Assembly: GCF_035989305.1 (NCBI RefSeq) | Contig: NZ_CP108514.1 | Span: 5,498,501-5,562,500, forward strand | Direction of reading: 5' to 3' | Length of the DNA stretch: 64,000 nt | Source: Streptomyces sp. NBC_01233 | Lineage (GTDB): Bacteria > Actinomycetota > Actinomycetes > Streptomycetales > Streptomycetaceae | Shown here: positions 1-64,000 of the stretch, one piece after another | Numbering within the stretch: the stretch's first letter is position 1 | Layout of the letters: every line of letters starts with the position of its first letter | The notes under the pieces: model-generated | What the model saw: the letters and a program-made list of their open reading frames with translations, nothing else | Databases searched by the model: none | What the model was told of the DNA's origin: nothing | Made by a program: the position numbers and the translations under genes

Positions 1-277
1 GTACCCCCGCGGCCAGCACCAGCACCCCGAGCGCGGGCAGGCCGTACGTCTGCACCGCCTCGTAGACGAGCACGGTGAGCCCGGCCGCGGGCCCGCTCAC
101 CTGCAGCGAGCTCCCGCGGAACCATCCGGTGACCAGCCCGCCGACCACCCCGGTGGCGATCCCCAGCTCGGCCGGCACGCCGGAGGCGACCGCCACCCCC
201 ACACACAGCGGCAACGCGACCAGCGCGACGACGACGGACGCCCCGAAGTCATCCCGAAACGTGCCGGCCCCAGACAT
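1..277 (-). CDS. SulP-family inorganic anion transporter, N-terminal part (runs off the left edge)
   Basis: A minus-strand frame opens at ATG 277-275 and stays open to base 1 (92 codons seen). The protein begins MSGAGTFRDDFGAS, then a hydrophobic stretch VVVALVALPLCVGVAVASG, then GVVGGLVTG and the phrase QVSGPAAGLTVLVYEA. This order (DxxAS, first transmembrane helix with LPLC, then the QVSGP signature) is typical of the start of SulP/SLC26 transporters, which move sulfate, bicarbonate or related anions across the cytoplasmic membrane. On the coding strand a G-rich sequence (AGGGGG) lies about 8 nt before the ATG and fits a ribosome site. The substrate cannot be told from this part. The C-terminal STAS domain, or any fused carbonic anhydrase domain, would lie outside the window. 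Confidence 0.8.
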   Translation of the reverse strand, partial: MSGAGTFRDDFGASVVVALVALPLCVGVAVASGVPAELGIATGVVGGLVTGWFRGSSLQVSGPAAGLTVLVYEAVQTYGLPALGVLVLAAGV

Positions 278-419
278 GCGAGAACCCCCTGCCGCGCGGT
301 GATGCGATGCCCTCAGCCTGGTGGGCGCACTCACCGCGGCCCAAGTGCCCACAGGAGTCCACGGTGGCGCGTGCGCCGCACACGCCCCGCACACACCCCC
401 GCACCCCCGCACACGCCGC

Positions 420-449
420 GGCCCGGCGGTCGGTGAAGACCGCCGGGCC
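420..449 (-). terminator. Terminator after the YajQ-family gene
   Basis: A perfect 12-bp stem (420-431 with 438-449) closed by the loop GGTGAA. It lies 28 nt past the stop codon of the minus-strand gene ending at 477. There is no clear T run, as is common for Streptomyces terminators. Confidence 0.75.
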
Positions 450-476
450 GGCGTGGTGGCAGGTCTCGGACCTGTG

Positions 477-965
477 TCAGCGGTAGTTCACGAACTGGAT
501 CGCGAAGTCCAGGTCCTTGCCCTTGAGCAGCGCCTGGACCTCCTGCAGGTCGTCACGGCTCTTGGAGCTGACGCGCAGCTCCTCGCCCTGGACCTGGGCC
601 TTGACGCCCTTGGGACCCTCGTCCCGGATGATCTTCGCGACCTTCTTGGCGTTCTCCTGGGAGATGCCTTCCTCGATCGTGGCGAAGATCTTGTACTCCT
701 TGCCGGACAGCTGGGGCTCACCGGCATCCAGCGCCTTGAGCGAGATCCCGCGCTTGACCAGCTTGGTCTCGAAGACGTCGAGGACGGCCTTCACGCGCTC
801 CTCGGAGTTCGCCTCCATCAGGATCTTCTCGCCGGACCAGGCGATCGTGGCGCCGGTGCCCTTGAAGTCGTAGCGCTGCGAGAGCTCCTTGGCGGCCTGG
901 TTGAGGGCGTTGTCGACCTCCTGCCGCTCGACCTTCGAGACGATGTCGAAACTGGAGTCGGCCAT
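477..965 (-). CDS. YajQ-family nucleotide-binding protein
   Basis: A 162-residue protein starting [20 protein letters not shown], the full length usual for the YajQ/DUF520 family. The fold is two ferredoxin-like domains. Family members bind nucleotides, and a Xanthomonas member binds cyclic di-GMP and acts through a transcription factor; the partner here is unknown. The start was set at the ATG at 965 because AAGGAG lies 9 nt upstream on the coding strand. A longer frame reaches 1058 but adds a low-complexity leader with no family similarity. The gene is alone on its strand, with a strong hairpin after it and tRNA-Tyr divergent upstream. Confidence 0.9.
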
Positions 966-1165
966 GTGCTGTGGCTCCTTGAAGTCGGTTGTGATCGCCC
1001 CGGAGGGCGCGGCCGGACATCCCCGGCCCGCTCCGCAAAGCCTAGCCACCGCGCCCACCCACGACGCTGATCAATCCGGTGGTGAAGCACCCCTGGTCAT
1101 CAGGTATCGTTTACGTCGTTGCCAGGGAGCGCCGCCGCAAGGCGGAAAAAATGGCAGCAAATCTT

Positions 1166-1247
<82 letters not shown>

Positions 1248-1257
1248 CGCGAAAGAA

Positions 1258-1293
1258 GCCCCTCTGATCTGCGGAAACGCAGACCAGAGGGGC
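1258..1293 (+). terminator. Terminator after tRNA-Tyr
   Basis: A 16-nt stem (1258-1273 with 1278-1293) with a single A-C mismatch and a GAAA tetraloop, followed by TTCCTCGTT. It begins 11 nt past the tRNA and would end its transcript. Confidence 0.9.
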
Positions 1294-1357
1294 TTCCTCG
1301 TTAACGCCTGGACCACGGGGCTACGGCCGCGCCGGCTTCAGCGTCGTGGTGGGGGCC

Positions 1358-2524
1358 TCAGGAGCAGTCGGGGACCGTGCCGGCGCAGTTCGCGGGCAGG
1401 TTCTTGATGATCTTGCTCTCCTTGAGGGTCACGACCGCGCCGGCCTGGTTGTTGATGCCGCCGCCGACGTTGGCGGCGCGGTTCTCCGCGACCGTCGTGT
1501 GCTCCAGGGTCAGCTGCGTGGCGTCGCCGCCCTCCTCCTCCGCGTTGTTGATGCCGCCGCCGTCGTGCCCGGCCGAGTTCGACTCGACCTTGGCCTTCTT
1601 CAGCGTCGCGGTGCCGGCGTTGTTGACGGCGCCGCCGTCGTTGCCCGCCTTGTTGTTGGCGAGGGCGGACTGCTGGATCTCCAGGGTCCCGCCCGCGACG
1701 TTGTTGACGGCCCCACCGTTGAGACCGGCCCAGTTCTCGATGAGCTTGCTGTGCTTGATGTTCGCGGTGCCCAGGTTGTTGATGGCACCGCCGTTGCCGT
1801 CGCGGGCCTCGTTGTTCGTGATGAGGCCGTGCTCGACGGTCAGCGTGCCCTCGTTCTGAATGCCGCCGCCGTTCTCGTCCGCCGTGTTGCCGGCGACGGT
1901 GCTCTTGCGGAGCGTGAGGGTGCCGGTCGCGCTGTTGCTGAGGCCGCCGCCGTCCCCGGGGTCGTCCGTGGGCGACGTGGCCACGTTGGTCAGGATCTCG
2001 GTGTCGACGAGGGTGACGTCGCCGCCCTCGTTGGAGATGCCGCCGCCGTTCCCGCCGGTCTGGTTGCCGGCGACCTTGCTGTCCTCCAGGCGCAGGGTGC
2101 CCGCGTTGGCGATGCCGGCGCCGTTCTCGTCGGTGCGGCCACCGGTCACGGTGAGGCCCTTGAGGGTGAGGGTGCCGTTCTCTTCGACCGAGAGGAGGCG
2201 GAAGAGCGGGCTGCCGCCGCTCACCGAGCGGATCAGGGTCGAGTTGTGGCCGACGATCGCGACGTTCCCGGTGATGGCCGGCAGGGCATTGCCGGAATCG
2301 CTGCCGTAGTCGTCCACGAAGCGGTATGCACAGTCCTTGGCCAGATTGATCGTGCCGCCCGCGGCATTCGTATTCGCCTCCTCGACGGCGGTGATGAGCG
2401 CGGCGACATCGCCACAGGCGATGTTCACCTTGTTCGGCGCCTGCGCCATGGCCGGCGAGGCCGCCATGCACATGCCCACGCTTGCCGCCACGGCACATCC
2501 AGCGAGTACGAGACGATTCTTCAT
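1358..2524 (-). CDS. Secreted protein with right-handed beta-helix (Gly-Gly-Asn) repeats
   Basis: A 388-residue protein. Residues 1-28 form a signal peptide (MKNR, then a hydrophobic core, then AASPAMA followed by QAPNK). From about residue 75 to 375 there are some nine degenerate repeats of 22-35 residues built around N..A...GGGI.N.GTLTL, the pattern of parallel beta-helix or polymorphic-membrane-protein-like coils. It ends with a short two-cysteine tail (NCAGTVPDCS). Such helices often serve as adhesins or polysaccharide-binding or -cleaving scaffolds. No catalytic residues could be recognised, so the role is left open. The start has AGGAAGG about 8 nt upstream. It is transcribed away from the glycine-rich secreted gene at 2979, with which it shares a 454-nt regulatory region. 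Confidence 0.7.
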   Translation of the reverse strand: MKNRLVLAGCAVAASVGMCMAASPAMAQAPNKVNIACGDVAALITAVEEANTNAAGGTINLAKDCAYRFVDDYGSDSGNALPAITGNVAIVGHNSTLIRSVSGGSPLFRLLSVEENGTLTLKGLTVTGGRTDENGAGIANAGTLRLEDSKVAGNQTGGNGGGISNEGGDVTLVDTEILTNVATSPTDDPGDGGGLSNSATGTLTLRKSTVAGNTADENGGGIQNEGTLTVEHGLITNNEARDGNGGAINNLGTANIKHSKLIENWAGLNGGAVNNVAGGTLEIQQSALANNKAGNDGGAVNNAGTATLKKAKVESNSAGHDGGGINNAEEEGGDATQLTLEHTTVAENRAANVGGGINNQAGAVVTLKESKIIKNLPANCAGTVPDCS

Positions 2525-2978
2525 CGATGCCCTTCCTCTCGGTTACAAGCCGGGCAGCCCTCCTCCTCCTCTCCCTGCACGTGGAGAGGAGGAGGAACCT
2601 GATCGTGGAGCCCGGCAAGACGTACGAGTGGTATCGCTCGCGGCGGGCCATCTCCCGCATCCTGGTTCGGACGCTCTGAGATTGCATTCGAATGGCGGTC
2701 GCCCGTTCGTCCCCCGGCCCTGCACACCAAGGCCCACATGTCATCTCTGTCGGCCCCGGGTGCGGTGGAAACGATTCCCACCCTCGAATTGCTCCGGTCA
2801 GATGAACTACTCACCTGCCTGGGTCACAGCCTCGGCCCTGCCAGCGCCACCGCCGCGTCGGCAGCAGGTCGGATGGGCGGCGCGTGAAGAACTCACAGGG
2901 CCACAGGGCATCCCATGGTCCACGCACCCTCCCATCGCACTCCCGCGGCAGCCCTCGGCGTCGGCGGGTAAGGAAGCC
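2525..2978. promoter_or_regulatory. Divergent control region between two secreted-protein genes
   Basis: 454 nt with no convincing gene. Three symmetric elements stand out. A perfect 14-bp inverted repeat (2561-2574 with 2583-2596, loop CTGCACGT) would form a purine/pyrimidine hairpin in the 5' leader of the beta-helix gene, 37 nt before its start. The 10-bp palindrome CATTCGAATG is at 2685-2694. GGTGG-N9-CCACC is at 2764-2782. The plus-strand gene has AAGGAA just before its ATG at 2979. Long frames across this stretch change frame with the neighbours and carry no signal. Confidence 0.5.
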
Positions 2979-3932
2979 ATGAACCTGAAGCATCAGTCGG
3001 CGACGATTCAACGGCCCCGGGGGCGTTCCCGGGTTCTGCTCGCCTCCATCGCCGCAGCGGCGGCCTTGACCGGCCAGCTGATCGCGGTGGCACCGACCGC
3101 GTCCGCGGACGATCCCAAGCCGTCGGACCAGCACAACGCCAAGGTGGCCGAGACCAAGAAGCACGGCCATGAAGACCTCAAGAAGCTCCCCGAGGTGCTC
3201 CACGGTCTGCAGCAGTTCACCTCGGACAACACGTTCACGGCCCCGCCGGGCGTCACTTCGGTGTTCGTCCAGGCGTGGGGTGCCGGCGGTGGCGGTGGCG
3301 GTGGCGGCGGCTCAGCCCGTAACAACGGGAACGGGAACGGGAACGGCGGCAACCCCGGGGGCGGTAACCCCGGCGGCGGCAACCCGACCGCGGACGGAGC
3401 CGGCGCCGCCGCCGAAGCCCCGCGCAACAACACCGGCGGCACCGGTGGCGGTGGCGGTGGCGGCGGCTTCACCTGGTGCGTCATCCCGGTCACTCCCGGA
3501 ACGAACTACGGGGTGGACGTCGGCACCGGCGGCGCCAACGGCCTGGGCGGCGCACCGGGCGTGAACGGCACCGACGGCGGCGCGGGAACCACCACGTCCC
3601 TGACCGTGGCCTCCACCGCCACCGCGCTCCTCACCGCCACGGGCGGCACCGGTGGCGGTGGCGGCGGCGCCGCGGACCGCGGTCCCGGCGACGCCGGCAC
3701 GCCGGGCCAGGGCGGCAGCGGATGGTGCTCCGCGGGCGGCGTCAACGTGTCCGGCGACCCGGGCGGCGCCGACGGCACCGGCGGTGGCACCGCCGACGGC
3801 ATCGTCGAGCTCCCGGCAGGTGCCGCAGTGGGTGGCGACGGAGGCCGAGGCGGCGGCGCGCCCCGGGCCATCGGCCACTCCGGCTCCCGCGGCAAGGACG
3901 GCGGAGACGGGTACGCGGTCATCTACTGGTAA
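2979..3932 (+). CDS. Secreted glycine-rich protein
   Basis: A 317-residue protein. A twin-basic N-region (RPRGRSR) precedes the hydrophobic stretch VLLASIAAAAALTGQLIAVA and a probable cut after TASA, so it is exported. Residues 45-85 are charged and helical. The rest begins FTAPPGVTSVFVQAWGAG, the usual opening of a Gly_rich-type beta-sandwich domain, and runs through long Gly, Gly-Asn and Gly-Thr tracts to DGYAVIYW at the C terminus. Such proteins are extracellular or wall-associated, with unknown function. The start was moved from an upstream in-frame codon to ATG 2979 because AAGGAA lies just before it and only then does the protein start with a signal peptide. It may pair with the divergent beta-helix gene. 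Confidence 0.75.
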   Translation: MNLKHQSATIQRPRGRSRVLLASIAAAAALTGQLIAVAPTASADDPKPSDQHNAKVAETKKHGHEDLKKLPEVLHGLQQFTSDNTFTAPPGVTSVFVQAWGAGGGGGGGGGSARNNGNGNGNGGNPGGGNPGGGNPTADGAGAAAEAPRNNTGGTGGGGGGGGFTWCVIPVTPGTNYGVDVGTGGANGLGGAPGVNGTDGGAGTTTSLTVASTATALLTATGGTGGGGGGAADRGPGDAGTPGQGGSGWCSAGGVNVSGDPGGADGTGGGTADGIVELPAGAAVGGDGGRGGGAPRAIGHSGSRGKDGGDGYAVIYW

Positions 3933-3959
3933 CCCCACCCGCTCGTCGCACCAACGGCC

Positions 3960-4003
3960 AGAAGCCCGTCCCGCGCCCGAAGACCAGGGCCGGGCGGGCT
4001 TCT
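3960..4003 (+). terminator. Terminator after the glycine-rich protein gene
   Basis: A 12-bp stem with one wobble pair (3960-3971 with 3992-4003), starting 28 nt after the TAA stop at 3930-3932. Confidence 0.7.
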
Positions 4004-4150
4004 CGCCGCCGCGCCGGGGCGCGGAAGAGCACGGGGCGGCGGCACCGCGGCTGCGGCATGCCGGGCCGGTCGAACGGTCGCCCGTCCGGCCCGGAGCCCA
4101 CCGTCGGCCCATCGGCCGCATCGTCGCGGGCTCCTGTTCGTTCACCGGGA

Positions 4151-4591
4151 GTGAAGTGGACATCTGACACACGGGGGAAGGCCGGCGGCGGGGTGCTCGT
4201 CGCCCTGCTCGGCGCCGGGATTCCGGCTCTGATGGGAGCGGCGCTGCACACGGACGTGGGGGAGCCGTACCAGGAGACCCGGCTGTACTTCGGCACCGAA
4301 CGCCCCGACGGCCGAGGCCCCGTCGAGGAGCGGGAGTTCATGCGGTTCCTGGACGCGGAGATCACCCCCGCCTTCCCCGAGGGGCTGACCCTCCACGACG
4401 GGTACGGCCAGTGGCGGGGCGAGGACGGCAAGACCGTCCGCGAGACCTCGTACGAGGTGGTCCTGCTGTACCCCGAGAAGGAGGCCGACGAGCGCAGCAC
4501 GCGCATCGAGCGGATCCGGCAGGCCTACGAGGACCGGTACCAGCAGGATTCGGTCGGGCGGTCCGACGACAAGGTCAGTGCCGGGTTCTGA
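4151..4591 (+). CDS. DUF3574-like membrane-anchored or secreted protein
   Basis: About 146 residues. The N terminus has a hydrophobic segment (VLVALLGAGIPALMGAAL), either an uncleaved anchor or a signal peptide. The body YQETRLYFGTERPDGRG and the later region with LTLHDGYGQWR resemble the DUF3574 family (small exported proteins of unknown function). The C-terminal third is charged and helical (ERIRQAYEDRYQQDS). Two GTG starts are possible: 4151, chosen here, and 4193, which has GGGGGAAG about 12 nt upstream. The preceding 200 nt show no other gene. Confidence 0.65.
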   Translation: MKWTSDTRGKAGGGVLVALLGAGIPALMGAALHTDVGEPYQETRLYFGTERPDGRGPVEEREFMRFLDAEITPAFPEGLTLHDGYGQWRGEDGKTVRETSYEVVLLYPEKEADERSTRIERIRQAYEDRYQQDSVGRSDDKVSAGF

Positions 4592-4668
4592 GACACCGTC
4601 CGAACCACCGCCCGAACCACTCTCCGAACGCGTCCGAACCACCGCCCGGGTGGTCGTCGGGCCGGCCG

Positions 4669-5325
4669 TCAGTTGCCCGCCACGTCCTTGACGGCCACTT
4701 GGACCGGGGTCGAACCGGAGATCAGCTCCAGCGTCAGGCCCGCCGTCGCCGGGGTCTCGACCAGCTCGGCCAGCACCGCCGCCACGTCGTCGCGCGGAAC
4801 GGCCCCACGGCCCGCCTGCGCCTCCAGACGGACCAGACCCGTCCCGGCGTCGTCGATCAGCGAGCCGGGGCGCACGACCGTCCACTCCAGGCCCAGCCGG
4901 GTGCGTACGTGGTCGTCGGCCTCACCCTTGGCGCGCAGATAGGCGTCGAAGACCTCGTCACCCCCGTGGTGCGCGTCCGCGCCCATCGAAGAGACCATCA
5001 GGAAGCGCCGCACACGGGCCCGTTCGGCCGCATCGGAGAACAGCACCGCCGCGCCCCGGTCCACGGTGTCCTTCCGTCTGATGCCGCTGCCGGGGCCCGC
5101 GCCCGCTGCGAACACCGCCACGTCCGCACCCTGCAGGATCCCGGCCACGTGTTCCACCGAGGCCGACTCCAGATCGCAGAGCACCGGCTCGGCGCCCGCC
5201 TCCCTGAGGTCGTCGCCCTGTGCCGGATCGCGGATGATGCCCGCGACCTCGTACCCGCGCGCGGCGAGCAGGCGCTCAAGCCGCAGCGCGATCTGACCGT
5301 GTCCACCCGCGATGACGATGCGCAT
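4669..5325 (-). CDS. NAD(P)-binding atypical short-chain reductase (NmrA/YwnB-like)
   Basis: A 218-residue protein beginning MRIVIAGGHGQIALRLERLL, whose GGHGQIA matches the GxxGxxA/G dinucleotide-binding loop of atypical SDR proteins. It continues with GADVAVFAAGAG and RFLMVSSMGAD, a SSM.A line in place of the classical YxxxK pair, and ends with WTVVRPGSL and a C-terminal half like NAD(P)H-binding proteins of the YwnB/HSCARG type. These act as redox sensors or reductases; the substrate is unknown. The start at 5325 was chosen because the 15 upstream residues in the open frame precede the Rossmann strand without conservation. It lies in tandem with the amidohydrolase upstream, 53 nt apart. Confidence 0.8.
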   Translation of the reverse strand: MRIVIAGGHGQIALRLERLLAARGYEVAGIIRDPAQGDDLREAGAEPVLCDLESASVEHVAGILQGADVAVFAAGAGPGSGIRRKDTVDRGAAVLFSDAAERARVRRFLMVSSMGADAHHGGDEVFDAYLRAKGEADDHVRTRLGLEWTVVRPGSLIDDAGTGLVRLEAQAGRGAVPRDDVAAVLAELVETPATAGLTLELISGSTPVQVAVKDVAGN

Positions 5326-5378
5326 GCCCCGACCGTACGACGAGCCGGGCGCCCACGCCCGCGAACGCACGGCGAACT

Positions 5379-6647
5379 TCAGGGACCGGGCTCCGTACGG
5401 CCCTGCCGGGGCAGGTCGAGCGCCACCGCGACCGCAGAGTCGCAGTACTCCCGTACGGCACTCGTACGGGCTACCACTCGCCCGCGGTGGATCACGATCC
5501 GGCTGTACGCGAGGGACAGCACACCCGCGATCCGGTCCCCGCGTACGGCGAGCAGCTCCGCCGGGAAACCGGCCTCCACCCGCACCTGCGGCAGGCCCAA
5601 GGCCTCGCGGGCGCAGGCGCTGACCGAGTCGTAGGCCTCGCCGGCCCGGAGCCCGCCCTGGGAGGCCAGCAGGTACGCGGCCTCCAGCGGGTCGCCGCGG
5701 CCGACCGGGTTCCCGGCGTCCCGCAGTGCCCCGCTGCCGGCCGCGACCCGTACGCCGGCGGCCCGCAGCAGGCGTACGGGCGCGGTGCGCAGGCCGCGGC
5801 GCTCCAGGGCCGCGCAGTCGCCCTGGGGCAGGCAGGTCACCCGTACGCCGGCCGCCGCCAGCTGGTCGGCGGCGCGGGCCGCCGCGTCCAGGGGAAGCCG
5901 GGACAGACCGCCGCAGGGGCCGATACTCACTCCGGGGCGCAGCCCGCCGGCCATCGCGGCGAGCCGGGAGAGGCGGCCGGGATCGTCACCGTCCGTGTGC
6001 AGATCCACGGGGCAGCCGTGCTCGGCGGCGAGTTCCAGGACGGCTTCGAGGAAGCCCGTCGGGTCCGGGTCCAGGTCCGGGCAGCCGCCGATCACGGAGG
6101 CGCCCATCTTGACGGCGTCCCGGAGCATGGCGAGCCCGTCCGCGCCGGCCACCCCGGTCAGCAGCCGGGGGACGGCCACGGTGGTGAGGTCGGTGAGCCC
6201 GCGCAGTGAGCGCCGGGCCTGGAGCACGGCCTCCATGGGGCCGAGTCCGTGCACATCGCCGATCCGCACGTGGGAGCGCACGGCGGTGGCGCCGTGGCCG
6301 AGCTGGAGCAGGGCCGCCTCGGTGGCCCGGCGCTGGACCTCGTCGGGGGTGTAGGAGACGGGCCCTTCGCCGTCGGCGGTCAGCGCGGTGTCCCCGTGGG
6401 CGTGCGGCTCGGCGGGAGCGGGGAGCAGCAGGTAGCCGCCCAGGTCGACCCGGGAGAGCGCGGGGGAGGGGAGGCTGCCGGCGGTGCCGACGGCCTGGAT
6501 CCGGCCGCCGCTGAGGCGGACGTCGACGGTCCGGCCGTCGGTGAGGCGGGCCCCGGCGAGCAGCAGGGTGGTGGCCTCGGCTGCGGCCGCGTTGCCGTTG
6601 CCACTACGGGGCGAATGGAACGGCTGCTGCGGCTGGCTGTCGGACAT
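5379..6647 (-). CDS. Amidohydrolase of the cytosine-deaminase-like branch, with altered metal ligands
   Basis: A 422-residue protein. It has the TIM-barrel amidohydrolase layout: an N-terminal beta-sandwich strand (LLLAGARLTDGRTVDVRLSG), a metal-binding HAH (His82, His84) in LPAPAEPHAHGD, then DLHTDG with His217, and a C-terminal sandwich return with VRVEAGFPAELLAVRGDRIAGVL. Compared with cytosine deaminase, the glutamate after His217 is glycine, the next histidine region reads SIGPCGGLS with no His, and the late aspartate sits in ALRDAGNP. Substrate and even activity are uncertain. The start at 6647 has AGGAG upstream (CAGGAGCGCG-ATG). Residues 8-26 are low-complexity. Confidence 0.75.
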   Translation of the reverse strand: MSDSQPQQPFHSPRSGNGNAAAAEATTLLLAGARLTDGRTVDVRLSGGRIQAVGTAGSLPSPALSRVDLGGYLLLPAPAEPHAHGDTALTADGEGPVSYTPDEVQRRATEAALLQLGHGATAVRSHVRIGDVHGLGPMEAVLQARRSLRGLTDLTTVAVPRLLTGVAGADGLAMLRDAVKMGASVIGGCPDLDPDPTGFLEAVLELAAEHGCPVDLHTDGDDPGRLSRLAAMAGGLRPGVSIGPCGGLSRLPLDAAARAADQLAAAGVRVTCLPQGDCAALERRGLRTAPVRLLRAAGVRVAAGSGALRDAGNPVGRGDPLEAAYLLASQGGLRAGEAYDSVSACAREALGLPQVRVEAGFPAELLAVRGDRIAGVLSLAYSRIVIHRGRVVARTSAVREYCDSAVAVALDLPRQGRTEPGP

Positions 6648-6955
6648 CGCGCTCCTGCGGTGGCTCGGGCGGTTCCTGGGCCCTGGCCGCGGCTCACGGC
6701 CCAAGATCACGCAGCGTGCTCAGAGCCTAGGGCGCGGCGCACCCCGCTTCACGGAAGAGCGCAATAGTCGTACCGGTGTGGTGCCCGTACGCCGCGGCGC
6801 CCGCGCGTGCGCCCCGTCGGCCGGGCCGGCTCCGACCGGCGCCCGCACACGTGTGAGCCCGCACACATTTCGGCCGGGAAGTGGGGTGGAAGTGACGGGC
6901 GGGTTGATCGGGAAGGGCTTCGGAACCCCCTCGGAGCCCGGTCCCCGCAAAGGAT

Positions 6956-6985
6956 TTGGGCGATCGGCGGGCAACCGTGTAATGT
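6956..6985 (+). promoter_or_regulatory. Promoter for tRNA-Thr (and probably tRNA-Met)
   Basis: -35 TTGGGC (6956-6961), an 18-nt spacer and -10 TAATGT (6980-6985), placing the start point a few bases before the tRNA at 6997. It is inferred from sequence only. Confidence 0.6.
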
Positions 6986-6996
6986 CTTCATCGCTC

Positions 6997-7069
6997 GCCC
7001 CAATAGCTCAGTCGGTAGAGCGTCTCCATGGTAAGGAGAAGGTCTGCGGTTCGATTCCGCATTGGGGCT
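6997..7069 (+). tRNA. tRNA-Thr (anticodon GGT)
   Basis: 73 nt. The acceptor GCCCCAA (6997-7003) pairs with TTGGGGC (7062-7068), and the discriminator is T7069. The anticodon stem is TCTCC/GGAGA with the loop ATGGTAA, giving anticodon GGT. D-arm GCTC...GAGC and T-arm with TTCGATT are normal. CCA is not encoded. Confidence 0.97.
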
Positions 7070-7117
7070 CTGGTGAGAGAGGTTCCCCGCCCTCGGGTGG
7101 GGAGCTGATCACATCAA

Positions 7118-7190
7118 AGCGGCGTAGCTCAGTCGGTAGAGCAAGCGGCTCATAATCGCTGTGTCACCGGTTCAAGTCCGGTCGCCGCTA
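7118..7190 (+). tRNA. tRNA-Met, elongator type (anticodon CAT)
   Basis: 73 nt. The acceptor AGCGGCG (7118-7124) pairs with CGCCGCT (7183-7189), and the discriminator is A7190. The anticodon loop CTCATAA gives CAT. The first acceptor pair A-T is a full pair, and the anticodon stem AGCGG/TCGCT lacks the three G-C pairs of initiator tRNA, so this is the elongator. It lies 48 nt after tRNA-Thr and just before rpmG, probably cotranscribed. Confidence 0.95.
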
Positions 7191-7278
7191 CACACAGTAG
7201 CCGATTGCGGGGTCGGTCTCCCGGTCGGCTACTCTTGTATGCGTTCATCCGTCCCAATTTCCGTCAAGGAGCACTCAC

Positions 7279-7443
7279 GTGGCTGCCACCGACGTCCGCC
7301 CGAAGATCACGCTGGCCTGCGTGGAGTGCAAGGAGCGGAACTACATCACCAAGAAGAACCGGCGTAACGACCCGGACCGTCTTGAGATGAAGAAGCACTG
7401 CCCGCGTTGCAACTCGCACACCGCGCACCGCGAGACCCGCTGA
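7279..7443 (+). CDS. rpmG: Ribosomal protein bL33, zinc-binding (C+) form
   Basis: 54 residues starting from GTG 7279 ([20 protein letters not shown]). Two CxxC pairs (Cys14/17 in CVEC and Cys41/44 in CPRC) form the zinc ribbon of the C+ form of L33. It is a small basic protein of the large subunit near the E site. AAGGAG lies 9 nt before the start. Actinomycetes often keep several L33 paralogues, some without cysteines that are expressed when zinc is short; this copy is the zinc-dependent kind. Its place after tRNA-Thr and tRNA-Met suggests joint transcription with stable RNA. Confidence 0.95.
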
Positions 7444-7477
7444 CCCCAGCGAAGTCTCGTATACAGGCACCGTCATG

Positions 7478-7505
7478 AGGTCGTCCCCTTCATTGGGGGC
7501 GACCT
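7478..7505 (+). terminator. Terminator after rpmG
   Basis: An 11-bp stem with one wobble pair (7478-7488 with 7495-7505), loop TTCATT, followed by TGTGTCGTTT. It separates the tRNA-rpmG unit from the dehydratase genes. Confidence 0.8.
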
Positions 7506-7517
7506 TGTGTCGTTTCC

Positions 7518-7607
7518 GTGCCCGTCTTTGTCTTCTGCCTTCCGTCTTCTTGCTTCTTCTTGCTTCTTGCTTCTTGTTCTTTGTGTCTTTGTGTCTTTCG
7601 TGTCCCT
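7518..7607 (+). repeat. Pyrimidine-rich, CTTCTTG-repeat leader of the dehydratase genes
   Basis: About 90 nt almost free of purines except G. They contain four or more copies of CTTCTTG/CTTCTT (7543-7575) followed by TGTCTTT repeats (7580-7600). The base composition is far poorer in GC than the surroundings. It ends 3-4 nt before the ribosome site AGGAGG of the gene at 7627. It is probably an untranslated leader; the frames that cross it give Phe/Cys/Leu strings. Confidence 0.6.
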
Positions 7608-7626
7608 TCATCAGGAGGTAGTGAGC

Positions 7627-8079
7627 ATGGCTCTCGACCAGTCCTTCGTGGGGCGGAGCTACCCGCCCACCGATCCGTACGAGGTCGGCCGGGAGAAGAT
7701 CCGCGAATTCGCGGTTGCGGTGGGTGACGCCAATCCCGTCTACACCGACCCCGAAGCCGCCAAGTCGTACGGCCACTCCGATGTGATCGCGCCCCCGACT
7801 TTTGTGTTCGCGATCACTTTCAAGGCGGCCGGCCAGGTCATCGAGGACCCGCAGTTGGGTCTGGACTACAGCCGCGTCGTGCACGGCGACCAGAAGTTCG
7901 CCTACTCCCGCCCGGTGCGCGCGGGGGACCGGTTGTCGGTGACCTCCACCATCGAGGCCGTGAAGTCGATGGCGGGCAACGACATCATCGACATCCGAGG
8001 CGAGGTCCACGACGAGACCGGCGAGCACGTGGTGACGGCGTGGACGAAGCTCGTCTCCCGCGCCCCCGAGGAGGCCTGA
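7627..8079 (+). CDS. FAS1-like (R)-specific dehydratase subunit A, UPF0336/HadA-type
   Basis: 150 residues starting MALDQSFVGRSYPPTDPYEV, a single hot-dog fold of the MaoC/FAS1 dehydratase N-terminal type (UPF0336). It carries the lid region GDANPVYTDPEAAKSYGHSDVIAPPTF but not the catalytic D..H pair of the partner subunit. In mycobacteria the HadA/HadC subunits bind acyl chains and pair with HadB to dehydrate 3-hydroxyacyl-ACP. The start is fixed by AGGAGG 9 nt upstream. It is followed by the catalytic subunit after a single base, so the two are almost surely made as a complex. Confidence 0.88.
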   Translation: MALDQSFVGRSYPPTDPYEVGREKIREFAVAVGDANPVYTDPEAAKSYGHSDVIAPPTFVFAITFKAAGQVIEDPQLGLDYSRVVHGDQKFAYSRPVRAGDRLSVTSTIEAVKSMAGNDIIDIRGEVHDETGEHVVTAWTKLVSRAPEEA

Positions 8080-8080
8080 C

Positions 8081-8509
8081 ATGGCAGCACAGATCCAGTA
8101 CGCCGACGTCGAGGTCGGCACCGAGCTGCCGGCGGCGTCCTTCCCCGTGACGCGCGCCACGCTCGTCCAGTACGCCGGTGCCTCGGGCGACTTCAACCCG
8201 ATCCACTGGAACGAGAAGTTCGCCAAGGAGGTCGGGCTGCCGGACGTGATCGCGCACGGCATGTTCACGATGGCCGAGGCGATCCGTGTGGTCACCGACT
8301 GGGCCGGCGACCCGGGTGCGGTCGTCGAATACGGCGTGCGCTTCACCAAGCCCGTCGTGGTCCCGAACGACGACCGGGGCGGGCTGATCGAGGTCACCGC
8401 CAAGGTCGCCGCGAAGCTGGACGACAACCGCGTCCGGGTCGACGTGACGGCCATGAGCGCCGGCCAGAAGGTCCTGGGCATGGCCCGCGCGGTGGTCGAA
8501 CTGGCCTGA
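8081..8509 (+). CDS. MaoC-like 3-hydroxyacyl dehydratase, catalytic subunit B (HadB-type)
   Basis: 142 residues, a hot-dog domain with the hydratase 2 motif YAGASGDFNPIHWNEKFAKE then LPDVIAHGMFTM. The Asp and His of GDFNPIHWN are the catalytic pair in this family. With the subunit just upstream it should form a heterodimer that dehydrates (R)-3-hydroxyacyl thioesters in fatty-acid synthesis. One base separates the TGA at 8077-8079 from this ATG, so translation is coupled. Confidence 0.9.
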   Translation: MAAQIQYADVEVGTELPAASFPVTRATLVQYAGASGDFNPIHWNEKFAKEVGLPDVIAHGMFTMAEAIRVVTDWAGDPGAVVEYGVRFTKPVVVPNDDRGGLIEVTAKVAAKLDDNRVRVDVTAMSAGQKVLGMARAVVELA

Positions 8510-8601
8510 GGCGGGTGGGCGGGGGTGCCGTCGCCGGGACCCGCCGTTGGGGCGGGGGCCTGTGCGGGGCTGCCGTTGGGGCTGGCTGCTGCTGGGGCGG
8601 G

Positions 8602-8737
8602 TTTCCCGTCGGTCTCATGGTCTTCCGTGGCGGGACGGTCCCTCAAGGGCGCTCCCTTCGGTCGCGTCGCTGCGCGATGGCCTGCGGCCACCCTTGACCG
8701 ACCGTCCGGCCACGGAAAATCGAGGACAGCCGGGAAA
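8602..8737. repeat. Long imperfect inverted repeat after the dehydratase genes
   Basis: The arms 8602-8649 and 8691-8737 match each other's reverse complement over about 48 nt with a handful of mismatches and one gap (outer TTTCCCG, inner CCGTGGCsGGACGGTC and TCAAGGG). The 41-nt centre (8650-8690) is itself GC-rich and partly self-complementary. It could end the dehydratase transcript, but it is much longer than a normal terminator and resembles a mobile or family-wide intergenic hairpin. Confidence 0.7.
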
Positions 8738-8822
8738 CCCCCGAAAGAACGGGCCGGGCGATCGAGGTGGGGGCGGCCGTGTCGGTGGCCTCCGGCCCGG
8801 TCGGGGGCGCGTCAGATCGCTA

Positions 8823-8932
8823 CGCGGTTCGTATGTCTTGGCGGCTGCCGGCCGTCTGGGGCTGGGTCTACGCTGCCCCTGATGGGCGCGCGGTTCGCGT
8901 GTCTTGGCGTCTGCGGCCCGTCTGTGGCCGGG
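8823..8932. repeat. Two degenerate 44-bp direct repeats, period 66
   Basis: 8823-8866 and 8889-8932 share the pattern CGCGGTTCG(T/C).TGTCTTGGCG.CTG...GGCCGTCTG with few changes, and a weaker third copy may start near 8950. The stretch 8510-9054 holds no gene that can be defended: frames here are GC-driven, lack ribosome sites and show no domain. Confidence 0.55.
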
Positions 8933-9054
8933 CGTAAGTCGTCACCGATCGGTGCGCGCTTCTGTGGGACGGCGGCCGCTGGCCGGCCGCGGCCGCCCGG
9001 AGCCTCCGCCGCGCGAACCCCGACTCCCTCTTCCGAAGAGCGGCTCCAGAGCCC

Positions 9055-9084
9055 TTGACTAAGTTAGTGATTGAGCACTAACTT
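9055..9084 (+). promoter_or_regulatory. TetR-gene promoter with overlapping operator
   Basis: -35 TTGACT (9055-9060), an 18-nt spacer and -10 TAACTT (9079-9084). A perfect inverted repeat AAGTTAGTG-N6-CACTAACTT (9061-9084) fills the spacer and the -10. Bound repressor would block polymerase. The expected start point falls at about 9091, so the mRNA would be leaderless, beginning at ATG 9092. Confidence 0.8.
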
Positions 9085-9091
9085 TGAGGTC

Positions 9092-9661
9092 ATGGCAAGG
9101 ATGAGTGCAGACGAGCGGCGGGAGAGCGTTATTCGTGCGGCGATGCACGAGTTCGCTCGCGGTGGTTACTACGGGACCTCCACCGAGGCGATCGCCAAGC
9201 GGGTGGGTGTTTCGCAGCCGTATCTCTTCCGGCTCTTCCCCAACAAGCAGGCGATCTTCCTGGCCGCCTCCGCGCGCTGCCTGAAGGACACGCGGGACGT
9301 CTTCGCCGCGGCCTCCGAAGGGCTGCACGGCGAAGAGGCGCTGCACGCCATGGCCAACGCGTACACCCGGCTGATCGCCGAAGACCCGGACAAGCTCCAG
9401 ATGCAGCTCCAGGTCTACGTCACGGTTGCCGCCGCCGAGGCGGCCGGCGACCACGAGTTCGGCGAGGTCGTCCGCGCCGGCTGGATGGAGCTCTGGGACA
9501 CCGCCCATCTGGCGCTGGGCGCCGACCCGAACGAGACCACGACCTTCATGGCGTACGGAATGCTGATCAACACCCTCGCCGCCATGGGGTTCCCGCCCGA
9601 GCACCGGGTCTGGGAGGGTCTCTACCCGTCGGCCCGCGCCAAGGGCCGTCTGGAAGTGTGA
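9092..9661 (+). CDS. TetR-family repressor, probable regulator of the adjacent MFS exporter
   Basis: 189 residues. The N-terminal helix-turn-helix spans about residues 8-55 (RRESVIRAAMHEFARGGYYG, then TSTEAIAKRVGVSQPYLFRL). The rest is a helical ligand-binding domain. ATG 9092 was chosen over an upstream in-frame codon because the promoter just before it would start the mRNA at this ATG. The same half-sites AGTTAGT-N8-ACTAACT occur before this gene and before the exporter at 9742, so it should repress itself and the exporter until a drug-like ligand binds. Confidence 0.88.
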   Translation: MARMSADERRESVIRAAMHEFARGGYYGTSTEAIAKRVGVSQPYLFRLFPNKQAIFLAASARCLKDTRDVFAAASEGLHGEEALHAMANAYTRLIAEDPDKLQMQLQVYVTVAAAEAAGDHEFGEVVRAGWMELWDTAHLALGADPNETTTFMAYGMLINTLAAMGFPPEHRVWEGLYPSARAKGRLEV

Positions 9662-9703
9662 CGCCGGGGCGCGCCCTGTCGTGCGCGCCTTTATGTCCAC
9701 AAA

Positions 9704-9725
9704 AGTTAGTCATCAATAACTAACT
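9704..9725 (+). promoter_or_regulatory. Operator before the MFS exporter
   Basis: AGTTAGT (9704-9710), N8, ACTAACT (9719-9725): the same half-sites and spacing as the operator in the tetR promoter. It overlaps a possible -10 TAACTA (9721-9726) 16 nt before the exporter's start. The -35 is weak. Confidence 0.75.
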
Positions 9726-9741
9726 ATCCCGAGGGGGAATC

Positions 9742-11199
9742 GTGAACACGCACGACACGGACACCAAGCTCCAGGGGCCCGCCGTCTGGGCCCTCGTCCT
9801 CACCGGCGTGGCCAGCTTCATGGCCGCACTCGACAACCTGGTGGTCACCACCGCCCTCCCCGCCATCCGCGAGGACCTCGGCGGCCGGCTGGAGGACCTG
9901 GAGTGGACGGTGAACGCGTACACGCTCACCTTCGCCGTCCTCCTGATGTTCGGCGCCGCCCTCGGCGACCGCTTCGGGCGCCGCCGGCTCTTCATCGCCG
10001 GCCTCGCGATATTCACCGGCGCCTCCGCCGCGGCCGCCCTGTCGCCCGGCATCGACGCGCTGATCGCCGCACGCGCCGTGCAGGGCGTCGGCGCCGCGAT
10101 CATGATGCCGCTCACGCTCACCCTGCTCACCGCCGCCGTCCCGGCAGCCCGCCGCGGCATGGCCCTCGGCATCTACGGCGCCGTCACCGGCCTCGCGGTC
10201 GCCAGTGGCCCCCTCATCGGCGGCAGCCTCACGGAGCACATCTCCTGGCAGTGGATCTTCTGGCTGAACGTCCCGATCGGCCTGGCGCTGATACCGCTCG
10301 CCCGTCTGCGGCTCGCCGAGTCCACCGCCCCGGGCGCCCGTCTCGACGTCCCCGGCACCCTGCTCATCAGCGGCGGCCTCTTCGGCATCGTCTACGCCCT
10401 GGTCAACGCCAACTCCGAGGGCTGGACCAGTGCCCCGGTCCTCACCGGCCTGATCGTCGGAGCCGCGCTCGTCGGCGGCTTCATCCACCACGGCTTCAAC
10501 AACGCCAACCCCATGCTCCCCATGCGGCTCTTCCAGGACCGCGGCTTCCTCGGGATCAACATCGCCAGCCTGCTGATGTTCCTGGGCATGTTCGGCTCGA
10601 TCTTCCTGCTCAGCCAGTTCCTCCAAGGCGTCGCCGGGTACTCGCCCACCGAGGCAGGACTGCGCATGCTCCCCTGGACCGGAATGCCGATGATCGTCGC
10701 GCCGCTGGCCGGGATCCTCTCCGACCGCATCGGCGGCCGCCCCGTCGTCGCCGCCGGCCTGGCGTTCCAGGCCCTGGGCCTCGGCTGGTTCGCGGCGGTC
10801 CTGAGCACGGACGTCTCGTACGCCGCCCAGCTGCCGCCGCTGATCCTCAGCGGGATCGGCATGGCCCTCTACTTCGCCCCCGCCGCCAACGTCCTGATGT
10901 CCACCGTGGCCCCCGCCGACCAGGGCAAGGCCTCCGGCACCAACAACGCCCTGCGCGAGGTCGGCGGAGCCCTCGGCGTCGCCGTCCTGGCGTCGGTCTT
11001 CTCCGCCCAGGGCGGCTACGAATCCCCGCAGACCTTCACCGACGGCACCATCCCCGCCCTGTGGATCGGCGCCGGCGCCGTCGCCCTGGCCGCCGCCTTC
11101 GCCCTGCTCCTGCCGCGCCGGACGAAGCCCTCCCCGGTCCCCGCCCCCGTCGCCGTCGAGGCGGTCGCAACACCGGAGAAGGTGCCCGCCGCCGGCTGA
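9742..11199 (+). CDS. MFS multidrug exporter, DHA2 (14-TM, EmrB/QacA) family
   Basis: 485 residues from GTG 9742, with GAGGGGG 5-11 nt upstream. It begins with helix 1 and the DHA2 motif FMAALDNLVVTTALPAIRED, then WTVNAYTLTFAVLLMF and motif A as GDRFGRRRLF. Motif C appears in helix 5 (YGAVTGLAVASGPLIGG). About 14 hydrophobic segments follow, ending in a short Pro/Ala-rich cytoplasmic tail. Such proteins expel drugs or metabolites using the proton gradient. The tetR gene just upstream and the matched operators indicate substrate-induced expression; the substrate is unknown. Confidence 0.92.
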   Translation: MNTHDTDTKLQGPAVWALVLTGVASFMAALDNLVVTTALPAIREDLGGRLEDLEWTVNAYTLTFAVLLMFGAALGDRFGRRRLFIAGLAIFTGASAAAALSPGIDALIAARAVQGVGAAIMMPLTLTLLTAAVPAARRGMALGIYGAVTGLAVASGPLIGGSLTEHISWQWIFWLNVPIGLALIPLARLRLAESTAPGARLDVPGTLLISGGLFGIVYALVNANSEGWTSAPVLTGLIVGAALVGGFIHHGFNNANPMLPMRLFQDRGFLGINIASLLMFLGMFGSIFLLSQFLQGVAGYSPTEAGLRMLPWTGMPMIVAPLAGILSDRIGGRPVVAAGLAFQALGLGWFAAVLSTDVSYAAQLPPLILSGIGMALYFAPAANVLMSTVAPADQGKASGTNNALREVGGALGVAVLASVFSAQGGYESPQTFTDGTIPALWIGAGAVALAAAFALLLPRRTKPSPVPAPVAVEAVATPEKVPAAG

Positions 11200-11205
11200 C
11201 CGGGC

Positions 11206-11246
11206 GGCCGGACCCCGCTCGCAGGCCGGACCCCGCTCGCAGGCCG
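11206..11246. repeat. Short tandem repeat, 18-bp unit, about 2.3 copies
   Basis: GGCCGGACCCCGCTCGCA occurs at 11206-11223 and again at 11224-11241, followed by the first bases of a third unit. It lies just after the exporter's stop codon, in a 131-nt gap with no other feature. Confidence 0.8.
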
Positions 11247-11330
11247 CCCCCCGCGCGGGGGCCGGCCGGGAGAACCGCAATACCGCCCGCGCACGAAGAT
11301 CCGTACGACTCATCGTGAAGGAGCGCCGCC

Positions 11331-11729
11331 ATGCCCGACATCCCCTGGTCCACCCCCACCCGGGCCGCCCCCGACGCCGAGGTCCACGTCATGGCCTCCC
11401 GCTTCGAGACCGCCACCCTCGCCGGCGCCGTCAGGTTCTTCCTCAAGGCTCCCGGCATCGTCCTGCAGATCCGCAAGGCCCCCGGCGCCCACGGGGTCGC
11501 CCTGCGGGCCCGGGTCCTCCGACGCACCTTCCTCACCCTCTCCGCATGGGAGGACCGGGACGCGCTCTACCGGTTCGCCGGCAGCGAGCCCCACCGCTCC
11601 AGCTCCCGCGCCGCCAGCGCCCACATGAAGGAATCGGCCTTCACCTTCTGGACCGTGCGCGCCTGCGAGCTGCCCATCGGCTGGGAGGAGGCCGAGCGCC
11701 GCCTGGCCGAACAGAAGGCCGCCTCGTGA
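11331..11729 (+). CDS. Small protein resembling DUF3291 / antibiotic-monooxygenase-like ferredoxin folds
   Basis: 132 residues. The line VHVMASRFETATLAGAVRFF, then RARVLRRTFLTLSAWEDRDA and a buried-helix segment FTFWTVRACELPIGW, suggests a dimeric alpha-beta barrel like the DUF3291/ABM group. No haem or flavin site is evident. The start has GGAG about 9 nt upstream (AAGGAGCGCCGCC-ATG). It follows the exporter in the same direction but probably has its own transcript, and a long hairpin just after it separates it from murB. Confidence 0.6.
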   Translation: MPDIPWSTPTRAAPDAEVHVMASRFETATLAGAVRFFLKAPGIVLQIRKAPGAHGVALRARVLRRTFLTLSAWEDRDALYRFAGSEPHRSSSRAASAHMKESAFTFWTVRACELPIGWEEAERRLAEQKAAS

Positions 11730-11732
11730 GTC

Positions 11733-11778
11733 ACGGTCCGTGGCCCCGCCGGGATGCGAGGGGCACGGACCGTACTCT
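11733..11778 (+). promoter_or_regulatory. Hairpin terminator fused to a leaderless murB promoter
   Basis: ACGGTCCGTG (11733-11742) and CACGGACCGT (11764-11773) are exact inverted repeats, extended inward by CCCC/GGGG around one bulged G. The final T is the first base of a -10 hexamer TACTCT (11773-11778), 7 nt before the GTG of murB. The start point would lie at or next to that GTG. The element thus ends the upstream gene and forms part of the next promoter. Confidence 0.65.
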
Positions 11779-11785
11779 TGTCCAC

Positions 11786-12841
11786 GTGCAGGAACTCCAC
11801 GATGCCCCCCTCGCCCCGCTGACCACCTTCCGTCTCGGTGGTCCCGCCGCCCGCCTGGTCACCGCGACCACCGACGCCGAGGTCGTCGCCGCCGTGCGCG
11901 CCGCGGACGAGAGCGGCACCCCGCTCCTCATCATCGGCGGCGGCAGCAACCTGGTCATCGGCGACCGGGGCTTCGACGGCACCGCCCTGCGCATCGCGAC
12001 CACCGGCTTCACCCTCGACGGCACCACCCTGGAGCTCGCCGCCGGCGAGAACTGGAGCGACGCCGTCGCCCGCACCGTCGAGTCCGGCCTCGCCGGTATC
12101 GAGTGCCTCGCCGGAATCCCCGGCTCGGCCGGCGCCACGCCCATCCAGAACGTCGGCGCGTACGGCCAGGAGGTCTGCGACACGATCACCGAGGTCGTCG
12201 CCTACGACCGCACCAGCGGCGAGACGGTCACGCTGACCGCCGCCGAGTGCGCGTTCCGGTACCGCAACAGCACCTTCAAGGACCAGCCCGAGCGGTACGT
12301 CGTCCTGCGCGTGCGCTTCGCCCTGGAGGACGCGGGCGGCCTCTCCGCGCCGATCAAGTACCCCGAGACCGCCCGCGCCCTCGGCGTCGAGGCCGGTGAC
12401 CGGGTCCCGGCCGCCACCGCCCGCGAGACCGTGCTGCGCCTGCGCGCCGGGAAGGGCATGGTCCTCGACCCCGCCGACCACGACACCTGGTCGGCCGGTT
12501 CCTTCTTCCACAACCCGATCCTGACCGACGAGGCGTACGCCGCGTTCCTCGCCCGCGCCCAGGACCGCCTCGGCCCCGAGACCGCACCGCCCGCCTACTC
12601 CGCCGGCGACGGCCGTACGAAGACCAGCGCGGCCTGGCTGATCGACAAGGCCGGCTTCACCAAGGGCTACGGCACCGGCCCCGCGCGCATCTCCACCAAG
12701 CACACCCTCGCCCTCACCAACCGCGGCGAGGCCACCACCGAGGACCTCCTCGCCCTGGCCCGCGAGGTCGTCGCGGGCGTCCACGCGGCCTTCGGCGTCA
12801 CCCTGGTCAACGAGCCGGTGACGGTCGGCGTCAGCATCTGA
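11786..12841 (+). CDS. murB: UDP-N-acetylenolpyruvoylglucosamine reductase
   Basis: 351 residues. MurB reduces the enolpyruvyl group to lactyl, giving UDP-MurNAc, using NADPH and bound FAD in the cytoplasm. Visible signatures are TTFRLGGPA at the start, the FAD-binding GGGSNLVIGDRGFDG, GIPGSAGATPIQNVGAYGQE, YRNSTFK and the late SAGSFFHNPI with the catalytic serine, then KTSAAWLIDKAGF. The GTG at 11786 was chosen (VQELHDAPLAPLTTF); longer in-frame starts run back across the hairpin and the previous gene. A -10 lies 7 nt upstream and no ribosome site is seen, so the message is likely leaderless. Confidence 0.95.
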   Translation: MQELHDAPLAPLTTFRLGGPAARLVTATTDAEVVAAVRAADESGTPLLIIGGGSNLVIGDRGFDGTALRIATTGFTLDGTTLELAAGENWSDAVARTVESGLAGIECLAGIPGSAGATPIQNVGAYGQEVCDTITEVVAYDRTSGETVTLTAAECAFRYRNSTFKDQPERYVVLRVRFALEDAGGLSAPIKYPETARALGVEAGDRVPAATARETVLRLRAGKGMVLDPADHDTWSAGSFFHNPILTDEAYAAFLARAQDRLGPETAPPAYSAGDGRTKTSAAWLIDKAGFTKGYGTGPARISTKHTLALTNRGEATTEDLLALAREVVAGVHAAFGVTLVNEPVTVGVSI

Positions 12842-12857
12842 GGAGCCCCGGCCGCCC

Positions 12858-13274
12858 ATGCTCTGTCCCCTGCACGGGGCCGGTACGGACCCCACCCGCC
12901 TCGTGGGCCGCACGCTCAGCAGAGTCGTCGCGTCCTGGCACATCAGCGAGGGCGAACGCTCCGAGGCGCCCCTCGACGTCTGGCTGATCGACAGCGTCGG
13001 CGACTCGATCCGCATCACCACCGGGTCCGACCAGTGCCTCATCGTCGAGTCGGCGGCGCCCCACGAGCCCTACGACATGGGGGAGTGGGGCCGCATCGAG
13101 GTCGGCGAGGACCTCGGCGACCACCCGTTCCTGCGCCACCTCGGCGAGACCGTCGCCTCGGTCGCCGAGTTCGCGCTGCCCGAGCAGGGCCGCACCCACC
13201 TGGAGATCGGCTTCCAGGACGGGCGCCGGGTGCGCGCCGACTGCTACGAGGGGGACCTGCGGCTCACCCGGTGA
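12858..13274 (+). CDS. Conserved hypothetical protein
   Basis: 138 residues; no family recognised with confidence. The sequence alternates beta-like stretches (SRVVASWHIS, DVWLIDSVGDSIRITTGSDQ, RVRADCYEGDLRL) and is acidic, suggesting a small cytoplasmic beta-sheet protein. It begins 16 nt after murB, and GGAG lies in the murB stop region, so it may be cotranscribed. Its last 11 bases overlap the end of the convergent adenosine deaminase gene. Confidence 0.6.
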   Translation: MLCPLHGAGTDPTRLVGRTLSRVVASWHISEGERSEAPLDVWLIDSVGDSIRITTGSDQCLIVESAAPHEPYDMGEWGRIEVGEDLGDHPFLRHLGETVASVAEFALPEQGRTHLEIGFQDGRRVRADCYEGDLRLTR

Positions 13275-14283
13275 GCCAGTGCTCGATCCCGGCCAGCAGC
13301 TTCTCCTGTACGTCGGCGGGCGCGGCCGAGCCGCGGACGGACTGGCGGGCCAGCTCGGCGAGCTCCGGGTCCGTGAAACCGTGGTGGCGGCGGGCGATCT
13401 CGTACTGGGCGGCGAGCCGGGACCCGAAGAGCAGCGGGTCGTCCGCGCCCAGCGCCATCGGCACGCCCGCCTCGAAGAGGGTGCGCAGCGGGACGTCCTC
13501 GGGCCGCTCGTACACGCCGAGGGCGACGTTGGAGGCGGGGCAGACCTCGCACGTGATCTGCCGGTCGGCGAGGCGCTTCAGCAGCCGGGGGTTCTCCGCG
13601 GCCCGTACGCCGTGCCCGATGCGGGCGGCGTGCAGATCGTCGAGGCAGTCGCGGACCGAGGACGGGCCGGTGAGCTCGCCGCCGTGCGGGGCGGCGAGGA
13701 GGCCGCCCTCGCGGGCGATGGCGAAGGCCCGGTCGAAGTCGCGGGCCATGCCGCGGCGCTCGTCGTTGGAGAGCCCGAAGCCGACGACCCCGCGGTCGGC
13801 GTAGCGGACGGCGAGGCGGGCCAGGGTGCGGGCGTCGAGGGGGTGCCTCATGCGGTTGGCGGCGATGAGGACCCGCATGCCGAGGCCGGTCTCGCGGGAG
13901 GCCGCGTCGACGGCGTCGAGGATGATCTCGACGGCCGGGATCAACCCGCCGAGCAGGGGGGCGTAGGAGGTGGGATCCACCTGGATCTCCAGCCAGCCGC
14001 TGCCGTCCCGTACGTCCTCCTCCGCGGCCTCGCGGACGAGGCGGCGGATGTCGTCGGGCTCGCGGAGGCAGGAGCGGGCGGCGTCGTAGAGCCGCTGGAA
14101 CCGGAACCAGCCGCGCTCGTCGGTGGCGCGGAGCTTCGGGGGCTCGCCGGCGGTGAGGGCGTCCGGGAGGCGGACGCCGTACTTGTCGGCGAGCTCCAGG
14201 AGGGTCGATGGTCGCATCGAGCCGGTGAAGTGCAGGTGGAGGTGGGCTTTCGGCAGAAGCGTGAGATCGCGTGCGTGCTCCAT
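13264..14283 (-). CDS. add: Adenosine deaminase-family protein
   Basis: 339 residues. It converts adenosine to inosine in purine salvage with one zinc ion. Seen are the N-terminal metal motif LHLHFTGS (His16, His18), the HGGE line with His200 and Glu203, His224 in RIGHG, and Asp281/Asp282 in ALGADDP, the complete set of metal and catalytic residues of this family. AGGA lies about 8 nt before the ATG at 14283. Related paralogues act on modified adenines, and Streptomyces has several, so the exact substrate is not certain. It is convergent with the hypothetical gene before it (11-nt overlap). Confidence 0.87.
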   Translation of the reverse strand: MEHARDLTLLPKAHLHLHFTGSMRPSTLLELADKYGVRLPDALTAGEPPKLRATDERGWFRFQRLYDAARSCLREPDDIRRLVREAAEEDVRDGSGWLEIQVDPTSYAPLLGGLIPAVEIILDAVDAASRETGLGMRVLIAANRMRHPLDARTLARLAVRYADRGVVGFGLSNDERRGMARDFDRAFAIAREGGLLAAPHGGELTGPSSVRDCLDDLHAARIGHGVRAAENPRLLKRLADRQITCEVCPASNVALGVYERPEDVPLRTLFEAGVPMALGADDPLLFGSRLAAQYEIARRHHGFTDPELAELARQSVRGSAAPADVQEKLLAGIEHWLTG

Positions 14284-14425
14284 TTGCTGATCCTGCCGTA
14301 CCGCTGAGCTCGGCGGGAGGGGGTTTTACCTTTTGGGGGCTTGCCCGAACGCGAGAGCGGGGCCGTCCGGGGCTGCCGGGCGCCACCCGGGCCCGCGCCT
14401 CACACGCCTGCGGGGCCGGATGTGG

Positions 14426-14463
14426 CTGAGCGGCGCCACCCTCGTGGGGGTGGCGCCGCTCAG
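14426..14463 (-). terminator. Terminator after aspC
   Basis: A perfect 15-bp stem (14426-14440 with 14449-14463) with an 8-nt loop, beginning 19 nt past the stop codon of the aminotransferase gene on the minus strand. Confidence 0.9.
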
Positions 14464-14481
14464 ATCTTGCTGCGGGCCGCT

Positions 14482-15708
14482 TTAGGCCTTGGCCTCGGCC
14501 AGGAGCTTCTGGATGCGGGAGACGCCCTCCACCAGGTCCTCGTCGCCCAGGGCGTAGGACAGGCGCAGGTAGCCCGGGGTGCCGAAGGCCTCGCCGGGGA
14601 CGACCGCGACCTCGACCTCGTCCAGGATCAGGGCGGCGAGCTCGACGGAGGTCTGCGGGCGCTTGCCGCGGAGCTCCTTGCCGAGGAGGGCCTTGACCGA
14701 GGGGTACACGTAGAAGGCGCCCTCGGGGGTCGGGCAGACGACGCCGTCGATCTCGTTCAGCATCCGCACGATCGTCTGGCGGCGGCGGTCGAACGCGGTG
14801 CGCATCTCGTGGACGGCGTCCAGGTTGCCGGAGACGGCGGCCAGGGCGGCGACCTGGGCCACGTTGGAGACGTTCGAGGTGGCGTGCGACTGGAGGTTCG
14901 TCGCGGCCTTGACCACGTCCTCGGGGCCGATGATCCAGCCCACCCGCCAGCCGGTCATCGCGTACGTCTTGGCGACGCCGTTGACGACGATGCACTTGTC
15001 GGCCAGCTCGGGGACGATCGCCGGGAGGGAGACGAACTTCGCGTCGCCGTAGACGAGGTGCTCGTAGATCTCGTCGGTCAGGACCCACAGGCCCTTCTCG
15101 GCGGCCCAGCGGCCGATCGCCTCGGCATCGGCCTCGCTGTAGACCGCGCCCGTCGGGTTGGACGGGGAGACGAAGAGGACGACCTTGGTGCGCTCGGTGC
15201 GCGCGGCCTCCAGCTGCTCGACGGAGACGCGGTAGCCGGTGGTCTCGTCGGCGACGACCTCGACCGGGACACCGCCGGCGAGACGGATGGACTCCGGGTA
15301 GGTGGTCCAGTACGGAGCCGGGACGATGACCTCGTCACCCGGGTCCAGGATCGCGGCGAAGGCGTTGTAGATCGCCTGCTTGCCGCCGTTGGTCACCAGG
15401 ACCTGCGCCGGGTCGACCTCGTAGCCGGAGTCGCGCAGGGTCTTCGCGGCGATCGCGGCCTTGAGCTCGGGCAGGCCGCCGGCCGGCGTGTAGCGGTGGT
15501 ACTTGGGGTTGCGGCAGGCCTCGACCGCGGCCTCGACGATGTAGTCCGGGGTCGGGAAGTCGGGCTCGCCCGCGCCGAAGCCGATCACCGGGCGCCCGGC
15601 GGCCTTGAGGGCCTTGGCCTTGGCGTCGACGGCGAGGGTGGCGGACTCGGAGATGGCGCCGATACGGGCGGACACCCGGCGCTCGGAGGAAGGCGTTGCA
15701 GAGGTCAT
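14482..15708 (-). CDS. aspC: Aspartate aminotransferase, class I (subgroup Ib)
   Basis: 408 residues. It exchanges the amino group between aspartate and 2-oxoglutarate with pyridoxal phosphate. The N-terminal [13 protein letters not shown] is the substrate-binding start of class Ib enzymes. [18 protein letters not shown] carries the Asn/Pro of the cofactor pocket, [12 protein letters not shown] the Asp/Tyr pair, and [17 protein letters not shown] the Schiff-base lysine followed by the phosphate-binding Arg. GYLRLSYAL holds the alpha-carboxylate Arg. ATG 15708 ([18 protein letters not shown]) was chosen over a codon 51 nt upstream. No ribosome site is seen before it, so a leaderless message is possible. 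It is divergent from tRNA-Trp/secE. Confidence 0.93.
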
Positions 15709-15783
15709 GCGAGCAATCGTCCCAGACGGCAAAGAAGCGCCGCACACCGTTTCAGTCATCGGACCGGACGCGTACCGGAGAGG

Positions 15784-15823
15784 GGGCTGACATCCTCCGG
15801 ACGGCGCCGGAGCATGTCAGCCC
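15784..15823. promoter_or_regulatory. 40-nt near-perfect palindrome between aspC and tRNA-Trp/secE
   Basis: GGGCTGACAT (15784-15793) pairs with ATGTCAGCCC (15814-15823). Inside, after a C-C mismatch, CTCCGG pairs with CCGGAG around the loop ACGGCG. It lies 75 nt upstream of aspC and just before the -35 of the rightward promoter. No T run follows, so an operator or a cruciform is as likely as a terminator. Confidence 0.65.
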
Positions 15824-15831
15824 GGGTGCTG

Positions 15832-15861
15832 TTCGACGTCAGGGCCCGGTTCACGTACACT
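15832..15861 (+). promoter_or_regulatory. Promoter for tRNA-Trp and secE
   Basis: -35 TTCGAC (15832-15837), 18-nt spacer, -10 TACACT (15856-15861). A second possible -10 (TAGGTT, 15928-15933) lies closer to the tRNA at 15945. Confidence 0.6.
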
Positions 15862-15944
15862 CACCTGTCGTTGGACCTCGCCAGCCGCTGCAGAGCGTGA
15901 GCACTCCGTGCACTCGCTCGGATGCGGTAGGTTGGGGGACGCAA

Positions 15945-16017
15945 AGGGTCGTAGCTCAATTGGTAGAGCACTGGTCTCCAAAACCAGCGGTTGGGGGTTC
16001 GAGTCCCTCCGGCCCTG
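15945..16017 (+). tRNA. tRNA-Trp (anticodon CCA)
   Basis: 73 nt. The acceptor AGGGTCG (15945-15951) pairs with CGGCCCT (16010-16016) with one T-G pair, and the discriminator is G16017. The anticodon stem CTGGT/ACCAG holds the loop CTCCAAA, giving CCA. The position just before secE is the usual one in Streptomyces. Confidence 0.97.
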
Positions 16018-16123
16018 CTCCACACTCCTTCTCGGATGTGTGTGCGCAGGTACGTACTTAGATGCAACGCCGTGCGGCGCAACCGGGCGCGGTACGGCCA
16101 CGACCCGGATTCAGGTGAGAGAC

Positions 16124-16405
16124 GTGACGGACGCCCTGGGCTCCATCGACATGCCTGACGCCGAGGACGAGACGCGCGAGAAGAAGGCCCGCAAGGGCGG
16201 CAAGCGCGGCAAGAAGGGCCCTCTGGGCCGACTCGCGCTTTTCTACCGTCAGATCGTCGCGGAACTCCGCAAGGTTGTCTGGCCCACTCGCAACCAGCTC
16301 ACGACGTACACCACCGTGGTGATTGTCTTCGTCGTCATCATGATCGGTCTGGTGACCGTGATTGACTATGGGTTCCAGGAAGCCATCAAGTTCGTCTTCG
16401 GCTGA
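16124..16405 (+). CDS. secE: Preprotein translocase subunit SecE
   Basis: 93 residues from GTG 16124 (VTDALGSIDMPDAEDETREK). SecE clamps SecY in the membrane channel that exports unfolded proteins. It has an acidic then Lys/Gly-rich N terminus (KARKGGKRGKKGPLGRL), the amphipathic surface helix ALFYRQIVAELRKVVWPTR whose VVWPTR is the family signature, and one transmembrane helix (TTVVIVFVVIMIGLVTVI). GGTGAG lies 6-9 nt before the GTG. nusG follows after 84 nt. Confidence 0.95.
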   Translation: MTDALGSIDMPDAEDETREKKARKGGKRGKKGPLGRLALFYRQIVAELRKVVWPTRNQLTTYTTVVIVFVVIMIGLVTVIDYGFQEAIKFVFG

Positions 16406-16489
16406 TCCCCGCGGAGGGCGGCGCCTTGATGGGTGCCGCCCGTTTTCGCATGTTCCACCACCTTTTGTATCCAGGAAGAAGCAGCCACC

Positions 16490-17428
16490 GTGTCTGACCC
16501 GAACCTGAACGCGAGCCACGACTCCGTCGAGTCCGTCGAGGACGAGCTCGACATCGTCGAGGCGGCAGACGCTGTGGACCCCGATGAGGCCGAGCACGCC
16601 GACGCCAAGGCGGGTGTCGCCGCCGAGGAGGCCGCGCTGCACGTCGAGGACGAGATCGAGGCCGACGCCGAGATCGAGGACGACGCCGAGTTCGAAGAGG
16701 CTGCCGACGACGTCGAGACGGACGTCGAGGCCGACGCCGACATCGACGTTGAGGCCGAGGCCGATGACGAGGAGGCCGAAGAGGCCGCCCCGGTCGAGCC
16801 CGCCGAGCCCGTCGACCCCGTCCAGGCCCTGCGCGACGAGCTCCGTCTGCTTCCCGGCGAGTGGTACGTGATCCACACCTACGCCGGCTACGAGAAGCGC
16901 GTGAAGGCCAACCTGGAGCAGCGTGCCGTCTCGCTGAACGTCGAGGAGTTCATCTACCAGGCCGAGGTGCCCGAGGAAGAGATCGTCCAGATCAAGAACG
17001 GCGAGCGCAAGAACGTCCGGCAGAACAAGCTGCCCGGTTACGTTCTCGTCCGCATGGATCTGACGAACGAGTCCTGGGGCGTCGTCCGCAACACGCCTGG
17101 CGTCACCGGCTTCGTCGGCAACGCGTACGACCCGTACCCGCTGACCCTGGACGAGATCGTCAAGATGCTCGCGCCGGAGGCCAAGGAGAAGGCCGACAAG
17201 GCAGCCGCGGAGGCCGCCGGTCTGCCGGCGCCCGCCGTCAAGCGCACCATCGAGGTCCTGGACTTCGAGGTCGGCGACTCGGTCACCGTCACCGACGGCC
17301 CGTTCGCCACGCTGCAGGCGACGATCAACGAGATCAACCCGGACTCGAAGAAGGTCAAGGGCCTCGTCGAGATCTTCGGTCGCGAGACTCCGGTCGAGCT
17401 CAGCTTCGACCAGATCCAGAAGAACTGA
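16490..17428 (+). CDS. nusG: Transcription antitermination/termination factor NusG
   Basis: 312 residues from GTG 16490, with AGGAAG upstream. NusG binds RNA polymerase across the cleft and links it to Rho and the ribosome. The N-terminal 115 residues are an unusually acidic Asp/Glu/Ala extension, as in other streptomycetes. The NGN domain follows ([40 protein letters not shown]), then an Ala/Lys linker and the KOW domain ([28 protein letters not shown]). It is cotranscribed with secE and ended by a strong terminator. Confidence 0.96.
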
Positions 17429-17452
17429 TCTTCTGAGACAACGCTTCCGGAC

Positions 17453-17497
17453 AGGTCAGATCGCCCCGTGAAGGGCGGTCTGACCTGCTCGGTTTTT
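17453..17497 (+). terminator. Intrinsic terminator after nusG
   Basis: A 14-bp stem with one wobble pair (17453-17466 with 17473-17486), loop CGTGAA, and the run TTTTT at 17493-17497. It is one of the few in the window with a true T run. Confidence 0.93.
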
Positions 17498-17592
17498 AGC
17501 CCCGCACCGATACCCGTTATCGTGGTGCGGTATGCCTCCATCCGGATGACCGGTTGGCGGCGAAAAACTCTCACTAGGACCCGGAGAGAGCA

Positions 17593-18027
17593 ATGCCTCC
17601 CAAGAAGAAGAAGATCACGGGGCTCATCAAGCTCCAGATCAAGGCCGGTGCGGCCAACCCGGCTCCGCCGGTCGGCCCCGCGCTCGGTCAGCACGGCGTC
17701 AACATCATGGAGTTCTGCAAGGCCTACAACGCCGCGACCGAGTCGCAGCGTGGCATGGTCGTGCCGGTGGAGATCACGGTCTACGACGACCGCTCCTTCA
17801 CCTTCATCACCAAGACTCCGCCGGCCGCGCGCCTCATCCTGAAGGCCGCGGGCATCGAGAAGGGCTCCGGCGAGCCGCACAAGACCAAGGTCGCCAAGCT
17901 CACCGGCGCCCAGGTCCGCGAGATCGCCGAGCTGAAGATGCCCGACCTGAACGCCAACGACGTCGACGCCGCGATGAAGATCATCGCCGGCACCGCGCGC
18001 TCGATGGGCGTCACGGTCGAAGGCTGA
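17593..18027 (+). CDS. rplK: Ribosomal protein uL11
   Basis: 144 residues ([20 protein letters not shown]). L11 forms the base of the stalk, contacts 23S rRNA in the GTPase centre and is needed for the stringent response through RelA. The Pro-rich start of the N-terminal domain ([21 protein letters not shown]) and the C-terminal rRNA-binding part are complete. GGAG lies 9 nt upstream. The 95-nt leader after the nusG terminator can fold (GCACC...GGTGC near 17503-17530) and would be the place for L1 autocontrol, but that is inference. Confidence 0.97.
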
Positions 18028-18114
18028 TCCAGCCACCCCAGCACCACCAGTGGTAGGACCAAGCGCTGGTCCGCACCACGACTCCATGCCTGAAGCCAAA
18101 ACACAGGAGCAGAA

Positions 18115-18843
18115 GTGAAGCGCAGCAAGACTCTCCGCGCTGCGGACGCCAAGGTCGACCGGGAGAAGCTGTACGCCCCGCTCGAGGCCGTCCGTCTCGC
18201 CAAGGAGACCTCCGCGACCAAGTTCGACAGCACCGTCGAGGTCGCCTTCCGCCTGGGTGTCGACCCGCGCAAGGCCGACCAGATGGTGCGTGGCACCGTG
18301 AACCTCCCGCACGGCACCGGCAAGACCGCCCGGGTCCTGGTCTTCGCGACCGGTGACCGTGCTGCGGCCGCGGAAGCCGCCGGCGCCGACATTGTCGGCG
18401 ACGACGAGCTGATCAACGAGATCGCCAAGGGCAACCGCCTGAACGAGTTCGACGCCGTTGTGGCCACCCCGGACCTCATGGGCAAGGTCGGCCGCCTCGG
18501 CCGCGTGCTCGGTCCCCGTGGCCTCATGCCGAACCCGAAGACCGGCACCGTCACGATGGACGTCGCGAAGGCCGTCACCGAGATCAAGGGTGGCAAGATC
18601 GAGTTCCGCGTCGACAAGCACTCGAACCTGCACTTCATCATCGGCAAGGTCTCCTTCTCCGATGAGCAGCTGGTCGAGAACTACGGCGCGGCCCTGGACG
18701 AGATCCTTCGTCTGAAGCCGTCCGCCGCGAAGGGCCGCTACATCAAGAAGGCCGCCCTGAGCACCACGATGGGTCCCGGCATCCAGCTGGACTCGAACCG
18801 CACCCGGAACCTCCTCGTCGAGGAAGACCCGGCTGCTGTCTGA
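18115..18843 (+). CDS. rplA: Ribosomal protein uL1
   Basis: 242 residues from GTG 18115 with AGGAG 7 nt upstream. It binds the L1 stalk of 23S rRNA and, in many bacteria, its own mRNA leader. The signature [19 protein letters not shown] is present, and both lobes of the fold are complete. It follows rplK after 87 nt and ends before a strong hairpin. Confidence 0.97.
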
Positions 18844-18867
18844 GCCTGACGGCTCACTGAGTGGCTG

Positions 18868-18910
18868 AACGGGCCCCTCGCCCCCTTCACGGGGCGGCGA
18901 GGGGCCCGTT
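18868..18910 (+). terminator. Terminator after rplA
   Basis: A perfect 15-bp stem (18868-18882 with 18896-18910), with CCCC/GGGG pairs within the loop, followed by TCCGTGTTTC. A minor hairpin TGAGCC/GGCTCA (18841-18856) covers the stop codon. Confidence 0.92.
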
Positions 18911-19022
18911 TCCGTGTTTCGGGCCACAGGCGGGTCGTCACGGGCGCAATGGAGGCGAGATCCCGCGGAGGGGGAACGTAGGGTCGCCTTGAATTCGACG
19001 CACGATCATGGGGGAGAACCAG

Positions 19023-19949
19023 ATGCACAAGGCTGTCCGGACCCGGGCCGGTATCGCGGTGGCGGGTACCGCACTGCTCGTGGGCGGCCTCACGGCCTGC
19101 GGTGGCGCGAAGGCCGACGCGGGCGGCGGCAAGGCCGAGGGGGGCCGCGGGGGCGACGCCAAGGCGCACTCTCCCGTGGAGGCGGTGAAGGCGTCGTACC
19201 TGAAGACGGTGGCCGCCAAGTTCGCCAAGGCGGAGCTGTCCACGGTCGGGCAGGACGGCAAGACCAGCGGTCAGTCCGGCACGAAGGGCTGGTACCCGGC
19301 CGGCCACGACGTGATCCTGAAGGGCGAGGAGCCCGAGTCCCGGTCGATCATGATGGGGGACATCGTCTACACCCAGACGGACAAGCCCGTGAACGGCAAG
19401 CCCTGGATGAGGATGAACCTGGCCAAGGACGGGAAGCCGGGGATCCGGCTGAACGAGGACCCGGCCGAGTACCTCGCGATGCTGCTGGGCCAGGAGAAGC
19501 TCAAGCACGTCGGCGCCGAAAAGACCGACGGCATCGACGCGCAGCACTACAAGGGCAGCCTCACCAACGAGGACCTGCTCAAGGCGGACGAGTCCACCAA
19601 GGCCATGGACGAGAAGAACCGTCAGTACCTGCGCGAGGCCCTGAAGCACGTCAAGACCTTCGAGGTCGACCTGTGGATCGGCAAGGACGGCTACCCCGTC
19701 CGCGTCGACAGTGTGAGCACGGACGGCAAGGGCACCTCGAAGACGACGGCGAAGTTCTCCGACTTCGGCAGCGTCCCCGCCGTCCAGCCGCCGCCGGCCG
19801 ACCAGGTCATCGCCTTCGAGAACGTCCTGAAGGGCGTCGACGAGTCCCTCGCGGAGACCGACCAGAAGCTGAAGGACGCCGACGACGACCTGAAGGAGGC
19901 CGACAAGACGCTGCGGGACGCCGGACTGGGCGGTCTCGGCGGCTCCTGA
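19023..19949 (+). CDS. Lipoprotein of the LppX/LprAFG-like group
   Basis: 308 residues. The signal peptide ends in a lipobox LTAC (Cys26), so the mature protein is lipid-anchored outside the membrane. A Gly/Ala/Asp linker follows, then a domain with WYPAGHDVILKG, SIMMGDIVYTQ and DLWIGKDGYPVRVDS, the alternating pattern of LppX/LprAFG-type beta-sheet lipoproteins that carry lipids. The last 35 residues form a charged helix (LAETDQKLKDADDDLKEADK). ATG 19023 was chosen because GGGGGAG lies 6-12 nt before it; an in-frame codon at 19008 has no site. Lipoproteins between rplA and rplJ are usual in Streptomyces. Confidence 0.8.
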   Translation: MHKAVRTRAGIAVAGTALLVGGLTACGGAKADAGGGKAEGGRGGDAKAHSPVEAVKASYLKTVAAKFAKAELSTVGQDGKTSGQSGTKGWYPAGHDVILKGEEPESRSIMMGDIVYTQTDKPVNGKPWMRMNLAKDGKPGIRLNEDPAEYLAMLLGQEKLKHVGAEKTDGIDAQHYKGSLTNEDLLKADESTKAMDEKNRQYLREALKHVKTFEVDLWIGKDGYPVRVDSVSTDGKGTSKTTAKFSDFGSVPAVQPPPADQVIAFENVLKGVDESLAETDQKLKDADDDLKEADKTLRDAGLGGLGGS

Positions 19950-19969
19950 GACGGCTGGCCGGAGGCGAT

Positions 19970-19999
19970 TTGCCTCGACTGGACCCCTTCACGTACGCT
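19970..19999 (+). promoter_or_regulatory. Promoter for rplJ-rplL
   Basis: -35 TTGCCT (19970-19975), 18-nt spacer and -10 TACGCT (19994-19999), about 215 nt before rplJ, just ahead of the L10-type leader. Confidence 0.6.
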
Positions 20000-20004
20000 T
20001 CCCC

Positions 20005-20092
20005 AGAAGCCAAAGACCGCTGGTCGTTGCCGTGCCCGCAAGGGTGCGGCGGCCGAAGGATCCGCTGAGCGCGGACGTCCTGCGCAGGTGTT
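20005..20092 (+). ncRNA. L10-type autoregulatory leader RNA
   Basis: The stretch after the promoter holds AGACCGCTGGTCG, then a hairpin GCCG-TG-CCC-GCAA-GGG-TG-CGGC (20029-20050), then GGA..CCGC/GCGG..TCC (20058-20080). This matches the general plan of rplJ leaders, where free L10(L12)4 complex binds a bulged stem and lowers translation. The base-level structure is read by eye only. Confidence 0.7.
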
Positions 20093-20129
20093 CGTGGAAA
20101 AGCTCCCGGAGTGATCCGGTCGAGCTTCA

Positions 20130-20165
20130 GCCCCGTGCGCTTGCGCCGGGGCGTTTCGTTTTGTT
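20130..20165 (+). terminator. Attenuator-like terminator in the rplJ leader
   Basis: GCCCCG-T-GCGC paired with GCGC-CGGGGC (20130-20152) around a tight loop, followed by GTTTCGTTTTGTT. It lies 49 nt before rplJ, so part of the transcripts may stop here. Confidence 0.7.
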
Positions 20166-20213
20166 CAGCCCCTTCTGAGCGGTCCTCATCACCCGGAAGG
20201 AGGCCGACGCACT

Positions 20214-20744
20214 ATGCCGACGCCCAACAAGGCTGCCGCGGTAGCCGAGCTCAAGGACGCGTTCCAGAGCTCGAACGCCGCCGTGCTGACCGAGTACCGG
20301 GGTCTCACCGTCGCGCAGCTCAAGACGCTGCGTCGCTCTCTCGGTGAGAACGCCCAGTACGCCGTGGTGAAGAACACGCTGACCAAGATTGCGGCCAACC
20401 AGGCCGGGATCACCGCGCTGGACGAGCACTTCGCTGGTCCGACCGCGGTCGCCTTCATCACCGGTGACCCGGTGGAGTCGGCGAAGAGCCTGCGTGACTT
20501 CGCCAAGGACAACCCGAACCTCATCATCAAGGCGGGTGTCCTTGATGGCAAGGCGCTCACCGCCGATGAGATCAAGAAGCTTGCGGACCTCGAGTCCCGC
20601 GAGGTTCTGCTCAGCAAGCTGGCCGGCGCGTTCAAGGGCAAGCAGTCTCAGGCTGCCTCGCTCTTCCAGGCGCTGCCGTCGAAGTTCGTCCGCACCGCGG
20701 AAGCGCTTCGCGTCAAGCTCGCCGAGCAGGGCGGTGCCGAGTAA
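20214..20744 (+). CDS. rplJ: Ribosomal protein uL10
   Basis: 176 residues ([20 protein letters not shown]). L10 is the scaffold of the stalk that carries the L7/L12 dimers. The N-terminal rRNA-binding domain with [20 protein letters not shown] and the C-terminal helices that bind L12 ([14 protein letters not shown]) are both present. GGAAGGAGG lies before the ATG. rplL follows after 110 nt. Confidence 0.97.
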
Positions 20745-20854
20745 TTCGGCTCGCGCACTGATCCACGCCGCCTAGTGCGTGGGTCGTAGCGGGCCGTTAC
20801 GCCCGCCTCTATATACATCCGGCACCTGCCGATTTAGTGGAAGGATCGCCCATC

Positions 20855-21238
20855 ATGGCGAAGCTCTCTCAGGACGACCTCCTCGCCCAGTTCGAGGAGA
20901 TGACCCTCATCGAGCTCTCTGAGTTCGTGAAGGCCTTCGAGGAGAAGTTCGACGTCACCGCCGCCGCGGCCGTCGCCGTTGCCGGCCCCGCCGCCGGTGG
21001 CCCGGCCGCCGAGGTTGCCGAGGAGCAGGACGAGTTCGACGTCATCCTCACCGGTGCCGGCGACAAGAAGATCCAGGTCATCAAGGTCGTGCGTGAGCTG
21101 ACCTCCCTGGGCCTCAAGGAGGCCAAGGACCTCGTGGACGGCGCTCCGAAGCCGGTCCTCGAGAAGGTCGCCAAGGAGGCCGCTGACAAGGCCGCCGAGT
21201 CCCTCAAGGCTGCCGGCGCGGCTGTCGAGGTCAAGTAA
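20855..21238 (+). CDS. rplL: Ribosomal protein bL12 (L7/L12)
   Basis: 127 residues ([20 protein letters not shown]). It has an N-terminal dimerisation domain, an Ala/Gly/Pro hinge ([18 protein letters not shown]) and the C-terminal factor-binding domain ([33 protein letters not shown]). Several copies per ribosome recruit EF-G and EF-Tu. The start was set at 20855, where AAGGA lies about 11 nt upstream. Confidence 0.97.
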
Positions 21239-21245
21239 CACCTCT

Positions 21246-21298
21246 GGGGCCTCTCTGAGGCCCCAACCAAGGGCGATCACCCGTAAGGGTGGTCGCCC
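21246..21298 (+). terminator. Two consecutive hairpins after rplL
   Basis: GGGGCCTC-TCT-GAGGCCCC (21246-21264) is followed by a 12-bp stem with one wobble (21271-21282 with 21287-21298, loop GTAA) and CTTTGG. They should stop or reduce transcription from rplJL into rpoBC. Confidence 0.85.
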
Positions 21299-21322
21299 TT
21301 TGGCGTACCCGCGGTGCCTGAC

Positions 21323-21350
21323 TTGCCCTGGTCTCGTTGGGGAGTAGGGT
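21323..21350 (+). promoter_or_regulatory. Upstream candidate promoter of rpoB
   Basis: -35 TTGCCC (21323-21328), 16-nt spacer, -10 TAGGGT (21345-21350). Transcripts would carry a leader of nearly 470 nt including the folded segment at 21433-21476. Confidence 0.5.
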
Positions 21351-21432
21351 GATCATCGTTGCCCCGATGCAGGGTCTGAAGATGATCCGCTCGGAGCAGG
21401 GGGCCTTGACGAACGGGACGCGGCGCGCAATT

Positions 21433-21476
21433 CTCAGACCCGTCGAGAGGTCGACCACCTCGATCCGAGATCTGAG
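21433..21476 (+). ncRNA. Possible structured RNA in the long rpoB leader
   Basis: CTCAGA (21433-21438) pairs with TCTGAG (21471-21476), and inside GAGGT (21447-21451) pairs with ACCTC (21457-21461). A frame of 103 codons also crosses here (21337-21648), but it has no ribosome site and no family likeness. Besides the two promoters and this fold, nothing else was seen in 21299-21598. Confidence 0.35.
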
Positions 21477-21598
21477 GCATGGATCGACTACGAAGAGGGC
21501 AGTACTGATACGCGCTCTGTGTACGAGGGACGCACGCGTTGTACGCAGGGTCGGACGAGCACTGCGTTGGTTGAACGAGTTGGGGAAGGCCTGTTGCC

Positions 21599-21646
21599 GG
21601 TTTCCGGAAACCTGGTCTGGACATCAGTGGGCCAAGTGGCTACACT
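21599..21646 (+). promoter_or_regulatory. Main rpoB promoter with an upstream 14-bp palindrome
   Basis: -35 TGGACA (21618-21623), a 17-nt spacer and -10 TACACT (21641-21646). The perfect palindrome GGTTTCCGGAAACC (21599-21612) ends 5 nt before the -35, a usual place for an activator or repressor. The start point would be near 21653, leaving a leader of about 170 nt. Confidence 0.7.
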
Positions 21647-21825
21647 GACCCTTTGCGCTGCCTGTTAGCTGTCCCCTGCCCGTCGCCAGGGACATGCCCA
21701 CGCTTGAGCACACTTGATTGATCCGCCCTGACCTGGCCTTTCAGCTGGATTTGGGGGGCTTGTCTTCTGTGTCTGCTGGGACCGGTACGCGCGTAGTGAG
21801 TCCGAGCCCTCGGAAGGACCCCCTC

Positions 21826-24800
21826 TTGGCCGCCTCGCGCAACGCCTCGACCAATACGAACAACGGTGCCAGCACCGCCCCGCTGCGCATCTCCTTTGCA
21901 AAGATCAAGGAGCCCCTCGAGGTTCCGAACCTCCTGGCGCTGCAGACCGAGAGCTTTGACTGGCTTCTCGGCAATGCTGCCTGGAAGTCTCGCGTCGAGT
22001 CGGCGCTTGAGAGTGGACAGGACGTCCCCACCAAGTCCGGTCTGGAAGAGATCTTCGAGGAGATCTCGCCGATCGAGGACTTCTCCGGGTCGATGTCGCT
22101 GACCTTCCGCGACCACCGTTTCGAGCCGGCGAAGAACTCTGTCGACGAGTGCAAGGAGCGCGACTTCACGTACGCGGCTCCGCTGTTCGTCACGGCCGAG
22201 TTCACGAACAACGAGACCGGAGAGATCAAGTCTCAGACGGTCTTCATGGGCGACTTCCCGCTCATGACCAACAAGGGCACCTTCGTCATCAACGGCACCG
22301 AGCGTGTCGTCGTGTCGCAGCTTGTCCGCTCCCCCGGTGTCTACTTCGACTCCTCCATCGACAAGACGTCCGACAAGGACATCTTCTCCGCCAAGATCAT
22401 CCCGTCCCGGGGTGCCTGGCTGGAGATGGAGATCGACAAGCGCGACATGGTCGGTGTACGCATCGACCGCAAGCGCAAGCAGTCCGTCACCGTCCTCCTG
22501 AAGGCTCTCGGCTGGACCACCGAGCAGATCCTCGAGGAGTTCGGCGAGTACGAGTCCATGCGCGCCACCCTGGAGAAGGACCACACCCAGGGCCAGGACG
22601 ACGCGCTGCTCGACATCTACCGCAAGCTGCGCCCGGGCGAGCCGCCGACCCGCGAGGCCGCTCAGACGCTGCTCGAGAACCTCTACTTCAACCCGAAGCG
22701 CTACGACCTCGCCAAGGTCGGCCGCTACAAGGTGAACAAGAAGCTCGGCGCCGACGAGCCGCTCGACGCCGGTGTGCTCACCACCGACGACGTCATCGCG
22801 ACGATCAAGTACCTGGTCAAGCTGCACGCCGGCGAGACCGAGACGACCGGCGAGTCCGGCCGTTCGATCGTGGTCGAGACCGATGACATCGACCACTTCG
22901 GCAACCGTCGTCTGCGCAACGTCGGCGAGCTCATCCAGAACCAGGTCCGCACGGGTCTGGCCCGTATGGAGCGCGTCGTCCGCGAGCGCATGACGACCCA
23001 GGACGTCGAGGCGATCACGCCGCAGACCCTGATCAACATCCGGCCGGTCGTCGCCTCCATCAAGGAGTTCTTCGGCACCAGCCAGCTGTCGCAGTTCATG
23101 GACCAGAACAACCCGCTCTCGGGCCTGACCCACAAGCGCCGCCTGTCGGCGCTGGGCCCCGGCGGTCTGTCCCGTGAGCGGGCCGGCTTCGAGGTCCGTG
23201 ACGTTCACCCGTCGCACTACGGCCGCATGTGCCCGATCGAGACCCCTGAAGGCCCGAACATCGGTCTGATCGGCTCGCTCGCCTCCTACGGCCGCGTCAA
23301 CGCGTTCGGCTTCGTGGAGACCCCGTACCGCAAGGTCATCGACGGCGTCGTCACCGACGAGGTCGACTACCTGACGGCCGACGAGGAAGACCGCTTCGTC
23401 ATCGCCCAGGCCAATGCCGGCCTGTCCGAGGACATGCGCTTCACCGAGAACCGCGTGCTGGTGCGCCGTCGTGGCGGCGAGATCGACTACATCGCCGGCG
23501 ACGACGTCGACTACATGGACGTCTCCCCGCGCCAGATGGTGTCCGTCGCGACCGCGATGATCCCCTTCCTGGAGCACGACGACGCCAACCGTGCCCTCAT
23601 GGGCGCGAACATGATGCGCCAGGCCGTTCCGCTCATCAAGGCGGAGGCCCCGCTCGTAGGCACCGGCATGGAGTACCGCTGTGCGGTCGACGCCGGTGAC
23701 TCGATCCGTGCGGAGAAGGACGGTGTCGTCCAGGAGGTCTCGGCCGACTACATCACCGTCGCCAACGACGACGGCACGTACACCACGTACCGCGTCGCCA
23801 AGTTCTCCCGCTCGAACCAGGGCACCTCGGTCAACCAGAAGGTCATCGTCAACGAGGGTGACCGGATCGTCGAGTCCCAGGTCCTCGCCGACGGACCGGC
23901 GACCGAAGAGGGCGAGATGGCCCTCGGCAAGAACCTGCTCGTCGCGTTCATGCCGTGGGAAGGTCACAACTACGAGGACGCGATCATCCTGTCGCAGCGC
24001 CTCGTGCAGGACGACGTCCTCTCCTCGATCCACATCGAGGAGCACGAGGTCGATGCCCGTGACACCAAGCTCGGCCCCGAGGAGATCACCCGGGACATCC
24101 CGAACGTCTCCGAGGAGGTCCTCGCGGACCTCGACGAGCGCGGCATCATCCGCATCGGTGCGGACGTAGTCGCCGGCGACATCCTGGTCGGCAAGGTCAC
24201 GCCCAAGGGTGAGACCGAGCTGACCCCGGAGGAGCGCCTGCTCCGCGCGATCTTCGGTGAGAAGGCCCGCGAGGTGCGTGACACCTCGCTCAAGGTCCCT
24301 CACGGTGAGATCGGCAAGGTCATCGGTGTCCGCGTCTTCGACCGCGAGGAGGGCGACGAGCTTCCTCCGGGCGTGAACCAGCTGGTCCGCGTCTACGTCG
24401 CCCAGAAGCGCAAGATCACCGACGGTGACAAGCTCGCCGGCCGCCACGGCAACAAGGGTGTCATCTCCAAGATCCTTCCGATCGAGGACATGCCCTTCCT
24501 TGAGGACGGCACGCCGGTCGACATCATCCTGAACCCGCTGGGTGTCCCGTCCCGAATGAACCCGGGACAGGTCCTGGAGATCCACCTCGGCTGGCTCGCC
24601 AGCCGCGGCTGGGACGTCTCCGGGCTCGGCGAGGAGTGGGCCGAGCGTCTGAAGGTCATCGGTGCCGACAAGGTCGCGCCCGGTACCAACGTCGCCACCC
24701 CGGTGTTCGACGGTGCGCGCGAGGACGAGCTCGCGGGCCTCTTCGAGCACACCATCCCGAACCGCGACGGTGACCGCCTGGTCCTCCCGTCCGGCAAGGC

Positions 24801-25308
24801 GCGCCTGTTCGACGGCCGCTCCGGCGAGCCGTTCCCGGACCCGATCTCGATCGGGTACATGTACATCCTCAAGCTCCACCACCTGGTCGACGACAAGCTC
24901 CACGCTCGGTCGACCGGTCCGTACTCGATGATCACGCAGCAGCCGCTGGGTGGTAAGGCGCAGTTCGGTGGCCAGCGCTTCGGTGAGATGGAGGTGTGGG
25001 CGCTCGAGGCTTATGGCGCCGCTTACGCCCTCCAGGAGCTGCTGACCATCAAGTCCGACGACGTCACCGGCCGCGTGAAGGTCTACGAGGCCATCGTCAA
25101 GGGCGAGAACATCCCCGAGCCGGGCATTCCCGAGTCCTTCAAGGTGCTCATCAAGGAAATGCAGTCGCTCTGCCTCAACGTGGAGGTGCTGTCCTCGGAC
25201 GGCATGTCCATCGAGATGCGCGACACCGACGAGGACGTCTTCCGCGCGGCGGAGGAGCTCGGTATCGACCTGTCCCGGCGTGAGCCGAGCAGCGTCGAAG
25301 AGGTCTGA
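21826..25308 (+). CDS. rpoB: DNA-directed RNA polymerase beta subunit
   Basis: 1160 residues from TTG 21826 ([20 protein letters not shown]), matching the start and length usual for Streptomyces; GGAAGG lies 8 nt upstream. Longer in-frame starts to 21718 lack a ribosome site. The rifampicin region is wild type ([20 protein letters not shown], then [10 protein letters not shown]), so the enzyme should be rifampicin-sensitive. Other conserved blocks include [20 protein letters not shown], the flap and the C-terminal clamp ([20 protein letters not shown]). Together with rpoC it forms the catalytic core. Confidence 0.97.
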
Positions 25309-25315
25309 CGGGCCT

Positions 25316-25345
25316 GACGGGGGGCCCGCTCAAGAGCCCCCCGTC
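25316..25345 (+). promoter_or_regulatory. Hairpin between rpoB and rpoC
   Basis: GACGGGGGGC (25316-25325) pairs with GCCCCCCGTC (25336-25345), 10 bp, no T run. It starts 8 nt after the rpoB stop and may be an RNA processing or stabilising site rather than a terminator. Confidence 0.6.
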
Positions 25346-25405
25346 ATCCCCGGGACCGTTCAGACCATGATTGAGACTCGACCCCGAAAGAGGGATTGAC
25401 GCACA

Positions 25406-29305
<3,900 letters not shown>

Positions 29306-29316
29306 GAGCTCGTAAG

Positions 29317-29360
29317 AAGAAACCCCCGTCGCTCCGAGAGGAGCGGCGGGGGGTTTCTTC
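29317..29360. terminator. Bidirectional terminator between rpoC and the YfhO-family gene
   Basis: The stem CCCCCGTCGCTCC (29323-29335) pairs with 29340-29352 around GAGA, with T-rich tails on both strands (TTTCTTC after it, TTTCTTC on the complement). It can end rpoC rightward and the convergent gene leftward. Confidence 0.92.
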
Positions 29361-29427
29361 GTTCCCGGGTTTTCTCGTTCCTGCGGGCGCAGGGCGCAGG
29401 GCGGGGGCCAGGGCGCAGCGGGCGGGC

Positions 29428-31905
29428 TCAGGCGCGGCGGCGGCGTAGGCCCGTCACCGTGGTGCCGGCGAGGACCATCAGGCCGAGGGCGCCGCCCGCC
29501 AGGCCCGGGGTGAGGCCCTTGGGGGTGAAGGTGCAGGAGAGTTTGCGGGTGCCCGGGGGGAGGTCCACGGCGAGCAGGCCGTGGAAGCTCTTCGCCGGAG
29601 CCGAGCACTGCCAGCCCGGGATGGCGGTCACGGCCAGGACGGCCGTGCCGGTGGCGCCCGGGGGGAGGGCGGCCTCGATGGAGTGGCCGCCCGCGGTGAC
29701 CTCGGTGGCGCCGGTGGCGGTGAGGTGGCGGACCGCCGTGTCGAGGTCCGCGCGGTTCAGGCAGCCCAGCGGGTGCTCGCCGGCGGTGGCGTCCTTGGTC
29801 TGCGTCCGCACCGTCACGTCGACCCCGCCGGAGGCGGGGACCGGGCCGAGCGGGAGGACTCCGGTCATCCGGTCCTCCAGCCGGTGCTGGGCGCCGCCGG
29901 TTTCGAGGGTTCCGTAGAGGGCGGGGGAGTACCAGTAGGCCTCGGAGCCGGGGGTGCACCGGGCGGCGTACGTCTGCTCGGTGGCGCTGCCCATGCGGGT
30001 GACCTGGGGGACCTCGTAGACGGTCGCGCCCAGGACGCTCTCCTGGCGTGCGTAGACGCTGTCGGCGGGGTTGGGGGAGGCGTACGGGCCGGTGCGGACG
30101 GTGACCAGCGGGGGCGCGGGGAACTTCGAGGCGGTCCAGGTGCCCGGGGCGGACCCCGGGCGGACCCGCGCGCCGATCGAGAAGATCGCGTCGAGCACCG
30201 GGTTGTCGGCGCCGAAGAAGGTCCGGCCGTCGTTCTTGAAGCCGTAGCCGAGGGGTTCGAGGGCCTGGTACGTGGCCTCCGGGAGGTAGCTGCTGTAGTA
30301 CTGCGGACCCTCCGCCCGCAGGGCGAGGGCGTCGTTGTACGCGGTCTGGGGCGCACCCGAGTCGGTGCGGTACGCGGGCCAGCCGCTCACCCCGCGGACC
30401 GCGTCGAAGTGGTCGGTGATCGACCGGTTCGAGGTGGCGATCGGCTTGGCCCAGCGCTCGCGGGCGCGGCGGGCGTCGGCGCTCGCCGCGGCGACGGTGG
30501 ACTCGGCGAAGACCACGCCGATCATCAGCGCCGCGGCCAGGGGGACGAGGGCGCGGCGCTTCTCGCCGAGGGAGAGCAGGACGAGCGCGAGCAGCGAGAC
30601 CGCCCCGCCGCCGAGGACGGCGTGCCAGGTCCACCCGCCGAAGTCGTCGGTGTGGCGCAGGACGAAGGTGGCCGCGACCAGCAGGGCGGCGGTCAGGGCC
30701 AGGTGGAGGGGGCGCGGCCGGTTCGCCAGCGCCAGCCATGCGAGGACCACCACCATGCCGCTGAAGACGAAGGTCTCGCGGTACGGGTTGCCGTTCGGCA
30801 CCGCCAGCCCGTGCCACACGAACTGCGTGGGCGGGAACTGGAAGGAGGCGACCACGAGCAGGGTCGCGGCCGCCCACACCAGGCGGGTCCGCTTCGCGAT
30901 CTTCGTGTTGAGGAGGAAGCTTCCCGCCAGGATCAGGCCCAGCGAGGCCACGTACAGGCGCGGACGGCCGCCCCACAGGTGGGTGGCCGGGAGCATGCCG
31001 GCGAGGAAGACCTCGATGCGTACGGGGTCGAAGGCGGCGGCCTTCGTGGGCTGCGCGGCGCCGCTGGACAGGAAGGCTGGCAGGAGGAGCGGGAGGGTGA
31101 GCAGGATCCCGGTCCCGGCGGCCGTCGCCGCCCGCCACACGGCGCGCAGCCGCTGCCGGCCGGTCAGGTCCCGCGTGATCAGGCGGATGGCCAGCAGGAC
31201 GCAGGCGGCCATCGTGGCCATCATCGCGGTGTAGAAGTTCCCGAACCAGGCGAGGGCGACCAGCAGGGCCACGCCCGGCCAGCGCCGCTCCTCCAGGCAC
31301 CACTCGACGGCGATGCCGAGCATCGGGAGCGCGACCAGGCCCCACAGCCACATCGGGATGTACGAGGCGTCGCTGAGCGCCCAGCCGCACAGGCCGTACG
31401 TGGCTCCGAGCACGCCCCGCTGCCACCACGGGCCGGGGTGCAGCTTGCCGAGGTACACCGTCATCACGGCGGCGGCGGCGCCCATCGTGACCGGGGTGAC
31501 CGCGAAGACGGCCAGGTCGACGTGGGCGCGCGGGACGAGGACGGCCAGCCAGGAGAAGGGGTTGCCGAGGTACGTGTAGTAGTCGGACAGGAACTGCTGC
31601 CCGAATCCGCCGCGCCAGGAGAAGAGCAGGTCGCCGGCGGCCTGCCCGTGGACCAGGTCCCACAGCGCCCGGTGGAAGGGCACGTACTGGTTGGCCTGGT
31701 CGTTGAGGGCGCGGCCGGTGTTGCCGAGGGGGAAGCTGCCGCGGGCCGTCCAGGCCGCGCAGAAGGCGGCCGCGGTGATGGCGAAGGCGAGCAGGGGGCC
31801 GCGGAAACGCCTGGTCCGGCGGACGCCCGGTCTGCGCGGGGCCGGGCGGCCCGGGGCCGGGGGGCGGGCGTCGACGGTGGTCGGCTCGGGTGCCACGGTC
31901 CCCAA
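29428..31905 (-). CDS. YfhO-family (GT-C type) membrane glycosyltransferase
   Basis: 825 residues. After a Pro/Arg-rich cytoplasmic start there is a first helix, then the outer loop FPLGNTGRALNDQANQYVPF with the acidic residue typical of GT-C enzymes, and LFSWRGGFGQQFLSDYYTYL followed by NPFSWLAVL, the YfhO signature. A dozen or more transmembrane helices follow, then a large outer domain (about 480-795) and a last helix before LRRRRA. Bacillus YfhO moves sugars from undecaprenyl phosphate onto lipoteichoic acid outside the cell. A TTG at 31905 is used here; GTG 31896 is an alternative. It is convergent with rpoC and divergent from the str operon. Confidence 0.85.
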   Translation of the reverse strand: MGTVAPEPTTVDARPPAPGRPAPRRPGVRRTRRFRGPLLAFAITAAAFCAAWTARGSFPLGNTGRALNDQANQYVPFHRALWDLVHGQAAGDLLFSWRGGFGQQFLSDYYTYLGNPFSWLAVLVPRAHVDLAVFAVTPVTMGAAAAVMTVYLGKLHPGPWWQRGVLGATYGLCGWALSDASYIPMWLWGLVALPMLGIAVEWCLEERRWPGVALLVALAWFGNFYTAMMATMAACVLLAIRLITRDLTGRQRLRAVWRAATAAGTGILLTLPLLLPAFLSSGAAQPTKAAAFDPVRIEVFLAGMLPATHLWGGRPRLYVASLGLILAGSFLLNTKIAKRTRLVWAAATLLVVASFQFPPTQFVWHGLAVPNGNPYRETFVFSGMVVVLAWLALANRPRPLHLALTAALLVAATFVLRHTDDFGGWTWHAVLGGGAVSLLALVLLSLGEKRRALVPLAAALMIGVVFAESTVAAASADARRARERWAKPIATSNRSITDHFDAVRGVSGWPAYRTDSGAPQTAYNDALALRAEGPQYYSSYLPEATYQALEPLGYGFKNDGRTFFGADNPVLDAIFSIGARVRPGSAPGTWTASKFPAPPLVTVRTGPYASPNPADSVYARQESVLGATVYEVPQVTRMGSATEQTYAARCTPGSEAYWYSPALYGTLETGGAQHRLEDRMTGVLPLGPVPASGGVDVTVRTQTKDATAGEHPLGCLNRADLDTAVRHLTATGATEVTAGGHSIEAALPPGATGTAVLAVTAIPGWQCSAPAKSFHGLLAVDLPPGTRKLSCTFTPKGLTPGLAGGALGLMVLAGTTVTGLRRRRA

Positions 31906-32042
31906 TGTCCTGCTCCCTGCTGATCGACTCGCGGGCGTCCCGCGCCGGGCAAGGTGTCAGTTTAGGGCGCCGGGGCGGGGTGGAAGGCCGATCGGGCCGC
32001 TCCCCGCTTGCGCACGGCGAGTTTTCGTGCTGGGCATTTGTT

Positions 32043-32071
32043 TTGACCTACCTCTGTGAGGTAGGTACGCT
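32043..32071 (+). promoter_or_regulatory. str operon (rpsL) promoter with a 21-nt palindrome in the spacer
   Basis: -35 TTGACC (32043-32048), a 17-nt spacer and -10 TACGCT (32066-32071). ACCTACCTC-TGT-GAGGTAGGT (32046-32066) is a perfect inverted repeat running from inside the -35 to the first base of the -10. The mRNA would start near 32078, about 186 nt before rpsL. Confidence 0.85.
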
Positions 32072-32188
32072 CTGACCTTGTGCCTGGGGTGTGCCCTGGC
32101 TCCCGCGTGTGCATAAGACCCCGCGGAGAGCCGAGAAGAACACACCGCAATCTGCGCCTGCCTCACCTCGGTGAGAGCGTGCAGTGTT

Positions 32189-32214
32189 CGACACACCCGA
32201 CCGCGTGGGTCGGG
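32189..32214 (+). promoter_or_regulatory. Leader motif of the str operon shared with the S10 operon
   Basis: Within the rpsL leader, CGACACA then CCCGACC-GCGTG-GGTCGGG forms a 7-bp hairpin. The 25 nt at 32189-32213 match 49935-49959 in the rpsJ leader at 24 positions. A second small palindrome CTCACC-TC-GGTGAG lies at 32163-32176. No other gene was seen in 31906-32263. Confidence 0.75.
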
Positions 32215-32263
32215 GGAGTTCCAGGTTAGTTTCACTACACGGCACACAGAAACCGGAGAAGTA

Positions 32264-32635
32264 GTGCCTACGATCCAGCAGCTGGTCCGTAAGGGCCGGC
32301 AGGACAAGGTCGAGAAGACAAAGACCCCCGCGCTTGAGGCTTCGCCCCAGCGTCGCGGCGTCTGCACGCGTGTGTTCACGACCACCCCGAAGAAGCCGAA
32401 CTCGGCGCTGCGCAAGGTCGCGCGTGTGCGTCTGACCTCTGGCATCGAGGTCACCGCTTACATTCCGGGTGAGGGACACAACCTGCAGGAGCACTCGATC
32501 GTGCTCGTGCGTGGTGGCCGTGTGAAGGACCTGCCGGGTGTTCGTTACAAGATCATCCGCGGTGCGCTTGACACCCAGGCTGTCAAGAACCGCAAGCAGG
32601 CCCGCAGCCGCTACGGCGCCAAGAAGGAGAAGTAA
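32264..32635 (+). CDS. rpsL: Ribosomal protein uS12
   Basis: 123 residues from GTG 32264 ([20 protein letters not shown]) with GGAG 8 nt upstream. S12 sits at the decoding centre and controls accuracy. Both streptomycin sites are wild type ([24 protein letters not shown]), so the ribosome should be streptomycin-sensitive. It is the first gene of the str operon; rpsG starts 3 nt after the stop. Confidence 0.97.
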
Positions 32636-32637
32636 GA

Positions 32638-33108
32638 ATGCCTCGTAAGGGCCCCGCCCCGAAGCGCCCGGTCATCATCGACCCGGTCTACGCATCTCCT
32701 CTGGTGACGTCGCTCATCAACAAGATCCTCCTGAACGGCAAGCGCTCCACCGCCGAGCGCATCGTTTACGGCGCCATGGAAGGCCTCCGCGAGAAGACCG
32801 GCAACGACCCGGTCATCACGCTGAAGCGCGCGCTGGAGAACGTCAAGCCGTCCCTCGAGGTCAAGTCCCGCCGTGTCGGTGGCGCGACCTACCAGGTCCC
32901 CGTCGAGGTCAAGCCGGGTCGCCAGTCGACCCTGGCCCTCCGCTGGCTCGTGGGTTACTCCCGCGCCCGTCGTGAGAAGACCATGACCGAGCGCCTCATG
33001 AACGAGCTGCTCGACGCCTCCAACGGTCTTGGCGCTGCCGTCAAGAAGCGCGAGGACACGCACAAGATGGCCGAGTCCAACAAGGCCTTCGCGCACTACC
33101 GCTGGTAG
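32638..33108 (+). CDS. rpsG: Ribosomal protein uS7
   Basis: 156 residues ([20 protein letters not shown]). S7 starts assembly of the small-subunit head and lines the E site; in E. coli it also represses the str operon by binding the rpsL-rpsG gap. Here that gap is only 2 nt, so such control would need another site. The family block NALENVKP-like [19 protein letters not shown] and the long C-terminal beta-arm region are intact. Confidence 0.97.
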
Positions 33109-33147
33109 TCCCAACCCACATCGAGACCGAGAGAAGACTGAGCCGAT

Positions 33148-35280
<2,133 letters not shown>

Positions 35281-35316
35281 CTCTTCCGAGTACACGCTTT
35301 AGGCTTGTCACCGGAG

Positions 35317-35355
35317 CCTCTGGGGCAACAGGAGTAACTTCCGTTGCCCCGGAGG
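35317..35355 (+). promoter_or_regulatory. Strong hairpin in the fusA-tuf gap
   Basis: A 13-bp stem with one T-G pair (35317-35329 with 35343-35355), whose loop AGGAGTAACTTCC can form three more pairs. No T run follows. It lies between a possible -10 TAGGCT (35300-35305) and tuf. In S. coelicolor tuf1 is known to have its own promoter in this gap as well as read-through from rpsL, so this hairpin is probably in the tuf leader. Confidence 0.7.
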
Positions 35356-35427
35356 GGCCGGCATTCCAGCAAAGATCACCTGGCGCCGATGAGTAAGGCG
35401 TACAGAACCACTCTCCAGGAGGACCCC

Positions 35428-36621
<1,194 letters not shown>

Positions 36622-36670
36622 TTCGGGTTCTGACCTGGTAGCTCGTTGAATCGGGCACCAAGTTGCACTG

Positions 36671-36712
36671 AAGGGCCCCGGCCCATCGCCTCGGCGGTGG
36701 GTCGGGGCCCTT
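36671..36712 (+). terminator. Terminator after tuf
   Basis: AAGGGCCCCG-G-CCCA (from 36671) pairs with TGGG-T-CGGGGCCCTT (to 36712), with further pairs inside (CGCC/GGCG). It lies 50 nt after the tuf stop. Confidence 0.92.
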
Positions 36713-36753
36713 CGGCGTTGCGGGTCCGCGCGCGGGCCCCGATGCGTGAGCGG

Positions 36754-36803
36754 GTACGAGAGAGGGCCGCACCCCCGTCCGGGGATACGGCCCTCTCTCG
36801 TAC
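36754..36803 (-). terminator. Terminator after rfbC
   Basis: A perfect 16-bp stem (36754-36769 with 36788-36803). It begins 10 nt past the stop of the minus-strand rfbC. It sits back to back with the tuf terminator, marking the left border of the envelope-gene island. Confidence 0.9.
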
Positions 36804-36813
36804 GTGCGGCGGG

Positions 36814-37413
36814 TCAGTTCACGCGCAGGGACTCGGTGAACTCCAGGCAGGCGGCGTGGTCGGGCAGCAGCCCGGTCTCGATCGCCTCGGCCAGCGACGG
36901 GGCGGCCTCGTCGCGGGCGGACAGCAGCGGGACGTCCGCCGGCCACTCGATGCCCAGGTCGGGGTCGAGGGGGTGGACCGCGTGCTCGCCGGTCGGGTTG
37001 TACGTCTCCGAGCAGAGGTACGAAAGCGTCGCGTCGTCGCTCAGCGCGCAGAAGCCGTGGCCCAGCCCCTCGGGGATGTAGACCGCGCGGCGGTCCACGT
37101 CGTCCAGGCGGACGCCTTCCCACTTGCCGAAGGTGGGGGAGCCGACCCGCAGGTCGACGATGACGTCGAGCACGGCGCCGCGTACGCAGGTCACGTACTT
37201 GGCCTGGCCGCGCGGCACGTCGGCGAAGTGGATGCCGCGGACCACGCCCGCGGAGGAGACCGAGAGGTTCGCCTGCGCCAGGTTCAGCGGGTGGCCGACG
37301 ACCTCGGCCAGCCGGTCGAAGCGGTACCACTCGGTGAACAGGCCGCGCGGGTCGCCGTGCAGCTGCGGGGTGACCTCGAAGGCACCCGCGATGGAGAGCT
37401 CGCGGAACTTCAT
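36814..37413 (-). CDS. rfbC: dTDP-4-dehydrorhamnose 3,5-epimerase
   Basis: 199 residues ([20 protein letters not shown]). It turns dTDP-4-keto-6-deoxyglucose into the L-rhamnose keto form, the third step to dTDP-L-rhamnose. The cupin shows [11 protein letters not shown], then [17 protein letters not shown] with the catalytic His, and [17 protein letters not shown]. Its ATG overlaps the TGA of rfbA by 4 nt, so the two are translated together. Confidence 0.95.
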
Positions 37414-38285
37414 CGGGCGTCCTCCTCGTCGAGCAGCGTCAGCAGGTAGTTGCCGTAGCCGCTCTTGGTGAGGGGCTGGGCGAGCTCGCGCAGCTGCACG
37501 GAATCGATCAGGCCGGCCCGCCAGGCCGCCTCCTCGATGCAGCCGATCTTGAAGCCCTGGCGCTCCTCGATCACGCGGACGAACTCCGAGGCCTGCACCA
37601 TCGAGACGAAGGTGCCGGTGTCCAGCCAGGCGGTACCGCGGTCGAGGATCGTGACGTTGAGCTCGCCGGCCTGGAGGTACGCGTCGTTGACGGCGGTGAT
37701 CTCCAGCTCGCCGCGGGCGCTGGGCTTCAGGCCGCGGGCTATCTCGACGACCTGGTTGTCGTAGAAGTAGAGACCCGGCACCGCGTAGCGGGACTTGGGC
37801 TTCTCCGGCTTCTCCTCGATGGAGATGGCCTGGCCGTTCTCGTCGAACTCGACCACGCCGTACGCGGTGGGGTCGGCCACCGGGTACGCGAACACGCGGC
37901 CGCCCTTGGCGCCGGTGTGCTGGGCGAGACGGGTGCCGAGGCCGCTGCCGTGGAAGATGTTGTCGCCGAGGATCAGCGCGACGGACTCGTCACCGATGAA
38001 GTCGGCGCCGAGGACGAAGGCCTGGGCGATGCCCTCCGGGCGCTCCTGGACGGCGTACTCCAGCCGCAGGCCGAACTGCGAACCGTCGCCGAGCAGTCGC
38101 TCGAACTGGTCGCGGTCTTCCGGGGTGGTGATGATCAGGATTTCGCTGATCCCCGCCATCACCAGGGTGGAGAGGGGGTAGTAGATCATCGGCTTGTCGA
38201 AGACGGGCAGCAGCTGCTTCGAGACTGCCCGGGTCAACGGCCAGAGTCGCGATCCGGTGCCACCGGCCAAAAGGATTCCACGCAT
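37410..38285 (-). CDS. rfbA: Glucose-1-phosphate thymidylyltransferase
   Basis: 291 residues ([20 protein letters not shown]). It makes dTDP-glucose, the first step to dTDP-L-rhamnose. The nucleotidyl-transfer signature [13 protein letters not shown], the KPMIYYPLS line and [11 protein letters not shown] are present. The length fits the short RmlA form. It starts 81 nt from the divergent rfbB, sharing a control region, and overlaps rfbC by 4 nt. Confidence 0.96.
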
Positions 38286-38351
38286 GGGTGAACCCTATGC
38301 GAGAGCGCACAGGGGAGCCGAGCCAAGGGAATGTGACGTTCGGCAGGCCGC

Positions 38352-38366
38352 TAGACTCTTCGTATT
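38352..38366 (+). promoter_or_regulatory. Leaderless promoter of rfbB
   Basis: -10 TAGACT (38352-38357), 9 nt before the ATG, with no ribosome site between. The -35 is weak. The gap 38286-38351 must also contain the leftward rfbA promoter. Confidence 0.6.
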
Positions 38367-39344
38367 ATGCGCATCCTCGTGACCGGCGGCGCCGGCTTCA
38401 TCGGTTCAGAATTCGTCCGCCAGCAGCTCGGTGCAGATGCCACGGCGCAGATCACTGTCTTCGACAAGCTGACCTACTCGGGCGTCGAGGCCAACCTCGC
38501 TCCGGTCGCGGACCACCCCGGCTACACCTTCGTCAAGGGCGACATCTGCGACGCCGAGGCCGTCGACGAGGTCATGCCCGGCCACGACGTCGTCGTGCAC
38601 TTCGCCGCCGAGTCCCACGTGGACCGTTCCATCGCCGGTGCGGGCCCGTTCGTGATGACCAACGTCGTCGGCACCCAGGTACTGCTCGACTCCGCCCGCA
38701 AGCACGGCGTCGGCCGCTTCGTCCACATCTCCACTGACGAGGTCTACGGCTCGATCAGCGAGGGCTCCTGGACGGAGGAGTGGCCGCTGGTGCCCAACTC
38801 CCCCTACTCCGCCTCCAAGGCGTCGTCCGACCTGCTGGCGCTGGCGTACCACCGCACCCACGGCATGGACGTGGTGGTCACCCGCTGCTCCAACAACTAC
38901 GGGCACTACCAGTTCCCGGAGAAGGTCATCCCGCTGTTCGTCTCGAACCTGATGGACGGCAAGAAGGTCCCGCTGTACGGCAACGGCGGCAACGTCCGCG
39001 ACTGGCTGCACGTCTCCGACCACTGCCGCGGCATCGACCTGGCCATGCGCAAGGGCCGCGCGGGCGAGGTCTACAACATCGGCGGTGGCACCGAGCTCAC
39101 CAACAAGGAGCTCACCGGCGTGCTGCTGGAGGCCGCGGGCCTCGGCTGGGAGATGGTCGAGCAGGTCGAGGACCGCAAGGGCCACGACCTCCGCTACTCC
39201 ATCGACATCAGCAAGATCGGCGCCGAGCTGGGCTACGCCCCGCAGGTCACCTTCGAGGACGGCATCAAGGCCACCATCGCGTGGTACCGCGAGAACCGCG
39301 CCTGGTGGGAGCCGCTGAAGGTCAAGGCGGCGCTGCAGAAGTGA
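38367..39344 (+). CDS. rfbB: dTDP-glucose 4,6-dehydratase
   Basis: 325 residues (MRILVTGGAGFIGSEFVRQQ). It carries NAD in a Rossmann fold (GGAGFIG), the catalytic Thr/Asp/Glu-type line HISTDEVYGS and the YSASKASSD segment with Tyr and Lys. It catalyses step two to dTDP-L-rhamnose. The last codons overlap the GTG start of rfbD by 4 nt. It opens the rightward run of island genes, which continues without a terminator to 45568. Confidence 0.96.
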   Translation: MRILVTGGAGFIGSEFVRQQLGADATAQITVFDKLTYSGVEANLAPVADHPGYTFVKGDICDAEAVDEVMPGHDVVVHFAAESHVDRSIAGAGPFVMTNVVGTQVLLDSARKHGVGRFVHISTDEVYGSISEGSWTEEWPLVPNSPYSASKASSDLLALAYHRTHGMDVVVTRCSNNYGHYQFPEKVIPLFVSNLMDGKKVPLYGNGGNVRDWLHVSDHCRGIDLAMRKGRAGEVYNIGGGTELTNKELTGVLLEAAGLGWEMVEQVEDRKGHDLRYSIDISKIGAELGYAPQVTFEDGIKATIAWYRENRAWWEPLKVKAALQK

Positions 39345-40261
39345 CCGCCTACCCCGTGCCCACGCGCTGGCTCGTCACCGGTGCCGCCGGGATGCTCGGC
39401 CAGGACGTCCTGGCGGTCCTGAAGGCCGCCCGGATCGAGGCCGTGGGCCTGCGCCGTGCCGACCTCGACATCACCGACCCGGCTGCCGTCCGGGCCGCGG
39501 TCGAGGGCGCCGCCGTGGTCGTCAACTGCGCCGCCTGGACCGACGTGGACGGCGCCGAGACCGCCGAGGAAGCCGCCACCGCCGTCAACGGCACCGGCGT
39601 GCGCGTCCTCGCCGAGGCCTGCGCCGCCGCCCACGTGCGCCTGATCCACGTCTCCACCGACTACGTGCTGCCCGGCGACGCCTCGGAGCCGTACCGCGAG
39701 GACACCACCACCGGGCCCGTGAACGCGTACGGCCGCTCCAAGCTGGTCGGCGAGCAGGCCGTGACCGAACTGCTGCCGCAGGACGGCTACGTGGTCCGCA
39801 CCGCCTGGCTCTACGGCGAGCACGGCCCCAACTTCGTCGCCACCATGCTGAAGCTGGCCGCCCAGCGGGACACCCTCGACGTGGTCGACGACCAGCACGG
39901 CCAGCCCACTTGGTCCTACGCGCTGGCCCGCCACCTCGTCGAGCTCGGCCAGGCCGCGCTGAAGGGCTGGGCCATGGGCGGGATCTACCACGGCACCGCG
40001 AGCGGCCGGACCACCTGGATGGGGCTCGCCCGCGAGACCTACCGGCTGAGCGGGCTCGACCCCGAGCGGATCCGGCCGACGACCTCCGAGGCGTTCGTCC
40101 GCCCCGCCGTCCGCCCCGCCTTCAGCGTGCTCGCGCACGACCGCTGGGACGAGGCGGGAATGGCCCCGCTCGCCGACTGGCGCGAACAGCTGGCCGAGGC
40201 GCTCGCCACCCCCGCCTTCACGGCACTGGCCGGAGCTGCCCGGGACGGCCGGGCGGGATGA
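39341..40261 (+). CDS. rfbD: dTDP-4-dehydrorhamnose reductase
   Basis: 306 residues from GTG 39341, which overlaps the rfbB stop (GTGA). It catalyses the last step to dTDP-L-rhamnose with NAD(P)H. WLVTGAAGMLGQDV is the dinucleotide loop, VVNCAAWTDVDGAE and VSTDYVLPG are family marks, and NAYGRSKLVGEQ has the catalytic Tyr and Lys. GTG 39356 is a less likely start. Its stop overlaps the ATG of the flippase gene. Confidence 0.94.
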   Translation: MTAYPVPTRWLVTGAAGMLGQDVLAVLKAARIEAVGLRRADLDITDPAAVRAAVEGAAVVVNCAAWTDVDGAETAEEAATAVNGTGVRVLAEACAAAHVRLIHVSTDYVLPGDASEPYREDTTTGPVNAYGRSKLVGEQAVTELLPQDGYVVRTAWLYGEHGPNFVATMLKLAAQRDTLDVVDDQHGQPTWSYALARHLVELGQAALKGWAMGGIYHGTASGRTTWMGLARETYRLSGLDPERIRPTTSEAFVRPAVRPAFSVLAHDRWDEAGMAPLADWREQLAEALATPAFTALAGAARDGRAG

Positions 40262-41592
40262 AAGCCCTGCTGACCAAGTTGAGCGCGGCGCTGCCGCCGG
40301 GCACCGTCGCGGTGGCCGGCGGCACCGTCGTGCTCGGCGCGGCCTCGTACGTCCACCTGGGCGTGGCCGGTCACAGCCTGACCATGGACGCCAAGGCGAA
40401 CGTGTCGGTGCTGTGGACGATCGTGATGTCCATCGGCATCGGCGTGTTCTTCCCCATCGAGCAGGAGCTCACCCGGATCGTCTCCGCCCGTGCGGTCCTG
40501 AACCAGGGCGCCGCCCCGGTGCTGCGCCGTGCGACCCTGCTCACCGCGGGGATCCTCGGCGCGACCCTGCTCGTACTCGGCCTCGGCGCACAACCCATCG
40601 CCGACCTGCTGTTCCACGGGGACCGCGGCCTGGTGGCCGCGCTCGGCGGGGCCTTCACCGGCATGGCCGTCTGCTACCTCACCCGTGGGGTGCTCGCCGG
40701 CCTCGGCCGCTTCGGCGCGTACGGTGCCCAGCTCGCCGTCGACGGCGGCCTGCGGATCGTACTCGCCTTCGGCTGCGCGCTGTTCGGGCTGCACTCGGCG
40801 CTGGCCTTCAGCCTCATCCTCGCCGTCGCGCCCGTCGTCGCGACCCTGGTCACGCTGCCCGCGCTGCTGCGCGCGGTCGGGCCCGGCGAGCCCATCGCCT
40901 GGCGGGACCTGTGCAACGGTCTCGGCCTGCTGGTCTGCGCGACCCTGCTGTCCCAGCTGGTCGTGAACGCGGCCGTGATGAGCACCAAGCTGCTGGCCCC
41001 GTCCGACAGCGCGCTGATCTCGGCGCTGCTGAGCGCCCTGGTCCTGGCGCGGGTGCCGCTCTTCGTCTTCGGCTCGCTCCAGGCCTCGCTGCTCAGCGGC
41101 CTCACCGCCGCCTTCACGGCCGGCGACAGGGTGGCCTTCTGGGCGATGCTGCGCCGGATCGGCATGGTCGTCGGAGCGCTCGGCGTGCTCGGCGGGGTGC
41201 CCGCCACGGTCCTCGGCCCCTGGCTCATCGAGGTGCTCTTCGGCACCGAGGACCCGGTGCTGGACCGCCTCGACTTCTTCCTGCTGTCCGCCGGCACCGT
41301 GGCGTACATGTTCGCGATGGTGCTCGGACAGGCGCTCATGGTATTCAAGCGGCACAACCTGCAGTTGCTCTGCTGGGCCGTCGGTACCGCGGTGCTGGTG
41401 GGCATCACCCTGGTCCCCGGCGACGTGGCCGTGCGCGTGATCCTCGCCTACGCGATCGGCTCCACCGCCACCGTCCTCGCTATGCTGGCAGCCCTCAGGC
41501 TGAGCTTCCCCGGAGCCGCGGCCGCAGCCGGTGAAGCACCCCGGCAGATGGCCGACGCAGGCCCTCCGGGCGTGGGCGCGGTCGGGAAATGA
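40258..41592 (+). CDS. Polysaccharide flippase-like membrane protein (Wzx/MATE-type fold)
   Basis: 444 residues with about 12 hydrophobic helices from residue 17 to 420 and a short Ala/Pro-rich tail. The arrangement (paired six-helix halves, GVFFPIEQELTRIVSARAVL after helix 2) looks like the MOP-type exporters that flip lipid-linked sugars, but no exact family is claimed. It lies between the rhamnose genes and glycosyltransferases, with 4-nt ATGA overlaps at both ends, so moving a rhamnose-containing lipid-linked glycan across the membrane is a reasonable inference. Confidence 0.7.
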   Translation: MKALLTKLSAALPPGTVAVAGGTVVLGAASYVHLGVAGHSLTMDAKANVSVLWTIVMSIGIGVFFPIEQELTRIVSARAVLNQGAAPVLRRATLLTAGILGATLLVLGLGAQPIADLLFHGDRGLVAALGGAFTGMAVCYLTRGVLAGLGRFGAYGAQLAVDGGLRIVLAFGCALFGLHSALAFSLILAVAPVVATLVTLPALLRAVGPGEPIAWRDLCNGLGLLVCATLLSQLVVNAAVMSTKLLAPSDSALISALLSALVLARVPLFVFGSLQASLLSGLTAAFTAGDRVAFWAMLRRIGMVVGALGVLGGVPATVLGPWLIEVLFGTEDPVLDRLDFFLLSAGTVAYMFAMVLGQALMVFKRHNLQLLCWAVGTAVLVGITLVPGDVAVRVILAYAIGSTATVLAMLAALRLSFPGAAAAAGEAPRQMADAGPPGVGAVGK

Positions 41593-42350
41593 CCATGCCT
41601 CCCCACGACGTCACACCGATCACCGAGCACTCGTATGTGCCACATTCCGCTGGAGCTACCGTGTCCCAATACGACGATGTCTGGCTGGTCATACCGGCCT
41701 ATAACGAGGGCCAGGTGATCGCCGACGTGGTCGAGGGGGCCCGCAAGACGTTCCCCAACATCGTCGTCGTCGACGACGGCAGCACCGACGACTCGGCCAA
41801 GCACATAGCGACGACCGGCGCCCACCTGGTGCGCCACCCGGTCAACCTCGGCCAGGGCGCGGCCCTCCAGACCGGCCTCACCTACGCGCTCGCCCAGCCC
41901 GGCGCCCGCTACTTCGCCACCTTCGACGCCGACGGCCAGCACCAGACCAAGGACGTCGAGACGATGGTCGCGGTGCTCCGCCGCGACGAGGCCGACGTCG
42001 TGCTCGGCTCCCGCTTCATCGAGCAGAACGGCCAGGTGCCGTGGATCAAGCAGGTCGTGCTGCGCACGGCCGCCGCCGTCAGCCCGACCGCGCGCAAGCT
42101 CAAGCTCACCGACGCGCACAACGGTCTGCGCGTGCTGGGCCGGGAGGCCGCCGAGCAGCTGAACATCACCATGAACGGCATGGCCCACGCGTCCGAGCTC
42201 GTCGGCTTCCTCGCCGGCTCCACGCTGCGCGTCACCGAGGTACCGGTGGACATCCTCTACACCGACTACTCACGCGCCAAGGGTCAGTCCCTGATCAACG
42301 GCGTCAACATCCTTTTTGACATTTCGCTGCGGGAGCGTGGGCGTCGATGA
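41589..42350 (+). CDS. GT2 glycosyltransferase, dolichyl-phosphate-mannose-synthase-like
   Basis: 253 residues. After a 25-residue start comes VWLVIPAYNEGQVIADVVEG, VVVDDGSTDDSAKHI, RHPVNLGQGAALQTGL and the metal motif in FATFDADGQHQTKD, then VVLGSRFIEQ and DAHNGLRVLGR. This is the DPM1-type group that joins a sugar to a polyprenyl phosphate in the cytoplasm. It has no C-terminal membrane helices, so the next gene's product (DUF2304) may hold it at the membrane. It overlaps the flippase gene and the DUF2304 gene by 4 nt each. Confidence 0.88.
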   Translation: MTMPPHDVTPITEHSYVPHSAGATVSQYDDVWLVIPAYNEGQVIADVVEGARKTFPNIVVVDDGSTDDSAKHIATTGAHLVRHPVNLGQGAALQTGLTYALAQPGARYFATFDADGQHQTKDVETMVAVLRRDEADVVLGSRFIEQNGQVPWIKQVVLRTAAAVSPTARKLKLTDAHNGLRVLGREAAEQLNITMNGMAHASELVGFLAGSTLRVTEVPVDILYTDYSRAKGQSLINGVNILFDISLRERGRR

Positions 42351-42787
42351 AGTACTTCTGGATCCAGCTGCTGCTGATCGTCGGCTCGGTGTCGATGGCA
42401 CTGATGTTCATCCGGACCTGGGGCCAGGCGAAGAACCGGGCGTGGAAGCGGATCGCGTTCTCGGCGTTCGTCATCGTCAACGTGTACGCGGTCCTCCGCC
42501 CGACCGACGTCACCTGGCTCGCCCAGCAGCTGGGCGTCGGCCGTGGCACCGACCTGGTGCTGTACGTGATGGTGCTCGCGATGGGCTTCCTCACCCTCAA
42601 CACCTTCCTGCGCTTCCGCTCGCTGGAGAAGAAGATCACCGACCTCGCCCGGACGGTGGCCATCAACGAGGGCGTCCGGCACAACGACGAGCGTCTGGGT
42701 GCGGACGCCGTCGTGGCGCAGGCCGCCGCCCCGGACTCCGCCGCCGGTGCCAAGGCCGAGGCCGACTCCCACTCCGTGAAGGCCTGA
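42347..42787 (+). CDS. DUF2304-family small membrane protein
   Basis: 146 residues. Three hydrophobic helices (WIQLLLIVGSVSMALMFI; IAFSAFVIVNVYAVL; LVLYVMVLAMGFLTLNTFL) are followed by a helical segment RFRSLEKKITDLARTVAINE and a low-complexity Ala-rich tail. DUF2304 proteins are commonly encoded next to GT2 enzymes of the DPM1 kind, as here. A role as membrane partner or flippase subunit is inferred. It overlaps the GT2 gene before it by 4 nt. Confidence 0.85.
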   Translation: MKYFWIQLLLIVGSVSMALMFIRTWGQAKNRAWKRIAFSAFVIVNVYAVLRPTDVTWLAQQLGVGRGTDLVLYVMVLAMGFLTLNTFLRFRSLEKKITDLARTVAINEGVRHNDERLGADAVVAQAAAPDSAAGAKAEADSHSVKA

Positions 42788-42792
42788 AGTCC

Positions 42793-43692
42793 ATGGTGAC
42801 CTTCGACTTCATGCTCCCCTACTACGGGGACGTGCAGCTGATGCAGGACGCCGTCCGCAGCGTCCTGGCGCAGACGGACCGCGACTTCCGCCTCGTCGTC
42901 ATCGACGACGGCAAGGAGCCCGACGTACCCGGCTGGTTCGCGCAGCTCGGTGACGACCGGGTCCACTACACGCGCAACGAGCAGAACCTCGGCATCACCA
43001 AGAACTTCCAGAAGTGCGTGCGGCTGTCCGAGGCCGACTACGTCGTCATCATGGGCTGCGACGACCTGCTGCACCCGCACTACCTGGAGACCGTGCGAGG
43101 GATCGTCGGGGCCCACCCGGGCATCGGCATGGTCCAGCCCGGTGTCGAGGTCATCGACGGCGACGGCCAGGTGACGGCGGGTCTCGCGGACAACACCAAG
43201 AAGCGGCTGTACGCACCGCAGGTGAAGGGCCGTCGGCTGATGGCCGGTGAGGAGCTGGCCGCCAGCGTGCTGCGCGGCAACTGGCTCTACTTCCCGTCGA
43301 TCGCCTGGCGCGGCGAGGCCCTGCGCAAGGTGAACTTCCGCGACGACTACTCGGTGATCCAGGACCTCGCGCTCGTCGTCGACCTGCTCGAAGACGGCGA
43401 GCAGATGGTCATCGACAACTCCACCACCGTGTTCCAGTACCGCCGCCACGCGGTCAGCGAGTCTTCGGTGCAGGCCTTCTCCGGCACCCGCTTCGCCGAG
43501 GCCGAGCGGTACTTCTCCGCGGTCGCCGCGCGCATGGACGCCCGCGGCTGGCCGAAGGCGGCCCGTGCGGCGCGCTTCCACAGCGCCTCCCGTCTGCACG
43601 CGCTGACGATGCTCCCCGGAGCCCTGCGCCGCGGACACAAGGAGGGCGCTCGTACGCTGGCGAAGCACGCCTTCACCTCCGGCCAGAACTGA
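42793..43692 (+). CDS. GT2-family glycosyltransferase
   Basis: 299 residues (MVTFDFMLPYYGDVQLMQDA). GT-A fold: LPYYGD...VRSVLAQTDRDFRLVVIDDG, then NLGITKNFQKCV and the metal-binding YVVIMGCDDLLHPHYLE. It ends in a basic helical part (GALRRGHKEGARTLAKHAF). The donor is unknown; dTDP-L-rhamnose from the neighbouring rfb genes is a candidate. The ATG at 42793 lies 5 nt after the DUF2304 stop, with GAAGG about 9 nt upstream. Confidence 0.87.
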   Translation: MVTFDFMLPYYGDVQLMQDAVRSVLAQTDRDFRLVVIDDGKEPDVPGWFAQLGDDRVHYTRNEQNLGITKNFQKCVRLSEADYVVIMGCDDLLHPHYLETVRGIVGAHPGIGMVQPGVEVIDGDGQVTAGLADNTKKRLYAPQVKGRRLMAGEELAASVLRGNWLYFPSIAWRGEALRKVNFRDDYSVIQDLALVVDLLEDGEQMVIDNSTTVFQYRRHAVSESSVQAFSGTRFAEAERYFSAVAARMDARGWPKAARAARFHSASRLHALTMLPGALRRGHKEGARTLAKHAFTSGQN

Positions 43693-43708
43693 GCCGACTC
43701 CGCCCACC

Positions 43709-45568
43709 ATGAAACGGACTGAGATGACACACCTGGCCCCCGAGGAGGTCGGTGAGGCCGGCGCTCCGGCGCAGCGGCCTGCCGAACCGGCGCAAGGCAA
43801 GAGCCACTTGTCCCCCTCCCGGAGCGAGGCGTGGCTGTCCCGGCGGTGGGTGCTGGTCCTGGCCGAGGTCGTCGTCAGTCTGGTGGCAGCCCTCGGGTTC
43901 ACGCTGCTGAGCACGCACATCAGCGTGAACCCGCTCGTCCGCATCGGTCAGGTCAGCGGTCTCGCCAAGCTCCAGATGTACGCGGCCGTCCTGGGCCTGC
44001 CGCTGCTCGCGATCCTGCTCTACACCGCCTACCGCGGCACCCTGCACCGCCGCCAGCTGGCGAAGCGCCTGGTGTGCGCCGCCCTGGCCGGTCTCGCCAC
44101 CGGTGTGGTGGCGGGCGGAGTGGTCGTCGCGCTGCGCGGTACGCCCTGGGGCCTCGGCGGCCAGGAGGGCGACCCGAGCGCCCTGATCGCCATGGCCAAC
44201 TCCTTCCTGCACGGCGAGGGTCCGTCGGGCATCTACCCGCCGCTCTTCCCCGGTCTGATGGCCGTCTGGGCGAAGCTCCGCTACGACGGTGCCGGCGGGG
44301 CCGGGTTCGCCCTCAAGGACTTCCAGATCTTCTTCACCGCCATCGCGGGCCCGATGACGTACCTGGCCTGGCGGCTGCTGCTCCGGCCGTTCTGGGCGCT
44401 GCTGATCGCCGTGCCGTCGGCCGTCCTCTTCATGGACCCGATCCGTCCGTACAGCCACGCCAGCATGCTCGTCCTGCTGCCGCTGCTCGGCTACACCCTG
44501 CGCGAGATGCGCCGCTGCGGTGACCGGCCGCTGCGCGCGACGCTGCTCCGCGGCGCGGTCCTCGGCCTCGTCTTCGGCGTGGTCTTCCTCTGGTACTCCG
44601 GCTGGTACGTCTGGGCCGCCCCCGGCGTCTTCCTGCTGGCGCTGTGCGTGTTCCCGTGGCGCGCCGGCAAGACGGTGGTCAAGCGGGCCGCCGCGTTCGT
44701 CGGCGCCACCGTGCTGACGGCCGGCGTCGTGGGCGCCCCGCTGATCTACCAGATGGCCCGGCTCGGTTCCCAGACCCCGGACCGCTACGCGTTCCTGGCC
44801 GTGTACGTCGACCCGGCGTACGTACTGGGCTGGGTGTCCGACCGTTCCGGGAAGCTGGAGTACCAGACCTGGCCGGCGGCCGGCGAGATGGCCGGCCAGA
44901 GCGGCTTCGCCCTGCTGCTGCTGTTCGCCGTGGGCCTGGGCGTCGGCCTGGGGCTGCGCAACATCATGGTCCTCACCGCCGCCGCCACGCTGGCGGGTGC
45001 CTGGCTGGCGCGCTTCTGGTTCGCCTCGCACATGGCGCACGACAAGGCCGTGCAGCTCTTCCCGCGCACCACCTGGATCATCATGTACTGCCTGATGATC
45101 CTGGCCGTCCTCGGCATGATGGCGGTGGTCGACCGGGGCTCCGGCTGGGCCGAGCGCACCCTGCGGCCGAGCGGTGCGGCCCCGGCTGCCCGCGTCGTGC
45201 CCCGGCGGGTCGTCGCGCAGCTCGCGGCCGGCATGGTGTGCGCGATCGCCCTGTTCGCCACGATGGGCGCGTCCTGGTCGGTCAACCGGTACATGCCGCA
45301 GTCCGACAACATGACGATGGGCATCGACGCCTGGCGGGCCCACACCATCAAGAAGGCGGACGGCACCTGCCCGCGCTTCGCGCCGGACAAGAAGAAGTGC
45401 GCGGACATCGTCACGAACGACTGGAAGCAGAACGCCGACGACGGCGAGATCTGGTGCGGTGGCATCGGCCCGTTGAACTGGCAGGCCGTCTGCGGGCGCA
45501 AGGCGCCGGCGTCGGAGCTGAAGAAGGAAGAGCAGGAGCAGAAGGAGCGGGAGAAGGCGAAGAAGTAG
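43709..45568 (+). CDS. AftA-like GT-C membrane glycosyltransferase
   Basis: 619 residues. A cytoplasmic Pro/Ala-rich start (to 45) is followed by about 11-12 helices. The first large outer loop holds WGLGGQEGD (Asp typical of GT-C enzymes) and SGIYPPLFPGLMAVW. Then come DFQIFFTAIAGPMTYLAWRL, a PYSHASMLVLLPLL line and VVFLWYSGWYVW. This order resembles the N-terminal domain of mycobacterial AftA, which puts the first arabinofuranose on galactan. The C-terminal AftA domain is missing; instead there is a short outer tail with four cysteines and a Lys/Glu-rich end. ATG 43724 is an alternative start; neither has a good ribosome site. Confidence 0.68.
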   Translation: MKRTEMTHLAPEEVGEAGAPAQRPAEPAQGKSHLSPSRSEAWLSRRWVLVLAEVVVSLVAALGFTLLSTHISVNPLVRIGQVSGLAKLQMYAAVLGLPLLAILLYTAYRGTLHRRQLAKRLVCAALAGLATGVVAGGVVVALRGTPWGLGGQEGDPSALIAMANSFLHGEGPSGIYPPLFPGLMAVWAKLRYDGAGGAGFALKDFQIFFTAIAGPMTYLAWRLLLRPFWALLIAVPSAVLFMDPIRPYSHASMLVLLPLLGYTLREMRRCGDRPLRATLLRGAVLGLVFGVVFLWYSGWYVWAAPGVFLLALCVFPWRAGKTVVKRAAAFVGATVLTAGVVGAPLIYQMARLGSQTPDRYAFLAVYVDPAYVLGWVSDRSGKLEYQTWPAAGEMAGQSGFALLLLFAVGLGVGLGLRNIMVLTAAATLAGAWLARFWFASHMAHDKAVQLFPRTTWIIMYCLMILAVLGMMAVVDRGSGWAERTLRPSGAAPAARVVPRRVVAQLAAGMVCAIALFATMGASWSVNRYMPQSDNMTMGIDAWRAHTIKKADGTCPRFAPDKKKCADIVTNDWKQNADDGEIWCGGIGPLNWQAVCGRKAPASELKKEEQEQKEREKAKK

Positions 45569-45581
45569 CCTTCGTCCCGAC

Positions 45582-45625
45582 CGAGGACCCCCGTCCCGCA
45601 CATCGCTGCGGACCGGGGGTCCTCG
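45582..45625 (+). terminator. Terminator closing the rhamnose-glycan operon
   Basis: CGAGGACCCCCG (45582-45593) pairs with CGGGGGTCCTCG (45614-45625), and within it TCC..GCA pairs with TGC.GGA. It starts 14 nt after the stop at 45568. Confidence 0.9.
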
Positions 45626-45742
45626 CGTATCCGTACCCCTGTTCGCCCGAGACCGACCCCCCTGATCGGGCCGGCACCGGCGGCCAGTAGCATCCGGCCG
45701 GTCAGCCATTACTTCTGGCATCACAACAGGGGCGGGGACAAC

Positions 45743-48364
45743 TTGAAACTAGGTCGTGTGCGCGGGACGGCTCTGGCCGCCGCGCTCGGGGTCGTTGCAG
45801 TGCTCGGCATCCAGGGCATCGCCAGCGGAACGGGTTCCTCCGACGGGGGAGAGGTATCGCCCTACAGCACCCGCGCCCGCGAGAAGGGTCCGGTCGAGGG
45901 CGAGCTGCACCGGCTCGCGCTGAAGCCCAAGGGCAGGGGCGAGGCCGTCCTCTCCCAGCAGGGCACGGAACCCTTCGGGCTCCTCGGCGTCTCCTGGAGC
46001 GACCCCGAGGCCGAGGTCAAGGGGAAGATCGAGGCCCGCACCCGCGACGCCGACACCGGCAAGTGGTCGAAGTGGGTCGAGCTGGAGCAGGCCGAGTCCG
46101 GCCTCGACGGCAAGCGCCCCGGGCTGCGCGGAGCCACCGAGCCGGTCTGGGTCGGTCCGTCCGACGGCGCCGAGGTGCGGGTGTCCGGCGGCGCCGAGCT
46201 GCCCGCCGGCATGGAACTGAACCTGGTGGACCCGGGTGCCGGCGGCGCGAAGGCCAAGAAGAAGGGCAACCTGGGCCTCGGTCCGGCTGCCTTCGCCCTT
46301 CCCGCGGACGACCCCGTGCCGGTCCCGGCGACCCCGCCGACCACGCCGGGACCGGAGTCGACCGCCCCGCGGCCGGACGTGGTCTCGCGCGTGCAGTGGG
46401 GCGCGGACGAGTCCCTGAACAACGAGGGCCCGATCTACCTCGCCGGAGCGAAGATCAAGGCGGTCTTCGTCCACCACACCGCCGCCACCACGCCGTACGA
46501 GTGCTCCGAGTCCGCTGCCATCGTCCGGAGCATCCACAAGTACCACGTGGAGATCGAGAAGTGGCGCGACCTCGGCTACAACTTCCTCGTCGACAAGTGC
46601 GGCACGGTCTTCGAAGGCCGTCAGGGCGGTGTGGACCAGCCCGTCCAGGGCGCGCACACCTACGGCTGGAACTCCGAGTCGACGAGCGTCTCGATCCTCG
46701 GTGACTACACGAACGCGGGGGCCTCGCCCGCCGCGCTCGAAGCCGTCTCCAAGGTCGCCGCGTACAAGCTCGGCCAGTACGACGGCGACATGAACGGCAC
46801 GGCGACGCTGACCGCCGGCGCCACCCAGAAGAACTTCTTCGGCAAGAGCTACACCGAGAAGCAGACTTACGAGTTCAAGTCGCTCTCGGGCCACCGGGAC
46901 GGCTTCAACACCCAGTGCCCGGGCAACTCCCTCTACCCGCAGCTGGAGGCGCTCCGCCAGACGGGCCCCGCGGCCCAGCTGAAGCTCGCCTCGGTGAACG
47001 GGGCGCCGGCCGTGCCGGGCGCCACCTACCCCGGCGGCGCGGCCCTGACGGTCGACTGGAGCACCAGCACGGCCAGTGGCGCGCTGAACAAGTTCGAGCT
47101 GCTGGTGGACGGTGAGGCCGCCGCCGTCACCGACGCCGCCGCCCGCAAGGCGACCGCGGTCGTGACCAACGGCAAGCACGAGGTCCGGGTCCGCGCGACC
47201 GCCGCGAACGGCAAGGTCTCCACGAGCCTCGCGGTCACCGTCGAAGCGGACGTCAAGGGCGCCAAGTTCGTCCCCCTCGCGCCGAAGCGCCTGATGGACA
47301 CCCGTACCGGCCTGGGCGTCCGCTCCGGCCCCGTGGGTACCGCCGGCGTGGTCACCCTGCCGGTGGCCGCCGCCACCGGTGGCACGCCCACCGCGGTGGT
47401 GCTGAACGTGACGGCGACCAACCCGACGCAGCCGAGCTTCGTGTCGGTGTACCCGAGCGGGACGACCCGCTCCAGTGCCTCGAACCTGAACTTCACCCCG
47501 GGCCAGACGATCCCCAACCTGGTGGTCGTGCCGGTCATCAACGGGAGCGTCAGCTTCTACAACAACCAGGGCAACGTCGACCTGATCGCGGACATCACCG
47601 GCTACTTCACCTCCGAGGGTGAGGGCGCCACGCAGACCAACTTCGGCCCGAAGCGGCTGATGGACACCCGTACCGGCCTGGGCGTTCCGGCCGGCCCGGT
47701 CGGCACCGCCGGCGTGGTCACCCTGCCCGTGGCGGGCGTCGACGGCATCCCGGCCACCGGCGTCAAGGCCGTGGTGCTGAACGTGACGGCGACCAACCCG
47801 ACGCAGCCGAGCTTCGTGTCGGTCTTCCCGAGCGGGACCACGCGCTCCAGTGCCTCGAACCTGAACTTCACCCCGGGCCAGACGATCCCCAACCTGGTGG
47901 TCGTCCCGGTGGTGGACGGGAAGGTCAGCTTCTACAACAACCAGGGCAACGTCGACCTGATCGCGGACATCACCGGCTACTTCTCGGACGGTGCCGAGGG
48001 CGCCGTGCACGCGAACTTCGGCCCGAAGCGCCTGATGGACACCCGCACGGGCCTCGGCGTCCGGCAGGGCCCGGTCACCGGGGGCGGCGTGGTCACGCTG
48101 CCCGTGGCGGGCGTCGGCGGCATCCCGGCCACCGGGATCAAGGCCGTGGTGCTGAACGTGACGGCGACCAACCCGACCGAGGCGAGCTTCGTGTCGGTGT
48201 TCCCGAGCGGTACGACGCGCTCCAGCGCCTCGAACCTGAACGTCACGGCCGGCCTGACGATCCCCAACCTGGTGGTCGTCCCGGTGGTGGACGGCAAGGT
48301 CAGCTTCTACAACAACTCCGGTTCCGTGGATCTCATCGCGGACATCACGGGGTACTTCAGCTAG
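45743..48364 (+). CDS. Secreted peptidoglycan-recognition N-acetylmuramoyl-L-alanine amidase with three C-terminal modules
   Basis: 873 residues from TTG 45743 (GGGG site upstream). A signal peptide (LAAALGVVAVLGIQGIASG) is followed by an N-terminal sandwich region (to about 200) and the PGRP/amidase_2 domain (about 210-415). The zinc ligands are in VFVHHTA and SLSGHRDGFNTQCPGNSL, and GYNFLVDKCGTVFEGRQGG is the family core. After an Ig-like part there are three modules of about 110 residues (each with KRLMDTRTGLGV, VVLNVTATNPT, TRSSASNLN and DLIADITGYF). It should cut or bind peptidoglycan outside the cell; the modules may hold it on wall glycan. It is separated from the glycan operon by a terminator. 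Confidence 0.9.
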   Translation: MKLGRVRGTALAAALGVVAVLGIQGIASGTGSSDGGEVSPYSTRAREKGPVEGELHRLALKPKGRGEAVLSQQGTEPFGLLGVSWSDPEAEVKGKIEARTRDADTGKWSKWVELEQAESGLDGKRPGLRGATEPVWVGPSDGAEVRVSGGAELPAGMELNLVDPGAGGAKAKKKGNLGLGPAAFALPADDPVPVPATPPTTPGPESTAPRPDVVSRVQWGADESLNNEGPIYLAGAKIKAVFVHHTAATTPYECSESAAIVRSIHKYHVEIEKWRDLGYNFLVDKCGTVFEGRQGGVDQPVQGAHTYGWNSESTSVSILGDYTNAGASPAALEAVSKVAAYKLGQYDGDMNGTATLTAGATQKNFFGKSYTEKQTYEFKSLSGHRDGFNTQCPGNSLYPQLEALRQTGPAAQLKLASVNGAPAVPGATYPGGAALTVDWSTSTASGALNKFELLVDGEAAAVTDAAARKATAVVTNGKHEVRVRATAANGKVSTSLAVTVEADVKGAKFVPLAPKRLMDTRTGLGVRSGPVGTAGVVTLPVAAATGGTPTAVVLNVTATNPTQPSFVSVYPSGTTRSSASNLNFTPGQTIPNLVVVPVINGSVSFYNNQGNVDLIADITGYFTSEGEGATQTNFGPKRLMDTRTGLGVPAGPVGTAGVVTLPVAGVDGIPATGVKAVVLNVTATNPTQPSFVSVFPSGTTRSSASNLNFTPGQTIPNLVVVPVVDGKVSFYNNQGNVDLIADITGYFSDGAEGAVHANFGPKRLMDTRTGLGVRQGPVTGGGVVTLPVAGVGGIPATGIKAVVLNVTATNPTEASFVSVFPSGTTRSSASNLNVTAGLTIPNLVVVPVVDGKVSFYNNSGSVDLIADITGYFS
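47284..48358 (+). repeat. Three near-identical ~330-bp repeats within the amidase gene
   Basis: Units 47284-47609, 47648-47983 and 48022-48358 encode the C-terminal modules. Long stretches are identical at the DNA level, for example around GTGCTGAACGTGACGGCG in each. Silent sites are conserved too, which points to recent duplication or gene conversion. Confidence 0.9.
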
Positions 48365-48365
48365 T

Positions 48366-48424
48366 GGCGTGAACACGCCTTTTTGCAGGTGAGGGGCTCC
48401 ACGCCGCAAGGTGCGGAGCCCCTC
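48366..48424 (+). terminator. Two terminators after the amidase gene
   Basis: GGCGTG-AA-CACGCC followed by TTTTT (48366-48384) is a classical terminator with a very small loop. A second stem GAGGGGCTCC/GGAGCCCCTC (48391-48400 with 48415-48424) follows. Confidence 0.9.
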
Positions 48425-48467
48425 GCGCATGTCGGGGCAGGGAACGGAAACAGGGGACACAGGGGAC

Positions 48468-49568
48468 ATGGGGAAGAGCGAGGACGACAGGGCGGGCATC
48501 TCCGACGAGGAGCTGGCCCGGTTCATGGAGCAGGCCGCCCGGGGCGCGGGGAACGCCCCGACGGAGCCCTCCGCGCGGGCGCGGATGGTGACCGAACGGC
48601 TGCGCGCCACGCAGGGGCAGGAGCCGCCGGGGTGGCGGACCGGTCCCGCACGGCGGGAGCGCCGGCGCCCCGGGCGGCTGGGGGCCGCTCTGGCCGTCCT
48701 CGGCGTCGCCGGGCTCGCGCTGATCGCCGTACGGCCCGAGCTGGTGATCGACCGGCTCACCGGCAAGACCGAGGCCCGCCAGGAGGCCCGGAACGCCGCT
48801 CCGCTGCCCGGGGAGTCCGGACGTCCGACCGCCCCACCGCCGTCGACGGCGCCCGACCAGCCGACCCTGCAGGAACCTTTCCGCGGCTCCCCGGCCCTCC
48901 AGTGGGCCGACGGGGCCGCCGGCATCGAGGTCCCCGCGGCCACCGCCGTCGGCGGGATGTCCCAGCAGCAGGTCGCGGACGCCCTGGAGAAGGCCAGACA
49001 GTTCCTGATCGCGACCAACCTCGACCCGGCGACCCTGCGCGGGGAGCGGCCGGCCGCCGCCCTGGCGATCCTGGACCCCCGGCAGCCGGACGTCCCGCAG
49101 CGGCTGGAGCAGTCCCTGGCGAAGCCCACCGCGGAGAACACCCCGGTGCTGCTCTTCACCCGCTTCGACCAGGCGAAGGTCAAGCCGGTCGGCGACGTCG
49201 TCAAGGTGCGCGGCAGCATGCGCGCGGAGCAGGGGGAGCCCGGGGAACTCCTCGTGGTGACGGACTACACCTTCGTCCACCCCATGACGGACGGGGGCAC
49301 GAGCGTGCAGCGCACCATCGTGCGCCGGCAGGTCACCCTGAGCCTGCTCGACCCGGCGCGCTGGGAGGCCACCCGGGGCAGGCTCCAGCTGCGCAAGTAC
49401 GTCTCGGAGTGGTCGAACGTCGAATGCGACTCGGCCGACGGCTTCCTGCACCCGGACTTCCCGCGGGAGGCGCCGGCCGGGCCGGCGCCCACCGGGCCCG
49501 CCGTGGATCCGTACGACCGCAGCAGGGACATCAAGGGCGAAGGGTGCGGGACGGTCACCCGCTCCTGA
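48468..49568 (+). CDS. Membrane-anchored or secreted hypothetical protein
   Basis: 366 residues from ATG 48468 (AGGGGAC just upstream). A cytoplasmic, Glu/Arg-rich N terminus of about 85 residues resembles the DEELARFMEQAARG start of small membrane regulators. One helix (LGAALAVLGVAGLALIAV) is followed by a Pro-rich linker and an outer domain (about 145-340) with WADGAAGIEVPAATAVGGMS, VADALEKARQFLIATNLDP and a late VECDSADGFLHPDFPRE. No family was recognised. It is flanked by terminators before and the rpsJ promoter after, so it is probably a single gene at the island's right edge. Confidence 0.7.
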   Translation: MGKSEDDRAGISDEELARFMEQAARGAGNAPTEPSARARMVTERLRATQGQEPPGWRTGPARRERRRPGRLGAALAVLGVAGLALIAVRPELVIDRLTGKTEARQEARNAAPLPGESGRPTAPPPSTAPDQPTLQEPFRGSPALQWADGAAGIEVPAATAVGGMSQQQVADALEKARQFLIATNLDPATLRGERPAAALAILDPRQPDVPQRLEQSLAKPTAENTPVLLFTRFDQAKVKPVGDVVKVRGSMRAEQGEPGELLVVTDYTFVHPMTDGGTSVQRTIVRRQVTLSLLDPARWEATRGRLQLRKYVSEWSNVECDSADGFLHPDFPREAPAGPAPTGPAVDPYDRSRDIKGEGCGTVTRS

Positions 49569-49608
49569 CCGGGGGAGGAGCCCCGCCGGGCGATGCGCGT
49601 GCTGCGGT

Positions 49609-49636
49609 TTGACCACTCAGCGTGGCGGGGTATTCT
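49609..49636 (+). promoter_or_regulatory. Promoter of the S10 operon (rpsJ)
   Basis: -35 TTGACC (49609-49614), 16-nt spacer and -10 TATTCT (49631-49636), the same -35 as the rpsL promoter. The start near 49643 gives a leader of about 395 nt. Confidence 0.65.
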
Positions 49637-50037
49637 CTTCGGCCCGATTGGCCAGGTACGTGCCTCGTATGGCAGACTACTCAAGTTGCTCGGCTGAGTG
49701 CCGATGCTGCGCGCCTCCCGCCGGGAGGACCGGAAGCGAGTCCCACAGTACTCGTCGTTCTTAATCTGCCTCTCGGGGCAGCAATGGGGGCGGACGTACG
49801 GGAATCTTCTGGGAAGTGTCAGCACGGTGCCCACCAGGCACTCGGTGGGTGTTTCTCCCCCGAAACGCGGTCACAGGGACCGCACCCCCTTGGACGAGGG
49901 AATTTCCGTATGGGAATTTTCTGTAGAGGGAGTGCGACACGCCCGACCGCGTGGGTCGGAGAGGGGCCGCGGGATCCGTCCCGCAGCCGACCGAGAGCCA
50001 GAGCGTTTCCACATACAGACAGGACTACGGAGTAGCC
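49637..50037 (+). promoter_or_regulatory. Long structured leader of the S10 operon
   Basis: About 400 nt with no gene. Hairpins seen by eye are CCCACC...GGTGGG followed by TGTTTCT (49830-49856, terminator-like), GCGGTC-N5-GACCGC (49867-49883) and CCGACC-GCGTG-GGTCGG (49943-49959). The last belongs to the 25-nt motif (49935-49959) that also occurs in the rpsL leader. Direct repeats GGGAATTT lie near 49899 and 49913. Several ribosomal operons are controlled through such leaders by one of their own proteins; which one acts here is not known. Confidence 0.6.
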
Positions 50038-50346
50038 ATGGCGGGACAGAAGATCCGCATCCGGCTCAAGGCCTACGACCACGAGGTCATCGATTCCTCG
50101 GCGAAGAAGATCGTCGAGACGGTGACGCGCACTGGTGCGTCGGTCGCGGGCCCGGTGCCGCTGCCCACTGAGAAGAACGTGTACTGCGTCATCAAGTCGC
50201 CGCACAAGTACAAGGACTCGCGCGAGCACTTCGAGATGCGCACGCACAAGCGCCTGATCGACATCCTCGACCCGACCCCCAAGACCGTTGACTCGCTGAT
50301 GCGCCTGGACCTTCCGGCCGGCGTTGACATCGAGATCAAGCTCTGA
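50038..50346 (+). CDS. rpsJ: Ribosomal protein uS10
   Basis: 102 residues ([20 protein letters not shown]). It is part of the small-subunit head and, as NusE, of antitermination complexes with NusB. First gene of the S10 operon. The ATG at 50038 has GGAG 7 nt upstream; a longer frame to 49951 crosses the leader and is rejected. rplC starts 14 nt after it. Confidence 0.97.
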
Positions 50347-50360
50347 GAGGCGTCGAGAAG

Positions 50361-51005
50361 ATGGCAAAGCAGATCAAGGGCGTCCTGGGCGAGAAGCTCG
50401 GCATGACCCAGGTCTGGGACGAGAACAACCGTGTCGTCCCGGTGACCGTGGTCAAGGCCGGACCCTGCGTCGTTACCCAGGTCCGTACGAACGACATCGA
50501 CGGCTACGAGTCGGTCCAGATCGCCTTCGGCGAGATCGACCCGCGCAAGGTGAACAAGCCCCTCAAGGGCCACTTCGCCAAGGCCGACGTGACCCCCCGC
50601 CGCCACCTGGTGGAGCTCCGCACCTCCGACGCCAGCGAGTACACGCTCGGCCAGGAGATCACTGCTGAGGTGTTCGAGTCCGGCGTCAAGGTTGACGTCA
50701 CGGGCAACAGCAAGGGCAAGGGCTTCGCCGGTGTCATGAAGCGGCACAACTTCCGGGGCCTCGGCGCCGGTCACGGTGTGCAGCGCAAGCACCGCTCCCC
50801 CGGTTCGATCGGTGGCTGCGCCACCCCTGGGCGTGTCTTCAAGGGCATGCGCATGGCCGGTCGCATGGGTAACGAGCGTGTCACCACCCAGAACCTGACC
50901 ATCCACGCGGTTGACGCGGAGAAGGGTCTGCTCCTCATCAAGGGTGCGGTCCCCGGTCCGAACGGCGGCCTCGTCCTGGTCCGTACCGCGGCCAAGGGGG
51001 CTTGA
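50361..51005 (+). CDS. rplC: Ribosomal protein uL3
   Basis: 214 residues ([20 protein letters not shown]). It starts large-subunit assembly, with a long loop reaching the peptidyl-transferase centre ([20 protein letters not shown]). Full family length. GAGGCGTCGAG precedes the start. rplD follows after 4 nt. Confidence 0.97.
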
Positions 51006-51009
51006 GGTA

Positions 51010-51660
51010 ATGAGCACCATTGACATCCTTTCGCCGGCAGGCGACAAGGCCGGTACCGTCGAGCTCCCCGCGGAGATCTTCGACGCGAAGACCAGCGTTC
51101 CGCTGATCCACCAGGTCGTTGTCGCTCAGCTGGCTGCTGCCCGTCAGGGCACGCACAAGACCAAGCGTCGTGGCGAAGTCCGTGGTGGTGGCCGCAAGCC
51201 GTACCGCCAGAAGGGCACCGGCCGCGCGCGCCAGGGTTCGACCCGCGCTCCGCAGTTCGTCGGCGGTGGCGTCGTCCACGGCCCGCAGCCGCGTGACTAC
51301 TCCCAGCGGACCCCCAAGAAGATGAAGGCCGCCGCCCTCCGCGGTGCCCTCTCGGACCGTGCGCGTCACTCCCGCATCCACGTCGTCACCGGCGTGGTCG
51401 AGGGTGCCGCCTCCACGAAGGCCGCCAAGACGCTGTTCGGCAAGATCTCGGAGCGCAAGAACCTGCTCCTGGTCGTCGACCGTGCCGAAGAGGCCGCGTG
51501 GCTGTCCGCCCGCAACCTGCCCCAGGTTCACATCCTGGAGCCGGGCCAGCTGAACACGTACGACGTGATCGTCTCTGACGACGTGGTCTTCACCCAGGCC
51601 GCTTTCGAGTCCTTCGTGTCTGGCCCCAAGGCCGATGAGACCGAAGGGAGCGACGCCTGA
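51010..51660 (+). CDS. rplD: Ribosomal protein uL4
   Basis: 216 residues ([20 protein letters not shown]). The basic loop [20 protein letters not shown] that lines the exit tunnel is present. In E. coli L4 represses its own operon through the S10 leader. The start at 51010 has GAGG just upstream. The TGA overlaps the ATG of rplW by 1 nt. Confidence 0.96.
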
Positions 51661-51983
51661 TGTCTGAGGCGACCGTTACCAGCAAGACCTTCACCGACCC
51701 GCGCGACCTGCTGATCAAGCCGGTTGTCTCGGAGAAGAGCTACGCGCTGCTGGACGAGAACAAGTACACGTTCATCGTCGCGCCCGGCTCCAACAAGACC
51801 CAGATCAAGCAGGCCGTCGAGGCGGTCTTCGGGGTCAAGGTCACCGGGGTCAACACGATCAACCGTCAGGGTAAGCGCAAGCGCACCAAGACCGGTTTCG
51901 GCAAGCGCGCTGACACCAAGCGCGCCATCGTGACCCTCGCTGAGGGCGACCGAATCGACATCTTCGGCGGCCAGGCCTCCTAA
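51660..51983 (+). CDS. rplW: Ribosomal protein uL23
   Basis: 107 residues ([20 protein letters not shown]). It lies at the tunnel exit and is the docking place for SRP and trigger factor. [20 protein letters not shown] is the family start. It is coupled to rplD by the TGATG overlap. Confidence 0.96.
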
Positions 51984-52022
51984 CGGAGGTCTAGTCGTCC
52001 GGAATCGGACGAGGACTGAGAA

Positions 52023-52859
52023 ATGGGTATCCGCAAGTACAAGCCGACGACCCCGGGCCGTCGTGGCTCCAGCGTCGCCGACTTTGTCGAGATCACGCGG
52101 TCCACGCCGGAGAAGTCGCTGGTCCGCCCCCTGCACAGCAAGGGCGGCCGTAACAACACCGGTCGGATCACGGTTCGACACCAGGGTGGCGGCCACAAGC
52201 GCGCCTACCGTGTGATCGACTTCCGTCGTCACGACAAGGACGGCGTGCCGGCCAAGGTCGCGCACATCGAGTACGACCCCAACCGCACCGCGCGCATCGC
52301 GCTGCTGCACTACGCCGACGGCGAGAAGCGCTACATCATCGCGCCGCGCGGTCTGCAGCAGGGTGACCGGATTGAGAACGGCCCGACGGCCGACATCAAG
52401 CCGGGCAACAACCTGGCGCTCCGCAACATCCCGGTCGGTACCACGATCCACGCGATCGAGCTCCGCCCCGGTGGCGGCGCCAAGTTCGCGCGTTCCGCTG
52501 GTGCCTCGGTGCAGCTGCTCGCGAAGGAGGGCGTCATGGCCCACCTCCGCATGCCGTCCGGCGAGATCCGTCTCGTCGACGCGCGCTGCCGCGCCACGGT
52601 CGGCGAGGTCGGCAACGCCGAGCAGTCGAACATCAACTGGGGCAAGGCCGGCCGCATGCGCTGGAAGGGCGTTCGCCCGTCCGTCCGCGGTGTCGCGATG
52701 AACCCGGTTGACCACCCGCACGGTGGTGGTGAGGGCAAGACCAGTGGTGGTCGCCACCCGGTCTCCCCGTGGGGTCAGAAGGAGGGTCGTACTCGCTCGC
52801 CGAAGAAGGCTTCGAGCAAGTACATCGTCCGCCGCCGCAAGACGAACAAGAAGCGCTAG
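52023..52859 (+). CDS. rplB: Ribosomal protein uL2
   Basis: 278 residues ([20 protein letters not shown]). It has the SH3-like and OB-like RNA-binding domains and the signature [16 protein letters not shown] near the peptidyl-transferase centre, then a Lys/Arg tail. Needed for subunit joining. The ATG lies 39 nt after rplW. Confidence 0.97.
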
Positions 52860-52871
52860 GAGCGGGTTTAG

Positions 52872-53153
52872 ATGCCGCGCAGTCTCAAGAAGGGGCCCTT
52901 CGTCGACGACCACCTCGTAAAGAAGGTGGACGTCCAGAACGAAGCCGGCACCAAGAACGTCATCAAGACCTGGTCCCGTCGCTCGATGATCATCCCCAGC
53001 ATGCTGGGTCACACCATCGCGGTGCACAACGGCAAGACCCACGTCCCGGTGTTCGTCACCGAGTCGATGGTCGGCCACAAGCTCGGCGAGTTCTCGCCGA
53101 CTCGCACCTTCCGCGGCCACGTCAAGGACGACCGGAAGTCGAAGCGCCGCTAA
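52872..53153 (+). CDS. rpsS: Ribosomal protein uS19
   Basis: 93 residues ([20 protein letters not shown]). Head protein near the A-site finger. The [20 protein letters not shown] and [12 protein letters not shown] blocks are complete. AGGAG lies upstream, 12 nt after the rplB stop. Confidence 0.97.
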
Positions 53154-53196
53154 AGGCGGGGTGGTTACGACTATGACTTACACCGAAGGGACAACC

Positions 53197-53544
53197 ATGG
53201 AAGCCAGGGCCCAGGCGCGGTACATCCGCGTCACGCCCATGAAGGCCCGCCGAGTGGTGGACCTTATCCGTGGCATGGATGCCACGGAGGCTCAGGCGGT
53301 CCTGCGTTTCGCCCCGCAGGCCGCGAGCGTGCCGGTTGGCAAGGTGCTGGACAGCGCCATTGCCAATGCCGCACACAACTACAACCACCCGGACGCCTCC
53401 ACGCTGGTCATCAGCGAGGCGTTCGTGGACGAGGGCCCGACCCTGAAGCGGTTCCGTCCGCGTGCGCAGGGCCGTGCCTACCGGATCCGCAAGCGGACCA
53501 GCCACATCACCGTGGTCGTCAGCAGCAAGGAAGGTTCCCGGTAA
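53197..53544 (+). CDS. rplV: Ribosomal protein uL22
   Basis: 115 residues ([20 protein letters not shown]). It forms a long beta-hairpin along the exit tunnel ([20 protein letters not shown]), where macrolide changes can arise; none is seen. ATG 53197 was chosen since AAGGGAC lies before it; a longer start at 53161 adds residues not found in the family. It overlaps rpsC by 1 nt (TAATG). Confidence 0.95.
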
Positions 53545-54386
53545 TGGGCCAGAAGGTAAACCCGCACGGGTTCCGGCTCGGCATCACCACCGACTTCAAG
53601 TCGCGTTGGTACGCCGACAAGCTGTACAAGGACTACGTCAAGGAAGACGTCGCCATCCGTCGGATGATGACGTCCGGCATGGAGCGCGCCGGCATCTCGA
53701 AGGTTGAGATCGAGCGCACCCGTGACCGCGTGCGTGTGGACATCCACACCGCTCGTCCGGGCATCGTCATCGGCCGCCGTGGCGCCGAGGCCGACCGCAT
53801 CCGCGGTGACCTCGAGAAGCTCACGGGCAAGCAGGTCCAGCTGAACATCCTCGAGGTCAAGAACCCCGAGCTCGATGCCCAGCTGGTTGCCCAGGCCGTT
53901 GCCGAGCAGCTTTCCTCCCGCGTCTCCTTCCGTCGCGCCATGCGTAAGAGCATGCAGGGCACGATGAAGGCCGGAGCCAAGGGCATCAAGATCCAGTGTG
54001 GCGGCCGTCTCGGCGGCGCCGAGATGTCCCGCTCCGAGTTCTACCGCGAAGGCCGTGTGCCGCTGCACACCCTCCGCGCGAACGTGGACTACGGCTTCTT
54101 CGAGGCCAAGACCACCTTCGGCCGTATCGGTGTGAAGGTCTGGATCTACAAGGGCGACGTCAAGAACATCGCCGAGGTTCGCGCCGAGAACGCTGCGGCC
54201 CGTGCGGGTAACCGCCCGGCCCGTGGTGCTCAGGGCGCTGGCGACCGTCCCGCCGGCCGTGGTGGCCGTGGTGGCGAGCGCGGCGGCCGTGGTGGCCGCA
54301 AGCCGCAGCAGGCTGCTGGTGCCGAGGCCCCCAAGGCCGACGCTCCCGCCGCCGCTCCGGCCGAGAGCACCGGAACGGAGGCCTGA
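53544..54386 (+). CDS. rpsC: Ribosomal protein uS3
   Basis: 280 residues ([20 protein letters not shown]). The KH domain has [20 protein letters not shown]. It lines the mRNA entry channel. After about residue 213 there is a long Arg/Gly/Ala/Pro tail with [16 protein letters not shown], typical of actinomycetes but longer than in most bacteria; it is probably disordered and RNA-binding. Confidence 0.96.
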
Positions 54387-54391
54387 CCGAC

Positions 54392-54811
54392 ATGCTGATC
54401 CCTCGTAGGGTCAAGCACCGCAAGCAGCACCACCCGAAGCGCAGCGGTATGGCCAAGGGCGGTACTGAGGTCACGTTCGGCGAGTACGGCATCCAGGCGC
54501 TGACCCCGGCGTACGTGACGAACCGCCAGATCGAGGCGGCTCGTATTGCGATGACCCGCCACATCAAGCGTGGCGGCAAGGTCTGGATCAACATCTACCC
54601 GGACCGCCCGCTGACGAAGAAGCCGGCCGAAACCCGCATGGGTTCCGGTAAGGGTTCTCCCGAGTGGTGGATCGCCAACGTGCACCCGGGCCGGGTCATG
54701 TTCGAGCTGTCCTACCCGAACGAGAAGATTGCTCGTGAGGCGCTCACCCGCGCTGCTCACAAGCTTCCGATGAAGTGCCGGATTGTTCGGCGCGAGGCAG
54801 GTGAGTCGTGA
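54392..54811 (+). CDS. rplP: Ribosomal protein uL16
   Basis: 139 residues ([20 protein letters not shown]). It helps place the tRNA acceptor ends; [19 protein letters not shown] is the family signature. It starts 5 nt after rpsC and overlaps rpmC by 1 nt. Confidence 0.97.
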
Positions 54812-55035
54812 TGGCGACGGGAACCAAGGCGTCCGAGCTGCGTGAGCTCGGCAACGAGGAGCTCGTTGGCAAGCTGCGCGAGGCCAAGGAGGAGCTGTTC
54901 AAGCTCCGCTTCCAGGCGGCCACGGGTCAGCTGGAGAACAACGGCCGGCTCAAGTCCGTCCGTAAGGACATCGCTCGCATCTACACCCTGATGCACGAGC
55001 GTGAGCTCGGTATCGAGACGGTGGAGAGCGCCTGA
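54811..55035 (+). CDS. rpmC: Ribosomal protein uL29
   Basis: 74 residues ([20 protein letters not shown]). A helical hairpin at the tunnel exit, with [20 protein letters not shown] as the signature. ATG 54811 is used (TGATG with rplP); GTG 54808 is also in frame. It overlaps rpsQ by 1 nt. Confidence 0.95.
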
Positions 55036-55316
55036 TGAGCGAGAACAACGTGACTGAGAAGACCGAGCGCGGATTCCGCAAGACCCGTGAGGGTCTGGTC
55101 GTCAGCGACAAGATGGACAAGACCGTCGTCGTCGCCGTCGAGGACCGCGTGAAGCACGCCCTGTACGGCAAGGTCATCCGCCGTACGAACAAGCTCAAGG
55201 CGCACGACGAGCAGAACGCTGCCGGCGTCGGCGACCGCGTCCTCATCATGGAGACGCGTCCGCTGTCGGCGAGCAAGCGCTGGCGCATCGTCGAGATCCT
55301 CGAGAAGGCCAAGTAA
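55035..55316 (+). CDS. rpsQ: Ribosomal protein uS17
   Basis: 93 residues ([20 protein letters not shown]). OB fold with [20 protein letters not shown] and the end [20 protein letters not shown]. Last gene of the S10 set before a 137-nt gap with three hairpins. Confidence 0.97.
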
Positions 55317-55453
55317 GGCAATTCGCGCAAGCGAATTCCAAACAGACACAGTCTGAGGGGTTTCCCTCAGATTCGTTCCGCCAGGCTCGGTGGGGGCGAC
55401 GCTCTCCGGAGTGAAGCCCCCGCCGGGAACCGGCAGACAAACAGGAGATACAC
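55317..55453 (+). promoter_or_regulatory. Three hairpins between the S10 and spc gene sets
   Basis: AATTCGC-GCAA-GCGAATT (55320-55337), TCTGAGGG-GTTT-CCCTCAGA (55352-55371) and a GGTGGGGGC/GCCCCCGCC stem (about 55389-55424) follow one another. They may cause partial termination, RNA cutting or translational control of rplN. A ribosome site AGGAGA lies before GTG 55454. Confidence 0.65.
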
Positions 55454-55822
55454 GTGATCCAGCAGGAGTCGCGACTGCGTATCGCCGACAACACTGGTGC
55501 CAAGGAAATCCTTTGCATCCGTGTTCTCGGTGGTTCCGGTCGCCGCTACGCGGGCATCGGTGACGTCATCGTCGCCACCGTCAAGGACGCGATCCCCGGT
55601 GGCAACGTGAAGAAGGGTGACGTCGTCAAGGCGGTCATCGTTCGCACCGTCAAGGAGCGTCGCCGTCAGGACGGCTCGTACATCCGCTTTGACGAGAACG
55701 CCGCCGTCATTCTGAAGAACGACGGCGACCCTCGCGGCACCCGTATCTTCGGCCCGGTGGGCCGTGAGCTGCGCGAGAAGAAGTTCATGAAGATCATCTC
55801 GCTCGCGCCGGAGGTGCTGTAA
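55454..55822 (+). CDS. rplN: Ribosomal protein uL14
   Basis: 122 residues from GTG 55454 ([20 protein letters not shown]). A beta-barrel at the subunit interface, with [20 protein letters not shown] and [20 protein letters not shown]. First gene of the spc set. rplX follows after 2 nt. Confidence 0.97.
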
Positions 55823-55824
55823 GC

Positions 55825-56136
55825 ATGAAGATCAAGAAGGGCGACCTGGTTCAGGTCATCACCGGTAAGGACAAGGGCAAGCAGGGCAAGGTCATCGTCG
55901 CCTTCCCCGCCGACGACCGCGTCCTCGTCGAGGGTGTCAACCGGGTCAAGAAGCACACCAAGGCTGCGCAGAACCAGGCCGGTGGCATTGTGATCACCGA
56001 GGCCCCGGTCCACGTCAGCAACGTTCAGCTGGTTGTGGAGAAGGACGGCAAGAAGGTCGTCACCCGCGTCGGCTACCGCTTCGACGACGAGGGCAACAAG
56101 ATCCGCGTTGCCAAGCGGACGGGTGAGGACATCTGA
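55825..56136 (+). CDS. rplX: Ribosomal protein uL24
   Basis: 103 residues ([20 protein letters not shown]). The KOW motif is at the start. It begins large-subunit assembly. It is a few residues shorter than the 107 usual in Streptomyces, with a shorter loop after [13 protein letters not shown]. It overlaps rplE by 1 nt (TGATG). Confidence 0.96.
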
Positions 56137-56687
56137 TGGCTACCACTCCGCGTCTCAAGACGAAGTACCGCGAGGACATCGCGGGCAAGCTGCGTGAGGA
56201 GTTCTCGTACGAGAACGTCATGCAGATCCCCGGTCTCGTGAAGATCGTGGTCAACATGGGTGTGGGCGACGCCGCCCGCGACTCCAAGCTGATCGACGGC
56301 GCCATCAAGGACCTGACGACGATCACCGGTCAGAAGCCGGCCGTCACGAAGGCCCGGAAGTCCATCGCGCAGTTCAAGCTGCGCGAGGGTCAGCCGATCG
56401 GCTGCCACGTCACCCTCCGTGGTGACCGCATGTGGGAGTTCCTGGACCGTACGCTGTCGCTCGCGCTGCCGCGTATCCGTGACTTCCGTGGTCTGTCGCC
56501 GAAGCAGTTCGACGGCCGTGGCAACTACACCTTCGGTCTCACGGAGCAGGTCATGTTCCACGAGATCGACCAGGACAAGATCGACCGTACCCGGGGTATG
56601 GACATCACCGTGGTCACCACGGCGACCAACGACGACGAGGGCCGCGCCCTCCTTCGTCACCTCGGCTTCCCCTTCAAGGAGGCGTAA
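56136..56687 (+). CDS. rplE: Ribosomal protein uL5
   Basis: 183 residues ([20 protein letters not shown]). It binds 5S rRNA with L18. [20 protein letters not shown] and [20 protein letters not shown] are family marks. Coupled to rplX; rpsN starts 5 nt after it. Confidence 0.97.
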
Positions 56688-56692
56688 GCGAG

Positions 56693-56878
56693 ATGGCGAA
56701 GAAGGCTCTCATCGCGAAGGCTGCCCGCAAGCCCAAGTTCGGTGTGCGTGCGTACACCCGCTGCCAGCGCTGCGGTCGCCCCCACTCCGTGTACCGCAAG
56801 TTCGGCCTGTGCCGCGTCTGCCTTCGTGAGATGGCTCACCGTGGCGAGCTGCCGGGCGTGACCAAGAGCTCCTGGTAA
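56693..56878 (+). CDS. rpsN: Ribosomal protein uS14, zinc-binding short form (type Z)
   Basis: 61 residues ([20 protein letters not shown]). Cys pairs in RCQRCGRP and LCRVCLRE form the zinc site of the short S14 form. Actinomycetes often hold a longer, zinc-free S14 elsewhere for zinc shortage. GAG lies just before the ATG. Confidence 0.97.
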
Positions 56879-57101
56879 ATCACCCTCGTCCGCAAGGACT
56901 TGGGGAGTACCAGGCACTCTCGGTAAGCATCTGGACGGTGGGTGCCCGGCCGCGCATGCCTTAGGCTTGTGTGGTTGGGCGTCCGCCGCCCATAACGACT
57001 TACTACGCCGTAGGTCCCCGCACCGCACCCGTCCCGCCACTGAGTGGGGAGAGGGATGGCGCATACAGGAAACCCCGGCGAGAGAGGCCGAAGGCCACTT
57101 C
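56879..57101 (+). promoter_or_regulatory. Gap between rpsN and rpsH with a possible inner promoter
   Basis: 223 nt without a gene. TAGGCT (56962-56967), within CTTAGGCTTG, resembles the sequence before tuf (TTTAGGCTTG, near 35299) and may be a -10 box. The -35 is not clear. A GAGAGAGG sequence lies about 15 nt before rpsH. Confidence 0.4.
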
Positions 57102-57500
57102 ATGACCATGACTGACCCGATCGCAGACATGCTCACGCGTCTGCGTAACGCTAACTCGGCGTACCACGACACCGTCGTGATGCCGCACAGCAAGATCAAG
57201 TCGCACATCGCAGAGATCCTCAAGCAGGAGGGTTTCATCACCGGCTGGAAGGTCGAGGACGCCGAGGTCGGCAAGAACCTCGTCCTCGAGCTGAAGTTCG
57301 GGCCGAACCGCGAGCGCTCCATTGCGGGCATCAAGCGGATCTCGAAGCCCGGTCTGCGCGTGTACGCGAAGTCCACCAACCTGCCGAAGGTGCTCGGCGG
57401 CCTGGGCGTGGCGATCATCTCCACGTCCCACGGTCTCCTCACCGGCCAGCAGGCAGGCAAGAAGGGCGTAGGTGGGGAAGTCCTCGCCTACGTCTGGTAG
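57102..57500 (+). CDS. rpsH: Ribosomal protein uS8
   Basis: 132 residues ([20 protein letters not shown]). It binds central-domain 16S rRNA and in E. coli represses the spc operon. The C-terminal block [20 protein letters not shown] is intact. ATG 57102 fits the family start; ATG 57108 would drop two residues. Confidence 0.96.
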
Positions 57501-57520
57501 TCGGGAACGGAGGAAAAGCA

Positions 57521-58060
57521 ATGTCGCGAATCGGCAAGCTCCCCATCCAGGTTCCCGCCGGTGTGGACGTCACCATCGATGGCAGCACGGTTGCGGTGAA
57601 GGGTCCCAAGGGTTCCCTTTCCCACACCGTCAAGGCTCCCATCGCCGTCGTTAAGGGCGAGGACGGCGTTCTGAACGTCACCCGTCCGAACGACGAGCGT
57701 CAGAACAAGGCCCTGCACGGCCTGTCCCGCACGCTGGTGGCGAACATGATCACCGGTGTGACCACGGGATACGTCAAGGCTCTCGAGATCAGCGGTGTCG
57801 GTTACCGTGTCCTGGCGAAGGGCTCCGACCTGGAGTTCCAGCTGGGTTACAGCCACCCGATCCTGGTGGAGGCGCCCGAGGGCATCTCCTTCAAGGTCGA
57901 GTCGCCGACCAAGTTCTCGGTCGAGGGCATCGACAAGCAGAAGGTCGGCGAGGTCGCCGCCAACATCCGCAAGCTGCGGAAGCCCGACCCGTACAAGGCC
58001 AAGGGTGTCAAGTACGCCGGCGAAGTCATCCGCCGCAAGGTCGGAAAGGCTGGTAAGTAG
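57521..58060 (+). CDS. rplF: Ribosomal protein uL6
   Basis: 179 residues ([20 protein letters not shown]). Two related domains near the sarcin-ricin loop; the C-terminal signature [20 protein letters not shown] is present. GGAGG lies upstream. It lies 20 nt after rpsH, and rplR follows after 2 nt. Confidence 0.97.
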
Positions 58061-58062
58061 CC

Positions 58063-58446
58063 ATGGCATACGGTGTGAAGATCGCCAAGGGCGACGCGTA
58101 CAAGCGCGCTGCCAAGGCTCGCCGCCACATCCGCATTCGCAAGAACGTGTCGGGTACGGCGGAGCGTCCGCGCCTCGTCGTGACGCGTTCCAACCGCAAC
58201 ATCGTTGCTCAGGTCATCGACGACCTCCAGGGTCACACCCTGGCGTCCGCGTCGACCCTGGACACCTCGATCCGCGGTGGCGAAGGCGACAAGAGCGCCC
58301 AGGCCCAGGCCGTCGGCGCGCTCGTGGCCGAGCGTGCGAAGGCTGCCGGCGTCGAGACCGTTGTCTTTGACCGCGGTGGCAACCGATACGCCGGGCGCAT
58401 TGCCGCTCTGGCTGACGCCGCCCGCGAAGCCGGGCTGAAGTTCTAA
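58063..58446 (+). CDS. rplR: Ribosomal protein uL18
   Basis: 127 residues ([20 protein letters not shown]). It binds 5S r[23 protein letters not shown] and the end [20 protein letters not shown] are family marks. Confidence 0.97.
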
Positions 58447-58491
58447 GCCCCGGTTCCGGGACTCACGGACGTAACAGAGAGAGGTAATCCA

Positions 58492-59094
58492 ATGGCTGGA
58501 CCCCAGCGCCGCGGAAGCGGTGCCGGTGGCGGCGAGCGGCGGGACCGGAAGGGTCGCGACGGTGGCCCTGCCGCCGAGAAGACCGCTTACGTTGAGCGCG
58601 TTGTCGCGATCAACCGCGTCGCCAAGGTTGTCAAGGGTGGTCGCCGCTTCAGCTTCACCGCGCTGGTCGTGGTGGGCGACGGTGACGGCACTGTAGGTGT
58701 CGGTTACGGCAAGGCCAAGGAAGTTCCCGCGGCCATTGCCAAGGGTGTCGAGGAAGCCAAGAAGAACTTCTTCAAGGTTCCGCGCATCCAGGGCACCATC
58801 CCTCACCCGATCCAGGGCGAGAAGGCTGCGGGCGTCGTCCTGCTGAAGCCTGCTTCCCCCGGTACCGGTGTTATCGCCGGTGGCCCGGTGCGCGCCGTTC
58901 TGGAGTGCGCCGGCGTTCACGACATCCTGTCGAAGTCCCTGGGCTCCGACAACGCGATCAACATCGTGCACGCGACCGTGGCGGCCCTTCAGGGCCTGCA
59001 GCGTCCCGAGGAGATCGCGGCTCGCCGTGGTCTGCCCCTCGAGGACGTCGCCCCCGCGGCTCTGCTTCGTGCACGTGCCGGGGCGGGTGCGTAA
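58492..59094 (+). CDS. rpsE: Ribosomal protein uS5
   Basis: 200 residues ([20 protein letters not shown]). After a Gly/Arg/Asp-rich start the double-stranded RNA-binding fold has [20 protein letters not shown] and [20 protein letters not shown]. The spectinomycin region ([11 protein letters not shown]) is wild type. AGAGAGG lies upstream. It overlaps rpmD by 1 nt. Confidence 0.97.
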
Positions 59095-59276
59095 TGGCTC
59101 GCCTCAAGATCACGCAGACGAAGTCGTACATCGGCAGCAAGCAGAACCACCGCGACACGCTGCGTTCGCTCGGGCTCAAGCGCCTGAACGACGTCGTCGT
59201 CAAGGAGGACCGCCCCGAGTTCCGCGGAATGGTTCACACCGTCCGCCACCTCGTGACGGTTGAGGAGGTTGACTAA
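59094..59276 (+). CDS. rpmD: Ribosomal protein uL30
   Basis: 60 residues ([20 protein letters not shown]). Short L30 form with [20 protein letters not shown]. It starts in the TAATG overlap with rpsE, and rplO begins 2 nt after its stop. Confidence 0.97.
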
Positions 59277-59278
59277 TC

Positions 59279-59734
59279 ATGGCTGAGAACAGCCCGCTGA
59301 AGGCCCACAACCTCCGTCCCGCCCCCGGCGCCAAGACCGCGAAGACCCGTGTCGGTCGTGGTGAGGCGTCGAAGGGTAAGACGGCCGGTCGTGGTACGAA
59401 GGGCCAGAAGGCCCGTTACCAGATCCCGCAGCGCTTCGAGGGTGGGCAGATGCCCCTCCACATGCGTCTGCCGAAGCTCAAGGGCTTCAAGAACCCGTTC
59501 CGCACCGAGTTCCAGGTCGTGAACCTGGACAAGCTCGGCGCTCTCTACCCCGAGGGTGGAGAAGTCACGGTGGCCGACCTGGTCGCCAAGGGCGCGGTTC
59601 GCAAGAACAGCCTCGTCAAGGTCCTGGGCCAGGGCGAGCTCTCCGTGGCGCTGCAGGTTTCGGTTGACGCCGTTTCCGCCTCCGCCAAGGAGAAGATCGC
59701 CGCTGCCGGCGGCACCGTCACCGAGCTCGTCTAA
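59279..59734 (+). CDS. rplO: Ribosomal protein uL15
   Basis: 151 residues ([20 protein letters not shown]). The Gly/Arg/Lys-rich start ([20 protein letters not shown]) threads into 23S rRNA, and the globular end has [20 protein letters not shown]. It is the last ribosomal gene before a terminator and secY. Confidence 0.97.
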
Positions 59735-59767
59735 GACGATCTCAGTGGCTGAATAGCTCGAAACCCG

Positions 59768-59801
59768 ACCGGGGATGCCTCACATATGGGGCATCCCCGG
59801 T
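59768..59801 (+). terminator. Terminator between rplO and secY
   Basis: A perfect 12-bp stem ACCGGGGATGCC/GGCATCCCCGGT (59768-59779 with 59790-59801), followed by TGGTCGTTC. It separates the ribosomal genes from the secY unit, which must then have its own promoter in 59802-59900. Confidence 0.9.
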
Positions 59802-59921
59802 TGGTCGTTCCACGGAAGGCACACTCGCCGGTAAGGTGGCGTGCACCTTTGCTTTGTCGTATACGTCGATCCCTCAGACCGTCACCTCTGACGCAGTAGC
59901 GCGGGGGTCGCAGGAGGCACC

Positions 59922-61235
59922 GTGCTCACCGCGTTCGCCCGGGCGTTCAAGACGCCCGACCTGCGCAAGAAGCTGCTCTTCACGCTCGGCATCATCGTGC
60001 TGTTCCGGCTCGGGTCCCACATCCCGGTACCCGGCGTGAGCTATAAGAACGTTCAGATCTGCGTCGAACAGGCGGGCAGCAGCAATGGGCTGTTCGGCCT
60101 CGTCAACATGTTCAGCGGCGGCGCGCTGCTGCAGATCACGATCTTTGCGCTCGGCATCATGCCGTACATCACGGCGAGCATCATTCTGCAGCTGCTGACC
60201 GTGGTCATCCCGAAGCTGGAAACCCTCAAAAAAGAGGGACAGTCCGGCACGGCGAAGATCACTCAGTACACGCGCTATCTGACGGTCGCGCTCGCGATCC
60301 TGCAGGGCACGGGCCTCGTCGCCACTGCCCGCACGGGGGCCCTGTTCCAGGGCTGCCAGGTCGCCAGCCAGATCGTCCCCGACCGGTCGATCTTCACCAC
60401 GGTCGTCATGGTGATCACCATGACCGCCGGCACCTGCGTCGTCATGTGGCTCGGTGAGCTCATCACCGACCGCGGCATCGGCAACGGCATGTCGATCCTC
60501 ATGTTCATCTCGATCGCCGCCGGCTTCATCGGCGCCCTCTGGGCCATCAAGGAGCAGGGCAAGATCGCCGACGGCTGGGTCGAATTCGGCGTCGTCATGC
60601 TGGTCGGTCTCGCGATGGTCGGCCTGGTGGTCTTCGTCGAGCAGGCGCAGCGCCGGATCCCGGTCCAGTACGCGAAGCGCATGATCGGCCGCCGTGCCTA
60701 CGGCGGTACCTCGACGTACATCCCGCTCAAGGTGAACCAGGCGGGCATCATCCCCGTCATCTTCGCCTCGTCGCTGCTCTACATCCCGGCACTGGTCGTG
60801 CAGTTCAGCGGTTCCACCGCGGGCTGGGCCAACTGGATCCAGAAGCACTTCGTCAAGGGCGACCACCCGTACTACATCGCGACCTACTTCCTCCTGATCG
60901 TCTTCTTCGCGTTCTTCTACGTGGCGATCTCGTTCAACCCCGAGGAAGTTGCAGACAACATGAAGAAGTATGGTGGGTTCATCCCGGGTATTCGTGCCGG
61001 TCGACCCACCGCCGAGTACCTGAGCTACGTGCTCAACCGGATCACCTGGCCGGGGTCGCTGTACTTGGGTCTCATCGCTCTTGTGCCGACGATGGCGTTG
61101 GCCGGCTTCGGAGCGAACCAGAACTTCCCGTTCGGCGGGACGAGCATCCTGATCATCGTGGGTGTGGGTCTGGAAACCGTGAAGCAGATCGAGAGCCAGC
61201 TCCAGCAGCGTAATTACGAAGGGTTCCTCCGCTGA
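59922..61235 (+). CDS. secY: Preprotein translocase subunit SecY
   Basis: 437 residues from GTG 59922 with AGGAGG 5 nt upstream ([20 protein letters not shown]). It is the ten-helix channel for export. [12 protein letters not shown] begins the plug region, and [20 protein letters not shown] and [12 protein letters not shown] are family signatures. It overlaps adk by 1 nt (TGATG). Confidence 0.97.
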
Positions 61236-61882
61236 TGCGAATCGTCCTCGTCGGACCGCCCGGTGCGGGCAAGGGAACGCAGGCCGCGTTCCTTGCCAAG
61301 AACCTGTCGATCCCGCACATCTCCACGGGCGACCTGTTCCGGGCCAACATCAGCCAGGGCACCGAGCTGGGCAAGCAGGCGAAGGCGTACATGGACGCCG
61401 GCGACCTGGTCCCCGACGAGGTGACCATCGGCATGGCGAAGGACCGGATGGAGCAGCCGGACGCCGTGGGCGGCTTCCTGCTCGACGGTTTCCCGCGCAA
61501 CGTCTCGCAGGCCGAGGCCCTCGACGTGATGCTCCAGGCGGAGGGCATGAAGCTCGACGCCGTCCTCGACCTGGAGGTCGAGGAGGACGAGGTCGTCAAG
61601 CGGATCGCCGGTCGCCGGATCTGCCGCAACGACTCTTCGCACGTCTTCCACGTCACGTACGCCCCGCCGAAGGCCGAGGGCGTCTGCGACACCTGCGGCG
61701 GCGAGCTGTACCAGCGCGGTGACGACTCCGAGGCCACGGTCCGCAACCGGCTGGAGGTCTACCACACGCAGACCGAGCCGATCATCGACTACTACAAGGC
61801 CCAGGGCCTGCTGGTGACCATCCCGGCCCTCGGTGAGGTCGCGGACGTCACGAAGCGCGCGATGGACGCCCTCAAGAAGTAG
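61235..61882 (+). CDS. adk: Adenylate kinase
   Basis: 215 residues ([20 protein letters not shown]). It balances ATP, ADP and AMP. The P loop is GPPGAGKGT, with TGDLFRANI and [12 protein letters not shown] for AMP binding. The long lid has a metal-type set: Cys130, Asp133, Cys151 and Cys154. The first pair is Cys-x2-Asp instead of Cys-x2-Cys. It overlaps secY by 1 nt. Confidence 0.97.
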
Positions 61883-61900
61883 TACCCCCGTAGTGCAAGA

Positions 61901-61933
61901 ACGGCCGCGGTGTCCCCAGGGCATCGCGGCCGT
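61901..61933 (+). terminator. Hairpin between adk and map
   Basis: ACGGCCGCGGTG (61901-61912) pairs with CATCGCGGCCGT (61922-61933) with one G-T pair; ACTGTTGAG follows. Partial termination is likely. Confidence 0.8.
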
Positions 61934-61974
61934 ACTGTTGAGAAGACTCGTACCGAGGCTGGAAGGCGTTTTTC

Positions 61975-62826
61975 ATGGTCCAGATCAAGACCCCCGAGCA
62001 GATCGCGAAGATGCGCGAGGCGGGGCTGGTCGTCGCCGCGATCCACGCGGCGACCCGTGAGGCGGCCGTTCCGGGCGCCACGACGCTGGATCTGGACATG
62101 GTGGCCCGCAAGGTGATCGCGGACGCCGGGGCCAAGTCGAACTTCCTCGGCTACGGCGGCTTCCCCGCGACGATCTGCACCTCGGTGAACGAGGTCGTCG
62201 TCCACGGCATCCCGGACGACAAGACGGTCCTCAAGGACGGCGACATCATCTCGATCGACGCCGGCGCCATCGTCGACGGCTGGCACGGCGACGCCGCGTA
62301 CACCGCCTTCGTGGGCACTGGGCACGCCCCTGAGCTCCTGGAGCTCTCCCGGGTGACCGAGGAGTCCATGTGGGCCGGTATCGCCGCCATGAAGCTCGGC
62401 AACCGCCTCGTGGACATCTCCAAGGCGATCGAGACGTACATCAAGCGCCAGCCGCGTCCCGCCACCGGTGACCACAGCCTCGGCAAGTTCGGGATCATCG
62501 AGGACTACGGCGGCCACGGCATCGGGTCCGAGATGCACATGGACCCCCACCTGCTGAACTACGTCTCGCGCAAGCGGGGCAAGGGCATCAAGCTGGTCCC
62601 GGGCGTCTGCCTGGCGATCGAGCCGATGGTCTCCCTGGGCACCGCCCAGACGGAGGTACTGGCGGACGACTGGACCGTCATCACCACGGACGGCACCTGG
62701 TCCTCGCACTGGGAGCACTCCATCGCCCTGACCGAAGCGGGGCCGATCGTCCTGACCAGCCCCGACTGCGGCAAGGCGAAGCTGGCGGAGTACGGGGTCA
62801 CCACGGCTCCGGACCCCCTGGGCTGA
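61975..62826 (+). CDS. map: Methionine aminopeptidase, type I
   Basis: 283 residues (MVQIKTPEQIAKMREAGLVV). It removes the first methionine from new proteins. The metal ligands are seen in IISIDAGAIVDGWHGDAAYT (two Asp), EDYGGHGIGSEMH (His), LAIEPMV (Glu) and SHWEHSIALTE (Glu). GGAAGG lies 10 nt upstream. Its last codons (GVTTAPDPLG) lie in a 201-bp unit that is repeated downstream, so the present stop codon was probably brought in by that event. Possible original codons GVATAPDPLA with TAA lie at 63196-63228. Confidence 0.95.
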   Translation: MVQIKTPEQIAKMREAGLVVAAIHAATREAAVPGATTLDLDMVARKVIADAGAKSNFLGYGGFPATICTSVNEVVVHGIPDDKTVLKDGDIISIDAGAIVDGWHGDAAYTAFVGTGHAPELLELSRVTEESMWAGIAAMKLGNRLVDISKAIETYIKRQPRPATGDHSLGKFGIIEDYGGHGIGSEMHMDPHLLNYVSRKRGKGIKLVPGVCLAIEPMVSLGTAQTEVLADDWTVITTDGTWSSHWEHSIALTEAGPIVLTSPDCGKAKLAEYGVTTAPDPLG

Positions 62827-63223
62827 CCCTGGGGCGACCCCGGGCCCGTGTTCCGCGGTCCCGGGCCGACGCAGGGGAGTGCCCTGCCGGGGCCGCGGCC
62901 GGGGTGGTCGGCGGACGGAGTCCGGCGCAGCTGCTCGAAGCATGTGAGGCGCGCCAGCGCCGAGCCCGCGAGAGCGGCAGGGGGAAGAGGGGCCGGGGTC
63001 ACCACGGCTCCGGACCCCCTGGGCTGACCCTGGGGCGACCCCGGGCCCGTGTTCCGCGGTCCCGGGCCGACGCAGGGGAGTGCCCTGCCGGGGCCGCGGC
63101 CGGGGTGGTCGGCGGACGGAGTCCGGCGCAGCTGCTCGAAGCATGTGAGGCGCGCCAGCGCCGAGCCCGCGAGAGCGGCAGGGGGAAGAGGGGCCGGGGT
63201 CGCCACGGCTCCGGACCCTCTGG
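62794..63223. repeat. Exact 201-bp tandem duplication plus a partial third copy
   Basis: Units 62794-62994 and 62995-63195 appear identical base for base when read side by side. A third, partial copy (63196-63223) differs at two positions. The first unit includes the last 33 nt of map. Within each unit, inverted repeats around CCGGGCCC/GGGCCCGG can fold. Frames on both strands here are repeats of themselves (201 is a multiple of 3) and are not taken as genes. Apart from this repeat and the infA promoter nothing was seen in 62827-63366. Confidence 0.9.
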
Positions 63224-63258
63224 CGTAATGATCTACACTCTGGGGCAAACTTTCCGGA

Positions 63259-63288
63259 TTCGTCTTTCTGGGTGCCCTGACGTAGACT
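63259..63288 (+). promoter_or_regulatory. Promoter of infA
   Basis: -35 TTCGTC (63259-63264), 18-nt spacer, -10 TAGACT (63283-63288). An upstream -10-like TACACT (63234-63239) may mark a second start. Confidence 0.6.
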
Positions 63289-63366
63289 GACTCGTCGGCT
63301 CTCGTGCACTTCCATGCCTGCATGGCGCACCGAGCCGATCAAGGTAGCCGATTCGAAGGGCGAAGC

Positions 63367-63588
63367 GTGGCCAAGAAGCAAGGTGCCATCGAAATCGAGG
63401 GCACCGTGATCGAGTCCCTCCCGAACGCGATGTTCAAGGTGGAACTGCAGAACGGTCACAAGGTCCTCGCGCACATCAGCGGCAAGATGCGCATGCACTA
63501 CATCCGCATCCTCCCGGATGACCGGGTCGTCGTGGAGCTGTCTCCGTACGACCTGACGCGTGGCCGGATCGTCTACCGATACAAGTAG
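63367..63588 (+). CDS. infA: Translation initiation factor IF-1
   Basis: 73 residues from GTG 63367 ([20 protein letters not shown]), exactly the family length. OB fold, with [20 protein letters not shown] and [15 protein letters not shown]. It blocks the A site during initiation. GAAGGG lies 7-12 nt upstream; a longer frame to 63304 is rejected. Confidence 0.97.
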
Positions 63589-63662
63589 ATCTTGTCCTCA
63601 CTCCTGCCTGGGCGTCTTGTCCCGGTGCGGGTGGTGGCACTGACCCGGAGAACCTCACCAAC

Positions 63663-63776
63663 ATGAAGGTCAAGCCGAGCGTCAAGAAGATCTGCGACAA
63701 GTGCAAGGTGATCCGCCGTCACGGCCGGGTCATGGTCATCTGCGACAACCTGCGCCACAAGCAGCGCCAGGGCTGA
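63663..63776 (+). CDS. rpmJ: Ribosomal protein bL36
   Basis: 37 residues ([20 protein letters not shown]). Cys11, Cys14, Cys27 and His32 form the zinc site. It is the smallest ribosomal protein of the large subunit. It lies 74 nt after infA, the normal order. The gene is short and easy to miss. Confidence 0.97.
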
Positions 63777-63977
63777 CGCACGCCGACCGACCTGCCTTAA
63801 CGCAGTTCTTCGCGCGACGTAAGAAAACGTACATACGCAGAATCCGCCCAGCCCTGCAAAGTGGCCGGCGGCACCTCCGGCGGGGGCCGGGGACCCGGAC
63901 GTACCACCACCCATCAGGTGTGGTCGGCGGTCGGGGCTGATTCTGCGGAAGACCCCCGAACACACAGGAGCCATTGA
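63777..63977 (+). promoter_or_regulatory. Structured leader before rpsM
   Basis: 201 nt without a gene. GCAGAATC (63838-63845) can pair with GATTCTGC (about 63939-63946), enclosing AGCCC/GGGCT and several GC hairpins (such as ACCAC.ACC with GGTGTGGT, 63902-63923). This looks like a multibranched leader, perhaps for feedback control of the alpha operon. A ribosome site AGGAG lies before the ATG at 63978. Confidence 0.5.
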
Positions 63978-64000
63978 ATGGCACGCGTTTCCGGTGTTGA
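63978..64000 (+). CDS. rpsM: Ribosomal protein uS13, first codons only (runs off the right edge)
   Basis: ATG 63978 opens MARVSGVD, the start of S13, with ACAGGAG about 7 nt upstream. Gene order after rpmJ agrees. The rest is outside the window. Confidence 0.9.

Follow-up and report, generated by a model that had tools for sequence, protein, structure and literature searches.

In E. coli, one leader of the S10 operon controls that operon, and uL4 acts on both its transcription and its translation through a leader that is long and highly structured, as the available text of a review describes (PMC10931766). E. coli also controls its str operon, the second operon considered here, by uS7; however, the uS7 site lies between rpsL and rpsG and not in the rpsL leader. 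The rpsL leader has been proposed as a control site by Naville and Gautheret (2010), whose attenuators are Rho-independent terminators with no globally conserved sequence or structure and, in the accessible part of that work, are named for genera that are not actinobacteria (PMC2965389). RNA motifs ahead of rpsJ are likewise known from Peptostreptococcaceae (a 2024 survey) and as the S10 r-leader of Firmicutes, but these belong to other lineages, and the available text of the two reports does not mention sharing with rpsL (PMC11109978, PMC7247131). Finally, boxA and nut sites are short conserved RNAs that head ribosomal transcription units. The element described here differs from the E. coli S10 leader in being a 25-nt motif held in common with str, and from boxA and nut sites, which lie on rRNA, in its position on mRNA leaders.

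The window, which is the whole stretch of DNA that was analysed, comprises 64,000 nt of Streptomyces sp. NBC_01233 (GCF_035989305.1, NZ_CP108514.1, 5,498,501-5,562,500, forward strand), and within it tuf and rpsJ are separated by ~13 kb of other genes. Direct comparison of the two copies bears out the preliminary description, which had reported near-identical strings with differing flanks 50-80 nt ahead of the first gene of each operon: the copies CGACACACCCGACCGCGTGGGTCGG and CGACACGCCCGACCGCGTGGGTCGG share 24 of 25 letters, their flanks differ, and they end 50 nt before the GTG start of rpsL and 78 nt before the ATG start of rpsJ. When the two 300-nt leaders were compared, the top ungapped 25-mer identity was 24, whereas 500 first-order Markov resamples of the leaders gave a mean best identity of 16.4 and a maximum of 20/25. 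The signal is carried by the 25-mer, because the bare 17-nt hairpin, with up to 3 mismatches allowed, is about as frequent in the window as chance predicts (2 found versus 2.17 expected).

Table 1. Features of the str and S10 leaders and operons in the window (positions counted from its first letter).
Feature	Position	Strand	Remark
Predicted str promoter	32043..32071	+	TTGACC-N17-TACGCT; 117 nt upstream of motif
Shared 25-nt leader motif, str copy	32189..32213	+	reads CGACACACCCGACCGCGTGGGTCGG
Hairpin (i), str copy	32197..32213	+	CCGACC-GCGTG-GGTCGG; motif positions 9-14 with 20-25; predicted -10.6 kcal/mol
Alternative hairpin (iv), str copy	32189..32212	+	1-4 with 21-24, 6 with 20, 8-11 with 16-19; bulges 5 and 7
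rpsL (S12), first gene of str operon	32264..32635	+	PF00164
rpsG, fusA, tuf, remaining str operon	32638..36621	+	PF00177, EF-G and EF-Tu domains
Second candidate S10 promoter	49609-49636		TTGACC-N16-TATTCT
Predicted S10 promoter, -10 and start region	49671..49688	+	GGCAGACT...GTTG; 246 nt upstream of motif
Terminator-like site, S10 leader	49736-49755
Terminator-like site, S10 leader	49830-49857
Shared 25-nt leader motif, S10 copy	49935..49959	+	reads CGACACGCCCGACCGCGTGGGTCGG
Hairpin (i), S10 copy	49943..49959	+
Alternative hairpin (iv), S10 counterpart	49935-49958		can be drawn
rpsJ (S10), first gene of S10 operon	50038..50346	+	PF00338
S10-spc cluster after rpsJ	50361..61235	+	identified: L3, L4, L23, L2, L22, S3, L14, L6, SecY

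The motif is conserved in relatives of the source organism and throughout its class. At up to 3 mismatches, the 25-mer is present in 58 of 61 genomes (its own and 60 relatives), with two copies in 50 and one in 8, and the reversed pattern gave a single match in total across the same 61 genomes. A covariance model built from 17 sequences (R1, threshold E 0.01) matched 225 of 246 genomes of the class, in 87 of 95 genera, with two matches in all 24 genomes of the source genus in that set. In the 10.3-Mb genome of the organism itself, only the two leader copies are significant (51 and 45 bits); the 17 weaker matches span E 0.8 to 9.5, and the third in rank has 22 bits (E 0.8). Examination of 20 of the 21 R1-negative genomes of the class revealed a diverged copy with 2-4 mismatches ahead of rpsL or rpsJ in eight, no rpsL match in five, and absence of the motif in seven, all of one family (f33). 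These seven genomes possess both operons, and a search for a substitute motif common to the leaders of that family found none. In five small lower-GC genomes of another family (f23), the motif is kept with 0-3 mismatches. We also searched a public species collection with a degenerate 25-mer, which matched at least 120 stretches; among the 80 matches listed, 79 lie on the same strand within 400 nt upstream of rpsL (25) or rpsJ (54), and for the one remaining match a contig end makes the gene context undecidable. The hosts among the matches listed include Streptomyces, Micromonospora, Actinoplanes, Nocardioides, Arthrobacter, Brevibacterium, Nocardiopsis, Frankia, and Microlunatus. Thus, neither a lack of conservation in related genomes nor many copies at unrelated sites, the two outcomes named in advance as fatal to the idea, was encountered: the motif is conserved class-wide and, as far as searched, stands almost only ahead of these genes. 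That the str and S10 operons have a leader element in common, as originally proposed, is very likely.

To describe the letters of the motif, 212 leaders (101 rpsL and 111 rpsJ), mostly from genomes picked for an R1 or pattern match, were read, and the motif was present at up to 5 mismatches in 150 (86 rpsL and 64 rpsJ, one of them from a second class), as 66 distinct sequences. Nine columns (positions 3, 6, 8-11, 16, 17, and 19) are identical in all 150 copies, position 7 is a purine in 147, and position 18 is G in 92 and T in 58; we refer to the latter two groups as G18 and T18. The nearly invariant letters are ACRCCCG and CGKG. Judged by eye, conservation ends at the motif edges, and the surroundings are variable.

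Outside the class, 29 rpsL leaders of the phylum were examined, and clear copies were seen in three (G303, G402, and G442), all from one further class; two others (G307 and G296) are doubtful and were left uncounted, and the remaining leaders show none. A similar string in G374 was disregarded as a copy, since it lies upstream of the promoter. Within this second class, 25 of 30 rpsL leaders carry CGRAACGCCCGRCCCCGTGGGYCGG or a sequence close to it; positions 3 and 4 differ, while ACGCCCG and CGTG are kept, among rows that were filtered for ACG at positions 5-7. R1 itself matched 28 genomes outside the class across the phylum. Of 18 such regions fetched from 17 of these genomes, 17 look like chance, and only that of G442 precedes rpsL.

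Predicted promoters lie upstream in both operons, so the transcripts of both most likely include the motif. Among rpsL leaders, a TTGA[CT]...TAnnnT pattern occurs upstream of the motif in 92 of 111 rows (G442 twice), against a shuffled expectation of 1.1; it lies 21-276 nt from the motif, and none was found between motif and gene. Among the 111 rpsJ leaders, a promoter-like pattern GGCAnAnT...GTT[GC] is present in 52 (shuffled expectation 0.4). Pattern and motif occur together in 46 of these leaders, the pattern only in six (all f33), the motif only in 18, and neither in 41; thus, 46 of the 64 rpsJ copies of the motif have the pattern upstream, at a distance of 7-246 nt. The motif is found mostly 100-250 nt downstream of the predicted promoters, and its distance to the start codon varies from about 20 to 200 nt. 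This position behind predicted promoters, together with the variable distance to the start codon, makes it most likely that the motif is an RNA element. GACAC was also considered as a -35 box, but this idea was dismissed on inspection, and the promoter-pattern scan likewise spoke against it.

Two folds of the motif were considered. The hairpin of CCGACC and GGTCGG with loop GCGTG that had been pointed out earlier, fold (i), can indeed form, at the predicted energy given in Table 1. An alternative, fold (iv), pairs positions 1-4 with 21-24, 6 with 20, and 8-11 with 16-19. For the window sequence, which is T18, fold (iv) is predicted to be weaker than fold (i), whereas in G18 lineages it is predicted to be stronger; predicted energies favor fold (iv) in 46 of the 47 distinct G18 sequences and fold (i) in 17 of 19 T18 sequences. 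Covariation was assessed against shuffles that ignore the relatedness of the sequences. In a T18 set of 37 distinct sequences, to which 18 of the 19 distinct second-class sequences were added as new, fold (i) is paired in 86.5% of cells and shows seven further pair types versus 3.5 in shuffles, a count that none of 500 shuffles reached; its covariation score was reached by 4 of 500 shuffles, and the three pairs with changes on both sides exceed the shuffles only weakly, since 45 of 500 do as well. Across the 47 distinct G18 sequences, fold (i) is paired in 73.4% of cells, no better than shuffles, with many pairs broken and the right half-site often broken as well. As for fold (iv), its four inner pairs are invariant in G18 and no changes on both sides occur, and in the T18 set, pair 9-18 never forms and the covariation score was reached by 2 of 500 shuffles. 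G303 has G at positions 3 and 12 and C at position 22, in place of A, A, and U, respectively, and these letters are compatible with both folds. Thus, the hairpin proposed earlier is only partly supported: some covariation is in its favor in T18 lineages, including the second class, but not in G18 lineages, where many of the pairs are disrupted and fold (iv) has the better predicted stability. As GUCG is able to pair with either CGAC, the two folds are mutually exclusive, and a switch between them would be conceivable.

The leaders were further compared with known classes of regulatory RNA. Rfam 15 covariance models found only tRNAs in the window at gathering score, and against the two leaders alone, at E up to 5, gave four sub-threshold matches and no family match. 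Ungapped and gapped comparisons with the organism's own 16S and 23S rRNA revealed no mimicry above shuffles; absence of obvious rRNA similarity is called typical of ribosomal leaders in the available text of PMC2864571. The S10 leader of the window contains two terminator-like sites (Table 1); the scripted terminator criteria found one site in one of eight rpsJ leaders of the genus, and the T tail of the window's S10 leader is not shared by the seven others, which makes an attenuator seem less likely. The rpsL leader of the window contains one terminator-like site, which is upstream of the predicted promoter. In the literature, the accessible text of the surveys of new leaders and structured RNAs (PMC7247131, PMC11109978, PMC2864571) holds no description of the motif, nor does such an element appear in the accessible parts of the rpsL attenuator work (PMC2965389), the review (PMC10931766), or mycobacterial papers (PMC8470358, PMC3207917, PMC2904383). 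A full-text search with a 17-letter piece of the motif returned no paper; subscription papers and supplements were beyond its reach, and an earlier description is possible. Leader control of these operons is known, and as far as our searches reach, a 25-nt element shared by both appears to be new.

The distribution of the copies between the two operons depends on how the operons are arranged. Where rpsJ begins at most 230 nt behind tuf (24 genomes), the motif precedes rpsL in all 24 and rpsJ in none. Similarly, in 16 genomes of two families (f17 and f18) with spacers of 103-339 nt, three of them among the 24, the motif precedes rpsL in 16 and rpsJ in none; these rpsL figures (24/24 and 16/16) arise partly by selection, because the genomes were mostly chosen by an R1 match. 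Among the 47 genomes in which S10 has a separate head and rpsJ bears the motif, divergence is greater in the rpsL copy in 35 and in the rpsJ copy in two, with 10 equal (sign test, 1e-8; by family 16, 1, and 1, p 3e-4). Moreover, the rpsL copy is lost in eight genomes where S10 stands alone, and the reverse loss (an rpsL with the motif beside a motif-less rpsJ that is 600 nt or more away from tuf or whose stretch does not include tuf) was not found. Ten of 121 genomes showed no motif, namely seven of f33 and three in which the rpsL leader was unread. It therefore looks as if the S10-carrying transcript keeps the element and as if S10, not str, is the primary target.

Our preferred reading, to which we assign a probability of about 0.5, is that the motif is a cis-acting operator RNA for a protein encoded in S10-spc and serves its autogenous control. 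The motif would belong to the leader of any mRNA that includes the S10-spc ribosomal-protein genes, and str, where transcribed separately, would bear a second copy on its own mRNA. A putative trans-acting protein would read ACRCCCG and CGKG, presented by a small hairpin, and would thereby tune both operons. By the logic of autogenous control, a gene of the S10-spc cluster is the most likely source of this protein; the leading candidate would be uL4, the S10 regulator of E. coli, followed by uS10/NusE, uL3, uL23, and uL2. Because the distance to the start codon varies so widely, simple occlusion of the ribosome-binding site fits badly, and action on transcription elongation or mRNA stability would be expected instead. 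Autogenous control would fit the retention pattern, and uL4 of E. coli provides a precedent, as the available text of PMC10931766 presents it.

Processive antitermination or another form of elongation control is the main alternative, although we regard it as unlikely. Here, an RNA like boxA, nut, or put would load factors on RNA polymerase and avert Rho stops in the long str and S10-spc transcripts. Such a system would fit the finding of a single copy on each separately promoted unit and none ahead of rpsJ at up to 230 nt after tuf (0/24), and the loose spacing to promoter and start codon, the strict primary sequence with its nine columns identical in 150/150, and the lack of a T-tailed terminator common to the eight rpsJ leaders of the genus examined all point in the same direction. 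However, the organism's own genome has only two significant matches, so that its rRNA leaders and other operons are without the motif, and to our knowledge the motif sequence is unlike boxA, which also counts against antitermination. A further, improbable explanation is RNA processing or stability, in which a nuclease or an RNA-binding protein cuts or protects both mRNAs at the hairpin; a small hairpin within a long leader, upstream of the ribosome-binding site and in variable surroundings, would suit this role, but so strict a sequence and only two sites per genome would be unusual for a nuclease site.

The CCGACC-N5-GGTCGG string is a dyad, present in the T18 consensus, and could be read as the DNA site of a transcription regulator that happens to fall in the transcribed region. 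The choice between G and T at position 18 would be in keeping with protein-DNA contacts, and in family f33 the 11-mer CGACACGCCCG also lies just upstream of the predicted rpsJ promoter. This explanation is nevertheless quite improbable given the sense orientation of all 79 decidable public matches among the matches listed, a distance to the promoter that is not fixed, a right half-site often broken in G18 sequences, and the absence of a further significant site from the organism's own genome. Still less credit is due to a base-pairing target of a small RNA, for which the long invariant letters could seed pairing, or to part of a translated leader peptide. The three frames are open to the start codon in 90, 84, and 71 of 150 copies, frame 1 somewhat most often; yet among 14 leaders from four families of lower GC, four have no upstream start in frame 1 and five meet a frame-1 stop within the leader, and the frame-1 third positions 3, 6, and 9 are invariant in 150 copies. 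When the frames were checked, start and open frame were inconsistent, and the peptide was rejected. Coincidental similarity, or a recent duplication of part of a leader, is practically negligible: GC-rich composition does make the bare 17-nt hairpin common at 3 mismatches, but the motif occurs in 58 of 61 genomes (its own and 60 relatives) and 225 of 246 class genomes, precedes rpsL or rpsJ in 79 of 80 among the matches listed, and exceeds resamples that reach at most 20/25.

A more novel reading, which we offer as doubtful, is a class-wide actinobacterial system in which one protein would read the motif RNA on both giant transcripts, possibly through a two-state hairpin (GUCG with either CGAC), and set elongation; antitermination or attenuation of this kind, dedicated to mRNA, would be a new system. 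The str and S10 operons form the core of the ribosomal-protein genes, and since the same 25-nt element stands in both leaders, here and in most relatives examined, the sequences suggest that one factor controls both operons. One element on two operons contrasts with E. coli, which has a separate repressor per operon. The target of the element is predicted by the rule that each separately promoted transcript has one copy, and an element preserved near letter-for-letter through the class and found again in a second class provides a small and precise handle for finding the factor.

In family f33, where seven genomes have both operons without the 25-nt motif, the leaders of rpsL and rpsJ carry other blocks that appear conserved by eye. 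In the leaders covered (L216, L218, L221–L223, L225–L227, L241–L247, L249, and L251–L253), the blocks upstream of rpsL comprise CACGGCATACCCACC...GGTGGGT and GCTGTCACCGTGCAGC, and the rpsJ block is a hairpin, GGCGTCC...GACGCC. When the rpsL leaders of f33 were compared with its rpsJ leaders, no common 7- to 10-mer was found in at least five genomes per operon. Several f33 genomes also have the 11-mer CGACACGCCCG, then GGGTTTGC or GGGTTGCA, immediately 5′ of the predicted rpsJ promoter (for example, the rpsJ upstream regions L242, L243, and L245), and this copy of CGACACGCCCG is not part of the predicted transcript.

Besides sugar–nucleotide enzymes (a dTDP-sugar epimerase and an NAD-dependent epimerase), the genes between tuf and rpsJ at window positions 36814–48364 encode a glycosyltransferase as well as an amidase-like protein. 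Two more ORFs tested from this interval gave no match in Pfam.

The S10 leader of the window contains two terminator-like hairpins, and by the criteria of the script a terminator-like site was detected in one of eight Streptomyces rpsJ leaders.

Additional features of the S10 (rpsJ) leader
Feature	Window position	Location	Basis
Second rpsJ-leader block	49683–49830	Upstream of 25-nt motif	Conservation by eye
Terminator-like hairpin	49736–49755	Upstream of 25-nt motif	
Terminator-like hairpin	49830–49857	Upstream of 25-nt motif	

The rpsJ leaders of Streptomyces share a further block of ~150 nt, including GCGCGCCTCCCGCCGGGAGGACCGGAAGCGAGTCCCACAG... and GGGAATCTTCCGGGAAG, which appears very strongly conserved when the window leader is set beside the equivalent stretch of seven other leaders of the genus. 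The block had no match in Rfam and occurs at full length as a single copy in its own genome. It possibly represents a separate leader structure of its own.
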